From assembly GCA_949710005.1 (NCBI GenBank), contig OX453282.1, forward strand, positions 6,874,465-6,938,464: a stretch of 64,000 nt of DNA. Direction: 5' to 3'. The position numbers and the translations under genes are program-made. Positions within the stretch are counted from its first letter, which is position 1. The number at the start of each line of letters is the position of its first letter. Of the stretch, positions 1 to 64,000 are shown in pieces. This DNA is from Ricordea florida. Lineage: Eukaryota; Cnidaria; Anthozoa; Corallimorpharia; Ricordeidae. The notes beneath the pieces were generated by a model. That model was not told the origin of the DNA and did no database searches. It saw only the letters and a program-made list of their open reading frames with translations.

Positions 1-1459
1 AAGAGGACGTTTCTATATTACTAATTTCTTCCTCATTTTTTGATTCATCGATTTTGTTTTGTTTGGGGTTTTCCGGTTGTGGATTGGTATTTAATAAAAC
101 TTTTGTTGATCCTAAACTATTAGGGATACCCACATTTTTTGTTTCAACATTTATTGAATTATTTTTCCCGAATTTCATATCTTCTGTGGCTATTTTCAGA
201 TTATTATTGTATCCAACAACACTTTCTGTATTTATAATTAAATTACTTGGCATCAGCCAAACACCTGGAGCTACTGCTAGATCAAGCCGTAATTTAGTTT
301 CTTGCACAGATCTTTGATAATTTTGCACGGATTTAGAAATATCATTTTCTTTCACACTACTTTCAAATAATGCTTTGAATTCATCTTGCGTTTCGGTTGC
401 TCCTCCACCGTTTCCCACAATGGAATTTCTTGTATTAACTTGCGCGCCTAATATACAATAAACAAAAGCTTCAACTGATCTATTTATTCTACCTAATCCT
501 GCTTTGGTGAGCCCGCGTCCTTCCATAGGGATAAACCATGCATATTTGAAATCACTAAATAGATCATTTCTAATAAACGAGATTTTATTTCCATCTCCGT
601 CTTTATAACCCTCATCAGAAAATTTATTTTGCCCCGGCCAAGTATTTGCATCATGATCATAATTTCTTACAATATATAAATTTTCATTTCCTCCTGAGCT
701 GTAATAAATAAATATATCACCCAAACCATGATTTCTTCCACCCTTCCACCTAAAGTCAGAATTATTACTAACCCCAAACTCTTTACACAATCGATTATAT
801 GCAACTTTATCATAAGAATTATTTTTTATTGAAAAAGTTTGTTCGTCGGGTAATGTCACATTTAATTCATACAATATTCGCCTTATTGTGAAATATATGT
901 GAAACTTTATAAAACTGCTAATTACTTTGGGGTAAATTAGGCTTTCAAAAAGACTTATACCACAACCAGATGTTGCGCACCAAACCGCAAAGTTAAGTTG
1001 CTGAGGCCAATGATAAAAATCTGGTTTATTCAACCATGTTTTGCATTCCTTTGCGGAATTAAATGTTACTACTTGTGATTTAAATATGTTTCTCATATTT
1101 GCGGTGAATTTCTTTTTGTCTGAAACATATATATCTAGAGATGTTAACGTTTTTGTTACATCAGTTGTAAAATCATCAAAACTAACCGCTGGTATTGGAT
1201 ATTCTTGTTTTGTAAATGTTAAACTTTTGGGAAATGAACTTACCTTTACTTTATTTTCTAAACCTAAATCTTTCCATAATAATGTTTTCAAATCATTAGA
1301 AAGATTTTCTGTCCATGTTTTTCCAGAAGGATCATCATCGGACATAATTGTTGTCCCATTAACTTTCCATTTAATATATCCGCCAAATGAGTCATTCACA
1401 AATGAAAATTTTTCAAGGTTTGCCCCAGGGTATCGGGTTTTGAAATCGACCAATAACAT
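1..1459 (-). CDS. Large element protein, C-terminal part cut by window edge
   Basis: A minus-strand frame is open for about 486 codons from an ATG at 1459 to the window edge. The protein is mixed alpha/beta with a conserved-looking Trp/Cys core near residues 150-170 (WPQQLNFAVWCATSGCG) and a Gly/Asn-rich stretch, then a charged Asn/Glu/Lys-rich tail. It is the last visible gene of the leftward gene block and lies 127 bases after the preceding stop. The frame also stays open, with protein-like codons, for about 22 codons upstream of the first ATG back to a TAA near 1525, without another ATG, so the original start may have been lost or lie elsewhere. I believe this is a conserved protein of cnidarian Polinton-like elements, possibly structural, but I cannot assign a function from motifs. 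Confidence 0.7.
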   Translation of the reverse strand, partial: MLLVDFKTRYPGANLEKFSFVNDSFGGYIKWKVNGTTIMSDDDPSGKTWTENLSNDLKTLLWKDLGLENKVKVSSFPKSLTFTKQEYPIPAVSFDDFTTDVTKTLTSLDIYVSDKKKFTANMRNIFKSQVVTFNSAKECKTWLNKPDFYHWPQQLNFAVWCATSGCGISLFESLIYPKVISSFIKFHIYFTIRRILYELNVTLPDEQTFSIKNNSYDKVAYNRLCKEFGVSNNSDFRWKGGRNHGLGDIFIYYSSGGNENLYIVRNYDHDANTWPGQNKFSDEGYKDGDGNKISFIRNDLFSDFKYAWFIPMEGRGLTKAGLGRINRSVEAFVYCILGAQVNTRNSIVGNGGGATETQDEFKALFESSVKENDISKSVQNYQRSVQETKLRLDLAVAPGVWLMPSNLIINTESVVGYNNNLKIATEDMKFGKNNSINVETKNVGIPNSLGSTKVLLNTNPQPENPKQNKIDESKNEEEISNIETSS

Positions 1460-1586
1460 CTTATTCTTTGTTTTCCAATTTATCTGATCTTTAGATCTTT
1501 TAAGAATAAGATGTAAATTTAATTAACCTCTTTTCTAATACCAGCAAAAAAATTCCATCCTACTTCGGTTTTTTCGTATGAAATTT

Positions 1587-2171
1587 TCAACGTTCTCGAT
1601 TGTTCAAATCTTTTAATATATCCTCTATAACCGCGGTCCTTATCTGTTTTATGTTCATGTTTTTTTCCGTACGATTTTTTCGCCGTATTTCTAGTTTTAG
1701 TTTTTCAAACTTTTCTGACTCCGATAAAATTAGTGAAAATTCTTGTTCAGATATAGTTTTATCTTTCAATGCTTTTGAAACTAAATCGTTAATGGTGTTT
1801 ACTTTTGCCTTTGCCAGAGAAACTGTTTGTTCATGTTTACTAACATTATGAGAAAGTCTTTTTGATATAGCGGCGCAACCAACCGACACCCCACCGCATA
1901 CACCCCCCACAACGCCTAATGGTATGCCAATAATAACCCCAAAACCAGTAAGAGATGTACTCAAACCACTTGCAGAGAGGATAACTGAAAACACGCCACT
2001 TCCAACACTGATTTTTGTAAATATTCCTCTTGCTCTATTGTATTTCTTTCTTATATGCTCGTAATGAATAATTTCCTTATTAAGATTATTTAATACTTCA
2101 CATGATTTTAAAATCCTGAAATTTTTTGGTTCATCTGGTAATTGAGGATAATTTTCATCGTAGTCACTCAT
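1587..2171 (-). CDS. Element membrane protein with Gly-rich hydrophobic hairpin (194 aa)
   Basis: I chose the ATG at 2171 (MSDYDENYPQLPDEPK) instead of the upstream ATG at 2273, because the latter would overlap the end of the preceding gene and adds an unrelated-looking leader. The protein has an acidic N terminus, a basic helical segment with NKEIIHYEHIRKKYNRAR, then a roughly 60-residue Gly/Val/Ser-rich hydrophobic region (about residues 55-105) that could form a membrane hairpin, and a charged C-terminal helix ending in NNRER. It follows the 402-residue gene by 38 bases. It is probably a virion or membrane-associated protein of the Polinton-like element. No enzymatic motif is seen; function unknown. 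Confidence 0.7.
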   Translation of the reverse strand: MSDYDENYPQLPDEPKNFRILKSCEVLNNLNKEIIHYEHIRKKYNRARGIFTKISVGSGVFSVILSASGLSTSLTGFGVIIGIPLGVVGGVCGGVSVGCAAISKRLSHNVSKHEQTVSLAKAKVNTINDLVSKALKDKTISEQEFSLILSESEKFEKLKLEIRRKNRTEKNMNIKQIRTAVIEDILKDLNNRER

Positions 2172-2209
2172 ATTGTATTTTACAGAACGGCATGTTATCT
2201 TTAAATTCG

Positions 2210-3418
2210 TTACTTTCTCTTCTTTTTTATACTTTCCACAAAATATAGAACCACAGCCATTATCAAAAGCCAAGCATTCTCGCCTAAAAATCCAATAACC
2301 TGTCCTGCGGTTTTGAAAAGAAAGCTAACTATTGCGCCAACCATTCCTGGTAATATTTCGCCCAGTTTTTTGCCTATAGTTTTTAATCCATTTCCTACAC
2401 CCCTACCCAAAGCAGATAAACCCTTTGAAAGATTAGAAACTATAACTCCAATAACGACCCCCACAGCACTTAGAACAGCAAAAACTGTAAAACCATACTT
2501 TTTAAATATATACTTTAGTCGATCTCGTAATGACATATTTTTAAGTATTTCATCATTTCTTCTCCCGATATCTTCCATTTCATTTTCGTTTAATATTAAC
2601 TGCTTTCTTGCTAGTTCGTCGTAAGTCTCAACCCTTTTGGCTAACCTATCTCGACTTTGTTCAATGTTTTTCAAGCTAGCCAAATCTTTCTTATCCTTTT
2701 CATTCTCGGTTTTGATTTCTCGCAAATCATTAAGTAAAGTTTCTGCATATTGTCTTGCATCAATCTTCTGTCTAACTGCTTCTTCTAAAAAACTATCTTT
2801 TTCAGCCATTTCGGTTTGTTGTCGTTCGATAATACTCCTCAAATCTTTTTCAATTGAAGCATATCGAGCTATTTCGATTTGACTTGTTTCCACCACCGGT
2901 CTTAAACCCTCCAATGCATTACGCAAATCCCTAATTTCTTCATTTCGTTCATTCAATTGAGATAAAATATTATCATTTGTTTGCACAACTTCCTCCGCTT
3001 TTTTACCCAGCGCATTCAATATGCCGGCAGGGAGTTTTTTATTAATATCACCATTTTCATCGAAAAAATCATGCCATACAGCGTTGTCCCGCCTTAGTTT
3101 AACTTGTAGTTTACCAAACTTGTTATAGTCAAAATGAAAAAAAGGTTTAGCATTTGGAAATTTTCTTAAAATTTCTTCCCACGCTTCATCTTTTCCTTTT
3201 TCCCAGTTTTCCATACGATTAATAGCTATTTCCTCAAATGATGATTGAGGATTATCTGCAAAATTGGGGTTTTGAAAAGAACTAGAAGATGTTATTCGAA
3301 CAGGCGTTTCTGATGGTTTTCTACCAAGTAGTAAATCCGTTTCATCAAAATTATTAGGGTCATCTTCTTTTCCCGCCCCAAAGGGATCATCATCCGGTAT
3401 TTCTGGTAATGTTGCCAT
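2210..3418 (-). CDS. Element coiled-coil protein with C-terminal membrane helices (402 aa)
   Basis: The N-terminal third is acidic and Ser/Pro-rich (MATLPEIPDDDPFGAGKEDD). Residues about 140-290 are a long heptad-type coiled coil rich in Glu, Lys, Arg and Leu. The C-terminal 105 residues hold one hydrophobic helix (FTVFAVLSAVGVVIGVIV), an amphipathic Gly/Lys-rich linker, a second hydrophobic stretch (GMVGAIVSFLF) and a last helix (AWLLIMAVVLYFV) before a basic tail SIKKKRK. This resembles a membrane-anchored spike, tether or scaffold, but no family motif is recognised. It lies 45 bases after the 132-residue gene in the same leftward block, so co-expression with the other small membrane proteins is likely. 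Confidence 0.75.
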   Translation of the reverse strand: MATLPEIPDDDPFGAGKEDDPNNFDETDLLLGRKPSETPVRITSSSSFQNPNFADNPQSSFEEIAINRMENWEKGKDEAWEEILRKFPNAKPFFHFDYNKFGKLQVKLRRDNAVWHDFFDENGDINKKLPAGILNALGKKAEEVVQTNDNILSQLNERNEEIRDLRNALEGLRPVVETSQIEIARYASIEKDLRSIIERQQTEMAEKDSFLEEAVRQKIDARQYAETLLNDLREIKTENEKDKKDLASLKNIEQSRDRLAKRVETYDELARKQLILNENEMEDIGRRNDEILKNMSLRDRLKYIFKKYGFTVFAVLSAVGVVIGVIVSNLSKGLSALGRGVGNGLKTIGKKLGEILPGMVGAIVSFLFKTAGQVIGFLGENAWLLIMAVVLYFVESIKKKRK

Positions 3419-3463
3419 GATTTTTTACTCATCAGTATGAAATCTTTAAACAAGCAAAATAAT

Positions 3464-3862
3464 TTATAATAATTTACTTACCGCATACCCCAAACCCATC
3501 ATTCCTATACCGACATATGCCATTTCTCCTGTTTTTTGATTATCGCTTGGTTTGTAATAATTAGAGAATTTTGGTTCATTCATTTGAGCGTACAATTCAA
3601 AAGCCTGATTTGTTGCTGAAATATTTTTTGATGCTAGATATTTTTCATCTTTTTTCTTATTTTCCCAATCAATCCTTTTTAGTCTTTTTTCCTGATATTC
3701 AGCGTAATCTCTTTGATATTTTTCCATTGCTTTATCATGTCTTATTCTTTCTGTATCAACCTTTCTTCCAGTTAAATATTTTGCAAGAATATTTCCTCCA
3801 GTAAATGCTGTTGCATTCAATACAGCCCCTCCAATCATCATTGCTATTGATGCTAATGCCAT
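3464..3862 (-). CDS. Element small membrane protein (132 aa)
   Basis: The frame starts at an ATG whose A is the last base of the preceding gene's TAA stop (1-base overlap at 3862). The N-terminal 30 residues are hydrophobic (SIAMMIGGAVLNATAF), the middle is a highly charged helix (about residues 35-85, rich in Lys, Arg, Glu, Asp and Tyr), and the C terminus ends in a Gly-rich hydrophobic segment (YVGIGMMGLGYAVSKLL). Two membrane-interacting ends joined by a charged helix would suit a virion membrane or capsid-membrane linker. Unknown function. The tight overlap supports co-expression with the 72-residue gene. Confidence 0.65.
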   Translation of the reverse strand: MALASIAMMIGGAVLNATAFTGGNILAKYLTGRKVDTERIRHDKAMEKYQRDYAEYQEKRLKRIDWENKKKDEKYLASKNISATNQAFELYAQMNEPKFSNYYKPSDNQKTGEMAYVGIGMMGLGYAVSKLL

Positions 3863-4080
3863 TATTTTGGTAAAATCTTTTGATCCTCTAAATATGTTTT
3901 AAGATACATGCTTCCGGATAATACAGCTACCCACTTTGCATAATTTGTAATACTTGAGGATGGATCACTCAAAAATGATTCTTTCATCATCTTTTTAGCA
4001 ACATATCCAACCCCAGCTCCCAATCCAATAAGTACGGCTGAATCAGTTACAGTTTTCACAAGTTTGTTTTCTGTCGACAT
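3862..4080 (-). CDS. Element small two-helix membrane protein (72 aa)
   Basis: The short protein has two hydrophobic segments, SAVLIGLGAGVGYVAKKM (about residues 14-31) and AKWVAVLSGSMYLKTYL (about 48-64), joined by a short polar loop with Asp-Pro-Ser-Ser-Ser. The start is preceded on the minus strand by AGTAAAAAATT; the 402-residue gene has a similar GAGTAAAAAATC just before its ATG. The stop overlaps the next gene's start by one base. It is one of five consecutive small proteins with membrane-type segments downstream of the packaging ATPase. Function unknown. Confidence 0.6.
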   Translation of the reverse strand: MSTENKLVKTVTDSAVLIGLGAGVGYVAKKMMKESFLSDPSSSITNYAKWVAVLSGSMYLKTYLEDQKILPK

Positions 4081-4118
4081 AATTTTTTACTGTACCATTG
4101 AGAAACTTTTAAATAACT

Positions 4119-4544
4119 TTATTCCATTCCTAAAGATTTTGGGGTTGCAGAAAATGGTATCTTTTTTGGTTGCGGTAATTGAGGAACTTGGGATAAATCA
4201 GCGATCCTATTCATATACTCATCTCTGGCTTTTTCCTTATATCTCATAAAAAGATCAAATGCTGTAAACCCCAATCCGACAACAGATAAAACAGTAGTAA
4301 AAGATAGCTCTGGAAGCCACGATTTTGCTTCACTATATGTATTTTCATTTGCTCCTCGATCCGCAGAGTCTTCCTCTCGTTTCATCTCCCTGGCCAATGC
4401 TTCTTTTGCTTTTTTATTATATTCTGCCAATTTCTTTCCAGCCGCTACTTTTTTGGGATCCTTCTCCCTCTTTTTAGTATCTGGTTTGGGATCGGCTGTA
4501 ATTTGCTCAACACCGCCTGTTCTTTCTTCTACTTCTTCTGACAT
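4119..4544 (-). CDS. Element single-helix membrane protein (141 aa)
   Basis: The N-terminal 80 residues are strongly charged and predicted helical (Lys/Glu/Ala-rich, KDPKKVAAGKKLAEYNKK). One hydrophobic segment follows at about residues 83-100 (FTTVLSVVGLGFTAFDLF), then a basic stretch and a Pro-rich tail (QVPQLPQPKKIPF). This is a typical tail- or single-anchored membrane protein layout. Upstream, the minus strand contains ATCTAAAAAC, a string also seen upstream of the ATPase gene and possibly a promoter-like element. No homology to a known enzyme is apparent. Confidence 0.6.
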   Translation of the reverse strand: MSEEVEERTGGVEQITADPKPDTKKREKDPKKVAAGKKLAEYNKKAKEALAREMKREEDSADRGANENTYSEAKSWLPELSFTTVLSVVGLGFTAFDLFMRYKEKARDEYMNRIADLSQVPQLPQPKKIPFSATPKSLGME

Positions 4545-4581
4545 TGTTATTTAGATGCTACAGATAAGTTTTTAGATCTGT

Positions 4582-5184
4582 TTAATACACAGTATCAACA
4601 CCTTCAGTAGATTGCTTAGTTTCCTGATCAAGATCTGCAGAGGAAGCGCCAGCGCGCCGATCAGTTGTGTTAGAATTTACTGCTCCTTCTCTTGATTTTT
4701 GTTGATTTTTGTTAAATTTAACGTGTTTAGCAACCTGGAATACCCCGCTAGCAAGTGCAGTCAGTCTTCCTCCTTTTAATGCCAAGAGACCTACAAAGTT
4801 TGTTAATTCTCGATTAACCAAATTATCTTTCTTCAAATCATCGCAAAGAGCATCTATGTCATCTACCGGAACTAAATACGAAATAAGTTTGGAAACTAAT
4901 TCTATGGAAGAATCTACCAATCCTCCGTTAATTTTCTTACCCATTACCGATTGATAACGATTAAAATATTTTTCTACATCTTTTGCAGATAATTTTTTTA
5001 CATCTCCCAGACTCATTTCAATTCCTAAATATTCTTTTGTTGTCCCGAGAACAGCGAGAATCGCAAGAGATTCTTGTTTTATTTCAAGATCCTCACTTTG
5101 ATTAGTATCATTTTTTCCCGATCCTCCCTGCGGACGGTCAGTTTTTTCTGTCGTTTGGTCAATATAATCTTCCGGCTTTGTCAT
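4582..5184 (-). CDS. Element hypothetical protein, soluble helical (200 aa)
   Basis: Both termini are polar and low-complexity (Asn/Gln/Ser/Asp/Glu), flanking a central folded-looking helical core at about residues 38-155, including LSAKDVEKYFNRYQSVMGKK and a hydrophobic stretch with SKLISYLVPVDDIDALCDDL. There is no signal peptide or clear membrane helix. It lies 16 bases downstream of the ATPase stop, so it is probably transcribed with it. I recognise no domain; a packaging accessory or minor virion protein is possible only by position. Confidence 0.6.
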   Translation of the reverse strand: MTKPEDYIDQTTEKTDRPQGGSGKNDTNQSEDLEIKQESLAILAVLGTTKEYLGIEMSLGDVKKLSAKDVEKYFNRYQSVMGKKINGGLVDSSIELVSKLISYLVPVDDIDALCDDLKKDNLVNRELTNFVGLLALKGGRLTALASGVFQVAKHVKFNKNQQKSREGAVNSNTTDRRAGASSADLDQETKQSTEGVDTVY

Positions 5185-5200
5185 CTTTTTGTTAAATCAC

Positions 5201-5833
5201 TTATGGTATCTCTAAATAGCAATTAAACGGATATCGCAAAGATAAACATAATCTAGAATATTTTTCTGTTTTCAGGAGTTGTACAAACTTTTTCCCCAAT
5301 TCATGATCCAAATCGCCACCGTAATCTTCGAAAAACATTTTCATCCCTTTCTGCGACGGATTATGAAAAGTAACAACGCAAGCTACATTTTCTCGGAATG
5401 GTTTTGCTATTGAAGTTAATTGCTGAGTGAGAACCCAAACCGATAATCCATGATGTCTTCCGGAGAATGCTAAATCTATAAACTTATTTGATCTTTTCTT
5501 CAGATCTGAAGATACAGCGCAATCATCTAAAATTATTAAAGTATTTGTTCCGGAGAATAAAGTTTGGCAATCAGTTAGTAACTCATTAATCTCCTCTACG
5601 TTACTTGCATCCGGAGATAATACATAAAAACGCTCGTCCTTATTAGCAAAATTATGATATGTTTTATTTTTAGAATAAGTCGGACAAATTAAAACAATAT
5701 ATTCAAAAACTTTCCGGAAAGAGCCTCGGAGCTGTTCAATTAAGTACTTTGTTTTTCCGCAATTCGTTGGTCCTGTTATAATACAATGAAATGGGATTTT
5801 ATCTCGTAAATCTTCCATATTTTTTTGTATCAT
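5201..5833 (-). CDS. A32-type genome-packaging ATPase (FtsK/HerA-like)
   Basis: The predicted role is ATP-driven translocation of element DNA into a capsid. Walker A is GPTNCGKT near residues 20-27 and Walker B is LIILDDCA near residues 99-106, followed by the AFSGRHHGLSVWVLTQQ segment that resembles the sensor/arginine-finger region of poxvirus A32-like packaging ATPases. At 210 residues it has the compact size usual for Polinton ATPases. It sits between the capsid gene (29 bases upstream) and the small-protein block, which fits a morphogenesis cluster. All key motifs look intact. Family assignment rests on motifs; packaging is inferred from family knowledge. Confidence 0.82.
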   Translation of the reverse strand: MIQKNMEDLRDKIPFHCIITGPTNCGKTKYLIEQLRGSFRKVFEYIVLICPTYSKNKTYHNFANKDERFYVLSPDASNVEEINELLTDCQTLFSGTNTLIILDDCAVSSDLKKRSNKFIDLAFSGRHHGLSVWVLTQQLTSIAKPFRENVACVVTFHNPSQKGMKMFFEDYGGDLDHELGKKFVQLLKTEKYSRLCLSLRYPFNCYLEIP

Positions 5834-5862
5834 AACATTATGTTTTTAGATTCTCACTTCGG

Positions 5863-7104
5863 TTAGTACTTAATTGATCTCAAACTTGAATTCATAATCT
5901 CCAGCATTGCATCGGCTACGACGAACATATGACAAGTTATGGTTCCAGTTCCACCTTGTTTCCTCTTAATTTCTATTTTTACTCCGTCGTGCGTATTATT
6001 TAGAGCAAGTCCACCTCCGTGAATACCATTATCCGGGTGAGTTCTGGTGTCCACCCAAAGAGCAAACTTATCTGCGTAAAATTCTTTTTCTTTCAAAGAA
6101 ATTTGTAAACCATCATCCCGACGGAATCTTTTCTTCACGGATTCCCAAAGATCGGACGGAATCATTCCCCTTGAGTATATTCTATTCGGAACACCATCAA
6201 CATCAATTTCAACGGAAGATATGCCCGGATTATAAAAATTTTCAGAATCCCTTGCTCCTGGGGCTTGTGGTGCTAAAAACAAAAACAATATTCCCGTCAT
6301 TGATCTTCTCGGTAAATTAATATGCTGATTAATAACGCCATCACCAGCAATTGAAAATGTAAAAGTTTTGTGCAAAGTAACATTTTCATAAAAAAATCCT
6401 TTGCCGACTTGATAAGTTGCTTGTGCCTCACGGGCTAAGTATTCGCTAGAAATTGATGAATATTCTAACTCTAGGTTTTTGATTGAATATGAAGGCGCTT
6501 TGGTTGTGTCAGAATAAATTACAATATTATTTATCTGCGCAAGAGTAATCTCAAATATAAGATGATTTTCTAAGGCTTTTGGATAAAAAACTCCATGATC
6601 ATTAAGAATAGGATGATTTATTGGTATTCTGTACTTTGTTCCATGAACATTAGCAAGAAAAACTTCTTTTGTATCTTGGGTTTTCATATCTCCGGCTTTT
6701 GTTCTAATTTTCCTGATATTTAACGAAGAAATACCTTGTTTTAATCTATCTTCTCGCTCTTCTTCAGTTAAGAATAAATCATGATAAGTTTGAAATAAAT
6801 CATATCTTTGAGTATCTTGCAATGTTTCCCCGCCAAAAAGAACTTTCATTCTAGTTACAAGACTGCGCCCTAAATTATTCACAACTGTATTATTAGCATG
6901 ACCCTCTACATCCAAATCAAATAGAAGAGAAACACTTCCGGGTACAATCACCAAATTCTCTGCAAGTTTGGGAATATTTATATATAATGTTTCTCCCGGG
7001 CTGGCTGTGGATGGATTTAGAGTAATTCTATTCAGGGTTGATTCTGCTTTCAAACCAAAGGGTTCCTTGGGAATTCTATTTGGATTAATTTTTTCAGACG
7101 TCAT
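5863..7104 (-). CDS. Probable double-jelly-roll major capsid protein, element A
   Basis: The 413-residue protein is predominantly beta-type, without membrane helices or enzyme motifs. It has a conserved-looking N-terminal section (FDLDVEGHANNTVVNNLGR, then a KVLFGGETLQDTQRYDLFQ stretch near residues 87-105) and a second beta-rich half. Size, position next to the packaging ATPase, and overall pattern fit a double-jelly-roll capsid protein of Polinton/adintovirus type. A second copy in element B differs at only about 18 residues by eye, and nearly all changes are conservative, which suggests purifying selection. It is preceded by the TATA-like motif shared with the small gene. An alternative identity is a minor capsid (penton-like) protein. 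Confidence 0.62.
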   Translation of the reverse strand: MTSEKINPNRIPKEPFGLKAESTLNRITLNPSTASPGETLYINIPKLAENLVIVPGSVSLLFDLDVEGHANNTVVNNLGRSLVTRMKVLFGGETLQDTQRYDLFQTYHDLFLTEEEREDRLKQGISSLNIRKIRTKAGDMKTQDTKEVFLANVHGTKYRIPINHPILNDHGVFYPKALENHLIFEITLAQINNIVIYSDTTKAPSYSIKNLELEYSSISSEYLAREAQATYQVGKGFFYENVTLHKTFTFSIAGDGVINQHINLPRRSMTGILFLFLAPQAPGARDSENFYNPGISSVEIDVDGVPNRIYSRGMIPSDLWESVKKRFRRDDGLQISLKEKEFYADKFALWVDTRTHPDNGIHGGGLALNNTHDGVKIEIKRKQGGTGTITCHMFVVADAMLEIMNSSLRSIKY

Positions 7105-7105
7105 T

Positions 7106-7336
7106 GTAAATTTATAAGATACTTTGGTTAACCTTTAAACCTTTTCTAACTTAGAAATATGTTTTAATAAACCTTCTCTCGCCTCGGGAATTAAAATTAA
7201 AATATTTAAAATTTGATCTCCGTCTTCCATATATAGAATTTTTTTCCTAATAATTTTTTTCATAATGTTGATTTGGTATTCGGTAAATTTTATTTCTTCA
7301 ACCATTTCAATTTATAAGATACTTGTTTATTTTTAA
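7106..7336. promoter_or_regulatory. Divergent promoter region with repeated TATA-like motif, element A
   Basis: The string ATTTATAAGATACTT occurs twice, at about 7110-7124 just upstream of the capsid start and about 7310-7324 between the small gene (minus) and the integrase (plus). On the minus strand it reads AAGTATCTTATAAAT and lies within 4-20 bases of the ATG. The same two copies occur at the equivalent sites in element B. Its position immediately before starts and its conservation suggest a core promoter (TATA-type) element, perhaps shared in both directions at the second site. Transcription start positions are not known. Confidence 0.45.
7135..7305 (-). CDS. Conserved 56-codon small gene between capsid and integrase
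   Basis: The minus-strand frame starts at ATG 7305 (MVEEIKFTEYQINIMKK) and ends with TAA at 7135-7137, 30 bases before the capsid start. The protein is basic and helical with an IIRKKI stretch, then MEDGDQI and a C-terminal EGLLKHISKLEKV. The same gene is present in element B, with an in-frame addition of three Glu codons net and mostly third-base or conservative changes, so it is very probably a real gene. It is shorter than usual ORF cut-offs. It could be a small DNA-binding or regulatory protein; nothing in the sequence proves that. Confidence 0.65.
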   Translation of the reverse strand: MVEEIKFTEYQINIMKKIIRKKILYMEDGDQILNILILIPEAREGLLKHISKLEKV

Positions 7337-8383
7337 ATGAACAACGTCTCAAAAATATCAGCTACGCCGACCCCGCTCTTCGATCGGACGAAGTCCTCCC
7401 CAGCGGAGCTGGAGCGGATATATTATTCAACTGAAGGATATTGGAAAGGATATTCCGCAATTCCTAAATTAGCTGAGAAGGCAAGAGTAAGTGAAAATGA
7501 GGCAAGACGGTGGTTAGAGAAACAAGCAATATGGCAAATCTATCTTCCTGCACCAAAGTATATACCTAGACCGCACTGGACTGTGGATAAACCCAATCAG
7601 ATTCACCAAGCAGATTTATTATTTTTACCGCATGATAAAGTCGGAAGAAAAACATATAAATATGCGTTAGTTGTGGTTGATATCGCCTCGAGATATAAAG
7701 ATGCGGCGCCATTAACCTCAAAAGAAAGTCGAGAGATATCAGAAGCTTTTGAGAAAATATATTCTAGAAGATTGAAATATCCAAAAACATTAATGGTTGA
7801 TCCTGGAAAAGAATTTATGGGTGAAGTTAGTAAACTCATGAATTACCATAATGTGAGGATGCAAAGAAGTGAAGCTGGTAATCATAGAGCCCAAGCATTT
7901 GTGGAAAACGCAAATAGAATATTGGGCGAGCGATTATTTAGTCATCAATATGCGCAAGAAATGGTTAGTGATAAACGATCGCGTGTATGGGTGAAAAGAT
8001 TACCAGCTATTCTAAAAACTTTGAATAATACGCCAACTAGAATAACTGGTAAAGAACCTGATAAGGCTATAAAAATGAAAGAGGTTGATATAGAAACCAA
8101 AAGATATCATCGAGTTGTTGGTCTTGATGAGGTAAGATTATCTCCTTATGTAAAAGTTAGATATCTATTATCTCCTGGCGAACTTGAAGGCGGTGAAAAA
8201 AGACGAGCCACTGATCCTATTTGGAGTATTAAAGTTTATGATATTACACGTAGCGTCGTTTCACCTAATCAGCCAGTTTTGTATTATTTAGTAGATGGAC
8301 CAAGGCGGGGGTTTGTAAGGGAAGAATTACAGGTTATACCCTATGATACAGAACTTCCTCCTGATTCTGTTTTAGTTCGATAA
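7337..8383 (+). CDS. Retroviral-type (rve) DDE integrase, element A
   Basis: It is predicted to insert the element into host DNA. The catalytic triad is visible as D93 (HQADLLF), D155 (MVDPGKEF) and E190 (AFVENANR), a D-61-D-34-E spacing matching the rve fold. The first 75 residues are a helical, probably HTH-type domain (LAEKARVSENEARRWLEKQ) without an HHCC zinc finger. The C-terminal 90 residues look like an SH3-type DNA-binding domain. This is the only plus-strand gene of the element; its last 43 bases overlap the end of the polymerase gene on the other strand. The first 25 codons contain a short GC-rich insertion absent from element B. Confidence 0.9.
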   Translation: MNNVSKISATPTPLFDRTKSSPAELERIYYSTEGYWKGYSAIPKLAEKARVSENEARRWLEKQAIWQIYLPAPKYIPRPHWTVDKPNQIHQADLLFLPHDKVGRKTYKYALVVVDIASRYKDAAPLTSKESREISEAFEKIYSRRLKYPKTLMVDPGKEFMGEVSKLMNYHNVRMQRSEAGNHRAQAFVENANRILGERLFSHQYAQEMVSDKRSRVWVKRLPAILKTLNNTPTRITGKEPDKAIKMKEVDIETKRYHRVVGLDEVRLSPYVKVRYLLSPGELEGGEKRRATDPIWSIKVYDITRSVVSPNQPVLYYLVDGPRRGFVREELQVIPYDTELPPDSVLVR

Positions 8384-11300
8384 TGTCCAATAGCTAAAGT
8401 ATGTATTCCATCTTCGCAAATTATTCTCTTATCATCATTAGCGGATAATGCGATTTTATTAACAGTTTCAGAATAAACGTTGTGTAATCGGCTTCTAATT
8501 ATATTCATCTCTCTCATTTGCGGTTTTCTAGTTTTTAGGCAAACATTATAATCATTATGTGTTATTGTATTTTTTACAACTGATTGCTTAATTCCTTTAT
8601 CCTTATTTATCTCTTTATTTTTATCTGTTAATATTGAGTATAACTTAGACCTTAAACCCGTAAATTCTTTTATCGGAATTCCGCCCATTTCATCTTTGAA
8701 CTTTCCTATTACTTTTTTGTTTACAAGCTCAATTCTAGAAGGATGATCCTTAGGATAATTACTAGTATCAAACTTTTCTCTAACATCGGGGCTAATATCT
8801 TTGTAAAAATCAAGAGTTTCTATTTCATATACGAGTGAATCAGTATCTGTCATAAGTAATTTAACCTTATCCCCATATTTCCTTTTAATATAATTATAAT
8901 GAAAATCGTACATTACTTTTTTACTTAAATCTAGAATACACATACCCAAGTAAACGGGCTTATTAAATTTTATCCTTTTTCTTTTCATATGAATAGCCGC
9001 TAGATTTTTAGAAAAGATGGTGCGGTGTTGATAGTTGGGTTGTTTTATTAGTTTTCTAGCTTCTTTTTTATTTGTAACTAATCTAATGTCAACCCTTTTT
9101 CTAATATTTTCCATTGTTTTACCAAACACGGCGTTATTCATTAGCTTGAAAAAGTCCTTTTCAAAATCATTCTTTGCTTCGGCTCTTAGTTTGGTATTAA
9201 AATCAATGTAAGGTTTTAACCATTTTGACTCTTCAAATTTAATACCCCTATGAATCTTTGTTATTTTTAATCCTAAACTTTCATATTCTTTCAAAGTTTC
9301 ACGATGAACAACATACTTTTCCTTGTTGTTTAAGTTTGGGATTAATTTTTCCACCTTATTAACAGTAAGTTTGTCGGGGGCTAGAGGATAATCATTATGT
9401 AAATCATGAAGATTTTCAGGATATTCTAGATCAACCTCAACTACGCATGAGATATCTCTCCAGTTTTCATATTCTTCCTCACGCATCCATTCAAAACCGT
9501 GAGTGGGCAGTGGTTCACTCATTCCCCCGCCATATAAGTTGTTTGCATCTTGATATGTGATATATATTGTTGGCTGATTTGGATCATATTCTTCTAAATA
9601 TGGATTATTAGCTTTAGCAAATCTTTTTGATATTTGAGATACACCCCCTCTAACGCCTTTCTCAAACATAAGTAACATATTATTATCAGTTAGCAACTCC
9701 AATTTCACTTTAGTATACTTTAATGCGGCGTCCCAAGCAAAACCGGGCAATGTATAATAGTGGGCGGGATCTAAACCATAATTCTTCATACAAGTATCCC
9801 TAAAATTCTCAAATACATCCATTAAAAATAGTGCGTCTGACAAAAGATAAAGATCATGGTATTCCCTCATTGTTTTCATATTAAAAGTTTTCCATACCTT
9901 TTTAGCATATTCATAATCATCTTTTGATATTTGTTTTCCGTTTAATTTTGAGTAAAATTCTTCTATTGGTGGAAGTTGGGTTTCGTTTAATTTATCAAGG
10001 CTGTCAAAATAATCATATGGGAATACTCCTTTCCTCAACATTAAATACATCTTATCTCCAAATACTTTTTTCGTTTCTTCTAATCTATCGTCACTTGGTG
10101 AAAGACATCTACTTTCAACTAACAAACAATTCTTACATTTTTCACACCTACCAATACCTTTATACTGAATAATTTTTCCATCTTTTATATATCTCTTAGT
10201 ACAATCTCCTGGTTTACACGCTTCGCATTTTCCGCATTTTGTAAGATTGGCGACTAATTTATCAATACTTGTTGACATAAATTTAAATGAATCAATGAAT
10301 CTAATATCCAGCTTATCTTCTTTTTCCTCTCCTTTTTTATTAATATATTTACCAAGCACAATTTGTTTTGTGAAAGAAATATATTTTTCCTCATTATTAG
10401 GTATGCAGTCTACTTTACCTTTTGTTAAACCAATATTCTTAATAAAAAGATGTGAGTCATATCCTGATAGATTGTGAAAAATGATTGGTATGAATTTTTT
10501 ATTCTTATAATTTAAATTACAATCACTGTGTGCGGCTCCTCTATACTTTCCAGTATAATGGCAGTGATCTTTTACCTTATCTTTTTCTAATAATTCTTCT
10601 TCACATATATGGCAAATTTTGGCTTTTTCGTGTTCGTATTTTTCTCTTTGTGTCAACCAATTCATTTTCTTATTTGGCTTAATTTTTTCGCAAATTTCTC
10701 TAATATCCTTTTCCAATTCAACCATGAATATTTTTCCCACATCTTCATCTGAAGATTTAGCAGTATATCGTCTAATAACGGGTTCATAACTTTCATCAAA
10801 AAACTTTATTATATAACAGAAACCGGTCGGTTTATGATTTGCATATTTATTTGTAAAACTTTTACTTTTGTCTGGCGAGCAAGTATCTATTGATTCTCCG
10901 CAACACTCGAAATCGCCGTATACAACAAATGGTACTTTCATTTTTTTGTAAAAATTAATAAATTTAAGATAAATAGGTTTTCCGTCTTTATCCCTTGGCA
11001 TTTCGCCCCTAACAGCTTCATGTTCTTTACAATATTCTAGATGCTTTTGCAATGTTTCCTCTTTATGCGTGTGATAAAGGCATCTAGGGCAGAGGAAAAT
11101 CCTTTCTTTATGTTTGGTGGTGTGTGAAACTGCCAACCTGCAAATATTCTTTATCCAACAATAGTGATTTGTTTCACCGTTTGATATTAGAAGTAAGTTT
11201 ATTAAAAGTCCTTTTTCTTTATCACTTATTCTTAGAGGGTATAATTCCTCATTATCATATCCATAGACATTAATCCTGTAGTATAGGTTTTGTTTCTCAA

Positions 11301-12828
11301 ACTTATCAATATCTACCCATTTAGCAGGAAATTCTATTCCTTTCCAGTTAAAAATTTTAGAGTTTTCTATTAATTCTCTATTTACTCTTTGTGGATTTTT
11401 CTCTCTTTGAAACACCGCTTCTGTTACGGACCACTTAAAACATTCATTATCATTCTCATTCTTGAGGTTTATAATCGCTCCTTTGTTCGCTAATTTTTCT
11501 GGTAGGGGGATATAACTACTTCCTGAAATTGGCTCAAACGGATCAATTTTTATGTCAAAATATTTTACTCCATTAAATTTCCAGCCACTTCCATTATTCG
11601 TAAAATTTGCAAAAAGTTCGAGTAAATATTTAGTCATCGTGTCAAATAATCCGGATAAATCTGTTGATTCTGTTACAACCACTGGTTTTTCGCTATGAAA
11701 AAATGGTTCTGCCCAGGCGAATATTTTATTAAATAGGTTGCCATTATTCCAATCAATCTTTACAAATTTGCAGACAAAAGTAAATTTCAGCTTTATCGGT
11801 TTCTTTTGCTTATTAATTAAGTCAATAACTTTCTGTTTTATTTCTCTAATAAATGTTAATTCATCTAATCCTAATTCGACGATATGTTCTGGGTGTAAAT
11901 ATGCAAGATCTTTAAAAAATAAACTATCAGTTTTATATGGTTTTCCATGTATTCTATATGTTTTCAGATATCCATCGAGCGCTGTTTCTTGTTCTACGGG
12001 TGTAAAATCTTCAACATGTTCTTGATTAGTCGACTCATCTTTTGCAGCGGATTTTGTTGCTTTAGGAGTAGATTTTTTTTCATTTTTCCTTTTTCTTAGT
12101 GCAGGAATTGGTTTTATGATTTTCTTATTTGCTAGATTTTTTAAAGATTCATAAAACTTTTTTCTATCTTCCACTTTGTAGTTTTTAATTATATTCCTTT
12201 GGTTTTTATTAGAACCTTTTTTATTAGTTGTAATTGCAACCTCTTCATAAAAATTTTTTCTATCTTCCACTTTGTAGTTTTTGAATATTTTTTTAGCGGC
12301 GGGTTTTTTAGAATGATTGATATCCTTTGCCACTTCAAAAAACTTTATTTTTTCCACCACTTTTGATTTTTTGGAGGGGATATTTTTTCTAGGGGTTGGT
12401 AAAAGTATTTCCTTCTTTTTTGGAATATCTTTATTTTCATTTTTGATTAAAGTTTGTGTGCGGATGGGCGGTGGTGTGCCCGGCCTAAATCGATCTGGAG
12501 AACCGGGTGGTGTTTCTGGAATAAATACATCAGATAAATCTTGAGATTTGCTTGGCTGCGGGGTTGGTAAATTTTCTTGAGGAGGAGGGGGAAGCGGAAT
12601 TGGTAGAGGAGTATTCTGTTCGGGTCTGTATGGTGTTTCATTTAATGATTCACTAATTTCCCGAATATTATCAATGATTTCTTGAACATTATTAACTATT
12701 TCGGGAATATTAATCAAAAATTCGATGCGTTTCGCTTTAGTATTATAATATGACTTTCTTGGTGGGTTATACCAGTAGACCAATTTTTTCAATTGCTCTG
12801 CTTTTAATCCATTTAACTGTTGTTCCAT
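8341..12828 (-). CDS. Protein-primed family B DNA polymerase, element A
   Basis: This 1,495-residue protein would replicate the element. In order: a SAP/HeH-like N terminus (about 4-40), a Pro-rich linker (about 60-125), an internal duplication of the NYKVEDRK motif (about 183-230), a C2H2-type finger (about 579-602), exonuclease motif I with GDFE (about 638), a Cys/His endonuclease VII-like module DHCHYTGKYRGAAH (about 737-775), exonuclease motif II HNLSGYDSH (about 784), a second Cys-rich cluster, exonuclease III YHDLYLLSD (about 987), motif A DANNLYG (about 1092), motif B LMNNAVFGKT (about 1225) and motif C DTDS (about 1327). All catalytic motifs are intact. The long N-terminal extension is typical of Polinton polymerases. 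Confidence 0.95.
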   Translation of the reverse strand: MEQQLNGLKAEQLKKLVYWYNPPRKSYYNTKAKRIEFLINIPEIVNNVQEIIDNIREISESLNETPYRPEQNTPLPIPLPPPPQENLPTPQPSKSQDLSDVFIPETPPGSPDRFRPGTPPPIRTQTLIKNENKDIPKKKEILLPTPRKNIPSKKSKVVEKIKFFEVAKDINHSKKPAAKKIFKNYKVEDRKNFYEEVAITTNKKGSNKNQRNIIKNYKVEDRKKFYESLKNLANKKIIKPIPALRKRKNEKKSTPKATKSAAKDESTNQEHVEDFTPVEQETALDGYLKTYRIHGKPYKTDSLFFKDLAYLHPEHIVELGLDELTFIREIKQKVIDLINKQKKPIKLKFTFVCKFVKIDWNNGNLFNKIFAWAEPFFHSEKPVVVTESTDLSGLFDTMTKYLLELFANFTNNGSGWKFNGVKYFDIKIDPFEPISGSSYIPLPEKLANKGAIINLKNENDNECFKWSVTEAVFQREKNPQRVNRELIENSKIFNWKGIEFPAKWVDIDKFEKQNLYYRINVYGYDNEELYPLRISDKEKGLLINLLLISNGETNHYCWIKNICRLAVSHTTKHKERIFLCPRCLYHTHKEETLQKHLEYCKEHEAVRGEMPRDKDGKPIYLKFINFYKKMKVPFVVYGDFECCGESIDTCSPDKSKSFTNKYANHKPTGFCYIIKFFDESYEPVIRRYTAKSSDEDVGKIFMVELEKDIREICEKIKPNKKMNWLTQREKYEHEKAKICHICEEELLEKDKVKDHCHYTGKYRGAAHSDCNLNYKNKKFIPIIFHNLSGYDSHLFIKNIGLTKGKVDCIPNNEEKYISFTKQIVLGKYINKKGEEKEDKLDIRFIDSFKFMSTSIDKLVANLTKCGKCEACKPGDCTKRYIKDGKIIQYKGIGRCEKCKNCLLVESRCLSPSDDRLEETKKVFGDKMYLMLRKGVFPYDYFDSLDKLNETQLPPIEEFYSKLNGKQISKDDYEYAKKVWKTFNMKTMREYHDLYLLSDALFLMDVFENFRDTCMKNYGLDPAHYYTLPGFAWDAALKYTKVKLELLTDNNMLLMFEKGVRGGVSQISKRFAKANNPYLEEYDPNQPTIYITYQDANNLYGGGMSEPLPTHGFEWMREEEYENWRDISCVVEVDLEYPENLHDLHNDYPLAPDKLTVNKVEKLIPNLNNKEKYVVHRETLKEYESLGLKITKIHRGIKFEESKWLKPYIDFNTKLRAEAKNDFEKDFFKLMNNAVFGKTMENIRKRVDIRLVTNKKEARKLIKQPNYQHRTIFSKNLAAIHMKRKRIKFNKPVYLGMCILDLSKKVMYDFHYNYIKRKYGDKVKLLMTDTDSLVYEIETLDFYKDISPDVREKFDTSNYPKDHPSRIELVNKKVIGKFKDEMGGIPIKEFTGLRSKLYSILTDKNKEINKDKGIKQSVVKNTITHNDYNVCLKTRKPQMREMNIIRSRLHNVYSETVNKIALSANDDKRIICEDGIHTLAIGHYRTKTESGGSSVS

Positions 12829-12920
12829 TTACAATATTTTCTTTTGTTTTTAAATAGGAATTAAAAATTATTTTTTTGTGCTGGTTCCATTCTCCTTGAA
12901 AAATTTTGTGTCGGTAAGTC

Positions 12921-13183
12921 ATCTCCAGATTCGGTGGTCTTTGCAGAGACTTGGCCAGCCAAGGATGGATTCGCCCTCCGCTCGCGTTGCTCGCTCCGCC
13001 TGTCGGCCCCTCTTGACGAGGTGGGCTTGGCCGAAACTTTGCAGAGACTTGCTATCTCCAGATTCGGTGGTCTTTGCAGAGACTTGGCCAGCCAAGGATG
13101 GATTCGCCCTCCGCTCGCGTTGCTCGCTCCGCCTGTCGGCCCCTCTTGACGAGGTGGGCTTGGCCGAAACTTTGCAGAGACTT
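12921..13183. repeat. GC-rich 133-bp unit in tandem (two copies)
   Basis: The sequence from 12921 is repeated with a period of 133 bp from 13054, almost without change, ending near 13183. Each unit contains CTTGGCCAGCCAAGG, a CpG-rich core with GCCTGTCGGCCCCTCTTG, and the terminal string CTTTGCAGAGACTT. Base composition is strikingly unlike the AT-rich element genes on both sides. A related single copy occurs at about 20393-20508. The ends show only weak inverted similarity (TTGGCCAGCC versus TCGGCCAAGCC in reverse), so a MITE-like origin is possible but not shown. The small ORFs across it are composition artefacts. Confidence 0.8.
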
Positions 13184-13189
13184 ATTAAA

Positions 13190-13310
13190 TCTTTTGTGCT
13201 GGCTCGCACAATTTTAGTAATATTTTTTATTTTTATTAATTTGTGCTGGTTCCCCTCGCAATTTTTGTAATATTTTTTTATTTTTAATAAATTGTGCTGG
13301 TTCCCCCATA
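13190..13310. repeat. Short tandem repeat of about 52 bp at the element B junction
   Basis: Units beginning TTGTGCTGG(T/C)TC and ending in a T-rich ATTTTTTTATTTTTAATAAA tract recur about two and a half times; a further TTTTGTGCTGGTTCC copy lies at about 12877. The last unit runs into the 3' end of the element B capsid gene, marking the junction where homology to element A stops. The GCTGGTTCCC core may be a recombination or insertion scar; no function is evident. Confidence 0.6.
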
Positions 13311-14537
13311 TTCACAACTACTATTCATAATCTCCAGCATTGCGTCGGCTACGACAAACATATGGCAAGTTATGGTTCCAGTTCCACCTTGTTTCCTCTT
13401 AATTTCTATTTTTACACCATCATGAGTATTATTTAGAGCAAGTCCGCCGCCGTGAATACCATTATCTGGATGAGTTCTAGTATCAACCCAAAGAGCAAAC
13501 TTATCCGCGTAAAATTCTTTTTCTTTCAATGAAATTTGTAAACCATCATCCCGACGGAATCTTTTCTTCACGGATTCCCAAAGATCGGATGGAATCATTC
13601 CCCTGGAGTATATTCTATTTGGAACGCCATCAACATCAATTTCTACAGAAGATATACCAGGATTATAAAAATTTTCAGAATCCCTTGCTCCCGCAACTTG
13701 GGGTGTAAAAAACAAAAACAATATTCCTGTCATTGATCTTCTCGGCAAATTAATATGCTGATTAATAACGCCATCTCCGGCAATGGTAAATGTAAAAGTT
13801 TTGTGCAAAGTAACATTTTCATAAAAGAATCCTTTACCAACTTGATAAGTTGCTTGGGCCTCCCGGGCCAAGGACTCACTAGAAATTGAAGAATATTCTA
13901 ATTCTAAGTTTTTGATTGCATATGAGGGCGCTTTAGTTGTGTCAGAATAAATTACAATATTATTTATCTGCGCAAGAGTAAGTTCAAATATAAGATGATT
14001 TTCCAATGCTTTTGGGTAAAAAACTCCATGGTCATTTAGAATAGGATGGTTTAATGGTATTCTATACTTTGTTCCATGTACATTGGCGAGAGTAACTTCC
14101 TTTACGTCTTGTGTTTTTTTATCTCCCGCTTTTGTTCTAAGTTTTCTCATATTTTCGGAAGAAATACCTTGTTTTAATCTATCTTCGCGCTCTTCTTCGG
14201 TTAAGAATAAATCATGATAAGTTTGAAATAAATCATATCTTTGAGTATCTTGCAATGTTTCTCCCCCAAAAAGAACTTTCATTCTGGAAACAAGATTGCG
14301 CCCTAAATTATTCACAACTGTATTATTAGCATGACCCTCAACATCCAAATCAAATAGAAGAGATACGCTTCCGGGAACAATCACCAAATTCTCTGCTAGT
14401 TTTGGAATATTTATGTATAATGTTTCTCCAGGGCTAGCTGAGGATGGATTTAGAGTAATTCTATTTAGGGTTGATTCTGCTTTCAAGCCAAAGGGTTCTT
14501 TGGGAATTCTATTTGGGTTAATTTTTTCAGACGTCAT
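13284..14537 (-). CDS. Probable major capsid protein, element B copy
   Basis: The 417-residue protein is nearly identical to the element A capsid candidate through the NSS near residue 405, then its last nine residues (CEYGGTSTIY-like tail) are unrelated to the A version and are encoded by the flanking tandem repeat. The original C terminus has therefore been replaced by junction sequence. The remaining differences are mostly conservative or in loops (for example the stretch near residues 127-150). Start context and the upstream TATA-like motif are the same as in element A. Whether the altered tail allows assembly cannot be judged from sequence. Confidence 0.62.
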   Translation of the reverse strand: MTSEKINPNRIPKEPFGLKAESTLNRITLNPSSASPGETLYINIPKLAENLVIVPGSVSLLFDLDVEGHANNTVVNNLGRNLVSRMKVLFGGETLQDTQRYDLFQTYHDLFLTEEEREDRLKQGISSENMRKLRTKAGDKKTQDVKEVTLANVHGTKYRIPLNHPILNDHGVFYPKALENHLIFELTLAQINNIVIYSDTTKAPSYAIKNLELEYSSISSESLAREAQATYQVGKGFFYENVTLHKTFTFTIAGDGVINQHINLPRRSMTGILFLFFTPQVAGARDSENFYNPGISSVEIDVDGVPNRIYSRGMIPSDLWESVKKRFRRDDGLQISLKEKEFYADKFALWVDTRTHPDNGIHGGGLALNNTHDGVKIEIKRKQGGTGTITCHMFVVADAMLEIMNSSCEYGGTSTIY

Positions 14538-14778
14538 TGTAAATTTATAAGATACTTTGGTTAACCTTTAAACCTTTTCTAACTTGGAAATATGTTTTAA
14601 TAAACCTTCTCTCGCTTCGGGAATTAAAATCATAATATTAAAAATTTGATCGCCGTCTTCCATATATATAATTTTTTTCCTAATAATTTTTTTCATAATG
14701 TTGATTTGGTATTCGGTAAATTTTATTTCTTCTTCCTCCTCAACCATTTCAATTTATAAGATACTTGTTTATTTTTAA
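14535..14778. promoter_or_regulatory. Divergent promoter region, element B
   Basis: Two copies of ATTTATAAGATACTT, at about 14543-14557 and 14752-14766, occupy the same places relative to capsid, small gene and integrase as in element A. The intervening sequence encodes the small gene. Promoter role is inferred from position and conservation only. Confidence 0.4.
14568..14747 (-). CDS. Conserved small gene, element B copy (59 codons)
   Basis: It matches the 56-codon gene of element A: start MVEEEEEIKFTEYQINIMKK, shared MEDGDQI and EGLLKHISKLEKV. The copy carries three extra in-frame Glu codons near its start. Other differences (for example Leu/Phe and Leu/Met in the middle) keep the frame and character of the protein. 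Frame-preserving indels and the conserved stop 30 bases before the capsid start argue for coding function. Confidence 0.65.
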   Translation of the reverse strand: MVEEEEEIKFTEYQINIMKKIIRKKIIYMEDGDQIFNIMILIPEAREGLLKHISKLEKV

Positions 14779-15789
14779 ATGATGACAAAAATATCGGCTT
14801 CGCCGGCACCGCTCCTTGAGCGGATATATTATTCAGCCGAAGGGTATTGGAAAGGATATTCTGCAATTCCTAAATTAGCTGAGAAGGCTAGAGTAAGTGA
14901 AAATGATGCAAAACAATGGTTGCAGAAACAAGCAATATGGCAAATCTATCTTCCTGCTCCAAAGTATATTCCAAGACCGCACTGGACAGTGGATAAACCC
15001 AATCAGATTCACCAAGCAGATTTATTATTTTTACCGCACGATAAAGTCGGAAGAAAAACATATAAATACGCGTTAGTTGTGGTTGATATCGCCTCGCGAT
15101 ATAAAGATGCTGAAGCATTAACCTCAAAAGAAAGTCGAGAGATAACAGAAGCTTTTGAGAAAATATATTCCAGAAGATTGAAATACCCAAAAACATTAAT
15201 GGTTGATCCTGGGAAAGAATTTATGGGAGAAGTCAGTAAACTCATGAATTACCATAATGTGAGAATGCAAAGAAGTGAAGCTGGTAATCATAGAGCTCAG
15301 GCATTTGTGGAAAACGCAAACAGAATATTAGGAGAAAAATTATTTAGTCATCAATATGCTCAGGAAATGATTAGTGATGATCGATCGCGTGTATGGGTGA
15401 AAAGATTACCAGCTATTCTAAAAACTTTGAATAATACGAAAAAGAGAATAACCGGTAAAGAGCCCGATGAGGCTATAAAACTGAAAGAGGTAGATATTGA
15501 GCCTAAAAATTACCAACGCGCGGTGGGGCTTGATGAGGTTAGATTGCCGCCGATTGTTAAAGTTAGATATTTATTATCACCGGGCGAACTTGAAGGTGGA
15601 GAAAGAAGGCGGGCTACTGATCCTATTTGGAGTATCAAAGTTTATGATATCTCCAGAAGTGTTATTTCGGCAAATCAGCCAGTTTTATATTATTTAATTG
15701 ATGGCCCGCGGCGAGGATTTGTAAGGGAAGAATTACAGGTTGTTCCTTATGATACACAATTACCCCCTGATTCTGTTTTGGTAAGATAA
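14779..15789 (+). CDS. Retroviral-type (rve) DDE integrase, element B
   Basis: The 336-residue protein is about 90 percent identical to the element A integrase. Catalytic residues are D81, D143 and E178 with the same spacing. The N terminus is 12 residues shorter because the GC-rich stretch of element A is absent; a shorter GC-rich run with a CGCTCCTTGAGCG hairpin is present instead. The last 43 bases overlap the polymerase gene on the opposite strand, as in element A. No disabling change is visible. Confidence 0.9.
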   Translation: MMTKISASPAPLLERIYYSAEGYWKGYSAIPKLAEKARVSENDAKQWLQKQAIWQIYLPAPKYIPRPHWTVDKPNQIHQADLLFLPHDKVGRKTYKYALVVVDIASRYKDAEALTSKESREITEAFEKIYSRRLKYPKTLMVDPGKEFMGEVSKLMNYHNVRMQRSEAGNHRAQAFVENANRILGEKLFSHQYAQEMISDDRSRVWVKRLPAILKTLNNTKKRITGKEPDEAIKLKEVDIEPKNYQRAVGLDEVRLPPIVKVRYLLSPGELEGGERRRATDPIWSIKVYDISRSVISANQPVLYYLIDGPRRGFVREELQVVPYDTQLPPDSVLVR

Positions 15790-18700
15790 TGACCATAAGG
15801 AAGAGTATGTATTCCATCTTTTTGAATGATCCTCTTATCATCATAAGCAGATAGCGCTTTTTTATTAACGGTTTTTGTGTAAATATCGTGTAGTTTTGAT
15901 CCGATTAAATTTTGCGATCTCATTTGTGGTTCTTTAGTATTCAAACAATTTTTGAAATCGCTGAAACTTATTGTTTTCTTGACAACTAATTTCTTTGTTC
16001 CTTTATTCTTCTTTATCTCTTTTCCGTTGTCCATTAATAATGCATATTGCTTAGCACCTAATCCTACAAATTCTGTGGGGACACTTCCGCCGAACTCGTC
16101 TTTGAACTTGCCAATTACTTTTTTGTTTGTTTCATCCCAAATACCAGATTTGTGGTCTTTTGGGTAGTTGCTAGTGTCAAACTTTTCGCTAACGTCTGGT
16201 CTTATATCACCATAGAAATCCTCTGTTTCTATGTTATATACAAGGCTATCAGTATCAGTCATAAGTAATTCAGCTTTTTCTCCATATTTCTCTTTGATAT
16301 AATTATAGTGAAAGTCGTACATTATTTGTTTGCTTAGGTCCAAAATGGAAAACCCCACATAAACCGGCTTATTAAATCTTATTTCTGTTTTCTTCATATT
16401 TATGGCGGCTAGATCCTCAGAAAAGATGGTAAAATGATTAAAGTTCGGTTTTCTTATTAATTTTTTAGCCGATTCTATATTATTAACTAATCTAACGTCT
16501 ATTCTTTTCCTCATATTTTCCATTGTTTTACCAAATACGGAGTTATTCATAAGTTTGAAAAAATCTTTTTCAAAGTCGTTTTTCGCGTGTTTTCTCAATT
16601 CAGTATTCCGATCGATGTAAGTTTGCAACCACTCGGACTCTTGAAATTTAATTCCCTTATGAATCTTTGTTATTTTTAATCCTTGTTTTTCATAAAATTT
16701 AAGGGTTTCATGATGAACCACATATCTTTTCTTATCGTGTAGATTTGGTATTAATTTCTTAACCTTATTAACGGTAAGTTTTTCTGGGGCTAAAGGTAGA
16801 TCTTTATGAGTATCATGAAGATTTTTTGGGTATTCCAAATCAACCTCAACTATGCAAGGTATATTCCTCCAATTTTCGAGATCTTCATTTGGAATCCATT
16901 TAAATCCTCGTTTTGGTAATTTCTTGCTCATCGCAGCACCATATAAGTTATTCGCGTCAAGATAAATAATATAACTTATAAGCTTATTTATTTCAAAATC
17001 CGTCATATAGGGGTTATTAGCTTTAGCATATCTTTTTGATACTTGTGATGTTCCACCTCTAATCCCTTTCTCAATAAAAAGCAGCATATTAACGTCGGTA
17101 AACAATTCCAAACTAACTTTAGTTATTTTTAACATTGCATCCCAGGATAATCCCGGTGATGTAAAATAGTGGGCAGGATCTAAACTATAATTATTGATGC
17201 ACACGTCCCTAAAGTTCTCGAACACGTCAGCAAGCTGTAATACATCCGTTTTTAGATATAAATCATGATAATCTCTCATTGTTTTAATGCCAAATGTTTC
17301 CCAAACCTTTTTAGCGTGTTCGTAATCTTCATTCGAAATATCTTGATTATTAAGAATTGACTTAAATGCTTCCTTTGGCGGAATTTCTGTTTCATTAAGT
17401 TTATCAATCCGATCAAAATAATCATAAGGAAACACACCCTTTCTCAACAATAGTTTTAACTTTTCTCCTGCGAAATGTTTTTTGGTTATCGCCATATTTT
17501 CATCTATTGGAGAAAAACACATACTTCCTAATAACTTGCAATTCTTGCATTGTTCGCAATTGCCGACACCATTAAAAGTAATAATCTTCCCATCTTTTAC
17601 GTATCTTTTCAAACATTTTCCTGGTTTGCATGACTCACATTTTCCGCATTTTGTAAGATTGTCGACCAATCCGCTAAGGGAGAATTGCATAAATTTATAA
17701 GAATCAATGAATCTTATTGTTCTAGTAATTGGCTTTTCTTTGTCATCTTCATCCTCATCGTGATCGTGATCGTGATCGTGATCATAGTTAATTAAAATTT
17801 TCTTTGAGAAACTAATATACTTTTCGTCGGTGTTGGCCAAACAGCTCATTTCACCCTTTGTTTTGCCAAGATTCTTAATGAATAGATGCGAATCGTAGCC
17901 CGACAGATTATGAATTACTACTGGAACGAATTTGGGAATAACATATTTTAAGTTACAGATATTATGCGCCGCTCCCCTGTATTTTCCAGTAAGATGGCAA
18001 TGATCTATTACTTTTTTAAAATCTTCTTCCTCTTCGCTTTCAGAAAATTTTCGCTCACATATATGACACTGAGTTGCATTTTCATAATCTTTTTTATCCA
18101 TTTCTGACATATTCTTTTTATCATAAACTTTAAAAGTTTCCTTTTTTTCTTCTATTAGTTGAAAAATTTTCCTAACATCTCTTTCCAAATATTCTGTAAA
18201 TATCTGCGCGACATCCTCATCATCGGATTTTGCGGTATAATTCACACACACTTTAAAATCCTTTGGCAATATACTTTCATCGAAACATTTAATATAATAG
18301 CAGAATCCTGACGCTTTGTGCATTTGGTAATTTTTTGTAAAACTTTTAATTTCGCTTGGCGAACAATTATGTATTGGTATTAGTCGGCCTTCAAAATCTG
18401 CATAAACAACAAACGGGGATCGCATTTTATTTTTAAAATTTTTAAAGTAAATAAATTTTGGGCTGCCATCTTCATTCTTTGGCATTTTTATTTTAACTTC
18501 ACCGTGCGAATCACAGTATTCTTTGTGTTCTTGCAAAATCCTTTCATCATAAAATGAGTTGAAACATCTAAGGCAGAAATGTTTTTTATGTTTATTATTA
18601 TCATTTTCAGACGATAAAAGCCTGCTAACATTATTTACCAAAATGTAGTGGGATTTTTCGACATTATTTATTAAAAGTAATGTTATAAATTTGCAGACAC

Positions 18701-20273
18701 ATAACTTGCATTCATAATTATTGCAATCACATTTCTTGCATCCGCATTCTTCGCATTCATGTTTTACGCAATCTTTTTTCTTGCATTTCTGTTTTTTCTT
18801 ACACTCTTTTTTCATACAACCGCAATTCTTGCATTTTTCTTCTTTCTTGCAATAACATTTATCGCTTAATCTCGCGGCATATATTTTATCAGCTTCTTCG
18901 TCATATTTCAATACATTAACTGGATATGGGTTTTGTTTTTCAAACTTGACAAAATCTTTTAATTTCATTGCTCCTTCTATACCAGAAAAGTTTAATTTTT
19001 TGCGATTTTCCAACAATTCATTATTTACCCTCTCTCTATGATGTTTTCTTGGAAACACCGCCTCTGTTAATGAAAGTTGACCGCAATCCTCACACTTATT
19101 TTGTATGTTAATAGTAGCTTTTTTCGCCGCTAATCTTTCTGGCGTTGGTATATATGAACTCCCAGAAATAACTGTGTAAGGCGCGATTCCGATGTCAAAA
19201 CGCGTTACTGAATCAAATTGTAAAACTCCAGAATCTGTATTTTCATGAAATCTTTCAACCTCACCAAGTATATTTTTAATTATATCATCATATTCTTTTG
19301 ACAAATCGCTTGCCTCTGTAATTATTTTTGGTTTAGCGTGAAAGTATTTTTCAACCCCTTCCTTAATTTGATCATTTTGCGAATAAGCTTCTACAAACTT
19401 AGCTGATAGTATAACCTTAACCTTTTTTGGTTTCTTATCCTTATTAATAATATCAATAACCCTTAGTTTTATTTTTCTCATGAATTCCCCAATAGTATAT
19501 CCTTTTATCCCATCTATAGTGTGTTGCTTCAAATAGCCATTTTTGAATTTTCTCACAATTTCTTTGATAATTAATTCTTCTTCTTTCAGCCTTTTTGTTT
19601 TTGGTCTTGCTCCCTCCTTTGCGTAATCTCTTTTTGATTTTGTTTGTTTTAGCTGATTTTTATGTTGGCTTATTCCATTCGCTTTTTTATACCTATCTAT
19701 AAAATTTTTAGCTAGTTCCTCTGTTTTATTTTTTACTTTTTCTGGAATATATGGTTTCACAAAATCCCAAAACTTGTTTAATACATTTCCCAAAAAGGGG
19801 GTTTGTTCGGTATTTTTAACCGATTCATTTTTTATTGCTTGTTTTTTAGGTTTTGTCGGAATGGGTGGCGGTGGTCTCGTTGGTTTGGGTGGAGAAGGTC
19901 TTTTTGGTTTTGGTTTATTTGATGGGGGTGTGCCTGGCGGTGTTCCTGGTCTATATCCATCTGGTGAACCTGGTGGTGTGCCTGGAATTTGAGTTGGTTG
20001 AGGAATATTAAGGGGCGGCAAATTTGGTCTGTTTCTTGGTATTGGAAGAGGTAAATTTGGCTGATTCATTGGCCTCATTGGCATATTGTGCAGCTCATTA
20101 ACAATCCCTTCAATATTATTAATTATTTCCAGAATATTATTGGCTATTTCGGGTATATTAACCAAAACATTAATAAGTTCTGCTTTTTTAAACCCAGATC
20201 GCCCCCAAATATTATACCACCTGGCTAAGGATTTTAGTTGCGGTACTTTCAATCTCTTCAATTGTTGATCCAT
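15747..20273 (-). CDS. Protein-primed family B DNA polymerase, element B
   Basis: I chose ATG 20273 (MDQQLKRLK) over the ATG at 20297 because it aligns with the element A start. The 1,508-residue protein has the same order: SAP-like N terminus, Pro-rich linker, exonuclease I with ADFE (about 620), endonuclease VII-like module DHCHLTGKYRGAAH (about 735-775), HNLSGYDSH (about 785), exonuclease III YHDLYLKTD (about 1000), motif A DANNLYG (about 1104), motif B LMNNSVFGKT and motif C DTDS (about 1336). Differences from A are a roughly 58-residue insertion with 16 cysteines (about 470-527) and a DHDHDHDHDEDEDD repeat (about 828-845). Similarity to A is only moderate, unlike the neighbouring genes. 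Confidence 0.95.
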   Translation of the reverse strand: MDQQLKRLKVPQLKSLARWYNIWGRSGFKKAELINVLVNIPEIANNILEIINNIEGIVNELHNMPMRPMNQPNLPLPIPRNRPNLPPLNIPQPTQIPGTPPGSPDGYRPGTPPGTPPSNKPKPKRPSPPKPTRPPPPIPTKPKKQAIKNESVKNTEQTPFLGNVLNKFWDFVKPYIPEKVKNKTEELAKNFIDRYKKANGISQHKNQLKQTKSKRDYAKEGARPKTKRLKEEELIIKEIVRKFKNGYLKQHTIDGIKGYTIGEFMRKIKLRVIDIINKDKKPKKVKVILSAKFVEAYSQNDQIKEGVEKYFHAKPKIITEASDLSKEYDDIIKNILGEVERFHENTDSGVLQFDSVTRFDIGIAPYTVISGSSYIPTPERLAAKKATINIQNKCEDCGQLSLTEAVFPRKHHRERVNNELLENRKKLNFSGIEGAMKLKDFVKFEKQNPYPVNVLKYDEEADKIYAARLSDKCYCKKEEKCKNCGCMKKECKKKQKCKKKDCVKHECEECGCKKCDCNNYECKLCVCKFITLLLINNVEKSHYILVNNVSRLLSSENDNNKHKKHFCLRCFNSFYDERILQEHKEYCDSHGEVKIKMPKNEDGSPKFIYFKNFKNKMRSPFVVYADFEGRLIPIHNCSPSEIKSFTKNYQMHKASGFCYYIKCFDESILPKDFKVCVNYTAKSDDEDVAQIFTEYLERDVRKIFQLIEEKKETFKVYDKKNMSEMDKKDYENATQCHICERKFSESEEEEDFKKVIDHCHLTGKYRGAAHNICNLKYVIPKFVPVVIHNLSGYDSHLFIKNLGKTKGEMSCLANTDEKYISFSKKILINYDHDHDHDHDEDEDDKEKPITRTIRFIDSYKFMQFSLSGLVDNLTKCGKCESCKPGKCLKRYVKDGKIITFNGVGNCEQCKNCKLLGSMCFSPIDENMAITKKHFAGEKLKLLLRKGVFPYDYFDRIDKLNETEIPPKEAFKSILNNQDISNEDYEHAKKVWETFGIKTMRDYHDLYLKTDVLQLADVFENFRDVCINNYSLDPAHYFTSPGLSWDAMLKITKVSLELFTDVNMLLFIEKGIRGGTSQVSKRYAKANNPYMTDFEINKLISYIIYLDANNLYGAAMSKKLPKRGFKWIPNEDLENWRNIPCIVEVDLEYPKNLHDTHKDLPLAPEKLTVNKVKKLIPNLHDKKRYVVHHETLKFYEKQGLKITKIHKGIKFQESEWLQTYIDRNTELRKHAKNDFEKDFFKLMNNSVFGKTMENMRKRIDVRLVNNIESAKKLIRKPNFNHFTIFSEDLAAINMKKTEIRFNKPVYVGFSILDLSKQIMYDFHYNYIKEKYGEKAELLMTDTDSLVYNIETEDFYGDIRPDVSEKFDTSNYPKDHKSGIWDETNKKVIGKFKDEFGGSVPTEFVGLGAKQYALLMDNGKEIKKNKGTKKLVVKKTISFSDFKNCLNTKEPQMRSQNLIGSKLHDIYTKTVNKKALSAYDDKRIIQKDGIHTLPYGHYLTKTESGGNCVS

Positions 20274-20300
20274 AATTACTTTTGTAAGAAATATCAAATC

Positions 20301-20690
20301 TTTAAGCCGCTTTTCAAATTTTTCCCCCTGTCCTAGAAATATTGCCCAATAAATCCCTGTGTCCCAAAATTTATCTCTGGCTTGTCATAGGACTTTGCCG
20401 AAACTTTGCATTGTCTTAGCCAGCCAAGGAAAGAATCGCCCTCCGCTCGCTTCGCTCGCTCCGCCTGTCGGCCCCTCTTGGTGAGTGGGCTTGGCTGAAA
20501 CTTTGCAAAGACTTAGCAAGCTACTGATCTGTGCTAGCATTATCGTACTCACAAAAATTAATCAGCAAAAAATTACCCTATAAATCTCTGATTAAATTCC
20601 TGGTTAATTTTCAAAACCAATTTAGCTTATAAGCTAGAAAATCCCTGTCAAAATTCCTGTGTCCCAAAACCGCAGTTTTCTCCCTCTCTG
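20301..20690. other. Non-coding junction between element B and the minisatellite
   Basis: No gene is seen. A single GC-rich copy of the 133-bp-type repeat lies at about 20393-20508 (with GCCTGTCGGCCCCTCTTGG and ACTTTGCAAAGACTT). Short strings such as ATCCCTGTGTCCCAAAA (about 20335) and ATTCCTGTGTCCCAAAA (about 20650) recur, bracketing the GC-rich copy. The element B terminus probably lies here, but no inverted repeat partner can be shown in the window. Confidence 0.6.
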
Positions 20691-23120
20691 CTGCTCTACC
20701 CTAATAAGCTGCCCTTCTCTATAAGACTAACTCCATCATGTAAGCTGCTCTACCCTAATAAGGTGCCCTTCTCTATCAACCTAACTCCATTTTGTAAGTT
20801 GCTCTACCCTAATAAGCTGCCCTTATCTATCAGCCTAACTCCATCATGTAAGCTGCTCCACCGTAATAAGCTGCTCTCCTCTATTAACCTAACTCCATCA
20901 TGTAAGTTGCTCTACCCTAATATGCTGCTCTCCTCTATGAACTTAACTCCATCATGTAATCTGCTCTACCCTAATAAGCTGCCCTCCTCTATCAACCTAA
21001 CTCCATCATGTAAGTTGCTCTACCATTATAAGCCTCCCTCCTCTATCAATCTAACTGCATCATGTAAGTTGCTCTACCATTATAAGCTTCCCTCCTCTAT
21101 CAAACTAACTCCATCATGTAATGTGCTCTACCATTATAAGCTACCCTCCTATATCAACCTAACTCCATCATGTAAGTTGCTCTACCATTATAAGCTGCCG
21201 TCCTCTATCAACCTAACTCCATCATTTAAGCTGCTCTACCCTAATAAGCTGCCCTCCTCTATCAACCTAACTCCTTCATGTAAGCTGCTCTACCGTAATA
21301 AGCTGCCCTTCTCTATCAACCTAACTCCATCATGTAAGCTGCTCTACCCTAATAAGATGCCCTCCTCTATCAACCTAACTCCATCATGTAAGCTGCTCTA
21401 CCCTAATAAGCTGCCCTCTTCTATCAACCTAACTCCATCATGTAATGTGGTCTACCATTATAAGCTTCCCTCCTATATCAACCTAACTCCATCATGTAAG
21501 TTGCTCTACCCTAATAAGCTGCCGTCCTCTATCAGCCTAACTCTATCATGTAAGCTGCTCTACCCTAATAAGCTGCCCTTCTCTATCAACCTAACTCCAT
21601 CATGTAAGTTGCTCTACCCTAAAAAGCTGCCCTTCTCTATCAGCCTAACTCCATCATGTAAGCTGCTCTACCCTTATAAGCTGCTCGCCTCTATTAACCT
21701 AACTCCATCATGTAAGCTCCTGTACCAATATAAGCTGCTCTCCTCTATCAACCTAACTCCATCATGTAAGCTGCTCTACCCTAATAAGCTGCCCTTCTGT
21801 ATCAGCCTAACTCCATCATGTAAGCCGCTCTACCCTAATAAGCTGCTCTACTCTATTAACCTAACTCCATAATGTAAGTTGCTCTACCCTAATAAGCTGC
21901 TCTCCTCTATCAACCTAACTCCATCATGAAAGCTGCTTTACCCTAATAAGCTGCCCTCCTCCATTAACCTAACACCATCATGTAAGCTGCTTTACCCTAA
22001 TAAGCTGCCCTTTTCTATAAGCCTACCTCCATCATGTAAGCTGCTCTACCCTAATAAGCTGCCCTTCTCTATCAACCTAACTCCATCATGTAAGTTGCTC
22101 TACCCTAATATGCTGCTCTCCTCTATGAACCTAACTCCATCATGTAAGCTGCTCTACCCTAATAAGCTGCCCTCCTCTATCAACGTAACTCCATCATGTA
22201 AGTTGCTCTACCATTATAAGCTTCCCTCCTCTATCAATCTAACTGCATCATGTAAGTTGCTCTACCATTATAAGCTGCCCTCCTCTATCAACCTAACTCC
22301 ATCATGTAATGTGCTCTACCATTATAAGCTTCCCTCCTATATCAACCTAACTCCATCATGTAAGTTGCTCTACCATTATAAGCTGCCGTCCTCTATCAAC
22401 ATAACTCCATCATGTAAGCTTCTCTACCCTAATAAGCTGCCCTCCTCTATCAACCTAACTCCATCATGTAAGCTGCTCTACCCTTATAAGCTGCTCTCCT
22501 CTATCAACCTAACTCCATCATGTAAGCTGCTCTACCCTAATAAGCTGCCCTTCTCTATCAACCTAACTCCATCATGTAAGTTGCTCTACCCTAATAAGCT
22601 GCCCTTCTCTATCAACCTCACTCCATCATAAAAGTTGCTCTACCATAATAAGCTGCCCTTCTCTATCAGCCTAACTCCATCATGTAAGCTGCTCTGCCCT
22701 TATAAGTTGCTCTGCTCTATCAACGTAACTCCATCATGTAAGTTGCTCCACCATTATAAGCTTCCCTTCTCTATCAACCTAACTCTATCATGTAAGTTGC
22801 TCTACCATTATAAGCTGCTCTCCTCTATCAACCTAACTGCATCATGTAAGTTTCTCTACCATTATAAGCTGCCCTCCTCTATCAACCTAACTCCATCATG
22901 TAATGTGCTCTACCATTATAAGCTTCCCTCCTATATCAACCTAACTCCATCATGTAAGTTGCTCTACCCTAATAAGCTGCCCTCCTCTATCAACCTAACT
23001 CCATCATGTAAGCTGCTCTACTGTAATAAGCTGCCCTTCTCTATCAACCTAACTCCATCATGTAAGCTGCTCTACCCTAATAAGCTGCCCTTCTCTATCA
23101 ACCTAACTCCATCATGTAAG

Positions 23121-26100
23121 TTGCTCTACCCTAATAAGCTGCCCTTCTCTATCAGCCTAACTCCATCATGTAAGCTGCTCTACCCTAATAAGCTGCTCTG
23201 CTCTATTAACCTAACTCCATCATGTAAGTTGCTCTACCCTAATAACCTGCTCTCTTCTATCAACCTAACTCCATCATGTAAGCTGCTCTACCCTAATAAG
23301 CTGCCCTTCTCTATCAGCCTAACTCCATCATGTAAGCTGCTCTACCCTAATAAGCTGCTCTCCTCTATTAACCTAACTCCATAATGTAAGTTGCTCTACC
23401 CTAAAAAGCTGCTCTCCTCTATCAACCTAACTCCATCATGTAAGCTGCTCTACCATAATAAGCTGCTCTCCTCCATCAACCTAACTCCATCATGTAAGCT
23501 GCTCTACCCTAATAAGCTGCCCTTTTCTATAAGCCTAACTCCATCATGTAAGCTGCTCTACCCTAATAAGCTGCCCTTCTCTATCAACCTAACTCCATCA
23601 TGTAAGTTGCTCTACCGTAATAAGCTGCCCTTCTCTATCAGCCTAACTCCATCATGTAAGCTGCTCTACCCTTATAAGCTGCTCTCCTCTATTAACCTAA
23701 CTCCATCATGTAAGTTGCTCTACCCTAATAAGCTGCTCTCCTCTATCAACCTAACTCCATCATGTAAGCTGCTCTACCCTAATAAGCTTCCCTCCTCTAT
23801 CAACCTAACTCCATCATGTAAGTTGCTCCACCCTAATAAGCTTCCCTCCTCTATCAACCTAACTCCATCATGTAAGTTGCTCTACCATTATAAGCTGCCC
23901 TCCTCTATCAACCTAACTCCATCATGTAAGTTGCTCTACCATTATAAGCTTTCCTCCTCTATCAACCTAACTCCATCATGTAAGCTGCTCTACCCTAATA
24001 AGCTGCCCTTCTCTATAAGCCTAACTCCATCATGTAAGCTGCTCTACCCTTATAAGCTGCCCTTCTCTATCAACCTAACTCCATCATGTAAGTTGCTTTA
24101 CCCTAATAAGCTGCCCTTCTCTATCAGCCTAACACCGTCATGTAAGCTGCTTTACCCTAATAAGCTGCTCTCCTCTATTAACCTAACTCCATAATGTAAG
24201 TTGCTCTACCCTAATAAGCTGCTCTCCTCTATCAACCTAACTCCATCATGTAAGCTGCTCTACCCTAATAAGCTGCCCTCCTCTATCAACCTAACTCCAT
24301 CATGTAAGCTGCTCTACCCTAATAAGCTTTCCTTTTCTATAAGCCTAACTCCATCATGTAAGCTGCTCTACCCTAATAAGCTGCTCTCCTCTATTAACCT
24401 AACTCCATAATGTAAGCTGCTCTACCCTAATAAGCTGCTCTCCTCTATCAACCTAACTCCATCATGTAAGCTGCTCTACCCTAATAAGCTGCCCTTCTCT
24501 ATCAGCCTAACTCCATCATGTAAGCTGCTCTACCCTAATAAGCTGCTCTCCTCTATTAACCTAACTCCATCATGTAAGTTGCTCTACCCTAATAAGCTTC
24601 TCTCCTCTATCAACCTAACTCCATCATGTAAGCTGCTCTACCCTAATAAGCTGCCCTTCTCTATCAGCCTAACTCCATCATGTAAGCTGCTCTACCCTAA
24701 TAAGCTGCTCTCCTCTATTAACCTAACTCCATCATGTAAGTTGCTCTACCCTAATAAGCTGCTCTCCTCTATCAACCTAACTCCATCATGTAAGCTGCTC
24801 TACCCTTATAAGCTGCCCTCCTGTATCAACCTAACTCCATCATGTAAATTGCTCTACCATTATAAGCTTCCCTCCTCTATCAACCTAACTCCCTCATGTA
24901 AGTTGCTGTACCCTAATAAGCTGCTCTCCTTTATCAACCTAACTCCATCATGTAAGCTGCTCCACCCTAATAAGCTGCCGTCCTCTATCAACCTAACTCC
25001 ATCATGTAAGCTGCTCTACCATAATAAGCTGCTCTCCTCTATTAACCTAACTCCATAATGTAAGCTGCTCTACCCTAATAAGCTGCTCTCCTCTATCAAC
25101 CTAACTCCATCATGTAAGCTGCTCTACCCTAATAAGCTGCCCTTCTCTATCAGCCTAACTCCATCATGTAAGCTGCTCTACCCTAATAAGCTGCTCTCCT
25201 CTATTAACCTAACTCCATCATGTAAGTTGCTCTACCCTAATAAGCTGCTCTCCTCTATCAACCTAACTCCATCATGTAAGCTGCTCTACCCTAATAAGCT
25301 TTCCTTTTCTATAAGCCTAACTCCATCATGTAAGCTGCTCTACCCTAATAAGCTGCTCTCCTCTATTAACCTAACTCCATAATGTAAGCTGCTCTACCCT
25401 AATAAGCTGCTCTCCTCTATCAACCTAACTCCATCATGTAAGCTGCTCTACCCTAATAAGCTGCCCTTCTCTATCAACCTAACTCCATCATGTAAGCTGC
25501 TCTACCCTAATAAGCTGCCCTTCTCTATCAACCTAACTCCATCATGTAAGTTGCTCTACCCTAATAAGCTGCCCTTCTCTATCAGCCTAACTCCATCATG
25601 TAAGCTGCTCTACCCTAATAAGCTGCTCTGCTCTATTAACCTAACTCCATCATGTAAGTTGCTCTACCCTAATAACCTGCTCTCTTCTATCAACCTAACT
25701 CCATCATGTAAGCTGCTCTACCCTAATAAGCTGCCCTTCTCTATCAGCCTAACTCCATCATGTAAGCTGCTCTACCCTAATAAGCTGCTCTCCTCTATTA
25801 ACCTAACTCCATAATGTAAGTTGCTCTACCCTAAAAAGCTGCTCTCCTCTATCAACCTAACTCCATCATGTAAGCTGCTCTACCATAATAAGCTGCTCTC
25901 CTCCATCAACCTAACTCCATCATGTAAGCTGCTCTACCCTAATAAGCTGCCCTTTTCTATAAGCCTAACTCCATCATGTAAGCTGCTCTACCCTAATAAG
26001 CTGCCCTTCTCTATCAACCTAACTCCATCATGTAAGTTGCTCTACCGTAATAAGCTGCCCTTCTCTATCAGCCTAACTCCATCATGTAAGCTGCTCTACC

Positions 26101-27950
26101 CTTATAAGCTGCTCTCCTCTATTAACCTAACTCCATCATGTAAGTTGCTCTACCCTAATAAGCTGCTCTCCTCTATCAACCTAACTCCATCATGTAAGCT
26201 GCTCTACCCTAATAAGCTTCCCTCCTCTATCAACCTAACTCCATCATGTAAGTTGCTCCACCCTAATAAGCTTCCCTCCTCTATCAACCTAACTCCATCA
26301 TGTAAGTTGCTCTACCATTATAAGCTGCCCTCCTCTATCAACCTAACTCCATCATGTAAGTTGCTCTACCATTATAAGCTTTCCTCCTCTATCAACCTAA
26401 CTCCATCATGTAAGCTGCTCTACCCTAATAAGCTGCCCTTCTCTATAAGCCTAACTCCATCATGTAAGCTGCTCTACCCTTATAAGCTGCCCTTCTCTAT
26501 CAACCTAACTCCATCATGTAAGTTGCTTTACCCTAATAAGCTACCTTCTCTATCAGCCTAACACCGTCATGTAAGCTGCTTTACCCTAATAAGCTGCTCT
26601 CCTCTATTAACCTAACTCCATAATGTAAGTTGCTCTACCCTAATAAGCTGCTCTCCTCTATCAACCTAACTCCATCATGTAAGCTGCTCTACCCTAATAA
26701 GCTGCCCTCCTCTATCAACCTAACTCCATCATGTAAGCTGCTCTACCCTAATAAGCTTTCCTTTTCTATAAGCCTAACTCCATCATGTAAGCTGCTCTAC
26801 CCTAATAAGCTGCTCTCCTCTATTAACCTAACTCCATAATGTAAGCTGCTCTACCCTAATAAGCTGCTCTCCTCTATCAACCTAACTCCATCATGTAAGC
26901 TGCTCTACCCTAATAAGCTGCCCTTCTCTATCAGCCTAACTCCATCATGTAAGCTGCTCTACCCTAATAAGCTGCTCTCCTCTATTAACCTAACTCCATC
27001 ATGTAAGTTGCTCTACCCTAATAAGCTTCTCTCCTCTATCAACCTAACTCCATCATGTAAGCTGCTCTACCCTAATAAGCTGCCCTTCTCTATCAGCCTA
27101 ACTCCATCATGTAAGCTGCTCTACCCTAATAAGCTGCTCTCCTCTATTAACCTAACTCCATCATGTAAGTTGCTCTACCCTAATAAGCTGCTCTCCTCTA
27201 TCAACCTAACTCCATCATGTAAGCTGCTCTACCCTTATAAGCTGCCCTCCTGTATCAACCTAACTCCATCATGTAAATTGCTCTACCATTATAAGCTTCC
27301 CTCCTCTATCAACCTAACTCCCTCATGTAAGTTGCTGTACCCTAATAAGCTGCTCTCCTTTATCAACCTAACTCCATCATGTAAGCTGCTCCACCCTAAT
27401 AAGCTGCCGTCCTCTATCAACCTAACTCCATCATGTAAGCTGCTCTACCATAATAAGCTGCTCTCCTCTATTAACCTAACTCCATAATGTAAGCTGCTCT
27501 ACCCTAATAAGCTGCTCTCCTCTATCAACCTAACTCCATCATGTAAGCTGCTCTACCCTAATAAGCTGCCCTTCTCTATCAGCCTAACTCCATCATGTAA
27601 GCTGCTCTACCCTAATAAGCTGCTCTCCTCTATTAACCTAACTCCATCATGTAAGTTGCTCTACCCTAATAAGCTGCTCTCCTCTATCAACCTAACTCCA
27701 TCATGTAAGCTGCTCTACCCTAATAAGCTTTCCTTTTCTATAAGCCTAACTCCATCATGTAAGCTGCTCTCCTCTATTAACCTAACTCCATAATGTAAGC
27801 TGCTCTACCCTAATAAGCTGCTCTCCTCTATCAACCTAACTCCATCATGTAAGCTGCTCTACCCTAATAAGCTGCCCTTCTCTATCAGCCTAACTCCATC
27901 ATGTAAGCTGCTCTACCCTAATAAGCTGCTCTCCTCTATTAACCTAACTC
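23121..27950. repeat. 2,430-bp block duplication inside the minisatellite
   Basis: The order of variant monomers from about 23121 recurs about 2,430 bp later (45 monomers): for example the pattern starting at 23391 recurs at 25821, that at 24201 recurs at 26630, and that at 24579 recurs at 27008. The offset drops to 2,429 after a one-base deletion near 26545. A third, partial copy of the tail appears near 27.96 kb. This is recent unequal exchange on a block scale. Confidence 0.85.
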
Positions 27951-30900
27951 CATCATGTAAGTTGCTCTACCCTAATAAGCTGCTCTCCTCTATCAACCTA
28001 ACTCCATCATGTAAGCTGCTCTACCCTAATAAGCTGCCCTTCTCTATCAGCCTAACTCCATCATGTAAGCTGCTCTACCCTAATAAGCTGCTCTCCTCTA
28101 TTAACCTAACTCCATCATGTAAGTTGCTCTACCCTAATAAGCTGCTCTCCTCTATCAGCCTAACTCCATCATGTAAGCTGCTCTACCCTAATAAGCTGCT
28201 CTCCTCTATTAACCTAACTCCATCATGTAAGTTGCTCTACCCTAATAAGCTGCTCTCCTCTATCAACCTAACTCCATCATGTAAGCTGCTCTACCCTTAT
28301 AAGCTGCCCTCCTGTATCAACCTAACTCCATCATGTAAGTTGCTCTACCATTATAAGCTTCCCTCCTCTATCAACCTAACTCCCTCATGTAAGTTGCTCT
28401 ACCCTAATAAGCTGCTCTCCTTTATCAACCTAACTCCATCATGTAAGCTGCTCCACCCTAATAAGCTGCCGTCCTCAATCAACCTAACTCCATCATGTAA
28501 GCTGCTCTACCCTAATAAGCTGCCCTTCTCTATCAACCTAACTCCATAATGTAAGCTGCTCTACCCTAATAAGCTGCCCTTCTCTATAAGCCTAACTCCA
28601 TCATGTAAGCTGCTCTACCCTAATAAGCTGCCCTTCTCTATCAACCTAACTCCATCATGTAAGTTGCTCTACCCTAATAAGCTGCCCTTCTCTATCAGCC
28701 TAACTCCATCATGTAAGCTGCTCTACCCTAATAAGCTACTCTACTCTATTAACCTAACTCCATCAAGGAAGTTGCTCTACCCTAAGAAGCTGCTCTCCTC
28801 TATCAACCTAACTCCATCATGTAAGCTGCTCTACCCTAATAAGCTGCCCTTCTCTATCAGCCTAACTCCATCATGTAAGCTGCTCTACCCTAATAAGCTG
28901 CCCTCCTCTATTAACCTAACTCCATCATGTAAGTTGCTCTACCCTAATAAGCTGCTCTCCTCTATCAACCTAACTCCATCATGTAAGCTGCTCTACCCTA
29001 ATAAGCTGCCCTCCTCTATCAACCTAACTCCATCATGTAAGTTGCTCTACCATTATACGCTTCCCTCCTCTATCAACCTAACTCCATCATGTAAGTTGCT
29101 CTACCATTATAAGCTTCCCTCCTCTATCAACCTAACTCCATCATGTAAGCTGCTCTACCCTAATAAGCTGCTCTTCTCTATCAACCTAACTCCATCATGT
29201 AAGTTGCTCTACCATTATAAGCTACCCTCCTCTATCAACCTAACTCCATCATGTAAGCTGCTCTACCCTAATAAGCTGCCCTCCTCTATCAACCTAACTC
29301 CATCATGTAAGCTGCTCTACCCTAATAAGCTGCCCTTCTCTATAAGCCTAACTCCATCATGTAAGCTGCTCTACCCTAATAAGCTGCCCTTCTCTATCAA
29401 CCTAACTCCATCATGTAAGTTGCTCTACCCTAATAAGCTGCACTTCTCTATCAACCTAACTCCATCATGTAAACTGCTCTACCCTAATAAGCTGTTCTCC
29501 TCTATCAACCTAACTCCATAATGTAAGCTGCTCTACCCTAATAAGCTGCCCTTCTCTATAAGACTAACTCCATCATGTAAGCTGCTCTACCCTAATAAGG
29601 TGCCCTTCTCTATCAACCTAACTCCATTTTGTAAGTTGCTCTACCCTAATAAGCTGCCCTTATCTATCAGCCTAACTCCATCATGTAAACTGCTCCACCG
29701 TAATAAGCTGCTCTCCTCTATTAACCTAACTCCATCATGTAAGTTGCTCTACCCTAATATGCTGCTCTCCTCTATGAACCTAACTCCATCATGTAATCTG
29801 CTCTACCCTAATAAGCTGCCCTCCTCTATCAACCTAACTCCATCATGTAAGTTGCTCTACCATTATAAGCCTCCCTCCTCTATCAATCTAACTGCATCAT
29901 GTAAGTTGCTCTACCATTATAAGCTTCCCTCCTCTATCAAACTAACTCCATCATGTAATGTGCTCTACCATTATAAGCTACCCTCCTATATCAACCTAAC
30001 TCCATCATGTAAGTTGCTCTACCATTATAAGCTGCCGTCCTCTATCAACCTAACTCCATTATTTAAGCTGCTCTACCCTAATAAGCTGCCCTCCTCTATC
30101 AACCTAACTCCTTCATGTAAGCTGCTCTACCGTAATAAGCTGCCCTTCTCTATCAACCTAACTCCATCATGTAAGCTGCTCTACCCTAATAAGCTGCCCT
30201 CCTCTATCAACCTAACTCCATCATGTAAGCTGCTCTACCCTAATAAGCTGCCCTCTTCTATCAACCTAACTCCATCATGTAATGTGGTCTACCATTATAA
30301 GCTTCCCTCCTATATCAACCTAACTCCATCATGTAAGTTGCTCTACCCTAATAAGCTGCCGTCCTCTATCAGCCTAACTCTATCATGTAAGCTGCTCTAC
30401 CCTAATAAGCTGCCCTTCTCTATCAACCTAACTCCATCATGTAAGTTGCTCTACCCTAATAAGCTGCCCTTCTCTATCAGCCTAACTCCATCATGTAAGC
30501 TGCTCTACCCTTATAAGCTGCTCGCCTCTATTAACCTAACTCCATCATGTAAGCTCCTGTACCAATATAAGCTGCTCTCCTCTATCAACCTAACTCCATC
30601 ATGTAAGCTGCTCTACCCTAATAAGCTGCCCTTCTGTATCAGCCTAACTCCATCATGTAAGCCGCTCTACCCTAATACGCTGCTCTACTCTATTAACCTA
30701 ACTCCATAATGTAAGTTGCTCTACCCTAATAAGCTGCTCTCCTCTATCAACCTAACTCCATCATGAAAGCTGCTTTACCCTAATAAGCTGCCCTCCTCCA
30801 TTAACCTAACACCATCATGTAAGCTGCTTTACCCTAATAAGCTGCCCTTTTCTATAAGCCTACCTCCATCATGTAAGCTGCTCTACCCTAATAAGCTGCC

Positions 30901-31687
30901 CTTCTCTATCAACCTAACTCCATCATGTAAGTTGCTCTACCCTAATATGCTGCTCTCCTCTATGAACCTAACTCCATCATGTAAGCTGCTCTACCCTAAT
31001 AAGCTGCCCTCCTCTATCAACGTAACTCCATCATGTAAGTTGCTCTACCATTATAAGCTTCCCTCCTCTATCAATCTAACTGCATCATGTAAGTTGCTCT
31101 ACCATTATAAGCTGCCCTCCTCTATCAACCTAACTCCATCATGTAATGTGCTCTACCATTATAAGCTTCCCTCCTATATCAACCTAACTCCATCATGTAA
31201 GTTGCTCTACCATTATAAGCTGCCGTCCTCTATCAACATAACTCCATCATGTAAGCTTCTCTACCCTAATAAGCTGCCCGCCTCTATCAACCTAACTCCA
31301 TCATGTAAGCTGCTCTACCCTTATAAGCTGCTCTCCTCTATCAACCTAACTCCATCATGTAAGCTGCTCTACCCTAATAAGCTGCCCTTCTCTATCAACC
31401 TAACTCCATCATGTAAGTTGCTCTACCCTAATAAGCTGCCCTTCTCTATCAGCCTAACTCCATCATGTAAGCTGCTCTACCCTAATAAGCTGCTCTGCTC
31501 TATTAACCTAACTCCATCATGTAAGTTGCTCTACCCTAATAAGCTGCTCTCCTCTATCAACCTAACTCCATCATGTAAGCTGCTCTACCCTAATAAGCTG
31601 CCCTTCTCTATGAGCCTAACTCCATCATGTAAGCTGCTCTACCCTAACAAGCTGCTCTCCTCTATTAACCTAACTCCATAATGTAAG

Positions 31688-34600
31688 TTGCTCTACCCTA
31701 ATAAGCTGCTCTCCTCTATCAACCTAACTCCATCATGTAAGCTGCTCTACCATAATAAGCTGCTCTCCTCCATCAACCTAACTCCATCATGTAAGCTGCT
31801 CTACCCTAATAAGCTGCCCTTTTCTATAAGCCTAACTCCATCATGTAAGCTGCTCTACCCTAATAAGCTGCCCTTCTCTATCAACCTAACTCCATCATGT
31901 AAGCTGCTCTACCCTAATAAGCTGCCCTTCTCTATCAGCCTAACTCCATCATGTAAGCTGCTCTACCCTTATAAGCTGCTCTCCTCTATTAACCTAACTC
32001 CATCATGTAAGTTGCTCTACCCTAATAAGCTGCTCTCCTCTATCAACGTAACTCCATCATGTAAGCTTGTCTACCCTAATAAGCTGCCCTCCTCTATCAA
32101 CCTAACTCCATCATGTAAGCTGCTCTACCCTAATAAGCTTTCCTTTTCTATAAGCCTAACTCCATCATGTAAGCTGCTCTACCCTAATAAGCTGCTCTCC
32201 TCTATTAACCTAACTCCATAATGTAAGTTGCTCTACCCTAATAAGCTGCTCTCCTCTATCAACCTAACTCCATCATGTAAGCTGCTCTACCCTAATAAGC
32301 TGCCCTTCTCTATCAGCCTAACTCCATCATGTAAGCTGCTCTACCCTAATACGCTGCTCTCCTCTATTAACCTAACTACATCATGTAAGTTGCTCTACCC
32401 TAATAAGCTGCTCTCCTCTATCAACCTAACTCCATCATGTAAGCTGCTCTACCCTAATAAGCTGCCCTTCTCTATCAGCCTAACTCGATCATGTAAGCTG
32501 CTCTACCCTAATAAGCTGCTCTCCTCTATTAACCTAACTCCATCATGTAAGTTGCTCTACCCTAATAAGCTGCTCTCGTCTATCAACCTAACTCCATCAT
32601 GTAAGCTGCTCTACCCTTATAAGCTGCCCTCCTGTATCAACCTAACTCCATCATGTAATTTGCTCTACCATTATAAGCTTCCCTCCTCTATCAACCTAAC
32701 TCAATCATGTAAGTTGCTCTACCATTATAAGCTGCCCTCCTCTATCAACCTAACTCCATCATGTAAGCTGCTCTACCCTAATAAGCTGCCCTCCTCTATC
32801 AACCTAACTCCATCATGTAAGCTGCTCTACCCTAATAAGCTGCCCTTCTCTATAAGCCTAACTCCATCATGTAAGCTGCTCTACCCTAATAAGCTGCCCT
32901 TGTCTATTAACCTAACTCCATCATGTAAGTTGCTCTACCCTAATAAGCTGCCCTTCTCTATCAGCCTAACACCGTCATGTAAGCTGCTCTACACTAATAA
33001 GCTGCTCTCCTCTATTGACCTAACTCCATAATGTAAGTTGCTCTACCCTAATAAGCTGCTCTCCTCTATCAACCTAACTCCACCATGGAAGCTGCTCTAC
33101 CCTAATAAGCTGCCCTCCTCTATCAACCTAACTCCATCATTTAAGCTGCTCTACCCTAATAAGCTGCCCTTTTCTATAAGCCTAACTCCATCATGTAAGC
33201 TGCTCTACCCTAATAAGCTGCCCTTCTCTATCAACCTAACTCCATCATGTAAGTTGCTCTACCCTAATAAGCTGCCCTTCTCTATCAGCCTAACTCCATC
33301 ATGTAAGCTGCTCTACCCTTATAAGGTTCTCTCCTCTATTAACCTAACTCCATCATGTAAGTTGCTCTACTTTAATAAGCTGCTCTCCTCTATCAACCTA
33401 ACTCCATCATGTAAGCTGCTCTACCCTAATAAGCTGCCCTCCTCTATCAACCTAACTCCATCATGTAAGTTGCTCTACCCTAATAAGCTGCTCTCCTCTA
33501 TTAACCTAACTCCATCATGTAAGTTGCTCTACTTTAATAAGCTGCTCTCCTCTATCAACCTAACTCCATCATGTAAGCTGCTCTACCCTAATAAGCTGCC
33601 CTCCTCTATCAACCTAACACCATCATGTAAGCTGCTCTACCCTTATAAGCTGCTCTCCTCTATTAACCTAACTCCATCATGTAAGTTGCTCTACTTTAAT
33701 AAGCTGCTCTCCTCTATCAACCTAACTCCATCATGTAAGCTGCTCTACCCTATTAAGCTGCCCTTTTCTATAAGCCTAACTCCATCATGTAAGTTGCTCT
33801 ACCCTAATAAGCTGCTCTCCTCTATCAACCTAACTCCATCATGTAAGCTGCTCTACCCTAATAAGCTGCCCTCCTCTATCAACCTAACTCCATCATGTAA
33901 GCTGCTCTACCCTAATAAGCTGCCCTTTTCTATAAGCCTAACTCCATCATGTAAGCTGCTCTACCCTAATAAGCTGCCCTCCTCTATCAACCTAACTCCA
34001 TCATGTAAGCTGCTCTACCCTTATAAGCTGCCCTTCTCTATCAACCTAACTCCATTATGTAAGTTGCTCTACCCTAATAAGCTGCCCTTCTCTATCAGCC
34101 TAACTCCATCATGTAAGCTGCTCTACCCTTATAAGCTGCTCGCCTCTATTAACCTAACTCCATCATGTACGTTGCTCTACCCTAATAAGCTGCTCTCCTC
34201 TATCAACCTAACTCCATCATGTAAGCTGCTCTACCCTAATAAGCTGCCCTTCTCTATCAGCCTAACTCCATCATGTAAGCTGCTCTACCCTAATAAGCTG
34301 CTCTCCTCTATTAACCTAACTCCATAATGTAAGTTGCTCTACCCTAATAAGCTGCTCTCCTCTATCAACCTAACTCCATCATGTAAGCTGCTCTACCATA
34401 ATAAGCTGCTCTCCTCCATCAACCTAACTCCATCATGTAAGCTGCTCTACCCTAATAAGCTGCCCTTTTCTATAAGCCTAACTCCATCATGTAAGCTGCT
34501 CTACCCTAATAAGCTGCCCTTCTCTATCAACCTAACTCCATCATGAAAGTTGCTCTACCCTAATAAGCTGCCCTTCTCTATCAGCCTAACTCCATCATGT

Positions 34601-37090
34601 AAGCTGCTCTACCCTTATAAGCTGCTCTCCTCTATTAACCTAACTCCATCATGTAAGTTGCTCTACCCTAATAAGCTGCTCTCCTCTATCAACGTAACTC
34701 CATCATGTAAGCTTGTCTACCCTAATAAGCTGCCCTCCTCTATCAACCTAACTCCATCATGTAAGCTGCTCTACCCTAATAAGCTTTCCTTTTCTATAAG
34801 CCTAACTCCATCATGTAAGCTGCTCTACCCTAATAAGCTGCTCTCCTCTATTAACCTAACTCCATAATGTAAGTTGCTCTACCCTAATAAGCTGCTCTCC
34901 TCTATCAACCTAACTCCATCATGTAAGCTGCTCTACCCTAATAAGCTGCCCTTCTCTATCAGCCTAACTCCATCATGTAAGCTGCTCTACCCTAATACGC
35001 TGCTCTCCTCTATTAACCTAACTACATCATGTAAGTTGCTCTACCCTAATAAGCTGCTCTCCTCTATCAACCTAACTCCATCATGTAAGCTGCTCTACCC
35101 TAATAAGCTGCCCTTCTCTATCAGCCTAACTCGATCATGTAAGCTGCTCTACCCTAATAAGCTGCTCTCCTCTATTAACCTAACTCCATCATGTAAGTTG
35201 CTCTACCCTAATAAGCTGCTCTCGTCTATCAACCTAACTCCATCATGTAAGCTGCTCTACCCTTATAAGCTGCCCTCCTGTATCAACCTAACTCCATCAT
35301 GTAATTTGCTCTACCATTATAAGCTTCCCTCCTCTATCAACCTAACTCAATCATGTAAGTTGCTCTACCATTATAAGCTGCCCTCCTCTATCAACCTAAC
35401 TCCATCATGTAAGTTGCTCTACCATTATAAGCTTTCCTCCTCTATCAACCTAACTCCATCATGTAAGTTGCTCTACCATTATAAGCTGCCCTCCTCTATC
35501 AACCTAACTCCATCATGTAAGCTGCTCTACCCTAATAAGCTGCCCTCCTCTATCAACCTAACTCCATCATGTAAGCTGCTCTACCCTAATAAGCTGCCCT
35601 TCTCTATAAGCCTAACTCCATCATGTAAGCTGCTCTACCCTAATAAGCTGCCCTTGTCTATTAACCTAACTCCATCATGTAAGTTGCTCTACCCTAATAA
35701 GCTGCCCTTCTCTATCAGCCTAACACCGTCATGTAAGCTGCTCTACACTAATAAGCTGCTCTCCTCTATTAACCTAACTCCATAATGTAAGTTGCTCTAC
35801 CCTAATAAGCTGCTCTCCTCTATCAACCTAACTCCACCATGAAAGCTGCTCTACCCTAATAAGCTGCCCTCCTCTATCAACCTAACTCCATCATTTAAGC
35901 TGCTCTACCCTAATAAGCTGCCCTTTTCTATAAGCCTAACTCCATCATGTAAGCTGCTCTACCCTAATAAGCTGCCCTTCTCTATCAACCTAACTCCATC
36001 ATGTAAGTTGCTCTACCCTAATAAGCTGCCCTTCTCTATCAGCCTAACTCCATCATGTAAGCTGCTCTACCCTTATAAGGTTCTCTCCTCTATTAACCTA
36101 ACTCCATCATGTAAGTTGCTCTACTTTAATAAGCTGCTCTCCTCTATCAACCTAACTCCATCATGTAAGCTGCTCTACCCTAATAAGCTGCCCTCCTCTA
36201 TCAACCTAACTCCATCATGTAAGTTGCTCTACCCTAATAAGCTGCTCTCCTCTATTAACCTAACTCCATCATGTAAGTTGCTCTACTTTAATAAGCTGCT
36301 CTCCTCTATCAACCTAACTCCATCATGTAAGCTGCTCTACCCTAATAAGCTGCCCTCCTCTATCAACCTAACACCATCATGTAAGCTGCTCTACCCTTAT
36401 AAGCTGCTCTCCTCTATTAACCTAACTCCATCATGTAAGTTGCTCTACTTTAATAAGCTGCTCTCCTCTATCAACCTAACTCCATCATGTAAGCTGCTCT
36501 ACCCTATTAAGCTGCCCTTTTCTATAAGCCTAACTCCATCATGTAAGTTGCTCTACCCTAATAAGCTGCTCTCCTCTATCAACCTAACTCCATCATGTAA
36601 GCTGCTCTACCCTAATAAGCTGCCCTCCTCTATCAACCTAACTCCATCATGTAAGCTGCTCTACCCTAATAAGCTGCCCTTTTCTATAAGCCTAACTCCA
36701 TCATGTAAGCTGCTCTACCCTAATAAGCTGCCCTCCTCTATCAACCTAACTCCATCATGTAAGCTGCTCTACCCTTATAAGCTGCCCTTCTCTATCAACC
36801 TAACTCCATTATGTAAGTTGCTCTACCCTAATAAGCTGCCCTTCTCTATCAGCCTAACTCCATCATGTAAGCTGCTCTACCCTTATAAGCTGCTCGCCTC
36901 TATTAACCTAACTCCATCATGTAAGTTGCTCTACCCTAATAAGCTGCTCTCCTCTATCAACCTAACTCCATCATGTAAGCTGCTCTACCCTAATAAGCTG
37001 CCCTCCTCTATCAACCTAACTCCATCATGTAAGCTGCTCTACCCTTATAAGCTGCTCTCCTCTATTAACCTAACTCCATCATGTAAGTTG
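31688..37090. repeat. 2,646-bp block duplication inside the minisatellite
   Basis: The block beginning at 31688 recurs at 34334, an offset of 2,646 bp (49 monomers). Within the second block two extra monomers (108 bp) appear near 35.4 kb, after which the offset becomes 2,754 bp (33254 corresponds to 36008). Shared rare variants, such as a monomer with CTACTTTAAT, confirm the correspondence. Confidence 0.85.
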
Positions 37091-37860
37091 CTCTACTTTA
37101 ATAAGCTGCTCTCCTCTATCAACCTAACTCCATCATGTAAGCTGCTCTACCCTAATAAGCTGCCCTTTTCTATAAGCCTAACTCCATCATGTAAGTTGCT
37201 CTACCCTAATAAGCTGCTCTCCTCTATCAACCTAACTCCATCATGTAAGCTGCTCTACCCTAATAAGCTGCCCTCCTCTATCAACCTAACTCCATCATGT
37301 AAGTTGCTCTACCATTATAAGCTGCCCTCCTCTATCAACCTAACTCCATCATGTAAGTTGCTCTACCATTATAAGCTGCCCTCCTCTATCAACCTAACTC
37401 CATCATGTAAGTTGCTCTACCATTATAAGCTGCCCTCCTCTATCAACCTAACTCCATCATGTAAGTTGCTCTACCATTATAAGCTTCCCTTCTCTATCAA
37501 CCTAACTTTATCATGTAAGCTGCTCTACCCTAATAAGCTGCCCTCCTCTATCAACCTAACTCCATCATGTAAGTTGCTCTACCATTATAAGCTGCCCTCC
37601 TCTATCAACCTAACTCCATCATGTAAGTTGCTCTACCATTATAAGCTTCCCTCCTCTATCAACCTAACTCCATCATGTAAGCTGCTCTACCCTAATAAGC
37701 TGCCCTCCTCTATCAACGTAACTCCATCATGTAAGCACCTCTTCCCTAATAAGCTGCCCTCCTCTATCATTCTAACTCCATCATCTAAGCTGCTCTAACA
37801 TTATAAGCTGCCCTCCTCTATCAACCTAATCCCGTCATGTAAGTTGCTGTACCCTAATAA

Positions 37861-38262
37861 GCTGCCTTTCTTTGTCAAGCCACCATCGCCTTAAATAAGC
37901 TGCACCCCCCTAACAGAGTACCTCCTTCTCTCAAGTAACTCCCCCTTACATTAGTTACCCCACTCTACTAAGCCACGCCCCTTAACTAAGTTACCGTTTT
38001 GTAATAAGCTGTCCCTGTTAAAAATAAAAAACCAACAAGCAACAAAACGATAAAACAAAAATGAGAATACAAGCAAGTAATGCTGTATTTAGCTAACTCA
38101 AAATGGGTGGATTTTTACTGTCGCGTAATGTACTGTATTATAGGCGTGAATTAACGCACGCATATATAATTAGACACACTGTGTGGCGCTTTCAAGTAAA
38201 CATAGAACGTTCAGTGAACGGCACTCAACTTTTTCCGCTTACTTGGCTTAATAGACCATTTA
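37861..38262. other. Array edge and conserved flank of unit 1
   Basis: Beyond the last regular monomer the sequence decays through CTTTGTCAAGCCACCATCGC and further monomer-like fragments to about 38010, then becomes ordinary AT-rich DNA. Both parts match 46300-46701 in unit 2 closely. No gene is seen. A short ORF at 38103-38300 is not conserved as protein. Confidence 0.7.
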
Positions 38263-39025
38263 ATGCCCATAGATTGTGTAGCCTCGGCTTATGTTCTTAA
38301 AGCTCTAAGCATCAGTTCGGGCCTTAGCCTGACAGTTAATTACATTGGGCCGCTGGGCTTAAGAGAGCTTTGTAAGCTAATTGAAATAAAAAATACCCCA
38401 ACACAGGGACATGTTTTGGATGAAGCTTACAAATCCCGTGATTGCAGGAACAGTCGTCTGTATCTTGCTAGCAATTCAGTAACATATAAAGGTGTAGAGT
38501 TCTTCTCTGATGCACTGTCTAAAGAAGGTTGTAAACTAACTCATTTGGACCTCATTGACAATTCAGTAACTGATAAAGGTGTAAAGTTCTTGTCTGATGC
38601 ACTGTCTAAAGAAGGTTATAAACTAACTCATCTGGACCTTACTGACAATTTAATAACTGATAAAGGTGTAGAGTTCTTGTCTGATGCACTGTCTAAAGAA
38701 GGTTGTAAACTAATGTATCTAAACCTCGCTAGCAATTCAGTAGCTGATAAAGGTGTAGAATTCGTGTCTCAGTGATGCACTGTCTAAAGAAGGTTGTAAA
38801 CTAACGTATCGAAACATCACTAATAATTCACTAACTCTTAAAGGTGTAGAGTTCTTGTCTGATGCACTGTCTAAAGAAGGTTTTTAACTAAATGAGCTGG
38901 TGCTCAGTCCCACTTCAGTGACTGCTGTAGGCATAGAGTACTTTTGTGATAATCTTTCTCAAACTAGATATAGAGTTTTTGATTATGAGCGATCCGGTGT
39001 GACTTTGCTAAGAATATGTACATAA
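38263..39025 (+). pseudogene. LRR-only receptor fragment, unit 1
   Basis: From about 38270 the sequence matches the 3' third of the NACHT-LRR genes (DCVASAYVLKALSISSG, then TPTQGHVLDEAY and LRR units with consensus VTDKGVEFLSDALSKEG). The NACHT and membrane domains are absent. A 4-base insertion near 38770 breaks the frame, and a GGTTTTTAAC in place of GGTTGTAAAC gives a further stop near 38886. The 3' flank to about 39085 is also shared with the full genes. Unit 2 carries the same fragment with different lesions, so it predates the unit duplication. Confidence 0.8.
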
Positions 39026-39099
39026 GTTTACCATATTAACAATATTAATTAGATATTACTTTATCAATATGCTACACTACTAAATTAGCTTATTCATTT

Positions 39100-40960
39100 A
39101 TATTTTCTTACACGTGAGACTGGAGAATTTGGTGTTAAATCGATTCACCATCTTTCAACTGATTATCTATGATACCATATAAGATTTTCACGGTTGACAA
39201 TTCTTGTTTTACTGCTGTAAGAGCTTCATACCATTCCAAAAATATTTTCCAGAACTCTGATACAAACGGACATGAAACTAGCATATGCTTTAGATCTGGT
39301 TTTGTTTCTGAGCATAAATAGCAAATATCACTGCTCGCAAATTTAACTTGAAATAATTTGCTCTTTGTAAAAACTAGATCATGTAAAGGTTTTTACTAGA
39401 ACATAGTAAACTTCACTTCTATAGTTATAGAGAAGGCTAAGAGGAAGTATTTGCTTATTTGGTCCGGTGTTAACCCATTGGCAATAAGGCGTTGTTTTGT
39501 GGTGGGTACTTCAAATATGTGCTTCACGAAACTTTTATCTATTAATAGGTTTGGTTATTAGCACTTTCAGGTTGTCCCATGGCTGTGTAAGGTGCTCTTG
39601 TTGTACATCTTTTCGCTTTATTGCCTTTTTATATTCTTGTGGAATAATAGGTCAAGACATTTGTTTGCAGCTGATACCGGAGTTTAAATTCTTCATAGGT
39701 GAGAAAATCTAGATTTTGGTCGAGAAGGTCTTTTAAGGTTTAAACTCCTTTACCAAACCAAGTACGGAAAGAAATCGACTTGTCATCAATTTTGACTGAT
39801 ATCTTTGTTATTCCATATAATCGTTTTCTTAGTGCATGGCATTTTATTATTCTGCACATCCTTAAACTCAAACCAGTATTGTAACATTCTCTTATAAAAG
39901 AGTGGTCGCTCTTTGATGTTAAGATCCTTACTGTTACAGTTACAGGTTAAGAGGAAGGTTAAGCCTCCCAAGACGTGTAATGTGGCTTCATTGACAATAA
40001 CCGTCCATGCTGAATTCCACTCAGGGGAAATCGCTTTATCCAAATGGACTTTAGGGTTTTGTTCATTGAAGTAAAACCAATCATATTCAGACCCCAGTTT
40101 TTGCGTTCGCCAATAATTGCATTTTTTTTTAATTTTGGCAATTTTGTAATTTTGGCAATTTTGTTGTCCCAGATAAAATTAAAGGTGATTTTGTTTACCT
40201 GATCACAGACGTTTTCAGGGATTGGCAGTACGGACGCATTGTAGATAAGCTTCGAAAGGCCCACAGATTTAACAATGTTGATCTTGCCTAATAGAGTAAG
40301 TTTTCGTCCTTTCCAATCGTTTAAGGTCTTTTCCAAAACATCTAATTTTTCATAGAAGTTAAAATTATCACTAACCATTGTCAAGTTTGCCGGAGAAGTG
40401 TATTCCTAAAACATAAACAGTCTTTTGACCACTTAACGTTGAAAGAGGTATCTTCTCTGTTTTTCCATTTTCCCAGCCTCTGCTCTGACTTCCTATGGTT
40501 CATTTTTAATCCTGAGTATTTTTCAAACTTTACCAGGAGGTCAAGCAAAAGACTCATTGATTCGGGGTTTTTTAGAAAAACTGTTGTATCATCCGCATAC
40601 TGTGTGATTTTTATTTCGCGTGCTCCTACTCTGATGCCTTCAATTTTCGAATTTTTTTTTTAATCGCAAGTGCAAGAGTTTCAATACCAAGGACAAATAG
40701 TATGCCTGATAGTGGGCAACCCTGTCTGACACCTCGCTCCAGATTGAAAAAATCAGAGGCATAACCATTGTTTGTCACCGAGCTAGTTATGTTGCAATAG
40801 AAAGTCTGTATCCAATTTTTGAAGTCAGGACCAAAATTAAGTTTGTCGAGAGCCTTAAAAAGGAAATTCCATTCTATATAATCAAATGCCTTTTCAAAGT
40901 CGAGGAAGACAGCAAGACTGGGGCGGTTTTTTGCTGACCACATTTGTAAGTTAACTAATT
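39100..40960 (-). mobile_element. 5'-truncated L1/Tx1-like LINE, copy 1 (decayed)
   Basis: Read on the minus strand, pieces of a reverse transcriptase appear in order: FLDFEKAFD (40900 region), GVRQGCPLSGILFVLGIE, the YADD catalytic box near 40590, a LTLLGKINIVKSVGLSKLIY region, and a C-terminal Cys motif (CYLCSE, then a HMLVSCPLVSEFW-type zinc knuckle) near 39250-39330, ending near 39135. Frameshifts split it into several pieces, so it is inactive. It is cut just upstream of the FLDFEKAFD motif. The same truncation point occurs in copies 2 and 3. Confidence 0.85.
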
Positions 40961-42116
40961 ACCTCTTACTAGTTGTGAGATACTATATATACTGTTGTAG
41001 CGTTAATGAAGAACCTTTGTTTTTTAGTACTTATTTAACAATAGTGACAAACAATTTAAAGCCGAAATCGAAAAGCAAATATCAACAAGGACTAATTCGT
41101 CTGAACGTTACTACAATAAATGGAAACGGCCCAGTTGAATTGACAAGAAGTTTGTAATTTAGAGCTGTATATTACTTTTCTTTGTATTTTGTAGGATACA
41201 ACGAAACTTTTTGCAAGTTATAGTAATAATTGTAACTGTACTGTATTTTAGTGTATTGTAAGTATTATTTGTACGTATTGTAAAGGTAATGCAGATGTTG
41301 TTAATAAAAAAATTGAACTGAAAAAAATCTTTCAGTTGATTTTTTTCTTCAATTCTGATTATCAGTATGATTTTAAAATCCATCAAACTTCATTTTCCAG
41401 CCTAATCTCATGCTCTACCTATTTCTGTGATATCAGTGCAGTGTCAGTGTCACCTAGCTGCTTGTTTGTAATTTTATCCTTTTTATTTTTGGCCTTCCAT
41501 GTTTTGTCTCCCTCCACTCAAGTGATGTTATCCTATTCCATCTCATTGAGATCTAAGTATCAATTCTCCTAAGCGAGTGCCTTGTATTTTCTTACACGTG
41601 AGACTTGCGAATTTGGTGTTAAATCGATTCATCATCTTTCAGTTGATTTTCTCCTCAATTCGGATTATCAGCATGATTTTACAGTTTATCGTTGTGCCGA
41701 AAAGAACTTTCTTGTTGATCACTTAAACTGACACCGTCACGCAACGCGAATCTGTTATCAGTCAATCACACTAACTGACCTGTCAGAACATCTGGCAGAC
41801 TGCCTAACATATGCAAGCATCAGACTATCGCTTTTTCTTTTGGTTTACTGGGGGGTACTTTACTAATTTCTGGGTGGGGATGTGCCGCTGGAACCCTGGA
41901 ACCCTTAGCCTATACCAGAGCTGGTTAAGCTGAATTTTTCTACCCAATACTAGAGTAAACCCCCCAAATCACGCTAGAGTAAACTGCTTGAAAACCATAC
42001 CCTTCACAACGGCACATACCTAGATCGCCCATCTATGGCAGACCCCCTCCCCCCGGGGGTCTGAACTTACTATCGCTTATATAGCCTTAGTTTCGAAGAG
42101 TGAGCACCTATTCAAA
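40961..42116 (+). promoter_or_regulatory. 5' flank of receptor gene 1
   Basis: No coding gene is supported. The stretch is shared with the flanks of units 2 and 3, and includes an AATAAAAAAATTGAACTG A-rich site near 41306, two related copies of a CAATTCTGATTATCAGTATG-type motif (about 41350 and 41655), and a CCCCCCGGGGG run just before the gene. Near 42078-42084 a TATATAG lies 39 bases before the ATG and is conserved ahead of the relic start at 50632, but not before gene 2. Promoter function is plausible from position. Confidence 0.4.
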
Positions 42117-45100
42117 ATGGAATCGTTGAAGGAGTTTATCACGCCGAAAAGCTACAACAGATTTTGCTTCTTCGTAATTGTTCTAGTGCCCATAGTCGGC
42201 ACAATCTTGTTCACTATCTTTGGCGAATTGGAAACCAGCGAACCGAGATATTTCAACTGCGATGTGAGAGGCGAAAACAAACAGTTTATTCAAGGAAAGT
42301 GCTTGGAGCAATACGAAAATCGCTTCAACAAAGCCTTACCCGTTTATGGTTTTGTAATCATAAACTTTTTCAGCCTTGGAGTTGCATCCGTTTTGTCCTC
42401 GATAGCAGTCAAATCAAAAGTTGATGAGCTCGATGCTAAAGATGTGGAAATAGGAAGCCTTGTGGCTCGCACTCGTCCACTCCGCACTCGTCGATTCTTT
42501 CTCGCTTATTGTCTACAACTGGTGAGCAGGATTGTGTTGGGAGTGACTTTTATTACACTGCAAAAACTTCTGTACCCTTCTAACTTTCCCACGGAATTCA
42601 CTTGCGAATTCCCAGCAAAGAAACTAAATGATACAGCATCTATAGCCAGACCTGTAAGCAACACCACAACAACATACGCTTGTCATAACCAGCGAGCAAC
42701 AAGGAAAACCTTCTGGGCCAGTACTGTGTGGATTATAAACGTAGCTTTCGTGGCGTTTGCTGTAATAGAAGGAGCTTACCTCGGCTACCAAGCTAGACTG
42801 GTGCCAGATTTCACAACTGACTTGACATTTCTCGAATCGCATTTGATGGGGAAGAATTCGGGGTGGAAAGAATACATACAACACATTAAGGACCAGATCA
42901 AACAAGAAACAGAGGAACTGCAACCGCTTTTTCAACCCAACCCGGGAGAAGGAGAATCCAGAGTGCTCAAGATGGAGCGGATCTACACCAATATGGTCAT
43001 TTATCCCAACAGAGCAACGTATAAGTTCGACAAGAAAAAGCGGCATGAGATTTTAGATGGATATGTCTTACCAACTGAAGAGAGGCGTCCCTTTAAGAAA
43101 CCAGAAGACATATTTCTGCCTAGAAATGATGAATATCATGGCAAGCCACTCTATATCTTGGTTGTTGGTCGCCCAGGTATTGGAAAAACACTGCTTTGTC
43201 AGAAACTAGCTCGTGATTGGGCATGCGATAGAATGCTTCAGGAAATGACGGAGGAAAAGAAATCGGTCGACTTTGAAATTGTTTTCCTTATTAACTTTAG
43301 AAGGTTTTACACAGGTGAAAAAGTGAACCTCCAAAACGTGCTGCGAAATTCAGAATATTCGACCCCAGGATCTGTCCATAACGAAATGTTACAATACATA
43401 CTTCGATACCCAGAGAAAGTACTTCTTATTTTTGATGGGTTCGACGAATGTCATGATCAATCCGCTGTTATCAGTGAAAGCCAATACGGAAACAATGCAG
43501 CAGAGCTCATGCCTTTCCCTGCACTTTATGGAAAACTGGCTTCAGGGAAACTTCTCTCCGGAGCCACAGTGTTAACAACCACCAGACCTACAGCAGTTGT
43601 GAACGTAAAGCATCTCAAGTTCGACAGAACTGTAGAGATGCTGGGGTTTACATCAGAACAAGTTAAGGAATATGTAGAACGGTTTATGAGTGATGACAGC
43701 ACAGCAAAAGATCAAGTATGGAACCACATCAGCACGAACGTTAACGTATTGTCATTGTGTTACGTACCCGTCAACTGCTTCATTGTATGTTCTTGCCTCC
43801 AAGACGAGCTTACGTTTTCTAGAGGATCGGAGTTAGTAGGGGTCAACCTCCCTGTAACCCTCACTGATATTTACAGCCAAGCATTACGGTGGTTTTTGTT
43901 GAAGCATAATCCTGAATGCCGCTCTCTTAGTCCCGAAAAGCGCGAAGAGTTCATCTACGACCGTTTTACTCCCGATATAGTTAACGAAACGTTGTTACGA
44001 CTGGGTGAGATAGCTTTGGAAGGCACAAACGATGACCGTCTGATCTTTAAGTCAAGTGAAGTGGACGGACTTAAAGATTGTGGTCTTCTTCACCGCCTTC
44101 CAGATCGAGTTGGCCGTGGAAAGCAGAGAAGCAGTGAAACAGAGAAGCAGTACTGTTTCTTGCATTTGACGATGCAAGAATTTCTAGCAGCAAGGGAACT
44201 AGTAAGAAAGACCGAAGAATTGAAAGCATTTGTTTCTAAACACATCGGGGAGGGAAAATGGCAACTGGTGATACAGTTTGTGGCTGGACTGCTTCGTGAT
44301 CGCGAGGGATCTTTTACAGATGTTTTTGCTAGTCTATTTCCTTCTGAAATAGAATACATTTGGCGTAAATTCGGATACGAGGGGGGGTGGGAAGAAGCAC
44401 CTATTATGTGGTGGCCAGCTGACAAAGACAAACAGTTAGTGCTTACATTATGCAAGTGTTTCTATGAGTACAACAAGTTAACAAAGGAGATGATTCAAAG
44501 TGTAATTCCTAGAGTTATCGTGGAGTATGTAGATTTTTCCAAGTCTGCGCTTTCGCCAGTTGATTGTGTGAGCTTGGTTTATGTTCTCAAACATTTAAAC
44601 ATCAGTTCGCAACTTTACCTGGAATTTAATCATCACATTGGGACGCTGGGCTTAAGAGAGATTTGTAAGCTATTTGATACCCCAACACAGGGACATGTTT
44701 TGGATGAGGCTTACGAATCCCGTGATTGCAGGATCAGTTGTCTGAACCTTACTGCCAATTCAGTAACTGATAAAGGTGTAGAGGTCTTGTGCGATGCACT
44801 GTGTAAAGAAGGTTGTAAACTAACTCGTCTGGACCTCATTGACAATTCAGTAACTGATAAAGGTGTAGAGTTCTTGTCTAATGCATTGTCTAAAGAAGGT
44901 TGTAAACTAACTCATCTGGACCTTACTGGGAATTTAGTAACTGATAAAGGTGTAGAGTTCTTGTGTGATGCACTGTCTAAAGAAGGTTGTAAACTAACTG
45001 AGCTGTACCTCAGTAATAATTCAGTAACTGATAAAGGTGTAGAGTTCTTGTCTGATGCACTGTCTAAAGAAGGTTGTAAACTAACTTATCTGGACCTCGA

Positions 45101-45215
45101 TGACAATTCAGTAACTGATAAAGGTGTAAAGTACTTGTGTGATAATCTTTCTCAAACTAGATATAAAGTTGAGTTGACACCTCATAGGACTTCGCTAACA
45201 ATATTATTGAAATAA
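42117..45215 (+). CDS. Four-pass membrane NACHT-LRR receptor (NLR), gene 1
   Basis: A single uninterrupted frame encodes 1,032 residues. Four hydrophobic helices lie at about 17-36, 75-97, 127-150 and 198-224. Loop 1 has C48 and C62, and loop 2 has C163 and C189 followed by QRATRKTFW; spacing and motifs resemble connexin-type gap-junction subunits. NACHT follows with Walker A GRPGIGKT (351-358) and Walker B LLIFDGFDE (436-444), a helical region with FLHLTMQEFLAARE (about 680-695), then five 28-residue LRRs (about 872-1015) with consensus VTDKGVEFLSDALSKEGCKL. NACHT domains drive nucleotide-dependent oligomerisation; sensing and pore roles here are inference. No intron is needed. The topology would place both ends in the cytosol. 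Confidence 0.92.
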   Translation: MESLKEFITPKSYNRFCFFVIVLVPIVGTILFTIFGELETSEPRYFNCDVRGENKQFIQGKCLEQYENRFNKALPVYGFVIINFFSLGVASVLSSIAVKSKVDELDAKDVEIGSLVARTRPLRTRRFFLAYCLQLVSRIVLGVTFITLQKLLYPSNFPTEFTCEFPAKKLNDTASIARPVSNTTTTYACHNQRATRKTFWASTVWIINVAFVAFAVIEGAYLGYQARLVPDFTTDLTFLESHLMGKNSGWKEYIQHIKDQIKQETEELQPLFQPNPGEGESRVLKMERIYTNMVIYPNRATYKFDKKKRHEILDGYVLPTEERRPFKKPEDIFLPRNDEYHGKPLYILVVGRPGIGKTLLCQKLARDWACDRMLQEMTEEKKSVDFEIVFLINFRRFYTGEKVNLQNVLRNSEYSTPGSVHNEMLQYILRYPEKVLLIFDGFDECHDQSAVISESQYGNNAAELMPFPALYGKLASGKLLSGATVLTTTRPTAVVNVKHLKFDRTVEMLGFTSEQVKEYVERFMSDDSTAKDQVWNHISTNVNVLSLCYVPVNCFIVCSCLQDELTFSRGSELVGVNLPVTLTDIYSQALRWFLLKHNPECRSLSPEKREEFIYDRFTPDIVNETLLRLGEIALEGTNDDRLIFKSSEVDGLKDCGLLHRLPDRVGRGKQRSSETEKQYCFLHLTMQEFLAARELVRKTEELKAFVSKHIGEGKWQLVIQFVAGLLRDREGSFTDVFASLFPSEIEYIWRKFGYEGGWEEAPIMWWPADKDKQLVLTLCKCFYEYNKLTKEMIQSVIPRVIVEYVDFSKSALSPVDCVSLVYVLKHLNISSQLYLEFNHHIGTLGLREICKLFDTPTQGHVLDEAYESRDCRISCLNLTANSVTDKGVEVLCDALCKEGCKLTRLDLIDNSVTDKGVEFLSNALSKEGCKLTHLDLTGNLVTDKGVEFLCDALSKEGCKLTELYLSNNSVTDKGVEFLSDALSKEGCKLTYLDLDDNSVTDKGVKYLCDNLSQTRYKVELTPHRTSLTILLK

Positions 45216-45500
45216 GTTAACCATATTAACAATATTAGTTAGATGTTACTTTATTAATATGCTACACTACTATATTAGTCATTTTCTTTACAATAGTGTA
45301 GTATTCACGTGTTTTAATGATCATACATTATGTTGTTACTTCACCTTTTTACTGCAGATCTAAGTGCTAATTATCCTTATTAAAGCCCATTTGCTTGAAT
45401 AATTTTGTGTATGATCAAATCATTATTTTTGTGTTATTCAGTCTGAGTCCTTATTGTCTCTTTGAGTGACAATTATGTATTGATGATTTGACAACTGTAT
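45216..45500 (+). terminator. 3' flank of receptor gene 1 with poly(A) signal
   Basis: ATTAAA at 45379-45384 lies 164 bases after the stop and is conserved after gene 2 at 54668-54673, in closely similar sequence. An AATAAAG followed by eight A residues near 45516 is a second candidate. Use of either signal is not demonstrated. Confidence 0.45.
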
Positions 45501-45880
45501 ATGAGAATAGATACAATAAAGAAAAAAAATCGGACACGAAACGTGAATTTTTTTGTGAAGCATAATTAAGATATAACTGCGCGCTAGAGCGAACATAAAA
45601 ACGAAGGATAAAATGCAGACTTTTTGTAACGACTGGTTATTTATTCTTAGTGAGCTAAAAAAAACTGAATTAGTCGGCTTCTTTGCGTGATAATATATGA
45701 CGCGCGCAACGTAAACTGTGTTGGCACGTTGATTTGGAATTGGAAAATTTTTGAAATGACAGGAAAGTTGGTATCAAGGTTGTTTGGGTGGAGTATTGAC
45801 CAAGACGAAAAGTAATGGATAGAATGAAGATGAACATCAGTGGAAAAATGAAATAAATCGTAAATACTCTATGAAGCCAC
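45500..45880. other. Left boundary sequence of unit 2
   Basis: From AGATACAATAAAG near 45508 to about 45880 the sequence matches 59105-59460 closely (ATCGGACACGAAAC, ATAACTGCGCGCTA and others). It marks the left end of the duplicated unit in units 2 and 3. It is non-coding, with several stops in all frames. The equivalent is missing from unit 1, where the minisatellite abuts the Polinton DNA. Confidence 0.7.
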
Positions 45881-46330
45881 GCCTCTTAAATAAACTGCCC
45901 TCCTCGAATACGTTGCCCTCCTCTATGGAGCCACCATCCCATGACATAAGTTGCCCCACCCTAATGAGCTGCCCTCCATAATCAAGCTACCATCGCATCA
46001 AATAAGCTGACCTACCCTCATAAGTTGTCCATCTATATCAAGCCACCATCCCCGTCAAATAAGCTGCCCTACCCCAATAAGGTGCCCTCCTTTATCACGC
46101 CACCACCCATTAAATTAGGTGCCCCAACGCTAATAAGCTGCATTCGTCTATCAGGCCACCATCCCATCAAAGAAGCTACCCTACCCTAATACGCTGCCCT
46201 CCTCAATCAAGCTATCCACCCTTAAATAAGTGGCCCAGCCCTAATAAACTGCTCTCCTCTATCAACCTAATCCCCTCATGTAAGTTGCTCTACCATTATA
46301 AGCTGCCTTTCTTTGTCAAGCCACCATCGC
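45880..46330. repeat. Degenerate minisatellite, unit 2
   Basis: About eight diverged monomers of the 54-bp family are recognisable by CTAATAAGCTGCCCTCC-like strings alternating with AGCCACCATCCC in place of the array's CTAACTCCATCATG. The last monomer (about 46256-46310) is close to the expanded type. This is the paralogous site to the 17-kb array of unit 1. Confidence 0.8.
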
Positions 46331-46701
46331 CTTAAATAAGCTACACCCCCCTAACAGAGAACCCCCTTCTCTCAAGTAACCCCCCTTACATTAGTTACCC
46401 TACTCTACTAAGCCACGCCCCTTAACTAAGTTACCATTCTGTAATAAGCTGTTCCTGTTAAAAAAAAAACCAACTAGCAACAAAACAATAAAACAAAAAT
46501 GAGAATACAAGAAAGTAATGCTGTATTTAGCTAACTCAAAATGGGTGGATTTTTACTGTTGTGTAACGTACTGTATTATAGGCGTGAATTAACGCACGCA
46601 AATATAATTAGACACACTGTGTGGCGCTTTCAAGTAAACATAGAACGTTCTGAGAACGGCACTCAATTTTTTCCACTTACTTGGCTTGATAGACCATTTA
46701 C
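46331..46701. other. Conserved flank between degenerate repeat and LRR fragment, unit 2
   Basis: This matches 37880-38262 of unit 1 nearly base for base, including TGGGTGGATTTTTACTGT and ATTAGACACACTGTGTGGCG. No gene is seen. Confidence 0.7.
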
Positions 46702-47500
46702 TGCCCATTGATTGTGTAGCCTTGGTTTATGTTCTTAAGGCTCTAAGCATCAGTTCGGGCCTTAGCCTGACAGTTAATTACGTTGGGCCGCTGGGCTTAA
46801 GAGAGCTTTGTAAACTAATTGAAATAAAAAATACCCCAACACAGGGACATGTTTTGCATGATGAAGCTTACAAATCCCGTGATTGCAGGAACAGTCGTCT
46901 GTATCTTGCTAGCAATTCAGTAACATATAAAGGTGTAGAGTTCTTGTCTGATGCACTGTCTAAAGAAGGTTGTAAACTAACTCATTTGGACCTTATTGAC
47001 AATTCAGTAACTGATAAAGGTGTAGAGTTCTTGTCTGATGCACTGTCTAAAGAAGGTTGTAAACTAACTCATTTGGACCTCATTGACAATTCAGTAACTG
47101 ATAAAGGTGTAGAGTTCTTCTCTTCTCAAAAGGAGGTTGTAAACTAACTGATCTGTACCTCACTGATAATTTAATAACTGATAAAGGTGTAGAATTCTTG
47201 GAATACATTACTAATAATTCAGTAACTGTTAACATGAAGGTGCTTGTCTGATGCACTGTCAAAAGGATCGAGATTGTAAACTAACTGATCTGTTCCTCAC
47301 TGACAATTTAATAACTGATAAAGGTCTACAGTTCTTGTCTGATGCACTGTGTAAAGAGGGTTGTAAACTAAATGAGCTGGTGCTCAGTCCCACTTCAATG
47401 ACTGATGCAGGCATAGTCAGTACTTTTGTGATAATCTTTCTCAAACTAGATATAGAGTTTTTGATGATGAGCGATCCGGTGTGACTTTGCTAAGAACATG
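46702..47500 (+). pseudogene. LRR-only receptor fragment, unit 2
   Basis: It is a copy of the unit 1 LRR fragment (shared ATTGAAATAAAAAATACCCC and a TYKGVEF variant in the first repeat). The frame is broken near 47115, where part of a repeat is deleted, and again near 47200-47260 by rearranged sequence. About six LRR-like units can be followed across frames. It cannot encode a receptor. Confidence 0.8.
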
Positions 47501-47584
47501 TACATAAGTTTACCATATTAACAATATTAATTAGATATTACTTTATCAATATGCTACACTACTAAATTAGCTTATTCATTTATA

Positions 47585-49410
47585 TTTTCTTACACGTGAG
47601 ACTGGAGAATTTGGTGTTAAATCGATTCACCATCTTTCAATTGATTATCTATGATACCATTTAAGATTTTCACGGTTGACAATTCTTGTTTTACTGCTGT
47701 AAGAGCTTCATACCATTCCAGAAATATTTTCCAGAACTCTGATACCAACGGACATGAAACTAGCATATGCTTTAGATCTTGTTTTGTTTCTGAGCATAAA
47801 TAGCAAATATCACTGCTCGCAAGTTTAACTTGAAATAATTTGCTTTTTGTAAAAACTAGATCATGTAAAGTTTTTTACTAGAACATAGTTAACTTCAATT
47901 CTATAGTTATAGAGAAGGCTAAGTGGAAGTATTTGCTTATTTGGTCCGGTGTTAACCCATTGGCAATAAGGCGTTGTTTTGTGGTGAGTTCTTGAGTAAA
48001 TATGTGCTTCACGAAACTTTTATCTATTAATAGCTCTGGTTGTTAGCACTTTCAGGTTGTCCCATGGCTTTGTAAGGTGCTCTTGTTGTACATCTTTTCG
48101 CTTTATTGCCTTTTTATATTCTTGTGGAATAATAGGTCAAGACATTTGTTTGCAGCTGATACCGGAGTTTAAATTCTTCATAGGTGAGGAAATCTAGATT
48201 TTTGTCGAGGTCTTTTAAAGTATAAACTCGTTTATCAAACCAAGTACGGAAAGAAATCTTCTTGTCATCAATTTTGACTGTTATCTTTGTTATCCATATA
48301 ATCGTTTTCTTAGTACATGGCATTTTATTATTCTGCACATCCTTAAACTCAAACCAGTATCGTAACATTCTCTTCTAAAAGAGTGGTCGCTCTTTAATGT
48401 TAAGATCCTTACTGTTACAGTTACAGGTTGAGAGGAAGGTGAAGCCTCCCAAGTGTAATGTGGCTTCATAACCGTCCATGCCGAATTCCCACTCAGGTGA
48501 AATCGCTTTATCCAAATGGACTTTAGGATTTTGTTCATTAGAGTAAAACCAATCATATTCAAACCCCCGTTTTTGCTTTCGCCAATAATTGCATTTTATT
48601 TAATTTTGGCAATTTTGTTGTCCCGGATAAAATTAAACGTGATTTTATTTACTTGACCACAGACGTTTTCAGGGATTGGCAGTACGGATGCATTGTAGAT
48701 AAGCTTCGAAAGGCCCACAGATTTAACAATGTTGATCTTGCCTAATAGAGTTAGTTTTCGTCTTTTCCAATCGTTTAAGGTCTTTTCCAAAACATCTAAT
48801 TTTTCATAGAAGTTAAAATTATCACTAACCATTGTCAAGTTTGCCGGAGAAGTGTATTCCTAAAGCATAAACAGTCTTTTGGCCACTTAACGTTGAACGG
48901 GGTATTTTCTCTGTTTTTCCATTTTCCCAGCCACATTGCCTCTGACTTCGTATGGTTAATTTTTAATCCTGAGCATTTTTCAAACTTTTCCAGGAGGTCA
49001 AGCAAAAGACTCATTGATTCGGGGTTTTTTAGAAAAAACTGTTGTATCATCCGCATACTGTGTGATTTTTATTTCGCGTGCTCCTACTCTGATGCCTTCA
49101 ATTTTCGTATTTTTTTTTTTAATCGGAAGGGCAAGAATTTCAATACCAAGGACAAATAGTATGCCTGATAGTGGGCAACCCTGTCTGACACCACACTCCA
49201 GATTGAAAAAAATCAGAGGCATAACCATTGTTTGTGACGCAGCTAGTTATGTTGCCTGAATAGGAAGTCTGTATCCAATTTTTGAAGTCAGGACCAAAAT
49301 TAAGTTTGTCGAGAGCCTTAAAAAGGAAATTCCATTCTATAGAATCAAATGCTTTTCAAAGGCGAGGAAGAGAGCAAGACCGGGGAGGTTTTTTGCTGAC
49401 CACCTTTGTA
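47585..49410 (-). mobile_element. 5'-truncated L1/Tx1-like LINE, copy 2 (decayed)
   Basis: It is collinear with copy 1 and truncated at the same place. The GVRQGCPLSGILFVLGIE and QYADDTTVF motifs are present near 49150 and 49050; frameshifts separate RT, thumb and C-terminal pieces. It belongs to the duplicated unit and is not an independent insertion. Confidence 0.85.
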
Positions 49411-50631
49411 TTAGTTAACTAATCACCTCTTACTAATTGCGAGATACTATGAATACTGTTATAGCATTAATGAAGAACCTTTGTTTTTTAGTACTTTTTT
49501 AACAATAGTGAAAAAAATAGCCGAAATCGAAATGCAAATATCAACAAGGACTAGTTCGTCTGAACGTTACTACAATAAATGGAAACCTTTAATTGACACG
49601 AAGTTTGTAATTTAGAGCTGTATATTACTTTTCTTTTTATTTTGCAGGATATAACGCAACTCTTTGCAAGTTATAGTAGTAATTGTAACTGTATTTTAGT
49701 GTATTGTAAGTATTATTTGTACGTATTGTAAAGGTAATGCAGATGTTGTTAATAAAAAAAATTAACTGAAAAAAAATCTTGCAGTTCATTTTGTTCTTCA
49801 ATTCTGATTATCAGTATGATTTTACAACCAATCAAACTTCATTTTCCAGCCTAATCTCATGCTCTACCTATTTCTGTGATATCAGTGCAGTGTCAGTGCC
49901 ACCAAGCTGCTTGTTTGTAATTCTATCCTTTTTATTTTTGGCCTTCCATGTTTTGTCTCCCTCCACTCAAGTGATGTTATCCTATCCCATCTCATTGAGA
50001 TCTAAGTATCAATTCTCCTAAGCGAGTGCCTTGTATTTTCTTACACGTGAGACTTGCGAATTTGGTGTTACATCGATTTATCATCTTTCAGTTGATTTTC
50101 TCCTCAATTCTGATTATCAGCATGATTTTACAGTTTATCGTTGTGCCGAACAGAACTTTCTTGTTGATCACTAAAACTGACACCGTCACGCAACGCGAAT
50201 CTGTTATCAGTCAATCACACTAACTGACCTGTCAGAACATCTGGCAGACTATCGCAAGCAAGCATCAGACTATCGCTTTCTCTTTTGGTTTACTGGGGGG
50301 TACTTTACTAATTTCTGAGTGGGGATGTGCCACTGGAACCCTGGAACCCTGAGCCTATACCAGAGCTGGTTCAGCTGAATTTTGCTACCCTATACTAGAG
50401 TAAACCCCCCAAATCACTCCTATCGTAGAGTAGCTTTTTTCCAGAAACTGAGGTCACTAGTAAACGCTCTGATTTACATACCTTATGCTAGAGTAAACTG
50501 CTTGAAAACCATACCGTTCACAGCGGCACATACCTAGATCGCCCATACATGGCAGACCCTCTCCCCCCGGGGGTCTAAACTTACTCTCACTTATATAGCC
50601 TTAGTTTTGGAGCAGTGAGTACCTATTCAAA
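49411..50631 (+). promoter_or_regulatory. 5' flank, unit 2, first copy
   Basis: The sequence parallels 40961-42116, including the CCCCCCGGGGG run and CTTATATAGCC before the relic start at 50632. An additional stretch of about 55 bases near 50420-50480 (CTATCGTAGAGTAGC onwards) is absent from unit 1. No gene is seen. Confidence 0.45.
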
Positions 50632-50672
50632 ATGGAATGGTTTAAGGAGTTCATCACCCTGAAAAGCTACAA
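50632..50672 (+). pseudogene. Relic first codons of a receptor gene
   Basis: ATGGAATGGTTTAAGGAG followed by TTCATCACC and AAAAGCTACAA matches the first 14 codons of the receptor genes, then the sequence switches to a second copy of the 5' flank (CCTCAATTCTGATTATC). Most of the gene was lost when the flank duplicated. Its TATA-bearing flank remains upstream. Confidence 0.75.
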
Positions 50673-50739
50673 TTCCTCAATTCTGATTATCACATGATTT
50701 CATAGTTTATCGTTGTGCCGAACAGAACTTTCTTGTTGA

Positions 50740-50986
50740 TGCATTATCAGATGATGGCTGCAGAGGCTGTCCGCTCTGCTCCTCCTAAAGAATCCATTTC
50801 ACATAGTCACATAACATATTTTAACTTGTGTTTAAATTTTGCTATTGTAAATAGCTATAGCTATAGTATTTTCTTTTAATTTAACTCGTTTTTGTTATGT
50901 CCCCGTATTAGTAGGGGAGTTTTTCCCCAGCTAGGTGGTTGATGACATTCTTAATAAAGTTTCTATCTACTTATCTATCACTTGAC
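50740..50986 (+). mobile_element. 3' end of an unrelated LINE/SINE inserted in the gene 2 flank
   Basis: About 245 bases interrupt the flank between TTCTTGTTGAT and ACTTGACACCGTC, compared with units 1 and 3. The insert ends in AATAAAGTTTCTATCTACTTATCTATC, a tail with imperfect CTAT(C) repeats typical of non-LTR element 3' ends. It carries no ORF. Confidence 0.6.
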
Positions 50987-51161
50987 ACCGTCACGCAACG
51001 CGAATCTGTTATCAGTCAATCACACTAACTGACCTGTCAGAACATCTGGCATACTGCCTAACATATGCAAGCATCAGACTATCGCTTTCTCTTTTGTTTG
51101 ACTGTCTGAATTTACTATCCCTCATGCAGCTTTACTTTCCAGGAGTGAGGGCCCATTCAAA

Positions 51162-54100
51162 ATGGAATCCTTCAAGGAGTTTATCACGCCGAAAAGCTAC
51201 AACAGATTTAGCTTCTTCGTAATTTTTCTAGTGCCCATAGTCGGCACAATCTTGTTCACTATCTTTGGCGAATTGGAAACCAGCGAACCGAGATATTTCA
51301 ACTGCGATGTGAGAGGCGAAAACAAACAGTTTATTCAAGGAAAGTGCTTGGAGCAATACGAAAATCGCTTCAACAAAGCTTTACCCGTTTATGGTTTCGT
51401 AATCATAAACTTTGTCAGCCTTGGAGTTGTATCCGTTTTGTCCTCGATAGCAGTCAAATCAAAAGTTGATGAGCTCGACCAGAATAAAGATGTGGAAATA
51501 GGAAGCCTTGTGGCTCGCACTCGTCCACTCCGCACTCGTCGATTCTTTCTCGCTTATTGTTCGCAACTGGTGAGCAGGATTATGTTGGGAGTGACTTTTA
51601 TTACACTGCAAAAACTTCTGTACCCTTCTAACTTTCCCACGGAATTCACTTGCGAATTCCCAGCAAAGAAACTAAATGGAACAGCATCTATAGCCAGACC
51701 TGTCAGCAACACCACAACAACATACGCTTGTCATAACCTGCGAGCAACAAGGAAAACCTTCTGGGCCAGTACTGTGTGGATGATAAACGTAGCTTTCGTT
51801 GCGTTTGCTGTAATAGAAGGAGCTTACCTCGGCTACCAGGCTAGACTGGTGCCAGATTTCACAACTGACTTGACATTTCTCGAATCGCATTTGATGGGGA
51901 AGAACTCGGGGAGGAAAGAATTCATAAAAGACATTAAGGACCAGATCAAACGGGAAACAGAGGAACTGCAACCGCTTTTTCAACCCAACCCGGGAGAAGG
52001 AGAATCCATAGTACTCAAGATGGAGCGGATCTTCACTAATATGGTCATTTATCCCAACAGAGCAACGTATGAGTTCGACAACAAAAATCGGCATGAGATT
52101 TTAGATAAATATGTCTTACCAACTGAAGAGAGGCGTCCCTTTAAGAAACCAGAAGACATATTTCTGCCTAGAAATGATGAAGATCATGGCAAGCCACGCT
52201 ATATCTTGGTTGTTGGTCGCCCAGGTATTGGAAAAACAATGCTTTGTCAGAAACTAGCTCGTGATTGGGCATGCGATAGAATGCTTCAGGAAATGACGGA
52301 GGAAAAGAAATTGGTCGACTTTGAAATTGTTTTCCTTGTTAAGTTTAGAAGATTTAACACAGGTGAAAAAGTGAACCTCCAAAACTTACTGCGAAATTCA
52401 GAATATTCGACCCCAGGATCTTTCGATAACGAAATTTTACAATACATACTTCGATACCCAGAGAAAGTACTTCTTATTTTTGATGGGTTCGACGAATGTC
52501 ATGATCAATCCGCTGTTATCAGTGAAAGCCGATACGGAAACAATGCAGCAGAGCTCATGCCTTTCCCTGCACTTTATGGAAAACTGGCTGCAGGGAAACT
52601 TCTCTCCGGAGCCACAGTGTTAACAACCACCAGACCTACAGCAGTTGTGAACCTGAAGCATCTCAAGTTCGACAGAACTGTAGAGATGCTGGGATTTACA
52701 TCAGAGCAGGTTAAGGAATATGTAGAACGGTTTATGAGTGATGACAGCACAGCAAAAGATCAAGTATGGAACCACATCAGCACGAACATTAACTTACTGT
52801 CATTGTGTTACGTACCCGTGAACTGCTTCATTGTATGTTCTTGCCTCCAAGACGAGCTTAAGTTTTCTAGAGGATCAAAGTCAGTAGAGGTCAACCTCCC
52901 TGTAACCCTCACTGATATTTACAGTCAAGCATTACGGTGGTTTTTGCTGAAGCATAATCCTGAATGCCGCTTTCTTACTCCCGAAAAGCGCAAAGAGTTT
53001 ATCTACAACCGTTTTACTCCCGAGATAGTTAACGAAACGTTGTTAGGACTGGGAAAGATAGCTTTGGAAGGCACAAAAGATGGCCGTCTGATCTTTAAAT
53101 CAAGTGAAGTGGACGGACTTAAAGATTGTGGTCTTCTTCACCGCCTTCCGGATCGAGTTGGCCGTGGAAAGCGGAGAAGCAGTGAAACAGAGAAGGAGTA
53201 CTGTTTCTTGCATTTGACGATGCAAGAATTTCTAGCAGCAAGGGAACTAGCAAGAAAGAATCCCGAAGAATTGAAAGCATTTGTTTCTGAACACATCGAG
53301 GAGGGAAAATGGCAACTAGTGATACAGTTTGTGGCTGGACTGCTTCGTGATCGCGAGGGAACGATTACAGATGTTTTTCCTAGTGTTTTTCCTTCTGAAA
53401 CAATGAGTAATGAAGACTGGTTTGGGGAAATACCAACAATCAGCTCCTGGCCAGCTGACAAACAGTTAGTGCTGACATTATGCAAGTGTTTCTATGAGTA
53501 CAACAGGTTAACAAAGGAGATTATTCGAAGTGTAATTCCTAGAGTTATCGTGGACTATGTAGATTTTTTCAATTCCGCGCTGTCGCCAGCTGATTGTGTA
53601 GCCTTGGTTTATGTTCTCAAAAATTTAAGCATCAGTTCGGGCCTTAACCTGATAAATAATTACATTGGGCCGCTGGGCGTAAGAGAGATTTGTAAGCTAT
53701 TTGATACCCCAACACAGGGACATGTTTTGGATGAGGCTTACGAATCCCGTGATTGCAGGATCAGTAGTCTGATTGTTTCTAACAATTCAGTAACTGATAA
53801 AGGTGTAGAGTTCTTGTCTGATGCACTGTCTAAAGAAGGTTGTAAACTAACTTATCTGGACCTCAATGACAATTCAGTAACTGATAAAGGTGTAGAGTTC
53901 TTGTCTGATGCACTGTCTAAAGAAGGTTGTAAACTAACTCATCTGAACCTCGCTAGAAATTCAGTAACTGATAAAGGTTTAGAGTTCTTGTCTGATGCAC
54001 TGTCTAAAGAAGGTTGTAAACTAACTTATCTGGACCTCACTAACAATTCAGTAACTGATAAAGGTGTAGAGTTCTTGTCTGATGCACTGTCTAAAGAAGG

Positions 54101-54503
54101 TTGTAAACTAACTCATCTGGACCTCACTAACAATTCAGTAACTGATAAAGGTGTAGAGTTCTTGTCTGATGCACTGTCTAAAGAAGGTTGTAAACTAACT
54201 GATCTGCACCTCAGAAGCAATTCAGTAACTGATAAAGGTGTAGAGTTCTTGTCTAATGCACTGTCTAAAGAAGGTTGTAAACTAACTCATCTGGACCTTA
54301 CTGACAATTTAATAACTGATAAAGGTGTAGAGTTCTTGTCTGATGCACTGTCTAAAGAAGGTTGTAAACTAACTTATCTGGACCTCGGTAACAATCGAGT
54401 AACTGATAAAGGTGTAAAGTACTTGTGTGATAATCTTTGTCAAACTAGATATAAAGTTGAGTCAGTACTTCATATGACTTGGCTAACAGTATTATTGAAA
54501 TAA
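51162..54503 (+). CDS. Four-pass membrane NACHT-LRR receptor (NLR), gene 2
   Basis: This 1,113-residue intact paralogue of gene 1 is above 90 percent identical by eye outside the LRRs. It has the same four helices and loop cysteines (C48/C62 and C164/C190), Walker A GRPGIGKT at 352-359, LLIFDGFDE, and FLHLTMQEFLAARE. It has eight LRRs (about 865-1095) versus five in gene 1. The region before the LRRs differs (SNEDWFGEIPTISSW versus a Trp/Gly-rich run in gene 1). The upstream flank differs too: no TATATAG is present, and a CTTTACTTTCCAG acceptor-like site ends at 51142, 20 bases before the ATG, so a spliced 5' UTR is possible. The frame needs no coding intron. Confidence 0.92.
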   Translation: MESFKEFITPKSYNRFSFFVIFLVPIVGTILFTIFGELETSEPRYFNCDVRGENKQFIQGKCLEQYENRFNKALPVYGFVIINFVSLGVVSVLSSIAVKSKVDELDQNKDVEIGSLVARTRPLRTRRFFLAYCSQLVSRIMLGVTFITLQKLLYPSNFPTEFTCEFPAKKLNGTASIARPVSNTTTTYACHNLRATRKTFWASTVWMINVAFVAFAVIEGAYLGYQARLVPDFTTDLTFLESHLMGKNSGRKEFIKDIKDQIKRETEELQPLFQPNPGEGESIVLKMERIFTNMVIYPNRATYEFDNKNRHEILDKYVLPTEERRPFKKPEDIFLPRNDEDHGKPRYILVVGRPGIGKTMLCQKLARDWACDRMLQEMTEEKKLVDFEIVFLVKFRRFNTGEKVNLQNLLRNSEYSTPGSFDNEILQYILRYPEKVLLIFDGFDECHDQSAVISESRYGNNAAELMPFPALYGKLAAGKLLSGATVLTTTRPTAVVNLKHLKFDRTVEMLGFTSEQVKEYVERFMSDDSTAKDQVWNHISTNINLLSLCYVPVNCFIVCSCLQDELKFSRGSKSVEVNLPVTLTDIYSQALRWFLLKHNPECRFLTPEKRKEFIYNRFTPEIVNETLLGLGKIALEGTKDGRLIFKSSEVDGLKDCGLLHRLPDRVGRGKRRSSETEKEYCFLHLTMQEFLAARELARKNPEELKAFVSEHIEEGKWQLVIQFVAGLLRDREGTITDVFPSVFPSETMSNEDWFGEIPTISSWPADKQLVLTLCKCFYEYNRLTKEIIRSVIPRVIVDYVDFFNSALSPADCVALVYVLKNLSISSGLNLINNYIGPLGVREICKLFDTPTQGHVLDEAYESRDCRISSLIVSNNSVTDKGVEFLSDALSKEGCKLTYLDLNDNSVTDKGVEFLSDALSKEGCKLTHLNLARNSVTDKGLEFLSDALSKEGCKLTYLDLTNNSVTDKGVEFLSDALSKEGCKLTHLDLTNNSVTDKGVEFLSDALSKEGCKLTDLHLRSNSVTDKGVEFLSNALSKEGCKLTHLDLTDNLITDKGVEFLSDALSKEGCKLTYLDLGNNRVTDKGVKYLCDNLCQTRYKVESVLHMTWLTVLLK

Positions 54504-54780
54504 GTTAACCATATTAACAATATTAGTTAGATATTACTTTATTAATATGCTACACTACTATATTAGCCCTTTTCTTTACAATAGTTAGTGTAGTATTCAT
54601 GTGTTTTAGTGATCGTACAATATGTTAGTTCACATTTTTACTGCAGATCTAAGTGCTAATTATCCTTATTAAAGCCCATTTGCTTCAATAATTCTGTGTA
54701 TGATCAATTCATTCTTGTGTTATTCTGAGTCCTTATTGTCTCTTTGAGTGACAATGTATTGATGATTTGATAACTGGAAG
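54504..54780 (+). terminator. 3' flank of receptor gene 2 with poly(A) signal
   Basis: ATTAAA at 54668-54673 corresponds to the site after gene 1. Similarity to the unit 1 flank ends near 54780, which marks the right end of unit 2. Confidence 0.45.
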
Positions 54781-55890
54781 CTTTGCAGTTATGTAAGCAG
54801 CATAGTCAGTTGCTAAGATACGAAATGAAAAAATTTAGGCTTGACTGGGATTCAAAGCCATGACCTTGCTTCAATGATCATCTACGCAATTTTCAAAGGT
54901 TCACATTTAGTGTCTAGATATAGTAAGGAAATGTATCTCCTTCACTTCTTGAGGTGAAAGAGTTACGATTTCTTGGTGTTGTAGAAAGCATTCATAGCCA
55001 GAAATTTCGAACCGGGCGTGTGCAATAGACTGTAACACTTAGAATATTAAACTTGCTGAAGAGAGAAGGATCAGTATGGGATTCATATAAAACTAGAAAT
55101 ACGACTCCCGCAAAACCTCGCGAAGCTAGTTTTTGAAGAAGTCACAATGCCTTTAGCTATTATCCTGTTTTTTATTTTAGTTTTATTTTCTTAGTCTTTG
55201 CTGCTTTGTCCGCTTTGTTGTACATCACTTTTAAAAGCAATATATTCTTACACCGAGGATGAGTTCAATGCTCCAATTATTTTTTGTTTATGCTCTATTG
55301 TCATCATTGCATGAGATTCATTGTCAGAAGAGTCTTCTGATTAGATATTTTATTGTCTACTGCAGTCATTATTTCATTCCTAGGTAACCACAATTGAGAG
55401 CGTTATGAATAGTGCACGTTTCAATTTGTTTACTCTCTTCAGTTGGAATGGTACTCCCAGTGGTAGATAGAAAAATTCCTCTTCCCTCAAAAGATATGCC
55501 ATACCAACAGAAGTTAGAGATACAATGTCATTACATAAAAAAAATTGAGGGTAAAATAATTGGATTCTACAAAAACTTTGAATAAAGGTTTGGTAATAGA
55601 GAGTGCCTACTGTATAGTATGTGGCTGTGCTTTTTTTAGGTAATCATAAAAACAATAAAAAAATTAATGCAAAATCAACATCAAGCAATCAATAGTATAT
55701 ACCACCTGAAAGTTTAATTGTGCTGTTACAGAAACAGCCACAATATCCATACCCAACTAAAGAATAGTATATGAAAATTTCAATTATAACAACTGCAGAA
55801 GAAAAATTTAATAGTATGGTATTTCATAAAAAAAGTCAAAGCAGCTCGAGGTATTGAACTGTAACCAATGACATATAGTAATGAGAAGCA

Positions 55891-55909
55891 CTATTATTAT
55901 ATTATTATC

Positions 55910-55944
<35 letters not shown>
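55891..55944. repeat. (TTA)n microsatellite
   Basis: A run of TAT/ATT trinucleotides spans about 54 bases, with one CAG interruption. Simple sequence; no function inferred. Confidence 0.9.
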
Positions 55945-55945
<1 letters not shown>

Positions 55946-56804
55946 TACTGGTATTGATACTTTTATTATTATTGTTATATGTTTTTATGTTTTTCTTAAT
56001 GTATATTGTTATGGGATGGAATGTATGTCCTTATCTGGGTAAAAGTATTGTTCCTCTACTACTACAAGCAATACAAAAATCTTCTTGATAGGCTTTCCAT
56101 CAGAGGTGGTGGTAATCAAAACAGCTCTAAAGAATGTCATTTCTTCTTTAAGGCTTAAAATCTAGTGCAGTCATTTGTCCATAAAGTTAGTGTGGAAAAT
56201 CATGATTGAAAGCATTGGGCATTTATGAAACTTGAAACAATTGTTACTATATACAGCACACTTGCAATGAATATATGAGAAAGATCTTAAAAGTTTTGGC
56301 ATTACATACTTTAGTTTCTTCTTTATAGTTTTTCCAGTGTAAAAGGTGAACTGTATGTTGTGGTTGTTATTAAATATTGGTATTTGATATCATAAAAATG
56401 AACAGGAGTAAGTAACAAAGTTAATATGTTATGTATAATTTTGCAAATTAGGGCTTAAATTAACTTTTCATTTGTGGGAAAAGGGCAGGGGTCCTAGATA
56501 GCAATTTTATCAAGGGCTCATAGAACTGTAAGGTAAAACTGACCCATTGTAAAAAGGCTATGAAACTTGTCTGTCCCCACGCACTATTACTGAAACCTTT
56601 CAATCAGAGAATACAGTACTTAGTGACACTGGGTATCTATTCTGTTGAATATGCTTAACATAACTGCTAGATCAAGATGATTTACAATATTTTCACTGTT
56701 GCAATGATATCAGATTACATAGTTATAAATGATTGCTATCACAACTGCAACTCCCTGTGTTGGGAATTAAAATGAATAGGCTATCGTTTTATTACGAAAA
56801 ATAC

Positions 56805-56933
56805 CTTCATACATTCTCCTGCAATATGTTGCTCGTCTTCCGATTCCGTTTTTAGAATGATAGAATTATTTTCCAGAGACATCTCTGATCGTTGAAGTCG
56901 TTCCTCCTCGGTTTCCCTTCGAAGTCGTTTTGC
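56805..56933 (-). CDS. Candidate internal exon of an unidentified host gene
   Basis: On the minus strand an open stretch encodes a charged helical peptide (KRLRRETEEERLQRSEMSLE, then an acidic segment with SEDEQHIAGECMK). It is bounded by AATTTAG upstream and AAG/GTATTT downstream, both acceptable splice sites. The ORF containing it has no upstream ATG. Codon usage looks protein-like, but no homologue is recognised and the exon is speculative. Confidence 0.2.
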
Positions 56934-57395
56934 TAAATTTAGTTCGCCAGTATATTTCGTTATGTAATCGTTCACTCATGTCCTGTATTTCTATCAATAA
57001 CACATTCAAATTCAAAATTAACTTGGTTGAATTCCTGGTCCTTTTCCCTGCTGTTTCGTTTGCCTTTTTTAGGGCGAGCAGTTGTTGTCTTTGCTGGGAT
57101 GTCTGTTGTTATTCTCCCTACCGTCGTATCTCTGGCTGTGCTTTGAGTCGTGCTTTCCTTGTGTTGATTTTCACGGTATTCGAACTTACTCGACTACGAT
57201 GTCTTGCTGCTTTTTCTTGTATATCTCGGAGATCTTCTTGCTGGGATGTACTTCCAGGAGGAGTGAAATCGGTTCCACAAAATTTACATTATTTTCAAAA
57301 AGGCATCACCGAATACGCAATGGCGGAAATTCAGCAATTTGTCAAATGCGCTACTGTGGCCTGGTAACCACGCCTGCGAACGGACACCTTTAAAA

Positions 57396-57545
57396 TATAG
57401 ATATATATATATATACATATATAAAAACTCTCGGCTCGATTTACTCGGGCTTGCGAGCCACGTGGTCTGACCGAAGGCGACACGATTAGTAACCTCGCTA
57501 CGCTCGGCCTTCGGCCTCGCTTCGCGAGGAACTAGCTTATAAAAT
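57396..57545. repeat. TA-rich run followed by GC-rich palindromic segment
   Basis: An (AT)n-type run at about 57396-57425 is followed by GC-rich sequence with nested palindromes: GGCTCG paired with CGAGCC, and CCTCGCTTCGCGAGG. The composition is like the 133-bp GC-rich repeats near the Polintons, but the sequence itself is different. A hairpin or MITE remnant is possible. Confidence 0.5.
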
Positions 57546-59094
57546 TCGTACAATCGATGCAACAACCCCATCCCAATGTTAGATCGAATAATATGCATCA
57601 GTACTTTCATTGCATAATTATTTTGTTTTGGTAAATCAAACACTCGTTGCGGTTTTCTTGGTTATTTTATTCCGAATAAATGCCCTTTACAACACACTAA
57701 AAAGGCGCGTACCTTCGTCAATGACACTTTCAACATCTTGACTCAGCTGAAATCGTCTGCTGGAATCGATCCATCCCAATCAAATAATTTAAGTTCAAAG
57801 ATGGTATTCCACATTTACGGCAAAAAAGACTTTGTAAACCCCGAAAATCTTGCGGCTTTTTTAGCTTACTTTCAGCAAGTATGAAGGCATCCACGAACAG
57901 TAATTGTACTAAATTCTGTGCCAAAACGATCGCCATTTTGATACCATCAGCTCAACGACAGATAAAAGACTGGTAGCTACATGGTGTGATTACGAGGCTG
58001 GAGGCTCGGTGGCTAATGCTTTTTTGGAGGGAATTTTGGAATTATTATTTTTTTTTTGTTGGTTTTCGGGCAATAAAAGAAATCATGCGCTACAGCCAAA
58101 CACTTACCGCTCCATTTCTTTCACGTCTTTCGACGAGCTTTTCGACTTCCCAATAAGTAGACCTTGTGTACTTAATTATTTTCTTTGGCAAAACAAAGTC
58201 GGCATCAGCATTTAGCATTTAGCTCGGATAAATACCCTCTCTGAGTTTTATTACGCGACGCCATTTTGGTTGACCTTTAACAGATGGACCAATCACACCC
58301 TAGCGTTATTGACAGGTTATCATGTGTGCTGGTGCGTAACAGAAATAAGCACCGCCCACTTTGGTTCGGAATTTCTGGCTATGGTTGGTTTTTGTGTGTT
58401 GTGGTGCGGGTGGCATTGCTTAAGTTCTCACTGAACTTGTTTGCTTGACGTTATTTCGTGACCGCACATCAAGGGCACGTTATACGAAAGTCGCGAAGTT
58501 TCGTGATGTTTTCGGGTACAATAACTAATAGATTACAAACACGTTTTTGGTCAACAAATGTTGCTGGAGAAGAAGACTTTCCTAATTAAACAGAGCTGGT
58601 TAGCGTAATGATTATTTTGCATTTTGACGATTAAATTTTCGAGCCCCGGAGAAGGTTTTGGGCCAAGCAAGGAAAGAAGCCTTGTTTATCCCGGCTTGAA
58701 ATTTTACATAGCCTTTTCCATCAGTTGCCTGCATCAGACTCACCTTCCATAAAAATGACTGCTTAACTGTGGATTGCTTAGTTAACCATAGTGTTGAACT
58801 GTAAAATAACGTTAACGAACAGGATCGCTTAGAGAGAGACATCGAGAAATGTTTCAAGAAAAAGTATATATTCTGCAATAGAATTGTTTTGACCCAGAGA
58901 GAAGGAATGACTGGGAGAATACAATAATATATAAGTATGGGTATTGATATTGGTATATATCATGAACACTAGGGCGATACCGTGGGTCGCAGACATTTTA
59001 AGCCTGTTTGCGGGTTTGTTGTCCAATCTATTTTTGTAGACTAAATTTAAATGGCCACTTTGTACCATTGTCAAGCTCAGAAATGTAATTTAAT

Positions 59095-59460
59095 GTATAT
59101 GCAAATAGATACAATAAAGAAAAAAAAATCGGACACGAAACATGAATTTTTTGTGAAGCATAATTAAGATATAACTGCGCGCTATAGCGAACATCAAAAC
59201 GAAGGATAAAATGGAGACTTTTTGTAACGACTGGTTATTTATTCTTAGTGAGCTAAAAAAAAATGAATTACTTGGATTCTTTGCGTAATAATATATGACG
59301 CCGCAACGTAAACTGCGCTGGCGCGTTGATTTGGAATTGGAAAATTTTGAAATGACAGGAAAGCTGGTATCGAGGTCGTTTGGGTGGAGTATTGACTAAG
59401 ACGAAAAGTAATGGATAGAATTAAGATGAACATCAGTGAAAAATGAAATACATCGTAAAT
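59095..59460. other. Left boundary sequence of unit 3
   Basis: It matches 45500-45880 with small indels. Non-coding. Confidence 0.7.
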
Positions 59461-59709
59461 GCTCTATGAAGCCACGCCTCTTAAATAATTTGCCCTCCTC
59501 TAATAAGCTACCCAACTCGAATACGTTGCCTTCCTCTATGGAGCCACCATCCCATGAGATAAGCTGCCCCACTCTAATTAGCTGCCCTCCATAATCAAGC
59601 TACCATCACATCAAATACGCTGACCTACCCTCATAAGTTGTCCTTCTATATCAAGCCACCATCCCCGTCAAATAAGCTGCCCTACCCCAATAAAGTGCCT
59701 TCCTTTATC
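59460..59709. repeat. Degenerate minisatellite, unit 3
   Basis: Four to five diverged 54-bp-family monomers correspond to the first part of the unit 2 degenerate array (TGGAGCCACCATCCCATGA and similar). They end abruptly at CCTTTATCA near 59709, where LINE sequence begins. Confidence 0.75.
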
Positions 59710-60400
59710 AATGTTGATCTTGCCAAATAGAGTTAGTTTCCTTCTTTTCCAGTTGTTTAAGGTCTTTTCCAAAACATCTAATTTTTCATAGAGCTTAAAA
59801 TGATCACTAACCATTTTCGAGTTTCCCGAAGGAGTATATTCCTAAAGCATAAACAGTCTTTTGGCCACTTAACGTTGAACGGGGTATCTTCTCTGTTTTT
59901 CCATTTTCCCAGCCACATTGCCTCTGACTTCGTATGGTTAATTCTTAATCCTAAGCATTTTTCAAACTTTTCCAGGAGGTCAAGCAAAAGACTCACTGCC
60001 GAATCGGATTCGAGGTTTTTTAGAAAAACTGTTGTATCATCCGCATACTGTGTGATTTTTATTTTGCGTGCTCCTACTCTAATGCCTTCAATTTTTGGAT
60101 TTTTTTTTTAATCGCAAGTGCAAGAATTTCAATACCAAGGACAAATAGTATATCTGATTGTGGGCAACCCTGTCTGACACCACGCTCCAGATTGAAAAAA
60201 ATCAGAGGCATAACCATTGTTTGTGACGCAGCTAGTTATGTTGCAATAGAAAGTCTGTATCCAATTTTTGAAGTCAGGACCAAAATTAAGTTTGTCGAGA
60301 GCCTTAAAAAGGAAATTCCATTCTATAGAATCAAATGCCTTTTCAAAGTCGAGGAAGACAGCAAGACCGGGGAGGCTTTTTGCTGACCACATTTGTAAGT
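59710..60400 (-). mobile_element. L1/Tx1-like LINE, copy 3, 3' part deleted
   Basis: Only the region from FLDFEKAFD (near 60350) through the YADD box (near 60040) to the start of the thumb (TLLGKINI equivalent, near 59720) remains. The 3' half, the LRR fragment and the rest of the satellite are missing compared with units 1 and 2, so a deletion joined satellite to LINE at 59709/59710. Confidence 0.8.
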
Positions 60401-61330
60401 TAACTAATTACCTCTTACTAGTTGGGAGATACTCTATATACTGTTGTAGCGTTAATGAAGAACCTTTGTTTTTTAGTACTTATTTAACAATAGTGAAAAA
60501 CAATTTAAAGCCAAAATCGAAAAGCAAATATCAACAAGGACTAATTCGTCTGAACGTTACTACAATAAATGGAAACGGCCCAGTTTAATTGACACGAAGT
60601 TTGTAATTTAGAGCTGTATATTACTTTTCTTTGTATTTTGTAGGATATAAGGCAACTTTTTGCAAGTTATAGTAGTAATTGTAACTGTATTTTTATGTAT
60701 TTTAAGTATTATTTGTACGTATTGTAAAGGTAATGCAGATGTTGTTAATAAAAAAAAAATAACTGAAAAAAAATCTTTCAGATGATTTTTTCTTCAATCC
60801 TGATTATCAGTATGATTTTAAAATCAATCAAACTTCATTCTCCAGCCTGATCTCATGCTCTACCTATTTCTGTGATATCAGTGCAGTGTCAGTGTCACCT
60901 AGCTGCTTGTTTGTAATCCTATCCTTTTTATTCTTGGCCTTCCATGTTTTGTCTCCCTCCATTCAAGTGATGTTATCCTATCAATCAATTCTCCTAAGCG
61001 AGTGCCTTGTATTTTCTTACACGTGAGACTTGCGAATTTGGTGTTAAATCGATTCATCATCTTTCAGTTGATTTTCTCCTCAATTCTGATTATCAGCATG
61101 ATTTTACAGTTTATCGTTGTGCCGAACAGAACTTTCTTGTTGATCACTTAAACTGACACCGTCACGCATGCCTTCCTTTTCAATGCACTGTGCAAATCTG
61201 TTATCAGTATTATTATTGTGTATAGTGTTATTAGTATTGTGTCCTCATTCGGTTCACTGTTTGAACTTGGCGTCATTTACTTTCTGGTTACTATGTAGTC
61301 TACATTTCTAGGTAGAAGCGCCACTTTAAA
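60401..61330 (+). promoter_or_regulatory. 5' flank, unit 3
   Basis: It matches the unit 1 and 2 flanks up to about 61165 (TGATCACTTAAACTGACACC), then diverges before the broken receptor start at 61331. No ORF is supported. Confidence 0.4.
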
Positions 61331-61795
61331 ATGGAATCTCTCAAGGAGTTCATCACGCCGAAAAGCTACAACAGATTCTAAGCTTCTTCGTAATTGTTCT
61401 GTGGCCCATAGTCGGCACAATCTTGCCGGTATCTGCCGAATTTGAAACCAGCGAACCGAGATATTTCAACTGCGATGTGAGAGGCGACGGTCAAGGAAAG
61501 TGCTTGGAGCAATACGAAAATCGCTTCAACCAGAATAAAGATGTGGAAATAGGAAGCCTTCTGGCTCGCCGCACTCGACGACCCCGCACTCGTCGACTCT
61601 TTCACGCTTATTGCTCGCAACTTGTGAGCAGGACTGCGTTGGGAGTGACTTTTATTACACTGCAAAAACTTTTGTACCCTTCCAACTTTCCCACAGAATT
61701 CACTTTCAAATTCTCAGCAAGAAAACTAAATGGTACAGCATCTATAGCCAGACCTGTAAGCAACACCACAACAACATACGCTTGTCATAACTATA
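61331..61795 (+). pseudogene. Broken third receptor gene (5' part only)
   Basis: It begins ATGGAATCTCTCAAGGAG like the intact genes but has a TAA at codon 17 after SYNRF. Compared with genes 1 and 2 it has lost part of loop 1 and the whole second helix (the sequence jumps from ENRFN to QNKDVEIG). It ends near the loop 2 motif TYACHN, where it joins sequence from the 3' flank of an LRR fragment. It cannot make a receptor. Confidence 0.85.
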
Positions 61796-64000
61796 TCAAT
61801 AACTTTATCAATATGCTACACTACTAAATTAGCTTATTCATTTATATTTTCTTACACGTGAGACTGGAGAATTTGGTGTTAAATCGATTCACCATCTCTC
61901 AGTTGATTATCTATGATACCATATAAGATTTTCACGGTTGAAAAATTCTAGTTTTATTGTTGTAGATAGATAGATAGATAAACTTTATTTAAACACGATA
62001 ATAATTAAAGCTGAAAGCTTGTGGGGTCGTGTATTTAGCTTTAACTCTACTAAAAATTAAAATTTCATTTAAATATCTAAAATTACAAATCCTTAATTTA
62101 CAATAAAGATTAATTATTTGATTAATTACTAACTAGTACTATTACTAAGTTAATCCACTATATGATTACGATAACTAACTAAAACTAATTGTAGATAAAA
62201 TCACTATTTGTATGGCGGGTTGTTGAAGCCGACAGGGCGTTAAAATTGAAATCTTTAAAATAGGACCTATTTGTAACATGCTTTCTCAGCTCGAAAAAGC
62301 TTGAAAATCGTTTATGTTTTTCTTGGTATAAAACAATGTTCCAAAGGACAGAGCCCTTATATCTAAGTGAGTCGAAGAAAGAAGAAAATTGTTTCCCTCG
62401 TAGCGAATAGCCGTGACTGGAGTTGCTGTAAGAGCTTCATATCATTCCAAAAATATTTTCCAGAACTCTGATACCAACGGACATGAAACTAGCATATGCT
62501 TTAGATCTTGTTTTGTTTCTGAGCATAAATAGCAAATATCACTGCTCACAAGTTTAACTTGAAATAATTTACTTTTTGTAAAAACTAGATAATGTAAAGT
62601 TTTGTACTGGAACATAGTTAAATTCGTTTCTATAGTTATAGAGAAGGCTAAGTGGAAGTATTTGCTTATTTGGTCCAGTGTTAACCCATTGGCAATAAGG
62701 CGTTGTTTTGTGGTGAGTTCTTGAGTAAATATGTGCTTCACGAAACTTTTATGTATAGGTTTAGTTGTTAGCACTTTCAGGTTGTCCCATGGCTGTGTAA
62801 GGTGCTCTTGTTGTACATCTTTTCGCTTTATTGCCTTTTTATATTCTTGTGGAATAATAGGTCAGGACATTTGTTTGCAGCTGATACCGGAGTTTAAATT
62901 CTTCATAGGAGAGGAAATCTAGATTTTGGTCGAAGTCTTTTATAAGTTGTAAACTCCTTTATCAAACCAAGTACGGAAAAAAATCGTCTTGTCATCAATT
63001 TTGACTGATATCTTTCTTATTCCATACAATCGTTTTCCTAGTGCATGGCATTTCATTATTCTGCACATCCTTAAACTCAAACCAGTATCGTAACATTCTC
63101 TTCTAAAAGAGTGGTCGCTCTTTAATGTTAAGATCCTTACTGTTACAGTTACAGGTTGAGAGGAAGGTTAAGCCTCCCAAGTGTAATGTGGCTTCATTGG
63201 GAATAACCGTCCATGACGAATTCCCACTCAGGTGAAATCGCTTTATCCAAATGGACTTTAGGGTTTTCTTCATCAAAGTAAAGCAAATCATATTCAAACC
63301 CCTGTTTTTGCGTTCGCCAATAATTGCATTTTTTTTTTAATTTTGGCAATTTAGTAATTTTGGCAATTTTGTTGTCCCAGATAAAATTAAACGTGATTTT
63401 ATTTACTTGACCACAGACGTTTTCAGGGATTGGCAGTACGGATGCATTGTAGATAAGCTTCGAAAGGCCCACAGATTTAACAATGTTGATCTTGCCTAAT
63501 AGAGTTAGTTTTCGTCTTTTCCAATCGTTTAAGGTCTTTTCCAAAACATCTAATTTTTCATAGAAGTTAAAATTATCACTAACCATTGTCAAGTTTGCCG
63601 GAGAAGTGTATTCCTAAAGCATAAACAGTCTTTTGGCCACTTAAAGTTGAACGGGGTATTTTCTCTGTTTTTCCATTTTCCCAGCCACATTGCCTCTGAC
63701 TTCGTATGGTTAATTTTTAATCCTGAGCATTTTTCAAACTTTTCCAGGAGGTCAAGCAAAAGACTCATTGATTCGGGGTTTTTTAGAAAAACTGTTGTAT
63801 CATCCGCATACTGTGTGATTTTTATTTCGCGTGCTCCTACTCTGATGCCTTCAATTTTCGTATTTTTTTTTTTAATCGGAAGGGCAAGAATTTCAATACC
63901 AAGGACAAATAGTATGCCTGATAGTGGGCAACCCTGTCTGACACCACACTCCAGATTGAAAAAAATCAGAGGCATAACCATTGTTTGTGACGCAGCTAGT
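61796..64000 (-). mobile_element. L1/Tx1-like LINE, copy 4, with later insertion, running off the window
   Basis: From about 61796 the sequence matches the post-LRR flank (39060 region), then the LINE 3' end. The Cys motif CYLCSETKQDLKHMLVSC is open near 62500-62530, and RT motifs GVRQGCPLSGILFVLGIE and QYADDTTVF are near 63930 and 63800. The longest piece (63589-63981) retains the YADD box. An insert of about 460 bases interrupts the 3' part. Several frameshifts remain, so the copy is inactive. Confidence 0.85.
61961..62423. mobile_element. Insertion with (GATA)n end inside LINE copy 4
   Basis: Compared with copies 1 and 2, about 460 bases are inserted between GTTTTATTGTTGTA and TTGCTGTAAGAGCTTC. 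The insert begins with GATAGATAGATAGATAAAC, which on the minus strand is a 3' tail of tetranucleotide repeats following a TTTAAATAAAGTTT-like site. Flanking TGTTGTA/TGCTGTA may be a target-site duplication. It is probably a 5'-truncated non-LTR element or SINE on the minus strand. Confidence 0.6.

What the first reader, a model, noticed from the sequence alone, without database searches (positions are those of the whole stretch)
42117..45215. Connexin-like four-helix pore domain fused to a NACHT-LRR receptor
Seen: four hydrophobic helices before NACHT, two extracellular loops each with two cysteines (C48/C62, C163/C189), and a loop-2 to helix-4 pattern of FITLQKLLY, then an F-x-C, then C-x3-R-x-T-x-K-T before the last helix. 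Known: connexin second loops carry F/Y-x-C, then C-F-x-S-R-P-T-E-K-T, before helix 4; LRRC8 channels also combine a four-helix pore with LRRs. Inference: the receptor may oligomerise through NACHT into a channel at the membrane, analogous in idea to plant resistosomes. Connexins are generally regarded as chordate proteins, so real homology in a cnidarian would be notable.
Basis: partly seen in the sequence, partly recalled or inferred. Interest (0 to 1): 0.88.

Follow-up and report, generated by a model that had tools for sequence, protein, structure and literature searches.

The report
Coral immune receptor with connexin-like pore
Stony corals, and the animal sequenced here, carry immune-type sensor proteins whose front end resembles a connexin, the gap-junction channel protein thought to exist only in chordates, so the sensor may itself be a membrane pore.

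Summary
Observation confirmed. The ORF at 42117-45215 (1032 aa, one exon) has four membrane helices, two cysteines in each outer loop, then NACHT and LRRs. An intact paralogue lies at 51162-54503, a broken copy near 61331. All 67 homologues found (30-44% identity) carry NACHT; the few named are stony corals. In 69 of 69 domains each loop has exactly two cysteines, at aligned positions. Connexin is the best profile and fold match: Pfam in 18 of 20 members, 0 of 20 shuffled, 0 of 10 reversed; 25 of 25 PDB sequences hit by the family profile; all 50 Foldseek rows shown. Kept cysteines match the first and third of each connexin loop, as in Cx23. Six cysteines and the Pfam cut-off are not met, so it is connexin-related, not a connexin; structure alone does not separate connexin from LRRC8. 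Best reading: a membrane-embedded NLR whose effector is a connexin-type hemichannel gated by NACHT-LRR. Pore activity is untested. No description found in print.

The parts
42117..45215 (+). Intact single-exon gene A: connexin-like four-helix domain, linker, NACHT, helical domains, LRRs (1032 aa)
42117..42806 (+). Connexin-like domain, residues 1-230
   Evidence: Pfam PF00029 E 2.3e-6 when residues 1-244 are scanned, below the curated cut-off; AF2 model and Foldseek; hhalign residues 14-228
42156..42230 (+). TM1, about residues 14-38
42258..42302 (+). Outer loop 1 segment C48 to C62
   Evidence: both cysteines in 69 of 69 domains
42342..42416 (+). TM2, about residues 76-100
42492..42572 (+). 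TM3, about residues 126-152
42603..42683 (+). Outer loop 2 segment C163 to C189, with N-glycosylation sequons at N171 and N182
42681..42710 (+). C189-HNQ-R-A-T-R-K-T motif, aligned with connexin C-x3-R-P-T-E-K-T before TM4
42711..42788 (+). TM4, about residues 199-224, with E218 invariant in 69 of 69
43152..43694 (+). NACHT ATPase domain, residues 346-526, Walker A GRPGIGKT and LLIFDGFDE
   Evidence: Pfam E 1.7e-28; closest solved chains NLRP3 by sequence, NOD2 and NLRP3 by fold
44733..45146 (+). Leucine-rich repeats, about residues 873-1010, on an 87-bp DNA tandem repeat
51162..54503 (+). Intact paralogue B (1113 aa), 87% identical to A over residues 1-1013 of A
61331..61791 (+). Broken third copy of the connexin-like domain only: frame change near residue 17, TM2 region missing, phenylalanine in place of the first loop-2 cysteine
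38260..39010 (+). LRR-only fragment upstream of gene A
46698..47492 (+). LRR-only fragment upstream of gene B

Best explanation
A membrane-embedded NOD-like receptor of hexacorals whose N-terminal effector is a connexin-type four-helix large-pore domain. Shown by sequence: one protein joins this domain to NACHT and LRRs, and the arrangement is conserved in a family found in several stony corals. Shown by prediction: the domain has the fold of a connexin or LRRC8 subunit. Inferred: N-terminus, middle loop, NACHT and LRRs lie in the cytosol and the two cysteine loops outside; C48 bonds C189 and C62 bonds C163 between loops, as the outer two bonds of connexins do; several subunits (six if as in connexins and LRRC8) form an unpaired, glycosylated hemichannel; [quoted passage not shown] It would thus combine the job of a plant resistosome with the pore part of a connexin. 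Step confidences (mine): connexin/LRRC8-type fold 0.9; common ancestry with connexins rather than convergence 0.7; pore-forming 0.55; NACHT-gated hemichannel 0.45.
For: Same fusion in 67 of 67 homologues by NACHT annotation, 23 of 67 with precomputed Pfam Connexin. Pfam Connexin in 18 of 20 members, best 3.2e-8, 0 of 20 shuffled, 0 of 10 reversed; in two further proteins the match runs over nearly the whole connexin profile (P0073 31-224, P0077 45-222 of 225). 25 of 25 PDB sequences found by the family profile at E <= 10 are connexins, best 7.7e-4. hhalign collinear over residues 14-228, score 42.3, 0 of 150 shuffles reach it. All 50 Foldseek rows shown of 277 are connexins, best E 9.0e-6. Kept cysteines align to the 1st and 3rd of each connexin loop, the pattern a review gives for Cx23, which forms hemichannels and gap junctions. 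Loop-2 sequons in 69 of 69. A P-loop of the form G-x4-GK-[ST] in 69 of 69, so the motor looks intact. Of five parts compared between the two window genes, the connexin-like domain has the lowest dN/dS (0.41) and the LRRs the highest (1.32), as expected of effector and sensor.
Confidence: 0.5

Rival explanations
1. The four helices are a connexin-fold membrane anchor and oligomerisation platform only: the receptor is held in the membrane and signals through proximity of NACHT-LRR units or recruited partners, without conducting.
For: Nothing tested shows conduction; low-confidence stretches (267-289 and 301-324 under pLDDT 50) separate the domain from NACHT, which would weaken mechanical gating.
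Against: Strong conservation inside the domain: 23 of the 57 invariant columns of 53 full-length proteins lie in residues 39-238, more than an anchor needs; the segment before TM1 aligns end to end with the connexin N-terminus in the global hhalign, which lines the pore in connexins (recalled).
Confidence: 0.27
2. Resemblance to connexins is convergent: a four-helix large-pore domain derived from LRRC8, innexin or an unrelated four-pass family that arrived at a similar loop-2 motif.
Against: No LRRC8, innexin, pannexin or CALHM hit by sequence, although the PDB holds structures of these families (LRRC8 seen, the others recalled); motif, invariant TM4 glutamate, loop cysteine register and collinearity all point to connexin.
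Confidence: 0.22
3. The fusion is an assembly or gene-model artefact, or the locus is a pseudogene.
For: The window holds a broken third copy and LRR-only fragments.
Against: One uninterrupted exon, two intact copies, and the same fusion in 67 homologues from other records; dN/dS 0.41 in the domain.
Confidence: 0.01

Closest known systems
Connexins (Pfam PF00029), especially Cx23/GJE1 and Cx31.3/GJC3
   Same: Four helices, two outer loops with cysteines, F-x-C and C-x3-R-x-T-x-K-T around loop 2, glutamate in TM4; best profile and fold match. Cx23 likewise lacks the second cysteine of each loop.
   Different: Four loop cysteines rather than six, longer loop 2 with sequons, below Pfam's cut-off, C-terminus is a NACHT-LRR receptor, and the named animals are cnidarians.
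LRRC8 volume-regulated anion channels
   Same: Four-helix large-pore fold followed by cytosolic LRRs (LRRs recalled); structural Z within 1 of the best connexin.
   Different: No sequence match; a NACHT ATPase lies between pore domain and LRRs here.
Animal NLRs (NLRP3, NOD2, NLRC5-like)
   Same: NACHT, helical domains and LRRs that match ribonuclease inhibitor; closest solved chains NLRP3 and NOD2; an Orbicella member is named NLRC5-like.
   Different: N-terminal domain is an integral membrane connexin-like domain instead of PYD, CARD, Death or HEPN.
Plant CC-NLR resistosome (ZAR1 type; recalled)
   Same: Idea of a nucleotide-driven receptor that is itself a pore.
   Different: Plant pore comes from a soluble coiled coil inserted on activation (recalled); here the helices are permanently membrane-spanning by prediction. 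No homology claimed.
Innexins/pannexins
   Same: Topology and two cysteines per loop (recalled for the number; topology and loop sequons).
   Different: No sequence match at E <= 1 nor among PDB hits at E <= 10.

Membership tests
Connexin (PF00029) | Four transmembrane helices in the connexin fold | tested here: met
   AF2 helices and Foldseek/VIA matches to connexins over residues 9-230; prediction only, and LRRC8 matches equally well
Connexin (PF00029) | Pfam curated score cut-off (31.3 bits) | tested here: not met
   22.2 bits full length, 27.2-28.0 for the domain alone; 23 of 67 homologues carry the precomputed Pfam label
Connexin (PF00029) | Three cysteines in each outer loop | tested here: not met
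   Two per loop in 69 of 69; Cx23 is a known exception with the same loss
Connexin (PF00029) | Loop-2 C-F-x-S-R-P-T-E-K-T motif | tested here: inconclusive
   C-x3-R-x-T-x-K-T kept, F, S, P and E not
Connexin (PF00029) | Hexameric pore, gap junction or hemichannel activity | not testable with these tools
   no multimer prediction or assay available
NLR (NACHT-LRR receptors) | NACHT with Walker A and B | tested here: met
   Pfam E 1.7e-28; GRPGIGKT and LLIFDGFDE
NLR (NACHT-LRR receptors) | C-terminal LRRs | tested here: met
   LRR_6 E 4.1e-20; LRR part of the full-length model at pLDDT 84-97 per ten residues
NLR (NACHT-LRR receptors) | Immune sensing function | not testable with these tools
   inferred from family and domain content
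LRRC8 | Sequence match to the LRRC8 N-terminal pore domain | tested here: not met
   no such Pfam model at E <= 1 (HMMER filters drop most matches above 0.1) and no LRRC8 chain at E <= 10
LRRC8 | Shared pore-domain fold | tested here: inconclusive
Innexin/pannexin | Sequence match to PF00876 | tested here: not met
   not listed at E <= 1 (HMMER filters drop most matches above 0.1)

The most novel reading that the evidence does not exclude
Connexins did not arise de novo in chordates: their pore domain is an ancient animal module that cnidarians kept as the effector of NOD-like receptors, giving an animal counterpart of the plant resistosome in which the immune sensor and the large-pore channel are one protein.
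Probability: 0.3. Interest if true: 0.95.

Novelty: new variant of a known kind. Interest (0 to 1): 0.84.

Why it matters
Two open questions become testable. First, where connexins came from: published surveys found none outside chordates, bar one unconfirmed sea urchin transcript, and proposed de novo origin (PMC8769644 and PMC6391747, passages read), while a conserved coral family scores as connexin-related. Second, whether animals have receptors that are themselves pores: mammalian inflammasome receptors act through adaptors and gasdermins (recalled), whereas this protein has sensor, ATPase and pore-type domain in one chain. NACHT gene families are amplified in corals with many tandem copies (PMC10236652, passages), and a direct death or ATP-release switch would bear on coral disease and possibly bleaching; one named carrier, Desmophyllum pertusum, is a deep-sea coral without photosymbionts (recalled), so the role is unlikely to be tied to symbiosis alone.

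Tried and rejected

Led nowhere or weak: single-sequence phmmer against the PDB gave 4 sequences at E <= 10, two PsbY (best E 9.2e-5, from repeated short TM1 matches) and two Cx31.3 (E 0.51). The TM1-loop 1-TM2 half alone against connexins (score 21.0, its 100 shuffles reach 25.2). A profile built only from beta-type connexins separates poorly: 9 of 69 real domains exceed the best of 2829 decoys, and four of the five best decoys are reversed sequences. Weak Pfam matches to unrelated membrane families also occur in single members (for example TMEM70 in 3 of 20, best 0.0018; 7tm_1 in 1 of 20, 0.00057; DUF805 for the window, 0.0076), which sets the noise level. Viral (42 pattern matches) and prokaryote (9 pattern matches) contigs gave no relative. 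The BFVD fold search gave one hit under 0.001, an uncharacterised entomopoxvirus protein, not followed. Stand-alone forms: 19 shorter proteins found; of 10 scanned, 5 match Connexin at E <= 0.01 and 0 match NACHT; of 8 read, some run into the receptor's linker and look like fragments, one (P0077) has another C-terminus; not resolved. Species of the window not identified: the window pair sits on a long branch (1.12) from all other rows of the tree.

Literature: searches. Searches returned no paper; the listings of 13 and 28 (20 of 38 and 25 of 41 papers listed), judged by titles and abstract starts, show none on a connexin domain in a coral NLR. PMC10236652 and PMC8260672 do not contain the word connexin in the main text; their supplements, where such a domain could be tabulated, could not be read. 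The library holds no preprints and few subscription papers.

Full report
What is there. The + strand of the window encodes, at 42117-45215, a 1032-residue protein in one open frame. Residues 1-230 hold four hydrophobic helices, residues 346-526 a NACHT domain (Pfam E 1.7e-28) and residues from about 873 on leucine-rich repeats. A second intact gene lies at 51162-54503 (1113 aa, 87% identical over 1013 residues) and a damaged piece of a third near 61331-61791; LRR-only fragments lie upstream of both intact genes. DNA comparison shows that 37803-41972 and 46244-50417 are 92% identical and that 42059-45143 and 51104-54170, which hold most of the coding sequence, are 93% identical, so this is a tandem array.

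Every residue-level statement checks out in the translation: cysteines 48, 62, 163 and 189, FITLQKLLY, F-T-C, and C-x3-R-x-T-x-K-T.

A family, not a curiosity. A search restricted to residues 1-235 found 67 proteins at E 4.6e-51 to 3.7e-20, 30-44% identical; all 67 carry NACHT, 56 carry LRR_6 and 23 carry the precomputed Pfam Connexin label (counted from its table). Named sources are Orbicella faveolata, Porites lobata and Desmophyllum pertusum, all Scleractinia, from two suborders. In an alignment of the 67 plus the two window proteins, 69 of 69 have all four loop cysteines and no other cysteine in either loop, and 69 of 69 have at least one N-glycosylation sequon in loop 2. The sequon excess over shuffled loops is modest: 24 of 24 non-redundant loops against 17.2 expected. 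E218 in TM4, K197, N191, Q134, Y131, P75 and Y77 are the same in 69 of 69.

Connexin relationship by sequence. Pfam Connexin is the only large-pore family that appears: E 1.3e-4 for the whole protein, 3.9e-6 for residues 1-280 and 2.3e-6 for 1-244, below the curated cut-off; 18 of 20 family members match at E <= 0.01, best 3.2e-8. Sequences shuffled within each helix and loop gave 0 of 20 matches at E <= 1, reversed ones 0 of 10. A profile of the family searched against 177,635 distinct PDB sequences returned 25 at E <= 10, and all 25 are gap junction proteins, best Cx31.3 at 7.7e-4, only two below 0.001. The window sequence alone fares worse there: a PsbY protein leads at 9.2e-5 through repeated short TM1 matches, and Cx31.3 follows at 0.51. 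Profile-profile alignment to beta-type connexins is collinear from residue 14 to 228 with score 42.3; 150 segment-preserving shuffles reach at most 31.1 and the reversed alignment 20.3. The signal is concentrated in TM3-loop 2-TM4; the first half alone does not exceed its shuffles, although two further members match Pfam Connexin over nearly its whole length (P0073 and P0077, E about 2e-4). A narrow connexin profile put 9 of 69 domains above the best of 2829 decoys, the window pair not among them, with medians 9.4 real, -0.2 shuffled and 1.4 reversed.

Cysteine register. In the hhalign alignment C48 and C62 fall on the first and third cysteines of connexin loop 1, and C163 and C189 on the first and third of loop 2. 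In Cx26 the loops are joined first-to-third, second-to-second and third-to-first (pairing recalled; that bonds run between loops, with intra-loop bonds not ruled out, is stated in PMC4729916, passages). The coral domain therefore keeps both members of the two outer bonds and lacks both members of the middle one. The same review says that Cx23 lacks the second cysteine of each loop and still forms hemichannels and gap junctions; another says mouse Cx23 released ATP without forming junctions while the zebrafish form made both (PMC3920103, passages).

Selection. Between the two window genes, dN/dS is 0.41 in residues 1-230, 0.80 in the linker, 0.62 in NACHT, 0.65 in 531-860 and 1.32 in the LRRs (9.5, 4, 6, 27 and 6 synonymous changes, so rough, and repeat units may be aligned out of register). 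This fits a constrained effector and a diversifying sensor.

How it most likely works. Shown: domain order, conservation, connexin-type sequence and, by prediction, fold. Inferred: the NACHT-LRR part is cytosolic, because it needs ATP and because connexin and LRRC8 C-termini are; loop charges do not settle the topology. The loops, with sequons, face outside. Glycosylation of innexin-type loops is held to hinder docking, though seven innexins with predicted sites form junctions (PMC8769644, passages), so an unpaired hemichannel is more likely than a cell-cell channel but this is not firm. Binding by the LRRs would change the NACHT nucleotide state and assemble or open the pore. The anchor-only rival remains alive, and stoichiometry is unknown.

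Literature. PMC8769644 reports that BLAST searches of transcriptomes and genomes found no connexin-like protein in non-chordates, bar one unconfirmed sea urchin transcript (passages); PMC6391747 searched Pfam PF00029 and places connexin acquisition within chordates (passages). Surveys of coral NLRs (PMC10236652, PMC8260672; passages) name partner domains such as HEPN, and in the second CARD, death and TIR, and do not contain the word connexin in the main text; supplements were not readable. I found no paper on this combination. The Pfam label on some coral proteins means that the match has been computed before, without, as far as I found, being discussed.

Verdict. The finding stands, with two corrections: it is a connexin-related domain rather than a connexin, and the channel mechanism is a well-motivated hypothesis without functional evidence.

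Noticed in passing
window 2-20384: Two neighbouring Polinton/Maverick-like blocks: an A32-type ATPase (Pfam E 2.4e-12), two rve integrases, two related capsid-like proteins (one matching Capsid_N weakly, below its cut-off) and two long proteins of DNA polymerase B type (the last named from reading, not from a search).
   Followed up: partly
window 20690-37866: A 17-kb satellite of 54-bp units (also seen as 162-bp), about 91% matches, giving long meaningless open frames.
   Followed up: partly
window 44741-45143: The LRRs sit on an 87-bp (29-codon) tandem DNA repeat with 87% matches, which suggests recent change in repeat number; genes A and B differ in length there.
   Followed up: partly
window 45867-46413: Short units that recur among themselves and near 59.5 kb and, by reading, resemble the large satellite.
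   Followed up: no
protein P0077: A 450-aa protein with the connexin-like domain followed by an unrelated cysteine-containing C-terminus instead of NACHT; another fusion or a mobile-element insertion.
   Followed up: no
protein P0078: A 385-aa form with 31 member sequences that ends before NACHT; possibly a stand-alone pore gene or a short transcript. It has no Pfam match at E <= 0.01.
   Followed up: no
BFVD W6JKV6: An uncharacterised entomopoxvirus protein of 227 aa matches the predicted fold (Foldseek E 9e-4, 242 alignment columns, 14% identity).
   Followed up: no
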